Shown here: positions 1-36,238 of the stretch, in pieces
Layout of the letters: every line of letters begins with the position of its first letter
How positions within the stretch are numbered: the stretch's first letter is position 1
Assembly: GCA_025454375.1 (NCBI GenBank)
Contig: JALOOO010000019.1
Location: 1-36,238, forward strand
Length of the DNA: 36,238 bases
Direction: 5' to 3'
From: Leptolyngbya sp. Prado105
GTDB lineage: Bacteria; Cyanobacteriota; Cyanobacteriia; Leptolyngbyales; Leptolyngbyaceae
Made by a program: the position numbers and the translations under genes
Notes under the pieces: generated by a model
Databases searched by the model: none
What the model saw: only the letters and a program-made list of their open reading frames with translations
Told to the model about the DNA's origin: nothing

Positions 1-270
1 GTCGCCAGATGGTTGACTCGTAACTTGAATCGTTTTTTTCGGTTTCTCAGGCTGTTTTGCCTTGTCTCCAGGTTTGTCTAATTTGGATTGTGGCGTAGAT
101 TTCTCTTCGGGTTTCTCTAATTGGTTTTTGGGGTCAGGCTTTTCTTCGATATTGCTGTCAAGCACTCCTGTGCATTCAAAATTTCTGCCTGCTTTTGGTT
201 TGATGGTGTCAGGGCGAATGATGGATCTTACAGCGCTTGAAAAAGATGAGTTTGAGAGTGCGAGAGTACT
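1..270 (-). CDS. Partial Lys/Pro-rich protein of unknown function, runs off the left edge
   Basis: The minus strand is open for 90 codons from 270 to the edge of the window. The reading is hydrophilic and rich in Lys, Pro, Glu and Gln, with loosely repeated units (QLEKPEEKS, SKLDKPGDKA, KQPEKPKK) that read as coding for a disordered linker. A stop (TGA, 271-273) lies directly upstream and no ATG, GTG or TTG occurs in the first 30 codons of the frame. An ATG at 274 in another frame opens MKYSRTLKLIFF and closes after 21 codons. The two frames could be joined by losing one base in the T5 run at 240-244 (minus strand). So the gene is either frameshifted (real or sequencing error) or starts at a non-standard codon. 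Function is not recognised. The shadow reading on the plus strand here looks non-coding. Confidence 0.45.
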
Positions 271-277
271 TCATAGC

Positions 278-1498
278 CTAACGTCTAGGTAAACCGATAC
301 GGGAATCTAAGTTGAGCGATCGAGTTAGTCTAAGTAGGATGATTTCTGTATTGTCGATGAAGGGAGGACGTGCGATCGTAAATGGGTAATTGTTGTCATT
401 TGCAACCAAAATTGTGTTGGAATCGAGAACGAGAAGATCTTCGATCGTCACAAATGGAAATTGGAATTTTTTCTTTTTATCCTGATTGAGATCATTCGGA
501 TCTTCAATCGTTAATAAATTGACAATTTCTTGTTTTTCAACACATTGATTCTTGTCTTTCTTCGTCAGATCAATTTTGTATATCTTTTTGAATTTCGCTT
601 CTTTTCCTTGTTTTGTATCTCTCTCAATTACTAAGTATTCATTCTCATTAATAACTGCCATATCTCCTATTGCGTATTCTGGATTTTCTAACTTGTAATA
701 TCCAGCGAGTCCGTTAAATTTTCCAGCAGTTGCATCTGCTTGGTAAATCCTCAAAAAATCTGCCGGATCGCCTTTTACAGATCCTTCCAACATCAGATAA
801 AGCTTTGTGCGATCGGGATTCGTCGCCATGCCTTCAAAGCCTTTTGATGCCCCAAGATTTGAACGCTCTGAACTTTGAGGCGATCGCACAAATCCACCTT
901 TGAGATCTGGGGTTGAAATTGGGGGAGCTAGAAGTTTGCCGTACTGATCAAAATGCAGCAGATAAGGTCCGAATTCATCTGCAATCCAAATCGAACGATC
1001 GCTTGCAATCACAAAGGATTCGGGATCGAAATCTGCGCCTGTGAGAATTCGACTGTCTTCGTTCACGAGTTTGAACGGAACTTTGCGATCGTGATCGATG
1101 AGTTGAGTAAAGCTCAGCATTTTGACCTCGCCGTTTCCGCCTCTACCCCGAAAATTAGGCGCAACTCGATAGAGTCTCAGTAAAAAATCTGCGCTATTGT
1201 CTTTTGCTCCAAATCCATTGTCAGTGAGGAACCAAAAAGAATCGCGATCGGCAAATTGTACGGCGCTAAATCCTTGAATCGGCTGCCCGTTAAAACTGCC
1301 TGTGCGTCCGTTGGCTGAGATTTTTGCGCCTGCCTGTGCGCCAGGGACAAATACATCCGCTGGCAAAGCGGCAAATCCGACAAGCTGCGTTGAGCTTTGG
1401 GCAGCAGCAGCAGAGACAAAGAAAAAGCTGAGCAATACGATCGCTAAGAAACGCCCAATCCAGCTTTTGTGAAACAGTCTACTCATGGTGAATAGCAT
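278..1498 (-). CDS. Exported esterase-like activity of phytase family protein
   Basis: A 406-aa protein with an N-terminal signal peptide: basic start, hydrophobic stretch around residues 14-28, and an Ala-rich cleavage region ending AAAAQ. The mature part matches what I know of the phytase-like beta-propeller family (Pfam Phytase-like, PF13449): GFSAVQFADRDSFWFLTDNG, then DPESFVIASDRSIWIADEFGPYLLHF, then GFEGMATNPD. These are propeller-blade motifs with conserved acidic residues. Family members are secreted or periplasmic and are annotated as esterase-like or phytase-like, but the true substrate is not established. A second ATG four codons in (1486) also gives a good signal peptide. Neither start has a clear Shine-Dalgarno, so the exact start is uncertain. 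The gene ends just before the left-edge ORF and is separated from aroE by 83 bases. Confidence 0.8.
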   Translation of the reverse strand: MLFTMSRLFHKSWIGRFLAIVLLSFFFVSAAAAQSSTQLVGFAALPADVFVPGAQAGAKISANGRTGSFNGQPIQGFSAVQFADRDSFWFLTDNGFGAKDNSADFLLRLYRVAPNFRGRGGNGEVKMLSFTQLIDHDRKVPFKLVNEDSRILTGADFDPESFVIASDRSIWIADEFGPYLLHFDQYGKLLAPPISTPDLKGGFVRSPQSSERSNLGASKGFEGMATNPDRTKLYLMLEGSVKGDPADFLRIYQADATAGKFNGLAGYYKLENPEYAIGDMAVINENEYLVIERDTKQGKEAKFKKIYKIDLTKKDKNQCVEKQEIVNLLTIEDPNDLNQDKKKKFQFPFVTIEDLLVLDSNTILVANDNNYPFTIARPPFIDNTEIILLRLTRSLNLDSRIGLPRR

Positions 1499-1581
1499 TT
1501 CATAACAACGTTAAGGAATGGCAATTGCACGAAAAAAGATCGGTTAAGTTCTTCCGTTCAATCTTGACGAATTTTTCAGAA

Positions 1582-2430
1582 TTAAGCCGCTTGTGGCAAG
1601 CCCAAATAACTTTGCAACGATCGACGCATCACAGCAACCGGAACTTCTTGCTGAGTCCAAATTTCTAAAGCCGCCGCACCTTGTTGCACTAGCATCTCTA
1701 GCCCATCGATTGTCCTCGCTCCCTCTCTCTGTGCCTGCTTCAAAAACCGGGTAGGATTCGGAACATAGACGAGATCATACGCGATCGTATTCTCCTGAAT
1801 CTGCTCTGCTTGATGATCTGTAATCGGAGAATCATCAAAATTTGGCGACATCCCGATCGGAGTGCTATTAACGATCAAATCCGCATGAGGCAGAAGATCA
1901 GAAAGCTGATCCCAGGTGTGCAGCTTCAGAGATTTTAAGTTCCAGTAAGCTTGAAATTCCTCAAGCTTACTGCGCCCGATGACATGAATTTCTGCACAGC
2001 CTAGCTCTGCACAGCCTGCAACAACTGCTCTCGCGGCTCCTCCATTTCCCAGCACGATCGCCACAGATTGTGACCACGATCGAGTGCGTAACGGCGAAAG
2101 AAATCCGGTAATGTCTGTATTGGTTCCGCACCAGCCTGATTCACCTTTCCAAACGGTATTTACCGCGCCGATCGCTTTTGCTGCATCGGTGATCTCAGAC
2201 AGGAGAGGAATAATGGCTTGCTTATGGGGAATCGTAATGCTAAATCCTTGCAGATCAATCGCTTCAAAGCCTGCGATCGCAGTTTTAAGATCTCGAACTC
2301 GGAACGGAACATAGACAAAATCTAGCCCCATCTGCTCGATCGCGGCATTGTGCATGATCGGAGAGAGGGAATGCTCGATCGGATCGCCAATCACCCCTAG
2401 AAGCTTCGTTTTACCCGTGATTCGGTTCAT
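1582..2430 (-). CDS. aroE: Shikimate 5-dehydrogenase
   Basis: AroE reduces 3-dehydroshikimate to shikimate with NADPH, the fourth step of the chorismate pathway for aromatic amino acids. The product shows the substrate-binding start [13 protein letters not shown], the catalytic Lys motif (SITIPHKQ), the NTDITGF motif with the catalytic Asp, and a Rossmann glycine loop GNGGAARAV. The frame is open further upstream (to 2463), but the ATG at 2430 puts the family's usual start a few residues before GVIGDP and gives 282 aa. It overlaps the end of minE by 20 bases, so it is probably translated from the same minD-minE-aroE transcript. A metabolic gene coupled to the Min division genes is a positional link only. 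No functional link is implied. Confidence 0.95.
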
Positions 2431-2815
2431 TCTCGGTTGGATTGGGCGGTGTGAGCAGTTCAAGTTGCGTATGGTCAGGATCTTCGCTCAGCGTCACTTC
2501 AGTCAGCGTCAAATCTGGGACAATATTGATCAAATCTTCAGGTGTGGGATCAGGAACCGGGCGAATGCGACGGATAGGTAAATTCGCAATCAAAGAAGTC
2601 GATCGCTGATGATTTTCTAACTGAAACTCTGTGCCCTCATCCAATTCCACATAGCGCGAAACCACATCTAGAATTTCTTTTCGCAATTCTTCGATAAGAT
2701 GCGGCGGCAAATCTGCTCGATCGTGAGCTAGGACTAGCTTCAATCGCCGTTTAACATCATTGCGGCTATTGTCGAACCCGCGAGGGAAAAGTCGTTCTAG
2801 GAATTCAGTGATCAT
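2411..2815 (-). CDS. minE: Cell division topological specificity factor MinE
   Basis: MinE drives pole-to-pole oscillation of MinD by binding it at the membrane and stimulating its ATPase, which places the FtsZ ring at mid-cell. The start ([10 protein letters not shown]) is the amphipathic membrane-targeting helix. It is followed by the anti-MinCD segment ([20 protein letters not shown]) and the dimerising beta region ([19 protein letters not shown]). At 134 aa it is longer than E. coli MinE (88 aa). The extra ~45 residues are an acidic, Pro/Thr-rich tail after [13 protein letters not shown] that looks disordered. It lies 49 bases downstream of minD and overlaps aroE. Confidence 0.96.
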
Positions 2816-2864
2816 TGGCTAAAGATGCAAACGGGATAATAAGGATCAGTTCAAAACATCTGAA

Positions 2865-3665
2865 CTATTTTTTCTTGAATTTACCGAAAAGCCTTGAGAA
2901 GAAGCCTTCTGGAGGAGCTTCGAGATTCATTAAGGGTACTCGCTCTCCCTCAAGACGACGCACAATGTTGTCGAATGCGGTTGCAGCTTGTGATGGCGTT
3001 TCTGATAACACGAGTGGTTCGCCTTTGTTAGTCGAGACAATCACTTTCTCATCGTCAGGGACAACGCCGAGCAATTGCACTGCCAAAATCTCTTGTACAT
3101 CCTCGACCGACATCATATCGTTTGCTTGAACCATACCCGGTCTGATCCGGTTGACAATCAAGTTAATGCGTTTGATGCCATTCGCTTCGAGGAGTCCAAT
3201 CACGCGATCGCCATCTCGAACCGCAGCAATCTCTGGAGTGGTGACGATGATCGCTTCGCGTGCGGCTGCGATCGCATTTTGAAAGCCGTTTTCGATCCCA
3301 GCGGGGCAATCGATCAGGATATACTCATACACCCGTGCTAACGCATTCACGAGTTGCCGCATTTGATCTGGAGTGACGGCTTCTTTCGTGCGGTTTTGAG
3401 CCGCAGGCAGTAAGACTAAATTCTGAAACCGTTTGTCTTTGACTAAGGCTTGTTCGAGGCGGCATTGTCCGGCTAAGACTTCCACAGCAGTATAGACGAC
3501 GCGATTTTCGAGTCCGAGCAAGAGGTCTAGATTTCTCAACCCAAAATCAGCATCGATCACAGCAACTTTGCGTCGCCGTTTTGCGAGTGCCATACCGAGA
3601 TTGGCAGTTGTGGTGGTCTTCCCGACTCCACCTTTTCCTGAGGTGATTACGATGATACGAGCCAT
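2865..3665 (-). CDS. minD: Septum site-determining ATPase MinD
   Basis: MinD is a deviant-Walker (ParA/MinD-type) ATPase that dimerises on the membrane with ATP, carries MinC, and is released by MinE. The N-terminus has the signature P-loop GKGGVGKTTT (residues 10-19), followed by the VIDADFGLRNLD switch, the DCPAGIE segment and a C-terminal amphipathic membrane anchor (FFSRLFGKFKKK). The length of 266 aa is typical. It is first in the minD-minE-aroE group. No minC lies upstream: the 210 bases up to mutM hold no gene. No Shine-Dalgarno is evident before the ATG. Confidence 0.97.
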   Translation of the reverse strand: MARIIVITSGKGGVGKTTTTANLGMALAKRRRKVAVIDADFGLRNLDLLLGLENRVVYTAVEVLAGQCRLEQALVKDKRFQNLVLLPAAQNRTKEAVTPDQMRQLVNALARVYEYILIDCPAGIENGFQNAIAAAREAIIVTTPEIAAVRDGDRVIGLLEANGIKRINLIVNRIRPGMVQANDMMSVEDVQEILAVQLLGVVPDDEKVIVSTNKGEPLVLSETPSQAATAFDNIVRRLEGERVPLMNLEAPPEGFFSRLFGKFKKK

Positions 3666-3819
3666 TAATTAAGTTCGCTTTTGAAAGGAACGGAGTTTGC
3701 CGATTACAGGTTTAATAGGATAACAGAATTCGGCATTTCTCTAAGTGCGAATTCTAGAATTGACCGCGAAATAGAGAAAATTCTTGCTGCGATCGAGCGA
3801 TCGATTTAGCATAACGCAG

Positions 3820-3843
3820 CTTAAAAAAGGCGAAAACGCTTCT
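3820..3843 (-). terminator. Possible weak terminator downstream of mutM
   Basis: Read on the minus strand, a very small hairpin (GCG-TTTT-CGC, 3830-3839) is followed immediately by a run of six T (3823-3828). It lies about 40 bases after the mutM stop, where a terminator would be expected. The stem is short, so the call is weak. Confidence 0.35.
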
Positions 3844-3875
3844 CTACAAAGCTTTACCGCTTGTGTGAATCATCA

Positions 3876-4733
3876 TTACGCTTTGCGAAGGCTTTGAGAA
3901 ATAGCGGGCTGGCAATTGGGACAAAAATGCGCCGATCGACCTGCTAATTTCATCCGCTCGATCACGGTGTCACAGACTCGACAGCGATCGCCATCTCGTC
4001 CATAGACCCAGGCGATTCCCCCGTAGTTGCCATTCACCCCGGAGACATCGCGAAAATCGCTAAAACTGGTTCCTCTCGCGGCAATGCTCTCTTTCAAAAC
4101 TCGAATCAAGTTTTCTCGCAGCGTTTTTGCCTGCTCTGGTTTTAAATCAACACACAGCGTTTCAGGGTGGATTCTACTCAAAAATAGGGCTTCATCGGCA
4201 TAGATATTGCCGACCCCTGCGACGAGCATTTGATCGAGTAGAGCGCTCTTAATTGGGCGTTTTCGTCCCTTAAGCTGTGCGTAGAAGTACTCGTCCGAAA
4301 ATTCTGTGGAGAAGGGTTCGTGACCCAATCGCTGCAAGCCTGTGATGATTGTTTTTGGCTCCTGGTCACCCATGACATGCCAAATCTGTCCAAAGGTGCG
4401 CTGATCGACAAAGCGGAGTTCTCGATCGTTGTCAAAAAAGAACCTCACCCGCGTATGTTTGTGCAAGGGTTCAGCCTGATTCATCCATAAAAGCTGTCCC
4501 GTCATCCGTAAATGAACTCCCAACCAGCCCATCGGTTCTAGCTTCGCCAGCAGATATTTGCCGTAGCGATGCCATTCTTGGATTGACAAGCCGAGCAGAC
4601 CGTCGATGAATTCAGCAGCCGTGGGATGCGCGATCGTGCGATCGAGGAAAACGGCTCCACCGATGATCGGTTGATTTAACGTCACCTGGTTCAGTCCCAA
4701 TCGAACCGTTTCGACTTCAGGCAGTTCTGGCAC
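3876..4733 (-). CDS. mutM: Formamidopyrimidine-DNA glycosylase (Fpg/MutM)
   Basis: This base-excision repair enzyme removes 8-oxoguanine and formamidopyrimidines and then cleaves the abasic site. The start PELPEVETVR supplies the catalytic N-terminal Pro (after Met removal) and Glu. The conserved Lys sits in RYGKYLL, the helix-two-turn-helix is in DQMLVAGVGNIYADEALF, and the C-terminal zinc finger is complete (CRVC and CPNC). Length is 285 aa, normal for the family. The start codon is GTG (4731-4733), chosen because the family always begins with this motif. The psaE terminator lies just upstream, so mutM has its own promoter or depends on read-through. Confidence 0.97.
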   Translation of the reverse strand: MPELPEVETVRLGLNQVTLNQPIIGGAVFLDRTIAHPTAAEFIDGLLGLSIQEWHRYGKYLLAKLEPMGWLGVHLRMTGQLLWMNQAEPLHKHTRVRFFFDNDRELRFVDQRTFGQIWHVMGDQEPKTIITGLQRLGHEPFSTEFSDEYFYAQLKGRKRPIKSALLDQMLVAGVGNIYADEALFLSRIHPETLCVDLKPEQAKTLRENLIRVLKESIAARGTSFSDFRDVSGVNGNYGGIAWVYGRDGDRCRVCDTVIERMKLAGRSAHFCPNCQPAISQSLRKA

Positions 4734-4751
4734 TCAAGACTCACTTGTAAT

Positions 4752-4793
4752 AAAAAACCGGGCAAGAACAAACAGAAGAAACGTTCTTACCCG
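4752..4793 (-). terminator. Intrinsic terminator of psaE
   Basis: On the minus strand, an 11-bp stem (CGGGTAAGAAC with GTTCTTGCCCG, one G-T pair; arms 4783-4793 and 4759-4769) closes a 13-base loop and is followed by GTTTTTT. It lies 44 bases after the psaE stop and 20 bases before the mutM start. This is a textbook Rho-independent terminator for a highly expressed photosynthesis gene. Confidence 0.88.
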
Positions 4794-4836
4794 ATTTATT
4801 TTATCAATTACAAAGCCGCGATTTCTCGCGCTCTGG

Positions 4837-5076
4837 TTATTTTGCAGCTTTTGCAGCTTTTTTGGGTGCTTCAACTTCTTCAACTTCGCTGAGGGCGAAA
4901 TTGTTGGTGTTGACACCGCTCGCAGTACCGCTGTACCCGGTATAGTTCACCTTATCAAAGCGCACGATCACTGGATATTTGATACCGCTTTGGTCGATCG
5001 ACGCAACTGTGCCGATGTCGCGATACCAGTAGGACTCTTTTCGCAAAATGCGGACTTTAGAACCACGTTGAACCAT
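4837..5076 (-). CDS. psaE: Photosystem I reaction centre subunit IV (PsaE)
   Basis: PsaE is a small stromal-side subunit of photosystem I that helps dock ferredoxin and supports cyclic electron flow. The 79-aa product starts [20 protein letters not shown], the recognisable SH3-like beta-barrel start, and continues through [12 protein letters not shown] and [14 protein letters not shown] short Lys/Ala-rich tail (KKAAKAAK) extends the usual C-terminus by a few residues. A purine-rich Shine-Dalgarno (AAGGGA) lies about 10 bases before the ATG. It is a single-gene unit with its own terminator. Confidence 0.98.
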
Positions 5077-5246
5077 GATTGTTCTTTTCCCTTTATTTTG
5101 AAAATTAACGGACTCGGTGCGGCGATCAATGCGACGACTGCCAGATTTGCCACACGGGGGTCAATTTTCCTCAATTTACTACGCTATCTGAACGCTTAAG
5201 CATCTGGCTTCACAGGTTGAAACATTCTGAAACAAATCGGCTGGAT

Positions 5247-5948
5247 TTAGCGCGATCGCGAATCCGCCGATTGCGTCGGTGAAGTGGGGATTGTTGGCTC
5301 GATCGAGATCCGGAGTGCCTCTGGGAATGAAGGCTGCATCTGAGCCAACCGCTGCCGCGATGCCTCGACTAAAATCAGAACTTCGCGATTAGATGCGACT
5401 ATTCCCGCCTGCGGATTGGCAGGGGGCTGATACAGACTGAGCGTTGTTCTCTGGGTCGTTCGCTGAGGGTGAGGTTGGGCGACTAATACAGGTGTTGTCA
5501 TGACTCTCGCTTGGCGATTGAGTTGAGTTCGTACGCTGATCAGGTCACGAGTCGATCGATATAGGGCACAGTAAACTTGTACCTGTTCTAAGGTTGCGCT
5601 ATCGGTTCCGGCGACTTCTCCGAGTCCTGAAGGTGGAGAGCAGAGCAAATCTGGCTCAGGATAATTTGACTTAAGAAAGCGATCGACCGATGAGGTGTGA
5701 AGAAAAATCTGTCCGCCTAGTGTCTTGAAGCGGGTGGAGTCGGGAATTGTGGCTGAGCGTTCGATGCGATCGAGGAGTCTTACTTGGTCTTGAGTCAGTC
5801 GATAGGCTTTACGCCAGTAATCGCGAGTTGCGTCATCGACTGGTGCGTTGGAGCGGGTACTTGCACCCACTAATGTTGCACCGATTAAAAATGTTGCACC
5901 GATTAAAAATCCAGCCGCCGCCAATCCCGTCAGAAGAACACGCCGCAT
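5247..5948 (-). CDS. Exported protein of unknown function
   Basis: A 233-aa protein with a strongly hydrophobic N-terminus (about residues 4-30, Leu/Ile/Gly/Ala-rich), so it is probably secreted or membrane-anchored. Two cysteines (LLCSPPSG and VYCALYRS) could form a disulfide. The middle is helical (TRDYWRKAYRLTQDQVRLLDRIERS) and the C-terminal third is Pro/Gln/Thr-rich and probably disordered. I do not recognise a family. The hydrophobic segment contains a tandem duplication (FLIGAT FLIGAT) caused by an 18-base DNA repeat. An AGGA Shine-Dalgarno lies about 5 bases before the ATG. Confidence 0.7.
   Translation of the reverse strand: MRRVLLTGLAAAGFLIGATFLIGATLVGASTRSNAPVDDATRDYWRKAYRLTQDQVRLLDRIERSATIPDSTRFKTLGGQIFLHTSSVDRFLKSNYPEPDLLCSPPSGLGEVAGTDSATLEQVQVYCALYRSTRDLISVRTQLNRQARVMTTPVLVAQPHPQRTTQRTTLSLYQPPANPQAGIVASNREVLILVEASRQRLAQMQPSFPEALRISIEPTIPTSPTQSADSRSR
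5872..5907. repeat. 18-bp tandem duplication inside a signal peptide
   Basis: The unit aatgttgcaccgattaaa occurs twice in a row (5872-5889 and 5890-5907). On the minus strand it encodes FLIGAT twice within the hydrophobic core of the N-terminal segment. The duplication preserves the frame. Confidence 0.9.
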
Positions 5949-6190
5949 AAATTCCTGCCCCGTTTTTTATGTCACAGGCGGATTTTCCCCTGTTTATGAA
6001 ATTAATTCAACACTGCCAAAGGGCATCTCTGCCGATTGGCATTCGTATCTTTACGGAATTTTTATTTCAATGGCGTAGCATTCTATGTAAATTCCAAGTC
6101 GCATCCTGATTTTCAAACTTTCGTATGCACTTCTGCGTGATTTTGTATGGATCGCATAGACTCAGGATGGAGCATCGATCAAGCCTCGAA

Positions 6191-6868
6191 ATGTATACCT
6201 ACGCTTTCTTTAAAACCCCAAATTTGTCTCTCCAATTGAGTGAGGGGATCACCGGGAGACTCGAAATGATCGCGATCGCAGGGTTGTCTGCTTTAGTAGA
6301 GCCAGAGTTTGAGCTTGAAGCGATCGAGAAAGATGACACGCAATTGGTGCAGGCAGTTTTGGCGCATGATCGAGTAATTTGCGAGTTGTTTTGGCAAGTC
6401 ACAATTTTGCCGTTGCGATTTGGGACACAATTTTTATCGCGCGATCGTTTGATGAAACACTTGTCAGAGAATGCCAACAAATATTTAGAAAAGCTGGCGC
6501 GGCTTGAAGGGAAAGCGGAATATCGATTGAATTTAACGCCGATCGAGATTGAGTCGTCGAGTGATTCCCAGATCGATAGCAGTCTCAAGGGGCGAGATTA
6601 TTTTGAGGCGAAGCGGCAACAACTTCAGGCACAGCTTGATCAGCAGGAATCCCAGCAGCAAGAATTTCAGCGAATCTTATCTGAAATTGAACAAATTTAT
6701 CCAAATGTGATGCGAAAAGCAGGCTCGGATGGAGTTGAAAGACTCTATCTATTGGTAGATAAGCAAGCAGAGATGGAGCTATATCAACATTTAGATGAAT
6801 GGCAGCATCATTACCCGCATTGGGAGTTGGGATTAGGTGAAGCATTGCCGCCTTATCATTTTGTTTGA
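6191..6868 (+). CDS. GvpF/GvpL gas vesicle family protein, stand-alone
   Basis: The product starts MYTYAFFKTP and contains LSALVEPE, the AHDRVICELF segment and LPLRFGTQF, the pattern I know from GvpL/GvpF proteins (Pfam GvpL_GvpF). This is followed by a coiled-coil rich in Gln (QLQAQLDQQESQQQEFQ), then VERLYLLVD and the HYPHWELGLGEALPPYHFV end typical of the family. Family members are minor gas-vesicle proteins that bind GvpA during assembly. No gvpA, gvpC, gvpN, gvpJ or gvpK is present within the 36 kb, so the role here is unclear. The frame is open to 6125; 6191 is chosen by family similarity and 6167 is possible. Confidence 0.85.
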   Translation: MYTYAFFKTPNLSLQLSEGITGRLEMIAIAGLSALVEPEFELEAIEKDDTQLVQAVLAHDRVICELFWQVTILPLRFGTQFLSRDRLMKHLSENANKYLEKLARLEGKAEYRLNLTPIEIESSSDSQIDSSLKGRDYFEAKRQQLQAQLDQQESQQQEFQRILSEIEQIYPNVMRKAGSDGVERLYLLVDKQAEMELYQHLDEWQHHYPHWELGLGEALPPYHFV

Positions 6869-7055
6869 TAATTGAGCGAATTTGCTATAGTTGCAGATTT
6901 TGAACCTTCCTCAGTTCTCTCTGAAAAGCAGGGGGTCATGAAATCGGAGAAAATGTAGACCCCGGAAGAACCCCCGATGCCGTCCCCCTTGCAAAGCGAT
7001 CGTGTCTTGGGTGGGGCACTCCGGAATCTAACAACTCAAACCGAATTGCTTCAGT

Positions 7056-7436
7056 CTAGAAGCTAGCAGTACAGTCTCTTGACCAGGCTCCTCTAAAGAT
7101 CGTGCCGAAGGTCTTGAAGCAGCTTCCATCTCGCGCCGGTTGGTTGAAGATTTCTCGTCTCGGCTCCCAGAACAATCCAGTTTGCATTTGACCGCGCACA
7201 CTGATATTTTGACTTCCGATCGGTAAAGTTACAGTTCGTTTTGCACCCACAACTAAGCTAGACACTTTAAATTCGCGGCGTTGTCCATTCACGCTGTAGT
7301 TGATTTGGTAGTCTGCGACATAGCCGCCTTGGTTGAATACGGTGATTCTCGGAGAAGATGCAGCGAGAGCAGACATGGAGAGAGCGGGGACGGTTGCGAG
7401 GATGAGAGCGGAGGTGGAAACGATTTGACGAAACAT
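7056..7436 (-). CDS. Small secreted protein with thiol-activated-cytolysin C-terminal-like domain
   Basis: A 126-aa protein with a clean signal peptide (MFRQIVSTSALILATVPALS, cut after ALA). The mature ~100 residues begin ITVFNQGGYVADYQINYSVNG and contain LVVGAKRTVTLPIGSQNISV. This resembles the Ig-like C-terminal domain of thiol-activated cytolysins (IxVxNxGGYVA..., then an ...IPxGAxNIxV... strand), which binds membranes in the toxins. Two cysteines (GSCFKTFG and SRDCTASF) could form a disulfide. There is no pore-forming domain, so it is not a cytolysin. Stand-alone domains of this kind are often secreted proteins of unknown role. The ATG at 7436 is chosen over 7484 because AGGA lies 8 bases upstream and it begins the signal peptide. 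Confidence 0.65.
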   Translation of the reverse strand: MFRQIVSTSALILATVPALSMSALAASSPRITVFNQGGYVADYQINYSVNGQRREFKVSSLVVGAKRTVTLPIGSQNISVRGQMQTGLFWEPRREIFNQPARDGSCFKTFGTIFRGAWSRDCTASF

Positions 7437-7677
7437 GTTCTTTGTCCTTTGTTTGAATGGTTTTGAGCTTCTGAAGAGATACACGTTGGCATTTTTGAGT
7501 TTATGCAGGATGGCTCAAAATCATTGATGCTAGGTGCGATCGCGTTTGCTGAGTCAGGGTTGAAGTGCGATCGTGCTTCTTAATAAAATTCTGTATTTCC
7601 ACCAAAATCAATTCATTGGGCTTGTATTCTGATGTGGAGATGAAAAGCCCCCAATGATGGGTTTGCTCGGTTCTCTG

Positions 7678-7711
7678 AAGCGACCCTCGATCGTTGAATC
7701 AAGAGTCGCTT
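7678..7711. repeat. Stem-loop downstream of sbcD, possible terminator or interspersed repeat
   Basis: AAGCGACCCT (7678-7687) pairs with AGAGTCGCTT (7702-7711) with one wobble pair and a 14-base loop. It lies 26 bases past the sbcD stop on the minus strand, but has no T-run. The adjacent text TTGAAGGGACTTT (7711-7723) recurs almost unchanged at 22232-22243, next to other hairpins, which suggests a small dispersed repeat rather than a classic terminator. Confidence 0.45.
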
Positions 7712-7736
7712 TGAAGGGACTTTCAGTGTTAGTCAA

Positions 7737-8993
7737 TTAGCTCGGTTGGATTGCCAATAGCCCCTCGACAAACTGATAAAGCTCATCAGTCGATCGCGCT
7801 TCCAACTGCATTTCTTTTAGTCCGATCAACCCTTTCGCAAGCTCAGGCGCACGACTTTTATAGTGATTATGCGCAGTACATAAATCTGTAAAAATCTCCT
7901 GCTCGATCTGAGTACGGCTCGCATCTTCTGAGATCGGAGAAGCAAACTCAACCGATTCCGCCTCGTATTTCAGCAAGAAAACTAAAGCATTACTCAGTCT
8001 TTGTAAATCCTGTTGCAGCTTACGAATATCGAGATCTAAGCGATCGAATCCCACCTGTCCCTCAATTCGCAACTCTACCATAGGGCGAACATCGGGATTT
8101 AGTGCTTTCGATGTAATCGCCGATTGAATCAGATCGATCGCATCGGCTTGAATCTGCTCTAAACTTTCCTGCCCTCGCGCTTTTAGCTTCAATCGAACCC
8201 ATCGCCGTTGTGCGTAATCCTGCTTCAGTCGAGCATCAATCCCTTGTTCACTCAGTTCGACTAGAAAAACACCGCGATCGTAGTTTGCCTCTTCGACACT
8301 ATTTGCCTCCGTTGATCCAGGATTAAAAATCCAGCCCTGCTCAATGTAGCTTTTGTGAATATGTCCTAATGCTAAATAATCGACTCCTGCTTCTTTTAAC
8401 GGCAGTAGATCGTTATATTTCAATGCGCCTTGATACCGGGCAATCTGACCCTCTAAACCTTGATGAAAGAGCATTACTGTCCGTCCTGGACTTGGCGGAA
8501 GCTCCTGCATAGCTTCTGACAATTGTAAGATTGCTCTTGGCGCAGATGCCCCATACCAACGCGATCCCAATACACGCACGCCACAGGGCAGGTCGATATA
8601 TCCGCCTCTCTGACCATCCCAGGGTTCATAAATAACGCGATCGTCTACTCGTTCAGGCTCTAGTAAGATCACTAATTCATCTTCAGCAAGATACTTCAGC
8701 CAGCTTGTAACAGTTCCATAGGGGCGATTGTCGTGGTTTCCTTCGATCGCAATCACTGGAATTCCGGCATCTCTCAACATCTGAAAGCAAATTTTCGCTT
8801 GGTTCAGAATATTAGGCTGGATAATTCGATGTTCAAACAAATCGCCAGCAATGACGACGAAATCAACTTGAGTGTCGATCGCATATTTTTGCAGCGCATC
8901 TTGAAACGCGATGTAAAAATCTTTGGTGCGTTCTTTGCTGTCGTAGCGATCAAATCCTAAATGAACATCGGCTAAGTGCAGAAATTGCGGCAT
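7737..8993 (-). CDS. SbcD/Mre11-like DNA repair exonuclease subunit
   Basis: A 418-aa calcineurin-like metallophosphoesterase. The five metal-binding motifs are visible in order: LADVHLG (residues 7-13), IAGDLFEHR, IEGNHDNR, LFHQG and ALGHIHKS. This set, together with FNPGSTEANS, is typical of Mre11/SbcD nucleases, which act with an SbcC/Rad50 ATPase on DNA ends and hairpins. The C-terminal part (RLKQDYAQRRWVRLKL onward) fits the capping and partner-binding region. No sbcC is adjacent, so the ATPase must be elsewhere. Cyanobacteria often have this longer 'DNA repair exonuclease' variant, so a direct symbol is not given. Confidence 0.88.
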   Translation of the reverse strand: MPQFLHLADVHLGFDRYDSKERTKDFYIAFQDALQKYAIDTQVDFVVIAGDLFEHRIIQPNILNQAKICFQMLRDAGIPVIAIEGNHDNRPYGTVTSWLKYLAEDELVILLEPERVDDRVIYEPWDGQRGGYIDLPCGVRVLGSRWYGASAPRAILQLSEAMQELPPSPGRTVMLFHQGLEGQIARYQGALKYNDLLPLKEAGVDYLALGHIHKSYIEQGWIFNPGSTEANSVEEANYDRGVFLVELSEQGIDARLKQDYAQRRWVRLKLKARGQESLEQIQADAIDLIQSAITSKALNPDVRPMVELRIEGQVGFDRLDLDIRKLQQDLQRLSNALVFLLKYEAESVEFASPISEDASRTQIEQEIFTDLCTAHNHYKSRAPELAKGLIGLKEMQLEARSTDELYQFVEGLLAIQPS

Positions 8994-9112
8994 TGCAGTG
9001 ATCCAATCAGCAAGAACAAGTTTACTGCTAAAAACTAGAAGCTGCGAGTCAAATTCTTTTTGATTTCTTCAAAGGGAACTCTAACAAGAGTTTACCGACA
9101 GATTAAATTCTC

Positions 9113-10354
9113 ATGTATTATTCTCGAACCCTTACACAATTTGGCATTGGAGCGACAACCGCGATCGCACTAATTCTCAATTGTGCGATCGCTCGTGCGA
9201 ATCCAACGTTTGAAGACGCGGTTTTTAGACACATTAATGAGGTGCGTGCGAATCCTCAAGCCTACGCAACTTGGCTCAGCACTCAAAGACAGAACTATCA
9301 GAACAATCTTTTGCGTCTGCCCGGAAATGAGCGAATCCTCACGCATGAAGGGCTGTCTGCGATGGATGACGCGATCGCATTTCTGCGCTCTGCCCCGACG
9401 CTTTCTCCCCTGTCTGCGTCTGCTGAGCTTTCGAGCAGCGCTCGTAACTTTGGCAAAATTGCAAAGTCTCAACGGTTTCAGCAATTTCCTGGAGCGGTTG
9501 CAGAACTGCGGAGCCGCACTCAGAAAGACCCAATAGCAACTGTTTTACTCATGATTTTAAGCGATGGCGATCCGAATCGCAGTACGCGCACAACCTTGTT
9601 TCAACCGAACTATCAGACGGCTGGAGTTGCCTGTCGAGTTCAGTTTAGACTGAGTGAGTTTTGTGTAGTTGCGCTATCGAGTCCTCCGACTCCGCGATCG
9701 AGTCGTCCTGCTCAATCGACTCCCGTTCGTCCTGCTCCCGCCCGCTCAGCGACACGAGTGCAGCCGACCCCTGAATCGACCTCGCAGACTGAACAAGCGA
9801 TCGTCGAAGAAACGAATCGAATGAGAGCGAACCCAAGAGCTTATGCGGCTGAGCTTGAAGCTTTGAAGCAGTACTTTGAGGGGAGTCTGCTGAAGCTTCC
9901 GGGCTATCCTGCTCTCCAGACTCAAGAAGGCGTGGCTGTGGTTGAAGAAGCGATTCGAGATTTGAAAGCAGCATCGCCGTTGCCAAGGTTGTCCGTGTCT
10001 CAGGGAATGTCGCTTGGAGCAAGAGATCATGTTCTGGATTTAGGTCCGAAAGGCAAAGTCGGACATTATGGAACCGATGGCAGTAATCCATTCACGCGCA
10101 TCAATCGCTATGGAACCTGGCAGGGAAAAGCGGGCGAAAATATTAGCTTTAGCCCGATTCAAACGGCAAAATGGCATGTGATGCAGTTGATCATTGATGA
10201 TGGTGTGAAAAGTCGGGGACATCGAAAAACCTTGCTGAGTCCTGACTTTCGTGTGACGGGTTCTGCTTGTGGGAATCATACGGTCTATGGTCAGATGTGT
10301 GTGATGACTTATAGCAAAGACTATCAAGAAGGCAATGTTCAAGGTCGGAACTAA
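9113..10354 (+). CDS. Secreted protein with two CAP (SCP/PR-1) domains
   Basis: A 413-aa protein with a signal peptide (cleavage near IARA-NP, residue 29). Two related domains follow. Each opens with a helix reading E..N..R.NP.AYA and a stretch like LLRLPG / LLKLPGYP. The second domain (about 225-405) carries the complete CAP signature: the H in VGHYGTDG (~316), GENISF (~340), and SRGHR (~367) followed by the last strand. The first domain (about 30-195) keeps the fold-defining helix and the VACRVQF end but has lost the active-site His and the GEN motif. A Pro/Ser/Arg-rich linker joins them. CAP proteins are extracellular with varied functions. A long palindrome follows the gene. Confidence 0.88.
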   Translation: MYYSRTLTQFGIGATTAIALILNCAIARANPTFEDAVFRHINEVRANPQAYATWLSTQRQNYQNNLLRLPGNERILTHEGLSAMDDAIAFLRSAPTLSPLSASAELSSSARNFGKIAKSQRFQQFPGAVAELRSRTQKDPIATVLLMILSDGDPNRSTRTTLFQPNYQTAGVACRVQFRLSEFCVVALSSPPTPRSSRPAQSTPVRPAPARSATRVQPTPESTSQTEQAIVEETNRMRANPRAYAAELEALKQYFEGSLLKLPGYPALQTQEGVAVVEEAIRDLKAASPLPRLSVSQGMSLGARDHVLDLGPKGKVGHYGTDGSNPFTRINRYGTWQGKAGENISFSPIQTAKWHVMQLIIDDGVKSRGHRKTLLSPDFRVTGSACGNHTVYGQMCVMTYSKDYQEGNVQGRN

Positions 10355-10365
10355 ATTCTAGGTGA

Positions 10366-10396
10366 GACTTCCGAGGTTTTGAAAATCTCGGAAGTC
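10366..10396 (+). terminator. Long perfect palindrome after the CAP gene, likely terminator
   Basis: GACTTCCGAG (10366-10375) pairs exactly with CTCGGAAGTC (10387-10396). The bases between (gttttgaaaat) extend the pairing, so the hairpin is nearly loop-free at 15 bp per arm with one G-T pair. It lies 11 bases after the CAP stop. There is no T-run, so efficiency is uncertain. It also isolates the operon that starts at 10442. Confidence 0.6.
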
Positions 10397-10408
10397 TAGA
10401 AAATCTGT

Positions 10409-10428
10409 GATAGTATAACCGCACTATC
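10409..10428 (+). promoter_or_regulatory. Candidate promoter and operator of the five-gene operon
   Basis: A -10-like TATAAC (10414-10419) lies 23 bases before the DUF4132 start. It sits within a perfect inverted repeat, GATAGT (10409-10414) and ACTATC (10423-10428), spaced by 8 bases. An operator straddling the -10 would allow repression of the whole operon. No convincing -35 box is visible, and the short arms could be chance. Confidence 0.4.
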
Positions 10429-10441
10429 TATCAGCAAGACT

Positions 10442-12901
10442 ATGCTGCGCGATCGCAATCCTCTTATTGATCTTGATCCCGCCGATTGGTGCTGGGCAAC
10501 TTGGCGCAAACGCCCCCAATTAGAGCGTTCTAAACCGCAGCCATTTGAATTGGATCAGGCGATCACTCAACTCAAAAAAGCAAAACGATTGAAAAGTGGA
10601 CGTTGGAAATGGAATGACTGCGAGATTCCGGTTTCAATGTCGATCGAGGAAGCGAGATTCTGGGTTCATGCAATTGTGCGATCGTATCGATACGATCGCG
10701 TTCGAGACTTAGTTAGATATTTTGAAAGTACATCTTTAAGCAGTGCGATTGAAAGCTCTGAAATACAAGACTGGTTTACTTCATCTGCTAGCTGTGATGT
10801 TCCACCTCAGATGGCTGTTGCATTGAGTCATTTTTTATCTGTTGATCAGCTAATCGATCAATTATCAAATAGCTCGCATCGTCATCATTCAATATTTTTA
10901 GGGTTTAAGCAGCTAATTTTGCCTTACCTGAATGAGACAGAATTTGAAAAACTCAGAATTCATATTCAGGAAACTTGGGAACCTCAAAGATTCTACATGC
11001 GAATCTATCTCTCTAGTTTACTAGGATTGCAGAACTGGAATAGAGAGTTCATTGAAACCTTGACCCCTGAGAGAACTTATCATTCCTGCGATTTCAAATT
11101 TAGGCTAGGTGTGCTTTTTGGTTTGGAAAGTGCGGATTTAGTTGTGTATCATTCTCGTCGCTTAAAGTTGCGACTAGGGACATCAGAACAGGTTCGGGCA
11201 TGGTTAGCACATACAGAACTAACCGCACTAGAGTTCGTTGCAGAAAGTATTGCTGCAATCAAGAACAACCGAGAAGCGCAAAATGCTGTAGCGATGTTTG
11301 AGGTGCTGGCACTTGTTAGATCGCCAATAGTTGCTCCGCATGTGCTTCAGCTTGCTCAAAAGTCGCAAGTGCGTCATCAAGCGCAGGCATGGTTAGAGGA
11401 TAACCCAGAATTATCGATCGCTGGATTACTCCCACTCACGATTGCAAAACACCCTTTGGCAGAAACGGCGATCGCTTGGTTGAGAATGATGCAGCGTCAA
11501 GGCTATAGAGATTTTATCCGAGAACATATGAGTCCTGAATATCAGCAGATCGAATTGCAAATCTTTGATGCTCCGAAGCGAGAAGAACTCGACACAATGC
11601 CAGATTGGTTCACTGCGATCGTAGAATCTGCACAAAAGCTTGAGCCGCTCGATTGGGTAAAGCCGAGTGACTTACCCGCGATCGTAGTGGGTGAAACGCA
11701 ACTTTCAGAAGCTCAGCATCAAGCAATCTTGAACTTACTGCAAGCTGATCCAGAGAATCACAGCGCTATGTTAAAGCACTATGCAAATCCTGAATCACTC
11801 AGTCAATTTGCTTGGCAACTCTATGAGCGATGGGCATTGAAAAAACCAGCTTTCCAATCGGCTTGGGTGATATTAGCGCTAGGGCGATTGGGAGATGATG
11901 CGATCGCGTTAAAGCTAGCCGATCTGATTCGAGTATGGTGTAAGGCATCGTGGTATGAGCTTGCTACGGCTGGAATTGCTGCTTTAGCATTGATCGCTTC
12001 GGATCTAGCAATTTTTCAACTAATGCAATTTGCATATCAACCGATTTCTAGACTGATTCAACCCAATCAGGCATTGAATGCGATCGCAGACTCTCGCAAT
12101 CTTTCTCGTCGTCAACTAGAAGATTGTGCAATGCTGCAATATCTTCAGAAAAAATTCGCTCCACTGTCAAATTGGGAAAGTCGCAGTAGAAAAAACGAAC
12201 TCAAACAATTCTTTATGCTGCAAACTCTCCGATTTGAATATCAAATGGTTCACCGGGAAGCCTACACCCTTGAAGAATTTCAAGCATTATTTAACCCGCT
12301 ACTGTTCTCAATGACCCAAACCTTGATTTGGCAAGCCGAATCAACCTATTTTCGCATCACCGAGGATGGAACTCTCGCGGATAGTTCAGATTCCCCCGTT
12401 GAACTCGCTTCAGAAGTCAAAATTACTCTGGCGCACCCGTTAGAGCTTCCGGATCGTTTAATTTGGGCAGAGCTACTTGCTGACTATGAACTGATCCCAC
12501 CCTTTGCACAGGTCAATCGCCCAATATATTCTGTGTCAAGAGAGGAACAAGATGCTACGATTGTCACCCGATTCGTCGATCGAGGCGTGTTCACGGTCAA
12601 TTTAACTCAATCTCTGATGAAGCTAGGCTGGACTGAAACTTATATTGGGCGCGGACGCTGGCGCGGATACTGTAAGCGATTTTGTGCAGATGAGACAGTT
12701 GCAATTCTTGGCATGACTGAGATGCCGCGCACCTATTCTTATCAAGTGATCGATCGTATCTTCTTTCTCGCAAACGATTGGGATGGTCGGCGCATCCCCA
12801 CTGATGACGATCGTATGCTGCTTAAAACTGTTTCGCCACTCGTTTTCAGTGAAGTTCTCCGCGAAGTAGACCACCTTACCCACCGTTCACGCTATGCCTA
12901 A
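10442..12901 (+). CDS. DUF4132 domain protein, first gene of MoxR/VWA/SWIM operon (YehI-like)
   Basis: An 819-aa soluble protein of unknown biochemical function. Residues ~80-560 are helical and HEAT-like (repeated A..W and L..A.. helices such as [19 protein letters not shown]), suggesting a scaffold. The C-terminus is the recognisable DUF4132 region: [19 protein letters not shown] (~638), then [27 protein letters not shown] (~663-690), then the wing [21 protein letters not shown]. This matches the C-terminal half of E. coli YehI as I remember it, though the DNA-binding WGR domain found in some relatives is not apparent. The start ATG follows a probable promoter. The gene overlaps the downstream ATPase by 8 bases, showing translational coupling. 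It is probably a large partner of the MoxR ATPase. Confidence 0.78.
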
Positions 12902-13991
12902 ACGCGCTCAACCTGAACTTCAACGCCCCGCTGCCGAATCGCTCTACCTGGTAGAACTGAAGAAACTTGCTGAACTCGATCGATCTGCCCCTCGACCGGG
13001 CGGATGGAAACTGACTCCGCAATCGGTACTAAAATTTATTTTGGGCGATCGATCCCTTGGAATTACTCAAAAATTCGTCGGCAGTCGTGCCCAGTTGGAG
13101 CGCTGCATCGTCGCGTTAGCAACCAATCGCGGATTAATGCTGATCGGGGAACCGGGAACGGCAAAGAGCTATTTGAGTGAACTATTAGCAGCAGCAATTA
13201 GTGGCGATTCGACGCTAACAATTCAAGGTAGCGCAGGCACTACTGAGGACAATATCAAATACTCCTGGAACTATGCGCTCTTACTTGCAGAAGGTCCAAG
13301 TTCTCGATCGCTTGTATCTGCGCCGCTGCATCGTGGAATGAGCGAAGGCAAGATTGTGCGATTTGAGGAAATTACTCGCTGCCCTTTGGAGATTCAAGAT
13401 ACTTTGCTATCTGTATTAAGCGATCGTGTGATGAGCATTCCAGAACTACCGGATAGTAGTCGTAGCTTATACGCAAAGCTTGGGTTTAATGTGATTGCAA
13501 CAGCGAATACGCGCGATCGCGGGGTGAACGAAATGAGCGCAGCACTAAAACGACGATTTAACTTTGAGACATTACAGCCGATTTCAGACCTGAAGCAAGA
13601 AATTGATCTCGTCCAGCGCGAATCAAGTCGAATGCTCGCACAAGCGGCAATTCCAATCAGTCTAAGCCCTGATTTGACCGAAGTTTTAGTCACAACTTTT
13701 CGAGAATTGCGGACGGGACAAACTCAGGACGGGCGGACGTTTGAGCCATTAACGACGGTGATGAGTACAGCGGAAGCGGTTTCGGTCGCATATGCTTCGG
13801 CGATTCATGCTTATTACTACGGCGATCGCGAACCGACTCCTGAAAATCTCTTACATAGCCTGGTCGGTTCAGCCTTGAAAGATGCAACCGATGATCTCAA
13901 AAAGCTACGACATTACTTTAATCACGTAGTAAAAAATCGCCAAAATCAACTCTGGCAGGACTATTACGCTGCTCATCATCAGGTGCTGTAA
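12894..13991 (+). CDS. MoxR-type AAA+ ATPase of the operon (YehL-like)
   Basis: A 365-aa AAA+ ATPase. Walker A is GEPGTAKS (residues 85-92), Walker B is IVRFEE (154-159, with Glu in place of the usual Asp before the catalytic Glu), sensor 1 is [10 protein letters not shown] (Asn 205), and the arginine finger lies in ALKRRFNFE (~219). The spacing and the '[20 protein letters not shown]' layout are typical of MoxR/RavA ATPases, which act as chaperone-like remodelling rings together with VWA proteins. It overlaps the gene before by 8 bases and the gene after by one base (TAATG). The VWA protein two genes downstream is its expected partner. Its client is unknown. Confidence 0.9.
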
Positions 13992-16249
13992 TGGATTTTG
14001 ATACTTCAATTCTGAATTTAGATGCGAAGGTGATCTTCTTTCCAGTTCGCCATCATAGTCCTGTCTGTGCGCGATTGATTCGAGAATTAGCAACTCAGAT
14101 TCGCCCTGCTGCCATTTTGATCGAAGGTCCTGCGGATTTTAATCATCAGATTGATCAATTGTACTTGCCGCATCAGCTTCCGATCGCAATTTATAGCTAT
14201 GCTCATTTTGCGGATAATACTCGTTATGCGGCGTTCTATCCTTACTGTGTCTATTCTCCAGAATGGCAAGCCCTACAAATTGCAAAAGCATTAGAAATCC
14301 CGGCTAAATTCATCGATTTGCCCTGGTCAAAAATGGCAACAGCGAAAACTGCAAATCATCGATACCACGATCGAGGACTTCGCCAAAGTCAGTATGTTCA
14401 GTTAATCTGCGAAAAGCTGGGAATTGAAGGACTGGATCATCTCTGGGATCATTTGTTTGAGATTGATCCGACTCTATCTGTTGAAACTTATCTCGATCGC
14501 GCTCATCAGTTCTGTTTTCATTGTCGATCGCTTGATGAAGCAAGCCTTGAAGACCAGCGTCGTGAAGCTTTTATGGCTGAGCGAATTCGCCAAGCGATGG
14601 CAGTCTATTCTGGACAGATTCTGGTTGTTACAGGCGGATTTCATAGCTATGCGCTGTATGCTCGACTTGCTCAAGGCTCTGAGCTTGAAGACATTTCTAA
14701 TGAGGCGATTGTGCAACAAGGGATTGCACTGACTCCTTTTTCTTACGATCGCTTAGATAGTCTTACCGGATACGATGCTGGAATGCCAAATCCAGGGTTT
14801 TACCATCAGGTCTGGCATCATCGCACTCAGGGCACATCCATCTATCGAGCCGTTTTTACTGAGATTGTCATAGCTCTGCGATCGCATCGTCAACTTGTCA
14901 GCGCTGCTGATTTAATCGCGATCGAATCTGCTGCTTACGCTTTAGCAACCCTGCGAAATCATGCAGAGATTTGGAGGCAGGATATTATTGATGCGATCGT
15001 CACTTCTCTGATCAAAGAAGAAGTCACCACAACTCACCCGCTTCTCCGCGCTGTGCATGAAGTCTTTCGAGGTTCTGAACGCGGACAGCTTGCAGCAGGT
15101 TCAAGTCTGCCTCCCTTAGTACAAGACATTAAGCAACAATTGAAGCAGCATAATCTAGAACCACACCATATCGGGAAAATCGTTCGGCTAAATTTACTAG
15201 AAGAAAGCACGCGATCGCAAATCCTGCACCAACTTCGGATTCTACAAATCACAGGCTTTAATCGAACGGGGGGAATCGATTTTGCTTCACGTCAAGAGAT
15301 GGCGATTCAATGGGAAGAATGGTCGATCGCATGGAGTCCTGCTTTTGAAGGCAGTTGTATCGAAGCCTCGATCTATGGCTCTACTGCACTTGAAGCTGCT
15401 GAGATGCGGTTGCTAGAGATTGCGAAAAAGAGTGAACACTCTGAGACTGCGGCTCTACTTTTACTAGATGCTTGCTTGATGGGAGTGCAATCCCTAATTC
15501 GTCCCCTTTATCAACAGCTTCTTACTCTGATTCAATCTGATAGTCATTTCTTTACAGTTACTCGTGCATTGACGCATCTCCTCTACCTCTACTGCTACGA
15601 TGAGCAACTCAAAATTACCGAAAACGCAGACATTGAATCTCTCATAGAAGTTACATTTAGTCGTGCGCTCTGGTTACTTGAAAGCCTTGGACAAGTGCGA
15701 GATCAAGATCAGCCGCTTCTCGATGCTGTTAAAACTTTGCTTGAAACGACGCGCAGATGTACGTTTGTCGATCGTGCTGGATTTGTCGGTGTTTTGACTC
15801 GGACTAGCCAGGATCAGACTCAAATTCCAATTTTACGAGGAGCGACGATCGGCGCACTCTGGATACTCGATGAAGCTTCAACTGAATGCGTTTTAGTTGA
15901 TTTGGGTCACGTTTCTCATCCCGATCATTTGGGAGATTTTCTCACGGGTCTTTTTAGCATTGCACGGGAAATTGTCCAGCGTTCTTCAAGGTTACTAGAG
16001 CAAATCGATCAGATGGTTGCTCAGTTTGACGAGGACGCTTTTCTCGAAGCACTTCCCGCTCTGCGGCTTGCATTTACCTACTTCACCCCCAGAGAAAAGC
16101 ACATTCTCTCTCAGTCACTCGTAGAATTTTGGAATGTAACTGCTGCTGTGCCGCTTGAGAGTTCTGCTGTGCCGCTTGCGAGAGCGAAAGCGCTAGAATC
16201 GAGGCTAAAAAGCACGATCGAACACTATGGACTCAGAGGACTGTACTAA
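13991..16249 (+). CDS. DUF5682 family protein (YehM-like)
   Basis: A 752-aa protein. The N-terminal ~230 residues carry an apparent hydrolase-like core: FFPVRHHSPVCARL (His 21, His 22), AILIEGPADF (Glu 45), REAFMAERI (~191-199) and ILVVTGGFHSY (~210-220). The order His / Glu / Glu / GGxH resembles the erythromycin esterase-TraB/Tiki-ChaN fold, so a metal-dependent hydrolase activity is plausible (inference). The rest is helical. Near the end, VPLESSAVPLARA is encoded by a short imperfect duplication (16146-16184). It starts on the TAATG overlap with the ATPase and ends on a TAATG overlap with the VWA gene. It corresponds to YehM in the E. coli set. Confidence 0.8.
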   Translation: MDFDTSILNLDAKVIFFPVRHHSPVCARLIRELATQIRPAAILIEGPADFNHQIDQLYLPHQLPIAIYSYAHFADNTRYAAFYPYCVYSPEWQALQIAKALEIPAKFIDLPWSKMATAKTANHRYHDRGLRQSQYVQLICEKLGIEGLDHLWDHLFEIDPTLSVETYLDRAHQFCFHCRSLDEASLEDQRREAFMAERIRQAMAVYSGQILVVTGGFHSYALYARLAQGSELEDISNEAIVQQGIALTPFSYDRLDSLTGYDAGMPNPGFYHQVWHHRTQGTSIYRAVFTEIVIALRSHRQLVSAADLIAIESAAYALATLRNHAEIWRQDIIDAIVTSLIKEEVTTTHPLLRAVHEVFRGSERGQLAAGSSLPPLVQDIKQQLKQHNLEPHHIGKIVRLNLLEESTRSQILHQLRILQITGFNRTGGIDFASRQEMAIQWEEWSIAWSPAFEGSCIEASIYGSTALEAAEMRLLEIAKKSEHSETAALLLLDACLMGVQSLIRPLYQQLLTLIQSDSHFFTVTRALTHLLYLYCYDEQLKITENADIESLIEVTFSRALWLLESLGQVRDQDQPLLDAVKTLLETTRRCTFVDRAGFVGVLTRTSQDQTQIPILRGATIGALWILDEASTECVLVDLGHVSHPDHLGDFLTGLFSIAREIVQRSSRLLEQIDQMVAQFDEDAFLEALPALRLAFTYFTPREKHILSQSLVEFWNVTAAVPLESSAVPLARAKALESRLKSTIEHYGLRGLY

Positions 16250-17448
16250 TGGATGAACCTCTCACTCAAGCAATGCGCTGGAAGATTATCTTAGCAACAG
16301 ATGCAAGTTCCGGGTCTGGAGCCGCATCAGAAGCATGGCAGCGACGGGCAGAAGCTTTATCGTTTTTGTACGATCGAGAATATCAATCGCGCAATGTTCG
16401 CGCCTCTTGTCCTGGTAGCAAAGATTCCCCATCTGATTCCGGGTGTGCGGATGCAGGCAGTCAAGACTCGTCCTCTCATGCTCGTGAAGGCGGACTTGAA
16501 AATTCACAGTTGACGATTCCAGATTGGATTAACGAGATTCACGAACTTTTCCCCAAAAAGACGATTGAGCGATTAGAAAAAGATGCCTTAGAGCGATATC
16601 AACTCGAAGAAATGGTAACAAATCCAGAACTTCTCAGCCGAGCAGAACCAAGTTTAACCTTGCTAAAAGCCGTTCTCAGAACAAAGCATTTAATGAATCA
16701 AGCGGTGCTAGTAATGGCGCGACAGCTTGTTCAAAAAGTTATCGATCAACTTCTAGAGAAGCTTGCTCGTAAAATTCAATCTCCTTTCTTAGGTACAATC
16801 GATCGACAACATCGCTCCTCCTTAAAAATTGCTAAAAACTTCGATCCCAAAGCCACAATCCGTCAGAATCTCAGCACCTATGATCCTGACAGTAAAAGAC
16901 TTTTTATCAAAACGCCACACTTCTACTCTCGGATGCGTCGAAATCTCGATCGTTGGCAACTGGTCATTCTCGTCGATCAATCTGGCAGCATGATTGATAG
17001 TGTGATTCATGCTGCGGTGACTGCCTCAATTTTTTTTCAGCTTAAGCAGATTCGCACTCATCTTTGTATCTTTGACACTTCAATTGTTGATCTGAGCGAA
17101 CACTGTCCTGATCCGGTCGAAACTTTGATGCAGGTTCAGCTTGGAGGTGGAACAAATATTGGTCAAGCTTTGAACTATGCTGAGAGTTTAATGGACTATC
17201 CAAGAAATACACTGATTATCTTGATTACCGATTTCTACGAAGGCGCACCCCACGAAACGCTCTTTGCGACAACTCGCCGCCTCGTCGAAAGTGGAGCCAC
17301 CCTACTCGGACTTGCCGCACTCGACTCTGATGCCAATCCAAACTACGATCGCACTACGGCTCAAGAACTCGCCAATCTGGGAATGCAAATCGGCGCAATG
17401 ACCCCCGGAGAACTCGCCGAATGGGTTGCCGAGAAAGTGAGGAAGTAA
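16249..17448 (+). CDS. VWA (MIDAS) domain protein, CoxE/YehP-like
   Basis: A 399-aa protein with a helical N-terminal half (WINEIHELFPKKTIERLEKDALERY onward) and a C-terminal von Willebrand A domain from ~residue 235. The metal-ion-dependent adhesion site is intact: DQSGSM (243-248), Thr 302 in GGGTNIGQAL, and Asp 328 in LITDFYEG. In MoxR systems such proteins are the adaptor partners of the AAA+ ring. Residues ~52-82 form a Ser/Asp/Gly/Cys-rich, low-complexity insert (CPGSKDSPSDSGC...) between two otherwise well-ordered segments. This is unlike its neighbours and probably a variable linker. The gene is two bases upstream of the SWIM gene start. Confidence 0.9.
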   Translation: MDEPLTQAMRWKIILATDASSGSGAASEAWQRRAEALSFLYDREYQSRNVRASCPGSKDSPSDSGCADAGSQDSSSHAREGGLENSQLTIPDWINEIHELFPKKTIERLEKDALERYQLEEMVTNPELLSRAEPSLTLLKAVLRTKHLMNQAVLVMARQLVQKVIDQLLEKLARKIQSPFLGTIDRQHRSSLKIAKNFDPKATIRQNLSTYDPDSKRLFIKTPHFYSRMRRNLDRWQLVILVDQSGSMIDSVIHAAVTASIFFQLKQIRTHLCIFDTSIVDLSEHCPDPVETLMQVQLGGGTNIGQALNYAESLMDYPRNTLIILITDFYEGAPHETLFATTRRLVESGATLLGLAALDSDANPNYDRTTAQELANLGMQIGAMTPGELAEWVAEKVRK

Positions 17449-17449
17449 G

Positions 17450-19348
17450 ATGATTCGCGCAGACTTACTTGCATTGACATTAGATGATCTTGCGGTTCTC
17501 ACGAATCGAGGCATCGTCAATCGTGCCCAGAAAGAACTCGAACAATTTAGCTTTGAACTCATTCAAGAATCAAACCAAATTCGAGTGCAGTGGTCAGATC
17601 AAGTCGAATGCACTCTGCTCGATCGAGAAACATTGAGCGATCGACATTGCACCTGTTCTGCTTCGACGGTTTGCCGTCACCTTGTCCGTTCGATTCTCGC
17701 CTACCAACAATCCACTGCTTTCACCCCTCAAGCTTGGAACCCCGGTAAGATTTCAGATGAAGCACTTGCCAAACATTTTACTCCTTCTCAACTCAAGCGA
17801 CTGAAACAACAGTTTGAAAGCGATCAAGTGATTGAAGTTCAATGTAGTACAAAGCCCGTCGCAACTTTTCACTCGCTTGCTCACACCTTGCGGTTTCTTG
17901 TCCCGCACGATCTTCGATACACTCACTGCGATTGTTCTGATCCGGCTCCTTGTCAGCATGTGCCCCTAGCAATCTGGGCATTCCGTCAGCTTCACAATCA
18001 AACAAGTGCGATTGTCTCAACTGAATCTAATCTCACACCTCCAACCGCGCTCCTCAACGACCTCGAATCAGCCCTAAAACAGCTATTCCAGATTGGGCTA
18101 AATCATCTTACTCCAAGCTTAGTCAGCAAATTTCAGCACTGCGAACAGCAATGTCGTAACCTTGGCTTGATCTGGTTTGCAGAGATTTTAGTCGATTTAC
18201 TAGAATGCTGCGATCGCTATCAAAACCGAGATGCTCGATTCTCGCCCCACGAAGTCATCGCACTGATTGCCGAACTCTGCATTCGTCGAGATGCGCTCTG
18301 TTCTCAAGCTTGTAAAGTGCCGCATCTATTCATTGCAGGGACAAAGCAGGATCAAATCACTGAACTTAAAACTGCTCGCTTAATTGGTCTTGGCTGCGAA
18401 GTAAAGATGCGCCAAAAAAGCACAACGTTAACAAGCTACTTCCAAGACGCAGACACCGGAATCCTCACCGCATTCTCCAAAGAATTCGCCGATTTGTCCC
18501 CTTTCTCACATCTCGCAAAAAAGCCCGCCCTAAAGCAGCACACCTCAACCGAACTCGGCTCAAAACAACTCCTGATCCAACGCGCCAAACGATCGCCCGA
18601 TCTCCACCTCATTCCTGGACGATCGCCGTTCTCCCTCAACCCCCAATCCTTCCAATGGAACCAACTGCGATCGCCTCTCCTCGTCGAAGACTTCGCCGAA
18701 CTCTCCGCCCACTTACAACTCCTTCCCCCTGCCGATCTTCGCCCTCGCCGCCTCACAGAAAATCTCCATGTCCTCGCGATCGACAAAGTAACTTCTGTTG
18801 AATTCTCCCCCGTCGAACAGTCTGTCACCGCAATGCTCTGGGACTCTCAACAAAATTCGGTGCGGCTGAAATTTCCCTACTGCGATCGAGCAAGATCGGG
18901 CACAGAAGCTCTCCTCACGCACCTGACTCAGCACTCTCTGCGTTTCGTCTCAGGTCACATCACCTCCCGCAATCCACTGACGATTTCCCCGATCGGACTT
19001 GTCTTCGAGGATTGCTTTCTACAACCCTGGATTGCCGAGCATTCTGCTGAAACTGCTCCTGTCATCCCCAATTCAATTGTGAGCCGCGATCGCATCGAGG
19101 CTTACTTAGAAACTGTGGCAAATGCGATCTCCGATCTTCTCCTGCTCGGCATTGAGCAATCCAACCCCCGCACCCTGCAAACTTGGCAAGAAATCACCCT
19201 GCAAGGGAAAGAACTGGGATTTGAGACCTTGCCTGAAGCGATCAACGCTATCACAACCCAATTAAATGCCCCGGCTCAAAACGTTCCATCTCTTGTCCAA
19301 TCCATTCTCACCCTGTCCGTTCTACATCATCTTGTAACAAGGTTTTGA
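17450..19348 (+). CDS. Double SWIM zinc-finger protein (YehQ-like)
   Basis: A 632-aa protein with two SWIM-type zinc fingers (CxC-xn-CxH). The first is CTCSASTVCRH (Cys 67, Cys 69, Cys 75, His 77), followed by the usual hydrophobic helix LVRSILAYQ. The second is CDCSDPAPCQH (Cys 160, 162, 168, His 170), followed by VPLAIWAFRQL. SWIM domains bind zinc and mediate DNA or protein contacts. The remaining ~450 residues have no motif I recognise. The start follows TAAG directly after the VWA stop, and AGGAAG provides a Shine-Dalgarno. It is the last gene of the operon; the next gene is 179 bases away and no strong terminator is visible. It corresponds to YehQ in E. coli. Confidence 0.85.
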   Translation: MIRADLLALTLDDLAVLTNRGIVNRAQKELEQFSFELIQESNQIRVQWSDQVECTLLDRETLSDRHCTCSASTVCRHLVRSILAYQQSTAFTPQAWNPGKISDEALAKHFTPSQLKRLKQQFESDQVIEVQCSTKPVATFHSLAHTLRFLVPHDLRYTHCDCSDPAPCQHVPLAIWAFRQLHNQTSAIVSTESNLTPPTALLNDLESALKQLFQIGLNHLTPSLVSKFQHCEQQCRNLGLIWFAEILVDLLECCDRYQNRDARFSPHEVIALIAELCIRRDALCSQACKVPHLFIAGTKQDQITELKTARLIGLGCEVKMRQKSTTLTSYFQDADTGILTAFSKEFADLSPFSHLAKKPALKQHTSTELGSKQLLIQRAKRSPDLHLIPGRSPFSLNPQSFQWNQLRSPLLVEDFAELSAHLQLLPPADLRPRRLTENLHVLAIDKVTSVEFSPVEQSVTAMLWDSQQNSVRLKFPYCDRARSGTEALLTHLTQHSLRFVSGHITSRNPLTISPIGLVFEDCFLQPWIAEHSAETAPVIPNSIVSRDRIEAYLETVANAISDLLLLGIEQSNPRTLQTWQEITLQGKELGFETLPEAINAITTQLNAPAQNVPSLVQSILTLSVLHHLVTRF

Positions 19349-19527
19349 ACACGATCGACATCGCACTTGACGTACTGATTTAGGACTGCTCTATCTCGCT
19401 ACTTATTTAAAGCTGCGGCAAAGAACTCAATCACTCATTTAAAGATATCGCTGAAGAAAAAAGAAATTATTTCATTTCCAATGTTGTAAATAATACTTCG
19501 TAAATTGAGCGAAATGCGATCGATACA

Positions 19528-20637
19528 ATGAAAGTCATTGCTTATTTGTCTTACGGCAGCAAACAAGAGTATCAATTAGAACTCTACTTTAGTATTCTTT
19601 CAGCCCTGCAATTTTTGAAAGCAGCGGCTCACGATATTCGCATCTGTGTGATCAGCGATCGACCTTATTGCTTTAGTGATCGACTGGGAATTGATTATTT
19701 GCCTTTCTCGCAAGCAGAATTAGCAGAATGGACAAACCATGGAGCCTCCCCCCATCGAGCAAAAATTTTGGCGCTGATGAAAGTCATGGATCACTATCAA
19801 TCTGCCGTTGCTCTAGTCGATTCCGATACTTACTTTCTCAAAAGTCCTGTTCAACTCATGGAGCGCATCACCCCCCAACAGTCCGTGCTTTTTGGCTTTG
19901 AGCATGTGATGAAGAACGATCTGCTCTGGCAACCTCTGTTTAAAAAATTGGGCAATCACATCGACTTTGGAGAGGTCTATCTCAACCCACACTGCACTAT
20001 GTTTAATGCTGGAGTCGTTGGCGTAGACATTGCAAATCGATCGCTGCTCGATCAAGTTCTCTCGATCGTCGATCGACTGAATGCGACGCACCATGTTTTC
20101 ACAGACGAGCAACTCTCGTTTAGTCTCGTGCTGAACCAACTGACCCAACTTTATCTCAGTGATGATCTCATTCGACACTATTGGGGATGGTACGAACGTC
20201 GATTTATTCATGTGCAGATTGCAAGACTGTTCAAAGAGCTAACTTCCGAGAATTTAGAGCGATTGGTATTTGACGCGACTCCTGTAGTCTTTGAGGATTG
20301 TCCGCCTGTTGATTTTAGAGATAGGCTGATTAGTAAAATCCGAGGCTTGATTCATCGCTGGGATCAGCACTACAAGTTTGCTTACTTTTCCTACCGCAAT
20401 GCCTTGTCGTATGCGGCTAAAGATCAAGCCTATGCGAATGCTTGGGCAGCCCATACCTTGCAAGGGGTGACAAAATCTTTGGCTTCTAGCTCGCCTTCTC
20501 CTAAAATGTGGCAGCATTTGCAGCGAGACTTTCCGTCTTTTAGTCAACCCTCGATCGCAGCATTGGATTGGCTCAGTACTGAGATGAAAAACGAATGGCT
20601 GGATTTTTGGCAGCAGCGATTCACGCCGAAATCGTAG
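19528..20637 (+). CDS. Putative GT-A-fold glycosyltransferase
   Basis: A 369-aa protein starting MKVIAYLSYGSKQEYQLELYFSILSAL, as in enzymes that act on nucleotide sugars. The metal-binding DxD motif is in ALVDSDTYFLKSP (Asp ~98 and 100). An NAGVVGVD segment (residue ~170) follows, as in GT8-like nucleotide-diphospho-sugar transferases. C-terminal residues (HRWDQHYKFAYFSYRNALSYAAKDQAYANAW) look helical. There are no membrane spans, so it is cytosolic or peripheral. The donor and acceptor are unknown, and no other cell-surface sugar genes are nearby. Its end overlaps the convergent hydrolase by 17 bases. Confidence 0.7.
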   Translation: MKVIAYLSYGSKQEYQLELYFSILSALQFLKAAAHDIRICVISDRPYCFSDRLGIDYLPFSQAELAEWTNHGASPHRAKILALMKVMDHYQSAVALVDSDTYFLKSPVQLMERITPQQSVLFGFEHVMKNDLLWQPLFKKLGNHIDFGEVYLNPHCTMFNAGVVGVDIANRSLLDQVLSIVDRLNATHHVFTDEQLSFSLVLNQLTQLYLSDDLIRHYWGWYERRFIHVQIARLFKELTSENLERLVFDATPVVFEDCPPVDFRDRLISKIRGLIHRWDQHYKFAYFSYRNALSYAAKDQAYANAWAAHTLQGVTKSLASSSPSPKMWQHLQRDFPSFSQPSIAALDWLSTEMKNEWLDFWQQRFTPKS

Positions 20638-21247
20638 CGTTGGCAGCAAGTTTTAAGGCTTGAACGACTGTTTCTTGAACATGCCAATGGTTCATCATAA
20701 AAGTGTGATAGACCGGAAAAGTGATCACTCGATCGCACGGTGAAAGATAGGTTTCATTCAGTGCCACAATGCCATCATTGAGATCTGCTCCAAACGGACT
20801 CCAAACTCCTCGCGGCCCACTTGTCCCAGCAATAATTGTGTAGGGCGATTCGAGCGGGGGCAAATTTACAAAAAACGCTTGCTCGGCTAGATTTGCGCCG
20901 CATTGACCCGTCCACCATTGGAACAGCGGAATCTGATTTGCAAACGTTGCGAGTCGGGGCTGACGATTCGGAGTTCCTAGCATGACGACATGATTGGGTA
21001 ACGCAGATTCATTTTGTCCCAATGCCGATCGTGTTAGTAACCCGCCTAGAGAATGCACCACAATGCTATACGGCTCTTGAATCCTATGCAACCGAGATTG
21101 CAACCGCGCCACAATGCGATCGTACGACTCCAAAACCGCCGTATAAGCAAAATGCTCAGTCGTCCAGCCTGCTTGCTGTAAACGTCGCTCTAGCAGCAGC
21201 AGCGACAACGGAGTGCGAGACAGTCCATGAATTAGAAGAATTTTCAT
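20621..21247 (-). CDS. Lipase-like alpha/beta hydrolase
   Basis: A ~208-aa alpha/beta-hydrolase. Motifs in order: ILLIHGLSRTPLSL (oxyanion hole HG), IVVHSLGGLLTRSAL (nucleophile elbow, Ser), an acidic residue in FGADLNDGIVALNE, and a late His in YHTFMMNHWHV. The elbow reads V-H-S-L-G, so the first Gly of the classic G-x-S-x-G is Val. The layout resembles the triacylglycerol-lipase or PGAP1-like family, and the substrate is unknown. MKILLIHG at 21247 is the likely start; the frame is open to 21271. It converges on the glycosyltransferase with a 17-base overlap and diverges from the acyltransferase. Confidence 0.82.
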   Translation of the reverse strand: MKILLIHGLSRTPLSLLLLERRLQQAGWTTEHFAYTAVLESYDRIVARLQSRLHRIQEPYSIVVHSLGGLLTRSALGQNESALPNHVVMLGTPNRQPRLATFANQIPLFQWWTGQCGANLAEQAFFVNLPPLESPYTIIAGTSGPRGVWSPFGADLNDGIVALNETYLSPCDRVITFPVYHTFMMNHWHVQETVVQALKLAANATISA

Positions 21248-21338
21248 CGCAGATGTATCAGTTTCTTGCATAGAAACAAAATGGGTTCCCTTTCCCTATA
21301 GGATAGAATCCGCTTCTCATCAAGTTACGAATCGCAAC

Positions 21339-22187
21339 ATGGTTTTACAGTCCGATCTGTCAACTCAACCCGGATGGTCGCTAGATCTAATTGATCCCCA
21401 GGTGATCCGTCCCATCATGTCAATTTTTGAGTGGTTTTATCGACATTACTTTCGCGTCCAAACTAGCGGTTGGGAACATATTCCGACCCAAGACCCGGTT
21501 TTGATTGTTGGGTCGCATAATGGCGGCATTGCTGCGCCTGATATGTTCATGATGATGTATGACTGGTATCAGCGAATCGGTTACGATCATCCAGTTTACG
21601 GATTAATGCACCCGCAGATGTGGAAGCTCCTGCCTCCTGTGATGGCAAAGCTAACAGCGCAAATTGGCGCAGTTCAAGCGCATCCAAAAATGGCAATCGC
21701 GGCTTTGCGTAAAGGAGCGAATGTGCTGGTCTATCCAGGAGGGGCGCAGGATGTTTTTCGTCCGCATGAATTGCGCGATCGCATTTACTTTGGGGGAAAT
21801 CAGGCATTTATTAAGCTTGCTTTGCGCGAGAAAGTCTCGATCGTGCCTGCAATTTCTTGGGGAGCGCACGATACTTTGATTGTGCTAGGAGATTTCTACA
21901 AACTGGCTCAGAAGGTTCATCAATGGGGAGTGCCTTGGCTGTTAGATATTGATCCAATCGTTTTTCCAATTTATTTGGGGTTACCTTGGGGAGTTGCGGT
22001 CGGTCCTTTGCCGAACATTCCTTTTCCGATCCCGATTCATACACGAATCTGTCCGCCGATCACGTTTGAATGGGATGGTCGAGAAGCCGCCAATGATCAG
22101 GCTTATGTGGACGCTTGCTATCAGAAGGTCTGTTTTGAGATGCAGCAAGCTTTAGATGAATTGATCGAGCAATGCGAACTCCCTTGA
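21339..22187 (+). CDS. Lysophospholipid acyltransferase (PlsC/LPLAT superfamily) family protein
   Basis: A 282-aa acyltransferase of the LPLAT superfamily. The active-site region reads VLIVGSHNGGIAAPDMF: His is followed by Asp seven residues later rather than four (HX7D in place of HX4D). The second motif is VLVYPGGAQDVFRP, equivalent to the glycerol-phosphate binding FPEGTR/PGG. The domain also contains LMHPQMWKLLPP and FIKLALREKVSIVPAI. These features place it nearer the DGAT2/TMEM68-like branch than classical PlsC, so its product (glycerolipid, wax or phytyl ester) is uncertain. A hydrophobic section (VFPIYLGLPWGVAVGPLPNIPFP) may contact membrane. The last codons lie within a palindromic repeat. 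Confidence 0.78.
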   Translation: MVLQSDLSTQPGWSLDLIDPQVIRPIMSIFEWFYRHYFRVQTSGWEHIPTQDPVLIVGSHNGGIAAPDMFMMMYDWYQRIGYDHPVYGLMHPQMWKLLPPVMAKLTAQIGAVQAHPKMAIAALRKGANVLVYPGGAQDVFRPHELRDRIYFGGNQAFIKLALREKVSIVPAISWGAHDTLIVLGDFYKLAQKVHQWGVPWLLDIDPIVFPIYLGLPWGVAVGPLPNIPFPIPIHTRICPPITFEWDGREAANDQAYVDACYQKVCFEMQQALDELIEQCELP

Positions 22188-22225
22188 AGGGATTGCCAAA
22201 TTGAGCCAATCGCTTAGATATATAC

Positions 22226-22276
22226 AGTCCCTGAAGGGACTTTGTTACAACTAGCACGGGGTCTTTAACCTCGTGC
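22226..22276 (+). terminator. Two adjacent hairpins between convergent genes, terminator or REP-like element
   Basis: AGTCCC-TGAA-GGGACT (22226-22241) is followed by TTGTT. Then GCACGGGG (22254-22261) pairs with CCTCGTGC (22269-22276) with one wobble. A third small palindrome, CCCTTGAAGGG (22181-22191), covers the acyltransferase stop codon. The cluster separates two convergent genes and could stop transcription from either side. The shared CCCTGAAGGGA core also resembles the repeat at 7711-7723. Confidence 0.55.
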
Positions 22277-22285
22277 GGGGCAATC

Positions 22286-22963
22286 CTACTGATGCTGAAT
22301 CTGTAGCATTTGATTGCCTCCCTTTTGAAATTCATAGGCAACCGTGGAAACTTCTACATCAAAGCCCTGATGCTTTAGCTCTGCCATAACCGTTTCGAGA
22401 TAAGGCGATCGCTCTCCGTCTAGCTTAAGCAGTGGAAAAATTCGCACTTCTTGCGAGACGCGCAGCAGTTCAGCAATTGACGCGAGATGAAACTCCAGAG
22501 AAAGCTGATTGGAATACAAAAACAGCAAATGCGAACAGAGGCACAATTCAAACTGATCAGACTCAAATGCTAGCCTCGGTAAAGCTTGAAATTGGTAGCG
22601 ATTCTCAGCGTGCCCTGCCTCATAATCGAGTAAAAATCGCTCCATTGCTGCAAGGCGAGCTTGACCTAGCTGATCCGCATCTCGAAAATTCTTCCAAACA
22701 TAGCGATCGAGATTTTGCTTGACCTGCGAAATTACAGAGTCATACGTTTCTTGCACGCGCTGTCTGATCTCATCTGCTGAAAACTGGTAAATTGGATCAA
22801 TCGAGATCACCGAATAACCCAAAGCAGTCATTTCAGCATTGAAGCTCGCTGGACCATCTCCACAGCCTAGAATTTTTGCATCTAAATCTGTGTCAGACAG
22901 ATTAAACATCTCTTGATATTCTGCTAAGGTTCTGCCCCAGGGGACAACTGCGTTGAGATCCAT
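22286..22963 (-). CDS. Class I SAM-dependent methyltransferase-like protein
   Basis: A 225-aa protein. Motif I of SAM methyltransferases reads ILGCGDGPASFNAEM (residues ~31-45) and is followed by an acidic residue ending strand 2 (VISIDPIYQF). Later strands are LCLCSHLLFLYS and VRIFPLLKLDGERSP, fitting the Rossmann-like core. An inserted helix of ~60 residues (DEIRQRVQETYDSVISQVKQN...) lies between motif I and the later strands. The substrate is unknown. It is divergent from argZ with a 204-base shared intergenic region. Confidence 0.75.
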   Translation of the reverse strand: MDLNAVVPWGRTLAEYQEMFNLSDTDLDAKILGCGDGPASFNAEMTALGYSVISIDPIYQFSADEIRQRVQETYDSVISQVKQNLDRYVWKNFRDADQLGQARLAAMERFLLDYEAGHAENRYQFQALPRLAFESDQFELCLCSHLLFLYSNQLSLEFHLASIAELLRVSQEVRIFPLLKLDGERSPYLETVMAELKHQGFDVEVSTVAYEFQKGGNQMLQIQHQ

Positions 22964-23084
22964 TTGAAATTTGCAGAATTTATTTCATCATTTGCTGACA
23001 GAACTTTAGAGTGAATCGCTCCCTTTGTCCATAAAATGGATCGGATGTCTGCCCCTGCATTTCCGACGTTAGCCCAGAATGTCC

Positions 23085-23098
23085 GTAGTGATCGATAC
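23085..23098 (+). promoter_or_regulatory. Candidate NtcA box upstream of argZ
   Basis: GTA-N8-TAC matches the consensus for the cyanobacterial nitrogen regulator NtcA exactly. It lies 70 bases before the argZ ATG in the divergent intergenic region. No good TAN3T -10 occurs at the usual ~22-base distance. The six fixed bases would occur by chance about nine times in 36 kb, so support rests on location and on gene function. Confidence 0.35.
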
Positions 23099-23167
23099 AA
23101 CGATGGGGGACAAACTCTCATTCACTGAGGGATACCCCAGAATACACATTTACCCAGATTTTTCTCT

Positions 23168-25276
23168 ATGACCTCCTCGATTCGGATTTTGATGTGTGCG
23201 CCTGACCATTACGATGTGGATTATGTAATTAATCCGTGGATGGAAGGTAATATTCACAAGTCCTCGCGCGATCGCGCAGTAGAACAGTGGCAAGGGTTAC
23301 ACGAATTGATCAAGCAACATGCGATCGTCGATCTAGTAACCCCGCAAAAAGGCGTGCCAGATCTGGTTTTCACTGCAAATGCAGGCTTGGTACTAGGGGA
23401 CACGGCTGTACTCAGTCGCTTCTATCACAAAGAGCGGCAAGGGGAAGAACCCTTCTTCAAAGCATGGTTTGAGAGCAATGGCTTCACCGTGCATGAACTT
23501 CCGCCAGAATTACCATTTGAAGGAGCAGGAGATGCCTTGTTCGATCGAGAAGGTCGATGGCTTTGGGCGGGCTATGGCTTCCGATCTGAATTGGATTCGC
23601 ATCCTTACTTAGCAAAATGGCTTGATGTCGAAGTGTTGTCGCTGCGATTGATGGACGATCGCTTTTATCACTTAGATACTTGCTTCTGTCCACTGAACAA
23701 TGGCTATCTGCTCTACTATCCGCCTGCCTTTGATGCGTATTCTAATCGATTGATTGAGATGCGAGTGCCCGATGAAAAACGCATCGCGATCGCAGAACCA
23801 GATGCCGTGAATTTTGCTTGTAATGCCGTGAATCTTGGTCACATCGTGATCATGAATAAAGCCAGTACTGCTCTGAAACAGCGCTTAGCCGAGGCAGGAT
23901 TTGAAGTTCTAGAAACGCCGCTGACCGAATTTCTCAAAGCAGGGGGAGCGGCAAAATGTTTGACTTTGCGAGTCACAGAACCTGTCCGGGTCGAACTTCA
24001 TGCGGTGGCAACGATCGAGAGTCGTGTCGTGCAGCTTGACGGTCACTTGCTCGATTCAGGGCTGATCAACCGTGCCTTAGACGTGATTGTAGAAGCAGGT
24101 GGTAGCTTCCAAGTATTGAATTTTAGCTTGGGCACACAGCGTCAAAGCACTTCTTCTGCGGAGGTAAAAGTGTCGGCTCCATCGCATGATGTGATGGAAA
24201 CGATTATGTCTCAGTTGATCGATTTAGGGGCATTGCCGCGTCCAACCGAACTCTGTGATGCAGAACTAGAAGCGGTGATTCAAGATGGAGTTGCACCGGA
24301 TGACTTCTATGTGACCACGATTTATCCAACCGAAGTTCGCGTTAATAGCGAGTGGGTGAGAGTGGATAAACAAAGAATGGACGGTGCGATCGCAGTCGCT
24401 CTTGATGGCAAGAGCGCTCAGTGTAAGTTACTACGCGATTTAACCCCAAACGATCAAGTGGTGGTCGGAGTGGAAGGCATCCGCACCATCCGCAAAACAA
24501 ACACTCGTGATCAGCGCAACACGCAAGAATTTAGCTTTATGGGTGCAGGCGTTTCGAGTGAGCGTCGTGTGGAATTAGTTGTGGAGCAGATTGCTTGGGA
24601 GTTACGGCAAATTCGCGATCAAGGCGGTCGAGTTGTCGTGACGGCTGGACCTGTTGTGATTCATACAGGCGGCTGTGAACACCTGTCGAAACTGATTCGA
24701 GAAGGGTACGTCCAGGCATTGCTAGGCGGAAACGCGATCGCAGTTCACGATATGGAGCAGTCTTTGCTGGGAACTTCGCTCGGTGTGGATATGAAACGAG
24801 GCGTTTCTGTACGAGGTGGGCATCGCCATCACTTGAAAGTGATCAATACGGTTCGACGTTTTGGCAGCATTGCCAAAACGGTTGAAGCGGGTGTCCTCAA
24901 GAGCGGAATTATGTACGAATGTGTTCAGAATCATGTCCCATTCTCGTTAGCGGGTTCCATTCGAGATGATGGTCCATTACCAGATACGAAGATGGACTTG
25001 ATCGAAGCGCAGCAAGATTATGCGCAGCTGATTGAAGGAGCAGACATGATTTTGATGTTGTCTTCGATGCTGCATTCGATCGGGGTTGGCAACATGACTC
25101 CATCGGGCGTAAAAATGGTTTGCGTCGATATTAATCCAGCCGTTGTGACGAAACTCAGCGATCGAGGTTCGGTCGAATCGGTTGGGGTGGTAACGGATGT
25201 GGGCTTGTTCTTGAGTTTGCTAGTGCAGCAGCTTGAGAAGTTGACGAGTCCTTATCAATTAGCTGAGAAGGTGTAG
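23168..25276 (+). CDS. argZ: Arginine dihydrolase / ornithine-handling enzyme (ArgZ/AgrE)
   Basis: A 702-aa cyanobacterial enzyme. Its N-terminal guanidine-modifying domain (about 1-275) hydrolyses arginine to ornithine, 2 NH3 and CO2. The C-terminal part has a LOR/SDH-type domain followed by a Rossmann-like ornithine cyclodeaminase-related domain; in Anabaena AgrE this converts ornithine to proline. The residues I know as active-site positions in ArgZ fall at the expected numbers: Asn22, Asn71, His168 and the nucleophile Cys264 (GGAAKCLTLRVT). The C-terminus has VVTAGPVVIHTGG and GGNAIAVHDMEQSLLGTSLG. It links arginine and cyanophycin catabolism with nitrogen release and fits a candidate NtcA box upstream. 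Confidence 0.95.
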   Translation: MTSSIRILMCAPDHYDVDYVINPWMEGNIHKSSRDRAVEQWQGLHELIKQHAIVDLVTPQKGVPDLVFTANAGLVLGDTAVLSRFYHKERQGEEPFFKAWFESNGFTVHELPPELPFEGAGDALFDREGRWLWAGYGFRSELDSHPYLAKWLDVEVLSLRLMDDRFYHLDTCFCPLNNGYLLYYPPAFDAYSNRLIEMRVPDEKRIAIAEPDAVNFACNAVNLGHIVIMNKASTALKQRLAEAGFEVLETPLTEFLKAGGAAKCLTLRVTEPVRVELHAVATIESRVVQLDGHLLDSGLINRALDVIVEAGGSFQVLNFSLGTQRQSTSSAEVKVSAPSHDVMETIMSQLIDLGALPRPTELCDAELEAVIQDGVAPDDFYVTTIYPTEVRVNSEWVRVDKQRMDGAIAVALDGKSAQCKLLRDLTPNDQVVVGVEGIRTIRKTNTRDQRNTQEFSFMGAGVSSERRVELVVEQIAWELRQIRDQGGRVVVTAGPVVIHTGGCEHLSKLIREGYVQALLGGNAIAVHDMEQSLLGTSLGVDMKRGVSVRGGHRHHLKVINTVRRFGSIAKTVEAGVLKSGIMYECVQNHVPFSLAGSIRDDGPLPDTKMDLIEAQQDYAQLIEGADMILMLSSMLHSIGVGNMTPSGVKMVCVDINPAVVTKLSDRGSVESVGVVTDVGLFLSLLVQQLEKLTSPYQLAEKV

Positions 25277-25290
25277 GGATGATTTCAGGG

Positions 25291-25354
25291 GCAATTCGTC
25301 CTCCTTTTCGGTCTAAATTTCCGACCTTGAGGATGAATCAGCCCTGCGAATTGC
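25291..25354. repeat. Nested palindrome after argZ (GCAATTCG-type cyanobacterial repeat)
   Basis: ATTCGTCCTC (25294-25303) pairs with GAGGATGAAT (25329-25338), with an inner GGTC/GACC stem (25310-25313 and 25323-25326). A competing outer pair is GCAATTCG (25291-25298) with CGAATTGC (25347-25354). It resembles the GGGGCAATTC...GAATTGCCCC palindromes common between cyanobacterial genes (from memory). It lacks a T-run and starts 15 bases after the argZ stop. Confidence 0.55.
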
Positions 25355-25445
25355 AAGTCGATTTGTCTGCCCTTGGCGATTGAATAAATCAGCGCTGAGA
25401 ATGTCAAAATAGGAGATGGATCACAATCAGTCATAGGATCGGTTC

Positions 25446-26009
25446 ATGGATATTATCGAGTTTTTTCAGGAAAGTGCAGGGAAATGGTCGTCGATGCGAA
25501 CCAGCCATTACCTCACATCTAAGCAGCAAGAAGGTGGAAAATCTACGATCGAGATCGACCTGTTAGAAAAATCTGATCCCGCTGTGATTCAACTCTGCGA
25601 ACTGTGTCACGAAGACCCAGCAACGGCTCTCTGTGGGCTGCGGGTCAACTGGGATGGCACCCTGGACTCGAATGACAAAAAACAGAAAGGATTAATGGTG
25701 CTAGTGCCGATCGCAGATCCCGAGACTTCCAATACTGGAAAACTGCTCCAAAATAGAGGCGATGGAGAAAAAACAGCGATCGTCGGTCGCTATGAGATGG
25801 CAGATAATCATGAACTGACGCTGATTACTGAATCTGACACGATCCATTCCCAAGAGCGCCTCTGGTTTGAAAGCCCCAACGTGCGCTTGCGTCATAGCAG
25901 TGTGAAGCAGTTAGGCGGGTTTAGTATGGCTTCGTTCTACTCTGAGATCCGCATGGGTAATGCAAAGCCTGATCCGCAAGCAGCAGATGCAACAGTCGCT
26001 AAGAGCTAG
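25446..26009 (+). CDS. CpcS/CpeS-type phycobiliprotein chromophore lyase
   Basis: A 187-aa lipocalin-fold lyase that attaches phycobilins to cysteines of phycobiliproteins. The N-terminal MDIIEFFQESAGKWSSMRTSHYL and the strands RYEMADNHELTLITES, SQERLWFESPNVRLRHS and SFYSEIRMG are recognisable of CpcS/CpeS (DUF1001-related) lyases. Ser-Met-Arg-Thr-Ser-His (residues 15-20) is the characteristic region near the bilin pocket. The exact paralogue (CpcS, CpcU, CpeS) cannot be assigned by eye. Its C-terminal tail is Ala/Pro-rich. It stands alone with no phycobiliprotein genes nearby, as is usual for these lyases. Confidence 0.88.
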   Translation: MDIIEFFQESAGKWSSMRTSHYLTSKQQEGGKSTIEIDLLEKSDPAVIQLCELCHEDPATALCGLRVNWDGTLDSNDKKQKGLMVLVPIADPETSNTGKLLQNRGDGEKTAIVGRYEMADNHELTLITESDTIHSQERLWFESPNVRLRHSSVKQLGGFSMASFYSEIRMGNAKPDPQAADATVAKS

Positions 26010-26123
26010 CAGAGCAGTTTTGCACGACCGATTCGGATTGCAGATGAAAAGTCCAACTTTGGAGGGTTTTAGCTTTTTACAGCAGCGTTAGTATAGCGAG
26101 TAAAGTCCTCACCTTTTAAAGCT

Positions 26124-26873
26124 ATGAATCTTGTAACGCAATTGCTTCATATCGTCAGTTCAGGTGCCAGCGCATATATTTTTTCAAACGGAATGCGCGA
26201 TCGCCAAACTCGCCCGAATCTTCTTGCTGGCTTTCAAATGGCAGAATCGGGTTCTGTGCCGTTCTTACAAGCATTACGCGATCGAGCCAACGCTGAAGGC
26301 GAAACCGGGCTAGCAGAAAAACTCGATCGCCATGCGAATGAGGAGAAACGTCATGGTCAGATCTTTGCACATGGGTTGAAGCAATTGAATAAAAAGGTAA
26401 TCAATTTTGGTCAGCGCGTCGAAAAAGAAATCGATCGCAGACCGGATGAATCGAAGCGGAGTCCGTTCTTTGATGCCTATTTTGTCGGCTATTCTCAAGC
26501 CCAGCTTACACCTGAAAATATCCCTTGGGAAGTCTTTCTTGCAAGTACTTATATCCTTGAACTAGATGCTAGCAAGGACTTTGTCAGAATGGCAGAGGCT
26601 TTGCCAGACGACCCGATCAGCGCAAATCTGAGACAGGGAATTTTGAGTATTGCTGCGGATGAGACGGGACATGCAGCTTATCTATATGAAGCCATGCACT
26701 CTCAATTTGGAAGTGCCAAAACTCAAGAATTGGTCGATCAATGGCGCACTCGTAAGGTGAATGCAATGCTTGCAGCGGTGCAAAGCTTCATCACGAAGGG
26801 CGGCAAGATGGGGCAAATGGTCGAAGAAGGTGCGCCTATCGAGATGCCGACTCAAGATCCTGTAGCAGCATAG
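26124..26873 (+). CDS. Ferritin-like (diiron) protein of unknown function
   Basis: A 249-aa, mostly helical protein with paired metal-ligand motifs of a four-helix diiron bundle: MAESGSVPF, then NEEKRHGQIF (E-E-x-x-H, ~72-79), then LELDASKDF and a second ADETGHAAYLYEA (E-x-x-H, ~179-190). This matches the general ferritin/rubrerythrin-like superfamily. There are no C-terminal rubredoxin cysteines and no membrane segment. The C-terminal tail (MGQMVEEGAPIEMPTQDP) is disordered. Oxygenase, peroxidase or iron-handling roles are all possible and cannot be separated by sequence alone. A strong bidirectional terminator follows. Confidence 0.72.
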   Translation: MNLVTQLLHIVSSGASAYIFSNGMRDRQTRPNLLAGFQMAESGSVPFLQALRDRANAEGETGLAEKLDRHANEEKRHGQIFAHGLKQLNKKVINFGQRVEKEIDRRPDESKRSPFFDAYFVGYSQAQLTPENIPWEVFLASTYILELDASKDFVRMAEALPDDPISANLRQGILSIAADETGHAAYLYEAMHSQFGSAKTQELVDQWRTRKVNAMLAAVQSFITKGGKMGQMVEEGAPIEMPTQDPVAA

Positions 26874-26892
26874 GAGATTCATTCAATTGTGC

Positions 26893-26940
26893 AAAAAAAT
26901 CGAGAGATTAAACCCTAATCTCTCGATTCTTAATTTTTCA
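26893..26940. terminator. Bidirectional intrinsic terminator
   Basis: A perfect 13-bp stem (26898-26910 with 26916-26928, five-base loop aaccc) flanked by A7 on the left and CTTAATTTTT on the right. It terminates the ferritin-like gene on the plus strand and rsfS on the minus strand, which converge here. Confidence 0.92.
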
Positions 26941-26946
26941 ATTCAT

Positions 26947-27348
26947 TTACAAACTACCAAACGGCACTCGGGGTGCATGTCCCCAGAACGACTCCAATCC
27001 ATAAAATTCGCGTTCCTGAGGCATCATCACATGCACAATCACATCGCCGTAATCCTCAATAATCCAACTCCCCTCCGAAAAGCCCTCTGAGCGAATCGGC
27101 TTGCGACCCATTTCTTCTTCAAGCTTGTCCTCAATCGATCGAGCAATTGCCCGGACTTGCACCTTTGAGTATCCCGTAACTAGGACAAAATAATCTGCCA
27201 GAACCGACACATCACCGACTTTCAACAACACAATATCGCTCCCTTTGCGCTCATCGGCTGCTGTCGCGACCCACTGTGCCATCCGATCTGAGCGATCGTC
27301 AAGCGTTGTATTTAGCGAAAGAGTTTGTTGGTTAGAAAGTTCTGTCAT
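26947..27348 (-). CDS. rsfS: Ribosomal silencing factor RsfS
   Basis: RsfS binds ribosomal protein uL14 on the 50S subunit and blocks joining with the 30S, lowering translation in stationary phase or starvation. The 133-aa product contains ERKGSDIVLLKVGDVSVLADYFVLVTG, then VQVRAIARSIEDKLEEE, and the signature WIIEDYGDVIVHVMMPQEREFYGLESFWG. The start ATG abuts the yqeK stop directly (TGAATG), so the two are translationally coupled. The yqeK-rsfS order is widespread in bacteria. It ends at the shared bidirectional terminator. Confidence 0.96.
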   Translation of the reverse strand: MTELSNQQTLSLNTTLDDRSDRMAQWVATAADERKGSDIVLLKVGDVSVLADYFVLVTGYSKVQVRAIARSIEDKLEEEMGRKPIRSEGFSEGSWIIEDYGDVIVHVMMPQEREFYGLESFWGHAPRVPFGSL

Positions 27349-28155
27349 TCAGGTTTGAATTCCTTTTACAAGTTGGATTTTAGCGATCGGGTCTTTTACA
27401 ACCGTTTGTTTGAACCGTTGTAAAAAGGCATTACGAGTCTGTACCGTGCGCGGATGGATCAGATGACCCGCCTGAATCAGGTGTCTCAGCGACGCATCTG
27501 CAACTCGCCAAGTTGCCTGAATCAAGTCCTGCCGACTCAAATCCCGCAATTCTTCTAACTCTGGTGTGGCTCCACGTCCCGGCTCTAGCCCATCTGCCAG
27601 GTACACCACACAACTGAGTAAACTCATCTCTGGATTGCCAAGCGTATGGTGTCGAATGGCATCCAATACCTCAGCATCTATCACACCAAACTCATCGCGT
27701 GCCACAATCGCACCTGCTTCTGCATGAAGTAAATGAGGATTGCTCTCCTCAACTGGATCAATTTCCAGCCCTTCTGCGATCGCCATATTCAGTAAGCGTT
27801 TCGGCTTAAAGAATTTTGCTAAGTCGTGCATTAAAGCAGCCTGAGCCGCCTTTTCAACGTCGAGATTATGGAGTTGAGCAAGCTCGATCGCAAATTGTTC
27901 GACCCGCAGGATATGTCGAATTCGAGTTTCGGAGACTTGCCCTTTCAGCCAATATAAAACTCTGGCACGCGATCGATCAGGGGGTGGAAGCAGACGTGAA
28001 AGCGCGATCGATTTATCCACCTGCGGCGAAGTCCCTTCAGTCTGTGGTGCTTGGGGCAATTCACGCATGGGTACTGCTAACTCCTGCCAGTACCTTGTGC
28101 GGGGATAAAAAACGACATCGAGCAATTCATTCCTTCCATTGAGTGCTGTCTCCAT
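27349..28155 (-). CDS. yqeK: YqeK-type HD-domain nucleotide hydrolase (bis(5'-nucleosyl)-tetraphosphatase, symmetrical)
   Basis: YqeK proteins are HD-domain hydrolases that split diadenosine tetraphosphate (Ap4A) symmetrically. The metal-site residues are visible: His in RIRHILRVE, HD in AALMHDLAKFF, His in HAEAGAIVA, RHH in IRHHTLGNPEMS, and Asp in VVYLADGLEPGR. The HD core starts roughly 75 residues into this call. The frame is open to 28260 and the start is uncertain: 28155 (ATG, no clear Shine-Dalgarno) or 28068 (ATG with AGGAG 12 bases upstream). The ~70-residue N-terminal extension is Pro-rich. The stop TGA directly precedes the rsfS ATG. Confidence 0.88.
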   Translation of the reverse strand: METALNGRNELLDVVFYPRTRYWQELAVPMRELPQAPQTEGTSPQVDKSIALSRLLPPPDRSRARVLYWLKGQVSETRIRHILRVEQFAIELAQLHNLDVEKAAQAALMHDLAKFFKPKRLLNMAIAEGLEIDPVEESNPHLLHAEAGAIVARDEFGVIDAEVLDAIRHHTLGNPEMSLLSCVVYLADGLEPGRGATPELEELRDLSRQDLIQATWRVADASLRHLIQAGHLIHPRTVQTRNAFLQRFKQTVVKDPIAKIQLVKGIQT

Positions 28156-28377
28156 TCTAACGTAAGTCTCTGAGTCTCGACCTGCTGCGTTTGAGATTCT
28201 AATCAAGTGGATCTGAGACTTAGCTTCTCTGTCTGCCAGTCTTCCCCATCCAATCTCCAAATTTCAACCTTGCCCAGTTCGGTTATCGCCCTAAGTATCC
28301 TAAATTTGAAGGTGGTAGCATAGCAGATAAAAGCAGTCAATTCAACCTCGCACAGAAATTAAGAAAAGGTAAACGGC

Positions 28378-29064
28378 ATGTTTTTCCATTGGTCTTATCT
28401 CCTGCTGATTCCCGGCATGATCCTTGTATTCTGGGCACAGCAGCGGGTTCAAAGTACATATCGCAAATATTCTGAAATCCCTTCTCGCATGGGAATGACG
28501 GGGGCAGAAGTGGCGAAGATGATTCTCGACCGTATGGGGGTTCAAAATGTCACGGTTGAACCCGTCGCGGGAGAACTGACGGATCATTACGATCCGGGTG
28601 CAAAAGCAGTTCGACTTTCGGAAGTGGTCTATGGTTCGACTTCACTTGCGGCAGCGGCTGTAGCCGCACATGAATGCGGTCATGTGCTTCAGGATGTGAA
28701 AGGATACGCGCCGATGAATGTCCGTGCAGCATTGGTTCCCGCTGTAAATTTGGGCGCAAATTTTGGACCGCTTTTGATTATGGGCGGGCTGTTCCTGGGT
28801 GCGCTAGGTGGCGTATTTATCAAAATCGGAATTGTGCTGTTTGCCTCTGTAATTGTGTTCCACCTTGTGACCTTGCCAGTTGAGCTTGATGCGTCGAGTC
28901 GGGCGTTACGCTTGATTGATGAACTCGGAATTTTGCAGGGTGAGGAAAATCAAGGGGCACGCAAAGTGTTGAATGCAGCCGCATTTACCTATGTAGCGAC
29001 TGCACTATATGCGTTGCTCCAGTTAGTTCAATACATCTTTATCGCATTCGGTCAACGCGATTAG
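28378..29064 (+). CDS. Membrane zinc metallopeptidase, YugP-like
   Basis: A 228-aa membrane protein of the YugP-like neutral zinc metallopeptidase family (PF04298). The active site is VAAHECGHVLQD (H98, E99, H102). An N-terminal transmembrane span (about 6-21), a central pair (about 118-170) and a C-terminal span (about 205-225) surround the catalytic loop. Conserved family segments are SRMGMTGAEVAKMIL, SEVVYGSTSLAAAAVAAHE and LPVELDASSRAL. The physiological substrate is not known. It has a strong intrinsic terminator downstream and starts a single-gene unit. Confidence 0.93.
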   Translation: MFFHWSYLLLIPGMILVFWAQQRVQSTYRKYSEIPSRMGMTGAEVAKMILDRMGVQNVTVEPVAGELTDHYDPGAKAVRLSEVVYGSTSLAAAAVAAHECGHVLQDVKGYAPMNVRAALVPAVNLGANFGPLLIMGGLFLGALGGVFIKIGIVLFASVIVFHLVTLPVELDASSRALRLIDELGILQGEENQGARKVLNAAAFTYVATALYALLQLVQYIFIAFGQRD

Positions 29065-29081
29065 ATTGATTCTTACAGTAG

Positions 29082-29118
29082 AAAGACCTGGCAGGAACTA
29101 TCTGTCAGGTCTTTTTTT
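29082..29118 (+). terminator. Intrinsic terminator after the YugP-like gene
   Basis: A 13-bp stem (AAAGACCTGGCAG, 29082-29094, with CTGTCAGGTCTTT, 29102-29114; one G-T pair) with a 7-base loop is followed by T7. It sits 17 bases after the stop codon. Confidence 0.92.
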
Positions 29119-29172
29119 ATCGAAATAACCTTCCTGAACGTTTTACATCGCTTATATAGCGCTCCTGTTTAA

Positions 29173-29249
29173 GTTGTGAAAGCTACAAAGAGTAGGGAGT
29201 AGGGAGTTATTTCTTATCTTCCCCACTCCGCACTCTCCACCTTCACAAC
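29173..29249. repeat. Palindromic short-tandem-repeat element (GGGAGTA type)
   Basis: GTTGTGAA (29173-29180) pairs exactly with TTCACAAC (29242-29249). Between them, AGTAGGGAGTAGGGAGT (a 7-base unit repeated) faces CCCACTCCGCACTC on the far side, so the whole element folds into one imperfect hairpin. Such GGGAGTA/CCCCACT elements are common, dispersed and non-coding in filamentous cyanobacteria (from memory). It sits in the convergent gap between the YugP-like gene and the response regulator. Confidence 0.75.
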
Positions 29250-29294
29250 GCATCTAAGATTGCTTATAGTTTGCAAGCCGAATCTCAAATCGCC

Positions 29295-29843
29295 TTACTT
29301 CATCTTCTGCTTCACAAATGCCAAAAGCTGACCCATTTGCTTCTTCAGACCATCAATCTCAGCCTGCATCTTCGCAATCTTCTGATTCAGGGCTGCAATC
29401 TCAGCGGCACTAGCACCAGCCGCCGTTCCTCCAACAGGAGCCGTAACAGGAGCCGCTGCCGGACGACGTTTCGCTTTTGCCATTGCCGTTTTAATCGCAT
29501 CGATTAGACCCTTTTGGTCAAACGGCTTCTGCACAAACTCAAAATACTCAAACGGCTCTTGCAGCTTCTCCTCAACTTCTTCCTTGCGCCCGGACATTAG
29601 CACCAAAGGAATCGTTTGCAGTTCAGGCTGGCTCTGAATTTGCTGATACACTTCCCAGCCACTCATTCGAGGCAGCAAGAAATCTAACATAATCAAAGTC
29701 GGACGCTCTTGACGAATCAGAGTAATCCCCTGCACCCCGTCCTTCGCCTCCAAAACCTCAAAATTGCCTTTCGGCAACATATCACGTACCATGTTCCGAA
29801 TCACGGCACTATCATCGATAACAATAACCTTGTGACTTGCCAC
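29295..29843 (-). CDS. CheY-like response regulator with C-terminal coiled coil
   Basis: A 182-aa protein. Residues 1-121 form a receiver domain with the acidic pair (Asp10, Asp11), phospho-acceptor Asp54 (IMLDFLLPRMSG), Ser84 and Lys106 (QKPF), so phosphorylation chemistry is intact. An Ala/Pro/Val-rich linker leads to a coiled coil (IAALNQKIAKMQAEIDGLKKQMGQLL, ~146-178). There is no DNA-binding or enzymatic output domain, so it probably signals by protein-protein contact through the coiled coil. The start is GTG (29841-29843), selected because GAGGAG lies seven bases upstream. No cognate histidine kinase is nearby. Confidence 0.9.
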   Translation of the reverse strand: MASHKVIVIDDSAVIRNMVRDMLPKGNFEVLEAKDGVQGITLIRQERPTLIMLDFLLPRMSGWEVYQQIQSQPELQTIPLVLMSGRKEEVEEKLQEPFEYFEFVQKPFDQKGLIDAIKTAMAKAKRRPAAAPVTAPVGGTAAGASAAEIAALNQKIAKMQAEIDGLKKQMGQLLAFVKQKMK

Positions 29844-30006
29844 AACTGAACTCCTCTAGGGTGATCTGGGAACGTTTCGGTCAGGATGAGAGGGCGAAAA
29901 CGATGCGACCCTTGGATTACTGCACCCCTGACCGAGAAACTCAGCAGTAGAAATGATAGCCGCGATCGTGCTAAATGATACTTTTTTATGAAGGAACGCT
30001 ACAGCG

Positions 30007-30035
30007 TTAAGCCGATGAGTTTCTCACTTTATAAT
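30007..30035 (+). promoter_or_regulatory. Candidate promoter of lipA
   Basis: A perfect -10 hexamer TATAAT (30030-30035) with a weak -35 TTAAGC (30007-30012) at 17-base spacing. The start of transcription would be near 30042, leaving a ~65-base leader before lipA. Confidence 0.5.
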
Positions 30036-30107
30036 GGGCATAGGCAACAAAACTTTATTTTCATTGGCTAATCTCTCATCAACCTGACTCCTAGCATTCC
30101 CCGATTT

Positions 30108-31034
30108 ATGTCTTCACCAACAAATTCTTCAACAATTTCTGAACGTCGTGCCATGGTGGCTGCAATGCCAGATTGGTTACGTCGATCGATTGGAAGTGCC
30201 AGCGAGATTTCCACAGTTCAGCAAATTATTAAGCAGCGACAAATTCATACAATCTGTGAAGAAGGACGCTGCCCAAATCGAGGAGAATGTTACGCCCAGA
30301 AAACGGCGACATTTTTGCTAATGGGGCCGACTTGTACGCGATCCTGTGCCTTTTGCCAGGTCGATAAAGGTCATGCTCCGATGCCGCTAGATGCTGAAGA
30401 GCCTCAAAAAGTTGCTGAATCGGTTCAATTACTGGGTTTGAAATATGTTGTCTTAACTTCGGTGGCGCGGGATGACATTTCTGATCAAGGTGCAGGTTGG
30501 TTTGCTGAGACGATGCGGCAGATTCGGCTCTTGAATCCTCAGACTCAGATCGAGGTCCTGACCCCAGATTTTTGGGGTGGAAAACAAGCAGGATGCTCCC
30601 CTGAAGCATTGCAGCAGCAGCGAATTGAGACGATCGTCAAAGCAAACCCTGCTTGCTACAACCACAACATTGAAACGGTAAAACGGCTTCAGGCTCCAGT
30701 GCGACGAGGGGCGAAATACGATCGCACGCTTCGAGTCCTAGAAATTGTCAAACGCCTCAATCCGGCGATCCCAACGAAGTCAGGTTTGATGCTGGGACAT
30801 GGCGAAACGGCAGCAGAAGTCATCGAGACGCTCCAGGATTTGAGAGCGGTGAAGTGCGATCGCGTTACGATTGGACAATATATGCGTCCGTCATTAGAAC
30901 ATTTGCCCGTGCAGAAATATTGGCATCCTGATGAATTTCAGCAGTTGGGCGAAATTGCAAAACAAATGGGATTTTCTCATGTGCGATCGGCTCCGCTTGT
31001 TCGTAGCTCATATCATGCTGGCGAAGAGGAATGA
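30108..31034 (+). CDS. lipA: Lipoyl synthase
   Basis: LipA is a radical-SAM enzyme that inserts two sulfurs into octanoyl groups on the lipoyl domains of 2-oxoacid dehydrogenases and glycine cleavage H protein. Both Fe-S cluster motifs are present: the auxiliary cluster C-x4-C-x5-C (Cys 50, 55, 61) and the radical-SAM C-x3-C-x2-C (Cys 76, 80, 83). The conserved Ser near the end is in RSSYHAG (Ser 300). Length is 308 aa. The 4-base overlap (ATGA) with the next gene suggests a two-gene operon. A perfect -10 box lies upstream. Confidence 0.97.
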
Positions 31035-31441
31035 TCCGGGTTTTTGTGTACGGAACGCTGAAGCCTGGTGAAAGTAATTATTATCTTTGTGCCGAGCGTG
31101 TGATTTCTACTCAAAGCGCAATTGTTCATGCCTCGCTTTATCATTTGCCACTCGGTTATCCTGCGATCGTCCCCGGAGATGGCATTACTCACGGCTATCT
31201 CCTCATGTTCTATGATGCTGAAATTTTAGAAATTCTGGACGAGTACGAACAACATGATCCAATTGAAATTGAGCCGTTTGGATCAAGCAATGATTATCAA
31301 CGCCAAGAGATTGAAGCTTTTGATCTCAATCAAGTTTCACTCGGAATCGCTTGGGCTTATGTGATGACACAGGAAAAAATCGATCGCTTAAATGGCAGTC
31401 TCGTTTCTAGCGGAATTTGGCAAAAAAATAGCCCGCAGTGA
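31031..31441 (+). CDS. Gamma-glutamylcyclotransferase-like (GGCT/AIG2) protein
   Basis: A 136-aa protein. It starts [15 protein letters not shown], the substrate-binding loop of the GGCT/AIG2-like family, and carries the catalytic-type Glu in LDEYEQHDP (Glu 73). The domain [13 protein letters not shown] and GYLLMFYD lie between. Family members cyclise gamma-glutamyl amines or related amides; the true substrate is not known. It overlaps lipA by four bases (ATGA), so it is translationally coupled. Confidence 0.88.
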
Positions 31442-31478
31442 AATCACCACGGACAGTCTCAATCTTTCGCAGACTTGC

Positions 31479-32003
31479 TTAGTTGCGTTGGCGTGAAGCA
31501 GGTTGAGAATTGGCGAGCCTAATCGACACGACCGGACGATCTAGCGCCACCATCATATCGGTATCAGAAGTCGTAGGTTGTTGAGTCACAACTGAGGGTT
31601 CAGCCTTCGGTCGAACTTCAGCCATTTGGGGTTGGCGAACACTGAAGAGTGTAACCGCACCCATGAAAGCAGCCGCAATTGCAGCCCCACCCCAAACTAA
31701 GCGGAGTTTCGGACGGCGATCGACTTTTGCCATCACTTGTTCAACCGTTTTATCAACCGATTGGACGGGCGCGGGGACAGGAATCGAGCGGAATGCCTGA
31801 CGCAGTTTGAGCAAGCGAGTATGAAGCTGTTGGATCGAGGGGTCAGTGGCTAACCACTCTTCAACCTGTTTGCGCTCACTCGCGGTTACTTCTCCGTCTA
31901 AATAGGCACTCAGTAACTCGAAGCGATCGCGGGCTTGTGCGTTTAACTGTGAATCGAGCGGGGATTGCATATCGTTATTCAGCGAATCAAAATTGGGGTT
32001 CAT
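31479..32003 (-). CDS. Anti-sigma factor-like membrane protein
   Basis: A 174-aa protein with the N-terminal domain of zinc-less anti-sigma factors: RFELLSAYLDGEVTASERKQVEEWLATDP, then RLLKLRQAFRSI. One transmembrane helix (LVWGGAAIAAAFMGAVTLFSV, ~103-123) is followed by a ~50-aa periplasmic or lumenal tail rich in Pro and Gln. The sigma-binding domain is cytoplasmic, so the protein probably holds the neighbouring ECF sigma at the membrane and releases it on a signal. The start could be 32003 or the ATG at 31970. It lies 171 bases after the sigma gene. Confidence 0.82.
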   Translation of the reverse strand: MNPNFDSLNNDMQSPLDSQLNAQARDRFELLSAYLDGEVTASERKQVEEWLATDPSIQQLHTRLLKLRQAFRSIPVPAPVQSVDKTVEQVMAKVDRRPKLRLVWGGAAIAAAFMGAVTLFSVRQPQMAEVRPKAEPSVVTQQPTTSDTDMMVALDRPVVSIRLANSQPASRQRN

Positions 32004-32055
32004 CGAGAGTCACTTCACTTAAGAATGCCCAGAGATCAAACGATTTTCAGTGTAA

Positions 32056-32087
32056 TTAATCATGGCTCGTCATCACTCACTCCTCAG
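32056..32087 (-). other. Strong Shine-Dalgarno and five-codon ORF between sigma and anti-sigma genes
   Basis: On the minus strand the leader TGAGGAGTGAGTGATGAC (32069-32086) puts AGGAG 6 bases before an ATG (32071-32073) that opens MTSHD and stops at 32056. The same 18 bases occur at 33135-33152 before a 49-codon ORF. Here the ORF is too short to be a conventional protein, and the anti-sigma start is 53 bases further on. It might be a regulatory leader or a duplicated remnant. Confidence 0.4.
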
Positions 32088-32174
32088 AATATTCAATCTC
32101 TTGCGGAGATACATCTAAGAGCATATTAACAAAGTCAATCTGAAGTCCTAGCCATATCAAGAGAGAATTTAAAC

Positions 32175-32834
32175 CTACTGTCCATCCAGATATTGCTGGA
32201 GTTGGGACTGTAATCGATGCCGCGCCCGGGCAATCCGCGATTTCACGGTTCCGAGCGATACGCCTGTCAGTTCAGCAATTTCCTCGTATGCCATTCCTTC
32301 AATTTCACGTAACACGATCGTGGTACGAAAAACTTCAGGCAGGTCGGCGATCGCTTCGTTAAGCTGATCGTAAAATTCCCGTGTTGTTAGATCTTCATCG
32401 GGTCCGGGCGTTACTGCGGCGATTTCCCAATCTACTTCTCCATCATCCACAGATAAAGGGGCATCTAAAGAGAGGGGAGTCGCATTGCGTTTGCGTTTGC
32501 GAAGCTCGTCGTAAAACAAGTTTGTCGCAATCCGACTCAACCAGCCTCGGAACTTGACGGGTTCGTTCAGCCGGGTGATATTGCGATAGACACGAATCCA
32601 TACCTCTTGAGCGAGATCCGCGCGATCTTGCCAATCGGGTGCTAAATGATAGAGAACTTTATCAACATGAGACTGATACCGCCGCATGAGTTCCGCAAAT
32701 ACGGCTTTCTCTGGACGATGTCCGGTCTGACATTGCAATACTAGGTCGTAATTGGAGAGTTTTTCTGCTTGCACTGGACTCTGATGAACCGTTGGCTCGA
32801 TCGGTGACCAGGATACAGTAAGGGACTGACTCAT
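32175..32834 (-). CDS. ECF-type RNA polymerase sigma factor (SigG-like, group 3/4)
   Basis: A ~219-aa sigma factor with only regions 2 and 4. Region 2 includes FAELMRRYQSHVDKVLYH and the DLAQEVWIRVYRNI core-binding helix, followed by FRGWLSRIATNLFYDELRKRKRN (promoter melting). Region 4 is the ADLPEVFRTTIVLREIEGMAYEEIAELTGVSLGTVKSRIARARHRL helix-turn-helix that contacts the -35. It resembles the cyanobacterial SigG group. The frame is open to a GTG at 32864; the ATG at 32834 (MSQSLTVSWSP) is preferred, but neither start has a good Shine-Dalgarno. The next gene is an anti-sigma factor, as expected for the family. Confidence 0.9.
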   Translation of the reverse strand: MSQSLTVSWSPIEPTVHQSPVQAEKLSNYDLVLQCQTGHRPEKAVFAELMRRYQSHVDKVLYHLAPDWQDRADLAQEVWIRVYRNITRLNEPVKFRGWLSRIATNLFYDELRKRKRNATPLSLDAPLSVDDGEVDWEIAAVTPGPDEDLTTREFYDQLNEAIADLPEVFRTTIVLREIEGMAYEEIAELTGVSLGTVKSRIARARHRLQSQLQQYLDGQ

Positions 32835-32988
32835 GGGCGGATGACGGGATTTTCTACGTTCCACCTCTTATGACCGTAAGCGGTTTAAGAAAGTTCCTGA
32901 CTGTTGCCTAATTTTTTCGATCGAGTGATCCTATCCAGAATAGATCGCAGATGTTGTCATTGGTGAACTCTAGCAACAGAAATACGCT

Positions 32989-33138
32989 TTAAGGTAGAGT
33001 GTCGAGGGGTAAATGGGCGAGATGATTGGAAACGGCTTCAGTTTGGGTTGAATTGCGGATGCGAATTGGACTAGACCAGTCTTGTATCGAGATGACTGCT
33101 AAGGTAATCGCGATCGCTAGGATTAGTTTTTCTGTCAT
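32989..33138 (-). CDS. Micro-protein with hydrophobic N-terminus, 49 aa
   Basis: On the minus strand, ATG at 33138 opens 49 codons to a TAA at 32989. The sequence starts MTEKLILAIAITLAVISIQD, a single hydrophobic helix suited to a membrane anchor or signal peptide, followed by a polar tail ending LPLDTLP. The Shine-Dalgarno (AGGAG, six bases before the ATG) is the strongest in the window. The gene lies 154 bases upstream of the sigma gene on the same strand. No family is recognised. Evidence is the strong ribosome site, correct orientation, and membrane-like composition; there is no homology. Confidence 0.5.
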   Translation of the reverse strand: MTEKLILAIAITLAVISIQDWSSPIRIRNSTQTEAVSNHLAHLPLDTLP

Positions 33139-33414
33139 CACTCACTCCTCATATACCGAAACACTCAGGTTGCCCGCATTGTAAATTCGGGATCACAGTT
33201 TGGATCAGTATCGCTTCATTCCTTTATCTAACTTTGGTACGATTTCCTTGATTTCTTCAATCTTCCGGGTTAGGACAAAGGATCACCGTATTCGATAAGT
33301 TACGGTTGCGACAATAATAGATCTGTCATCAGGAATCTACTTGCGTCTTAAGATTCACATGCGATCGTTTGAGTTCCGGGCAGAATGAAAAAAGTAGCAG
33401 TTTGATTGCAGAAA

Positions 33415-33981
33415 ATGGCGGCGAAAATTCAAGAGTCTCCTCTTTCTAAAGCATTTATGATGATTTGCATCGTGCCGGGAGTGGCGATCGCACTGTTTCA
33501 GGTGCGCCATGTGCCTGCTGCACTGCCCAAGGTTGAGATGCCAAATTTTCAGGCACTCGTCGCGCCGAAGCCATCCCCGTCGCCTGTGATTGAGACGAAG
33601 TTAGTTGTGGATTTGAGCGATCGCGAGGTTCGACTGTTTGAGAAGCAGAAATTAAAAGCAACGTATTCAGTCGCGATCGGGCAAGAAGGCTGGGAAACGC
33701 CTGTTGGATCTTTTAAAGTGTCTGAAATGGTAAAGAATCCAGCTTGGCAGCATCCGATTACAGGCGAGAAAATTCCACCAGGGGATCAGGATAATCCTTT
33801 GGGGAAGCGTTGGATCGGGTTTACTTCACAGGGAAAACTGCTGATCGGATTTCATGGAACAAAAGATTACTCGCTGCTTGGGCAGGCAGTTTCTCATGGC
33901 TGTTTGAGAATGCGAAATGCGGATGTGATTGCACTTTATAAAGCAGTGAAACTTGGAACTCCAGTTGAGGTGAAGCAATAA
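33415..33981 (+). CDS. L,D-transpeptidase (YkuD domain)
   Basis: A 188-aa enzyme with an N-terminal hydrophobic anchor (AFMMICIVPGVAIALF) and Pro-rich linker, then a YkuD domain: LVVDLSDREVRLFEKQKL..., WETPVGSFKVSEM, and the catalytic FHGTKDYSLLG...SHGCLRMRNAD (His and nucleophilic Cys in H-x2-x-S-H-G-C-x-R). It forms or exchanges 3-3 peptidoglycan crosslinks or attaches proteins in the periplasm. The ATG at 33415 is preferred over a TTG at 33406. It ends six bases before recD2, so the two may be co-transcribed. Confidence 0.92.
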   Translation: MAAKIQESPLSKAFMMICIVPGVAIALFQVRHVPAALPKVEMPNFQALVAPKPSPSPVIETKLVVDLSDREVRLFEKQKLKATYSVAIGQEGWETPVGSFKVSEMVKNPAWQHPITGEKIPPGDQDNPLGKRWIGFTSQGKLLIGFHGTKDYSLLGQAVSHGCLRMRNADVIALYKAVKLGTPVEVKQ

Positions 33982-33987
33982 AATGGC

Positions 33988-35799
33988 ATGAATATTGAGG
34001 AACTTGAAGGCAGTATTGAATCGATCGTGTTTACTTCCACCGAGACGGGATTTACGGTGGCACGGTTTCAGACTGTCGGAAAGAATCTCGTGACGATCGT
34101 GGGCAGTTTTATCAGTTTGAACCTGGGACAATCGTTGTTGCTCAGTGGAACTTGGCGGACGCATTCTCGCTATGGCTTGCAGTTTCAAGTCGAGCAGTAT
34201 AGCGAGGTCATGCCGGATTCGATCGCAAGTCTAGAAGCCTATTTAGCAAGTGGGGCGATTCAGGGGGTGGGGTCTGCGATCGCGAAACGAATTGTGGATC
34301 ATTTTGGGTTGGAGACGATTGAGATGCTCAATACTCAAATCGAGCGCTTGCGAGAAGTGAAGGGCATCAATCAAGCCAAGCTCGCTTTGATTAGGTCTTC
34401 TTGGCTAGAGCAGAAACAGATTCATGAAATCATGATGTTTTTGCAAAACTACGGGATTGGTCGAAGTCAGGCGGTGAAAGTCTTTAAGCGATATGGAGAC
34501 GATGCGATCTCAACGGTTTCAGCAAATCCGTATCAGCTTGCGGTCGATATTCGAGGCATTGGGTTTCACTCAGCCGATGGAATCGCAACTCAGTTAGGCA
34601 TTGCCCCGGATGCGGATACTCGGTATCGAAGTGCGATTTTGCACAGTTTACGTGAAGCGGGACGAGATGGGCATTGTTTTTTACCCCAAACGACTTTGAT
34701 CGAGAAATCGGCTCGGTTGCTTTCTCGTCCTGGGTACTCGGCAGAGCCTGAGCGTATCGAAGACCAACTGGTTTGGCTGGTTGCGGATGGAGAATTGTGG
34801 GTTGAAGAAAGCCGCAAATATCCGGGGCGGATGGGCTACTACTTGCCTGCATTTTATCGAGCGGAGTGCGCGATCGCGGAGCGTCTTAAGGTGCTTCTTA
34901 ACCAGGAGTTAGAAGTCAATTATGACTTTGTTGAGACCTGGATGCAGCAGTATTGTGAAACGTCGGATCTCATGCTTTCAGTCGAGCAGCGGCAAGCGGT
35001 CGTGCTGGCGGCAACGCAAAGAGTTGTGATTCTGACAGGGGGACCGGGTGTCGGGAAATCGCATACGACTCGTGCGATCGTTGAGCTTTGGGAAGCGATG
35101 GGAAAGCAAGTTCGTTTAGCATCACCGACTGGACGGGCTGCAAGACGACTTTCAGAATTGAGTCAGAGAGAGGCTTGTACTCTGCATCGATTGCTAGAGT
35201 ATGACCCGAGAAGTGGGTATTTTCAGCGGGATGAGACGCGCACGATTAAGGCGGATTGCGTTGTGATTGATGAGTTTTCGATGACGGACTTGTTTCTTGC
35301 GAATGCACTGTTCAAAGCGATTTCGATCAAGGCGCAGCTTCTGATCGTAGGCGATGTCGATCAGTTGCCGAGTGTGGGACCGGGAGCCGTGCTTCGCGAT
35401 TTAATTGCGTCTGAGCAAGTGCCTGTCGTGCGCTTAACTCAAGTTTGGAGACAGGCTCAAAGTTCGGCAATTATCTGTCATGCTCATGCGCTCAATCAGG
35501 GGGAAGTGCCCGAAATCGAGCGGTTTTCTCCGACTCCTGAATCGGATTGTTTATGGATCCCCTCGCACTCTCCGCAGCATGGCATTCAATGTATTCAGCA
35601 ATTGATTTCTGAAACGATCCCACAACTTGGATTTAATGCGTTTAATGATGTGCAAATCTTGTGTCCCATGATCAAAGGAGAAGTGGGCACAAAAGCACTC
35701 AATATCATGGCGCAGGCTTTGCTCAATCCGCCCAATGATAAGACGATCGAAGTTCAAGCTGAAGAGCTGTTCGGTCTTTATGATTTGCAGATGGTTTAA
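33988..35799 (+). CDS. recD2: RecD2-like DNA helicase, 3' end lost at a sequence junction
   Basis: An SF1B 5'-3' DNA helicase. Visible parts: OB-like N-terminus, helix-hairpin-helix repeats (AIQGVGSAIAKRIVDHFG and VKGINQAKL), Walker A LTGGPGVGKSHT (349-360), Walker B VVIDEFSM (426-432), and the conserved GDVDQLPSVGPGAVL (455-469) and QVWRQAQSS (485-493). Family members are ~740 aa. Here the match ends at about residue 587 (LNPPNDKTIE); the last 16 codons, to the stop at 35799, read through unrelated DNA. Motifs V and VI of the second RecA-like domain, and the SH3-containing C-terminal domain, are missing. The truncation is due to the junction at ~35750 and the product as given would be inactive. 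Confidence 0.9.
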   Translation: MNIEELEGSIESIVFTSTETGFTVARFQTVGKNLVTIVGSFISLNLGQSLLLSGTWRTHSRYGLQFQVEQYSEVMPDSIASLEAYLASGAIQGVGSAIAKRIVDHFGLETIEMLNTQIERLREVKGINQAKLALIRSSWLEQKQIHEIMMFLQNYGIGRSQAVKVFKRYGDDAISTVSANPYQLAVDIRGIGFHSADGIATQLGIAPDADTRYRSAILHSLREAGRDGHCFLPQTTLIEKSARLLSRPGYSAEPERIEDQLVWLVADGELWVEESRKYPGRMGYYLPAFYRAECAIAERLKVLLNQELEVNYDFVETWMQQYCETSDLMLSVEQRQAVVLAATQRVVILTGGPGVGKSHTTRAIVELWEAMGKQVRLASPTGRAARRLSELSQREACTLHRLLEYDPRSGYFQRDETRTIKADCVVIDEFSMTDLFLANALFKAISIKAQLLIVGDVDQLPSVGPGAVLRDLIASEQVPVVRLTQVWRQAQSSAIICHAHALNQGEVPEIERFSPTPESDCLWIPSHSPQHGIQCIQQLISETIPQLGFNAFNDVQILCPMIKGEVGTKALNIMAQALLNPPNDKTIEVQAEELFGLYDLQMV

Positions 35800-36238
35800 G
35801 GATATCAGTAAAAACATTTGGACGGACGTTTACTGGTTCAGCTCTGAATCGCGTGTCTGATATCACAATTTCATGCGACACCAGATCAATATCCTTCGTA
35901 CCATCGGACTGGCTTTCAAACTGAAGCACAGTACGTTGAAAGTCAAATTCCGCCAGACACGAATCTGCTCCATTAGACATGTCACGTGCTAGAAGCAATT
36001 CGACTCTCACACCTTCCAGCTGCAAGCATACGGACAGTCCCTTAGTTGGCATACCACTGAGTACAGATTGAGTTTTTGGATCCTTGAGATGTGACATAAG
36101 TTGGCTTTGAAACTCCTCTAGTTGCTCACCAAAATTATGGGCGAGTACTCCTCGAATCAGCTTGTACTGTGAATTATCAATGAACAGATGAACAGATGAT
36201 AGCTTACCATTGACACTAATGTCAGGTACAGCTCGACA
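35750..36238 (-). CDS. Fragment of an animal VPS13D-like gene (probable chimeric or contaminant DNA)
   Basis: From 36238 to 35750 the minus strand is open for 163 codons, in frame to both ends. The product aligns from memory with the VPS13D lipid-transfer protein: DNSQYKLIRGVLAHNFGE (human-like YKLIRGLLENNLGE), DPKTQSVLSG (DPRIHTVLSG), AEFDFQRTVLQFESQS (ARFDFKKCKLLYESFS), DIDLVSHEIVISDTRF (SINLVSHSMMAFDTRY), NVFTDILKPS (NVFSCIFQPA) and LQLEL (IQIEL). VPS13 proteins are eukaryotic; no bacterial gene of this type is known to me. The match stops at 35750, exactly where RecD2 similarity resumes on the other strand. Base use differs from the rest and no HIP1 octamers occur. No intron is visible. 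Confidence 0.78.

Follow-up and report, generated by a model that had tools for sequence, protein, structure and literature searches.

A conserved five-gene operon shared by Leptolyngbya and E. coli: a probable ATP-driven machine that remodels proteins and brings its own hydrolase

MoxR AAA+ ATPases with a VWA partner are found in NorQ/NorD, CbbQ, RavA/ViaA and CoxD/CoxE, as set out in a passage of PMC7159879. PMC3893208 and PMC11432383 each contain a passage that lists YehL among the MoxR subfamilies. Ternary conflict systems of the MoxR-vWA type (Kaur et al, 2020) likewise combine MoxR and vWA with further proteins. The yeh genes of E. coli are already known; their mechanism is undescribed. 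Among the literature matches listed there was no functional study of the yeh genes or of their family combination, and DUF5682, one of the families, had no mention in the literature searched.

We analyzed a window of 36,238 nucleotides from Leptolyngbya sp. Prado105 (by window we mean this whole stretch), whose + strand carries five overlapping or nearly touching ORFs at 10442–19348:

10442..12901, + strand: DUF4132 protein (YehI-like), 819 aa; Pfam DUF4132 1.4e-28
12894..13991, + strand: MoxR AAA+ ATPase, assigned to the YehL subfamily, 365 aa; Walker A GEPGTAKS; AAA_5 1.5e-35
13991..16249, + strand: DUF5682 protein (YehM-like), 752 aa; Pfam DUF5682 2.7e-119
16249..17448, + strand: VWA_CoxE protein (YehP-like), 399 aa; Pfam VWA_CoxE 4.1e-49
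17450..19348, + strand: SWIM zinc-finger protein (YehQ-like), 632 aa; two CxCx5CxH motifs; match to YehQ

The DUF4132 and MoxR genes share an 8-base overlap (ATGCCTAA), the MoxR/DUF5682 and DUF5682/VWA junctions each read TAATG, and the VWA and SWIM genes meet as TAA-G-ATG. An earlier note on this DNA had described a translationally coupled unit; its coordinates, 8-base overlap and two TAATG junctions were exact, but the last gap is one base and not two. The layout supports one coupled unit of five genes.

The window proteins match E. coli K-12 yehI, yehL, yehM, yehP and yehQ in order and on a common strand, so that the composition named in the earlier note was borne out for all five families. 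Identity to the E. coli counterparts is 55% for MoxR, 54% for VWA, 32% for DUF5682 and 26% for the SWIM protein; the DUF4132 protein matches YehI at 26% identity over the C-terminal part only. The E. coli locus differs in three respects: YehI is longer (1210 aa versus 819 aa), the WGR/DUF4132 pieces yehF and pseudogene yehH lie upstream, and yehK, which had no relative in the compared loci at 1e-3, sits between yehI and yehL.

When genome contigs were searched, a single DUF5682 protein query gave no match, whereas a MoxR alignment query found the loci. This MoxR-only search returned 80 loci, 64 of them with enough flanking sequence; all five families were present in 58 of the 64, and the gene order of the window was kept in 45. 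Locus composition was read from domain coordinates because genes of high-GC loci were masked when ORF coordinates were used. In a sample of 198 Actinomycetota genomes, DUF5682 and the YehL-type MoxR occurred in exactly the same 17. Judged from the MoxR side and from the DUF5682 side, the arrangement is far beyond chance, and the operon order is much the same in many bacterial phyla, including E. coli. A module of five families inherited together is well supported; the earlier note had staked its proposal on such co-occurrence across phyla and on conserved putative active-site residues in DUF5682, and both were found. MoxR matches at 1e-40 were present in 40 plasmid records, several of them chromosome-sized, and plasmid carriage therefore looks rare. 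The one match in a phage collection was an unverified, unannotated faecal scaffold.

A sister arrangement, type B (SWIM-DUF5691-MoxR-DUF5682-VWA), was observed in cyanobacteria, actinobacteria and Deinococcus. It has MoxR, DUF5682 and VWA in common with the window operon (type A), along with a SWIM protein whose homology shows at a profile E of 4.6e-7; DUF5691, with no detectable relatedness to DUF4132, takes the place of DUF4132. The window DUF4132 protein is without a WGR domain; among 43 linked homologues scanned, WGR was called in 17 and HEAT_2 in 8. The earlier note had counted DUF4132 as one of five members. This holds for the window and for E. coli, but DUF4132 is not obligatory because the sister type carries DUF5691, and by sequence it appears to be an exchangeable part.

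The pairing of MoxR with a MIDAS-intact VWA protein, expected from the earlier reading, was confirmed by the Pfam matches above and by the presence of DxSxS, T and D. The window MoxR holds the Walker A, Walker B-like, sensor 1 and arginine-finger patterns, which in their strict forms occurred in 64, 82, 62 and 83 of 84 type A rows, respectively. In a midpoint-rooted tree restricted to type A and type B MoxR rows, an 83-row group with the window and E. coli lay on one side of a 100/99 branch, apart from type B, and nine cyanobacterial type B rows formed their own clade (100/100); this placement, with the AAA_5 domain and the 55% identity to YehL, supports assigning the window MoxR to the YehL subfamily. 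A PDB sequence search with MoxR matched five midasin sequences and one ClpC1. The window VWA protein has a complete MIDAS signature (DQSGSM, GGTNI, TDFYEG), and among 75 VWA rows DxSxS[ML] was found in 75, GGT[ND]I in 70 and the third pattern in 48.

The predicted structure of the DUF5682 protein combines a TIKI/TraB-like alpha/beta domain at about residues 7–300 with a helical-repeat C-terminal half; over half of the protein is helical, and helical-repeat proteins fill the list of structural matches. In the model, the N-terminal domain has the parallel beta-sheet core fold of the TIKI/TraB/EreA/ChaN superfamily. It carries the invariant or nearly invariant motifs RHHSP, EGP, RExxM and GGxH (coordinates counted from the ORF start at 13991):

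14045..14062, + strand: codons of V19-R20-H21-H22-S23-P24, with putative catalytic His21/His22; R20, H21, S23 and P24 in 53/53, H22 in 52/53
14123..14131, + strand: codons of E45-G46-P47, with putative catalytic Glu45; E45 and P47 in 53/53, G46 in 51/53
14561..14575, + strand: codons of R191-E192-x-x-M195; R191 and M195 in 53/53, E192 in 52/53
14633..14644, + strand: codons of G215-G216-x-H218, with a second putative catalytic His; G215 and H218 in 53/53, G216 in 46/53

Seven residues (R20, H21, E45, D109, E157, R191 and H218) were identical in all 53 sequences, which come from many phyla, and in both type B sequences aligned. Compared with the TIKI set of two His, two Glu and a basic residue, His21, Glu45, His218 and Arg191 (53/53) and His22 (52/53) lie at matching strand/helix positions, with Arg191 where TIKI enzymes have their conserved basic residue (reference residue from the literature); a second Glu was not identified. 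Profile comparisons gave less: a ChaN profile matched DUF5682 at E 0.0031 with a probability of only 10%, and weak Pfam matches among the 53 proteins included ChaN in 10, TraB in 3 and DUF5694 in 3, within 35 families with weak matches overall. Hhalign comparisons with four EreA sequences and one TraB sequence were not significant, and a PDB sequence search gave no match (best E 0.83). A TraB query of the PDB matched no chain; the Tetrahymena chain is therefore identified from a figure legend. The TIKI/TraB-type core suspected in the earlier note finds support in the structural fold matches and in the His, Glu, Arg and His positions. A TIKI/TraB-like hydrolase fold is well supported as a model of the N-terminal domain, and its residues suggest putative peptidase- or esterase-type hydrolysis.

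The SWIM protein, which matches E. coli YehQ at E 5.7e-38, comprises two CxCx5CxH motifs, a helical region, a tandem OB fold at 301–522 and C-terminal helices. Pfam called no domain in the window protein and called SWIM in 31 of 39 homologues. The first CxCx(n)CxH motif was present in 66/69 rows, but the second in only 32/65; the double SWIM described earlier therefore stands for the window protein and not in general. In the predicted structure, two packed OB folds resemble RPA, LEF-3 and HIN-200, and this likeness is well supported at the level of the model. Net charge is +6 at 301–410 and −3 at 410–524, with few conserved basic or aromatic columns there. By its likeness to these proteins the SWIM/OB protein may bind nucleic acid. 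AB5 toxin B subunits and tRNA synthetases came up in single-OB rows and were taken as generic OB matches. Neither the tandem-OB prediction nor the TIKI-type prediction for DUF5682 appeared in any paper found among the literature searched.

Taken together, the five genes probably encode a machine that remodels proteins at the expense of ATP and has a hydrolase of its own. The fuller reading, to which we give a probability of roughly 45%, is one multi-protein machine in which proteins are handed by a MoxR-VWA motor to a TIKI-type hydrolase, on a scaffold associated with nucleic acid. As other MoxR-VWA pairs do, the MoxR ring and VWA protein would seize a protein and remodel it mechanically, and the TIKI-type domain would cleave or hydrolyze that protein or a product that remodelling lays bare. 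Docking onto single-stranded DNA, RNA or nucleoprotein may be the task of the SWIM/OB subunit, joined in many relatives by WGR domains, with DUF4132 (DUF5691 in the sister type) as an exchangeable helical scaffold or adaptor.

Remodelling, metal-cofactor assembly and conflict or defence had all been offered as roles; remodelling is now the best supported, whereas the neighbourhoods support neither defence nor a dedicated metal-cofactor client. It is rather doubtful that the operon encodes a maturation chaperone inserting a metal or cofactor into one enzyme, like NorQ/NorD or CoxD/CoxE. Its VWA family is VWA_CoxE, and a molybdenum link is possible because the WGR/DUF4132 neighbours of E. coli yehL once went by the name molR. 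The molR gene maps to 47.3 min and is described as a regulator of molybdenum utilization, and a Deinococcus paper repeats the MolR link of WGR/DUF4132 proteins, but its authors found molybdate genes unchanged. No client enzyme recurs near the operon: the commonest Pfam families occur 3 times in 122 flanking proteins, and clustering of 718 flank ORFs gave no client candidate, its largest groups being response regulators (in 12 loci) and MATE transporters (in 5). We know of no cofactor chaperone with a TIKI-like domain or a SWIM/OB protein. A general remodelling or chaperone complex, with DUF5682 as a catalytically dead scaffold and OB domains that bind protein and no nucleic acid, would suit the helical content of DUF5682, the HEAT repeats of the DUF4132 proteins and the missing second Glu, and OB folds often bind protein; the seven invariant residues, not obviously needed by a dead scaffold, make it unlikely.

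A system of the MoxR-VWA ternary kind, serving stress or conflict in an anti-phage-like way, would suit the patchy spread (DUF5682 in 16 of 58 genomes when the window's genome is counted with those of its relatives, and the 17/198 Actinomycetota), the existence of broken remnants, a plasmid-borne copy adjoining a type I restriction-modification set and the 2–3 MoxR copies in 6 of the 17 DUF5682-carrying Actinomycetota. We consider it improbable, however, since the locus was matched in 5301/5426 complete E. coli genomes and 5320 of 5322 locus places were chromosomal. PADLOC gave one match to the five operon proteins, at E 0.011, and identified no known defence system; at 1e-10 it matched at most 10 of 122 flanking proteins (raw count), with ten one-member models, six of them for the one candidate system PDC-S01. 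The 25 most frequent of the 114 Pfam families in the flanks included no characteristic third component or effector of ternary conflict systems, and the words SWIM, TIKI and DUF4132 are absent from the main text of Kaur et al. Control by SOS/LexA is not supported either: four LexA operator consensus types gave 0, 1, 0 and 0 upstream matches versus 1.8, 2.0, 1.7 and 1.1 expected. A loose Deinococcus-type LexA motif gave 2 matches versus 0.8 expected. The flanks do not speak for defence against phages, for SOS control or for a client enzyme linked to the operon.

Returning to the remodelling machine with its own hydrolase, the set is matched in ~98% of complete E. coli genomes and has relatives in many phyla, and no function was found in the literature searched. 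The co-travel of MoxR with DUF5682, the TIKI-type look and the tandem-OB look turn a list of DUFs into a machine testable in the laboratory. A bolder version, a long shot in our view, is an ATP-driven bacterial nucleoprotein protease: RPA-like SWIM/OB and WGR domains would find exposed ssDNA or RNA with a stuck or crosslinked protein, MoxR-VWA would unfold it and DUF5682 would cut it, a counterpart in logic to p97-SPRTN.

Among described systems, the ternary conflict systems share the MoxR and vWA components, but the window MoxR, at 23 bits, is below the bpMoxR cut-off of 27. DUF5682 resembles the TIKI/TraB/EreA/ChaN superfamily in its predicted N-terminal fold and in the positions of its putative His, Glu, Arg and His residues; it differs in having RHH where ChaN and EreA rows show the GETH/GEASH strand motif, in the large helical half at its C terminus and in its tie to a MoxR-VWA motor. 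NorQ/NorD, CbbQ, RavA/ViaA and CoxD/CoxE have the MoxR AAA+ ATPase and VWA partner in common with the yeh-type operon, and several of them have a known target or linked client; to our knowledge they are without DUF5682 and the SWIM/OB protein. If the proposed reading is true, the yeh-type machines would extend the MoxR-VWA chaperones by a class that is coupled to a hydrolase.

Five genes on one strand, described in the earlier note as one translationally coupled unit, make up the operon:

10442-12901, + strand, DUF4132 gene (ORF, Pfam)
12894-13991, + strand, AAA_5 (MoxR) gene (ORF, Pfam)
13991-16249, + strand, DUF5682 gene (ORF, Pfam)
16249-17448, + strand, VWA_CoxE gene (ORF, Pfam)
17450-19348, + strand, SWIM-type gene (ORF; two CxCx5CxH motifs, no Pfam match for the protein)

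The first junction is an 8-base overlap, ATGCCTAA, the second and third are each TAATG, and the last, TAAGATG, leaves a gap of one base rather than the two counted earlier. Neither promoter-like (8 versus 10.8 in shuffles) nor terminator-like matches (7 versus 8.4) were enriched. Around residues 47-82, ahead of its conserved part, the VWA protein has a Ser/Cys/Gly-rich stretch for which reading the two sequences side by side showed nothing clearly equivalent in E. coli YehP. Immediately before the operon lies a CAP-domain protein gene (9113-10354); a RecD2-type helicase gene (33988-35799) is located further downstream. The window also encodes a CpeS-like protein, which marks it as cyanobacterial DNA, and a second DUF4132 gene lies on a different contig of the same genome (G000:C8:3400-3954).

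The corresponding region of E. coli K-12 contains yehI, yehK, yehL, yehM, yehP and yehQ. By BLASTP, the window proteins matched yehI (DUF4132, E 2.9e-27), yehL (MoxR, 7.4e-137), yehM (DUF5682, 3.2e-91), yehP (VWA, 2.3e-128) and yehQ (SWIM, 5.7e-38) with the order preserved, which bears out the resemblance proposed in the earlier note. YehL is a recognised MoxR subfamily (PMC3893208, PMC11432383). Of 5426 complete E. coli genomes, 5301 have a match to the yehL-yehQ DNA, and in 5162 the match spans 80% or more of that DNA; 5320 of its 5322 places are chromosomal. No relatives of yehK were found in the sampled loci by phmmer.

Conservation was assessed at loci selected by MoxR only. A MoxR-alignment scan of one genome per species (84,980 species) gave at least 593 stretches, at least 582 of them encoding a relative, and the best 80 of these relatives were taken as loci. 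Because these are the closest relatives, the sample is tilted to type A, the cluster with DUF4132. The loci come from Planctomycetota, Verrucomicrobiota, Pseudomonadota, Myxococcota, Actinomycetota, Bacillota, Spirochaetota, Bacteroidota, Armatimonadota and Melainabacteria. Among these best 80, DUF5682 was present in 78, VWA in 72, SWIM in 70 and DUF4132 in 66, and many of the missing-family cases are contig ends. When flanks of 9 kb or more upstream and of 8 kb or more downstream were required, 64 loci remained. All five families were found in 58 of these, in support of the proposed co-occurrence across phyla; 61 carried the four families other than DUF4132, 59 had MoxR, DUF5682 and VWA consecutive among the five, and 45 had the window's exact gene order. 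The incomplete loci lack DUF4132 (L033, L036, L051), VWA and SWIM (L087) or VWA, SWIM and DUF4132 (L111), or retain MoxR and DUF4132 only (L041). L041 and L063, the latter with an upstream flank shorter than 9 kb, are the only two of the 80 without DUF5682, and both genomes carry it on another contig; likewise, a cyanobacterial genome with a lone DUF5682 gene (G055) has MoxR elsewhere.

Some loci (e.g. L047, L041, L092) have tandem DUF4132 genes, with up to four stretches per locus, which suggests that this subunit was duplicated and then diverged. An Iodobacter plasmid typed as mobilizable (L118) carries a type A cluster at 3427-20831. The cluster is adjoined by IS elements as well as by a type I restriction-modification set, and its SWIM protein is annotated in two pieces. 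An unverified, unannotated faecal "phage" scaffold (L119, MT835988.1), possibly bacterial DNA, encodes a DUF5682 protein.

In the reverse test, 198 evenly drawn Actinomycetota genomes were searched. DUF5682 was found in 17 and MoxR (E up to 1e-40) in the same 17 (chance 6.5e-25 on the assumption of independent genomes, which does not hold). Copy numbers were also equal, counting the two pieces in G110 as one gene; six of the 17 genomes have 2-3 MoxR copies. At the 25 DUF5682 places in these genomes, MoxR was called by HMM beside 23; at the 24th (L146) an overlapping ORF masked the HMM call and a separate MoxR search found it, and the 25th (L145) belongs to a genome, G060, in which the cluster is split. 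A VWA protein was called at 23 places and a SWIM-type protein at 21, some with weak scores. DUF4132 occurred in 11 of the 198 genomes (one below the family cut-off), nine of which belong to the 17, and we therefore regard it as the loosely tied member. Variants at L138-L140, L142, L143 and L147-L148 have DUF5682 in long open frames, which run stop to stop and may be inflated by GC content, and a weak or absent SWIM match.

Among 58 genomes of the window's relatives, the window's own included, 16 had a DUF5682 match. Nine carry the sister cluster, type B, in the order SWIM-DUF5691-MoxR-DUF5682-VWA (L018-L021, L023-L027; in L020 DUF5682 is split by one stop), and three carry type A (the window, L029 of the same genus, and L030). 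In the remaining four genomes, DUF5682 stands alone (L028), is reduced to a fragment (L031, G016:C128), sits on a contig of 3.3 kb (L013), or lies where a contig begins, with no VWA following (L022). L031 and the split L020 are decayed copies, as is L151 in a same-genus genome (G007:C109), with MoxR pieces, one containing stops. Type B also occurs in Actinomycetota (L124-L137, L141), in some of them with SWIM and DUF5691 encoded together on the other strand, and on a Deinococcus plasmid (L117). Since the SWIM proteins of the two types are homologous (profile E 4.6e-7 over 82 columns) and DUF4132 and DUF5691 have no detectable relationship, MoxR, DUF5682, VWA and SWIM are the conserved core of the system, and the fifth partner is exchangeable. 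The MoxR tree places the window and L029 with a Melainabacteria locus (95/87), and this group next joins Planctomycetota, Verrucomicrobiota and a Steroidobacter bin (100/89). L030 falls outside the larger group, beside a spirochaete (98/67, not starred). The type A copies found here in cyanobacteria thus do not make up a single lineage.

The neighbourhoods were checked for signs of a client enzyme dedicated to the operon, of a defence island and of SOS control. In 122 flanking proteins from 73 loci, drawn from 146 candidates, no Pfam family recurred above three times. At 1e-10, PADLOC models matched at most 10 of the 122 (raw count): each of ten models had a single member, and six of these models belong to the candidate system PDC-S01, the others being dGTPase, GlgB-like, desaturase-like and mad2 models. 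When 718 flank ORFs were clustered, the families that emerged were generic (response regulators at 12 loci, MATE transporters at five), and four LexA-type operators showed no upstream enrichment. Together these results make all three explanations less likely. A further cluster, from five Bacillota loci (L082, L089, L091, L099, L103), is a small ORF (about 92-111 aa) located after SWIM.

Beyond the observed gene set, synteny, co-occurrence, conserved residues and predicted folds, the proteins may form a complex, with remodelling, hydrolysis of a substrate and nucleic-acid tethering as putative activities. The term DUF5682 was absent from the literature collection searched, and among the papers listed there for the yeh genes and for this family combination no functional study appeared. 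Within that collection and those searches, the tight MoxR-DUF5682 co-occurrence and the two-type structure are new, as are the fold predictions, which suggest a hydrolase complex that is powered by ATP and located on nucleic acid. One source lists molR, placed at 47.3 min, as a regulator of molybdenum utilization (PMC4245954), and D. radiodurans DUF4132 and WGR genes are up upon DdrO depletion (PMC8533742). Other MoxR-vWA conflict systems have been described (Kaur et al. 2020, PMC7159879); the operon studied here is real and conserved, and its parts are already named in E. coli.
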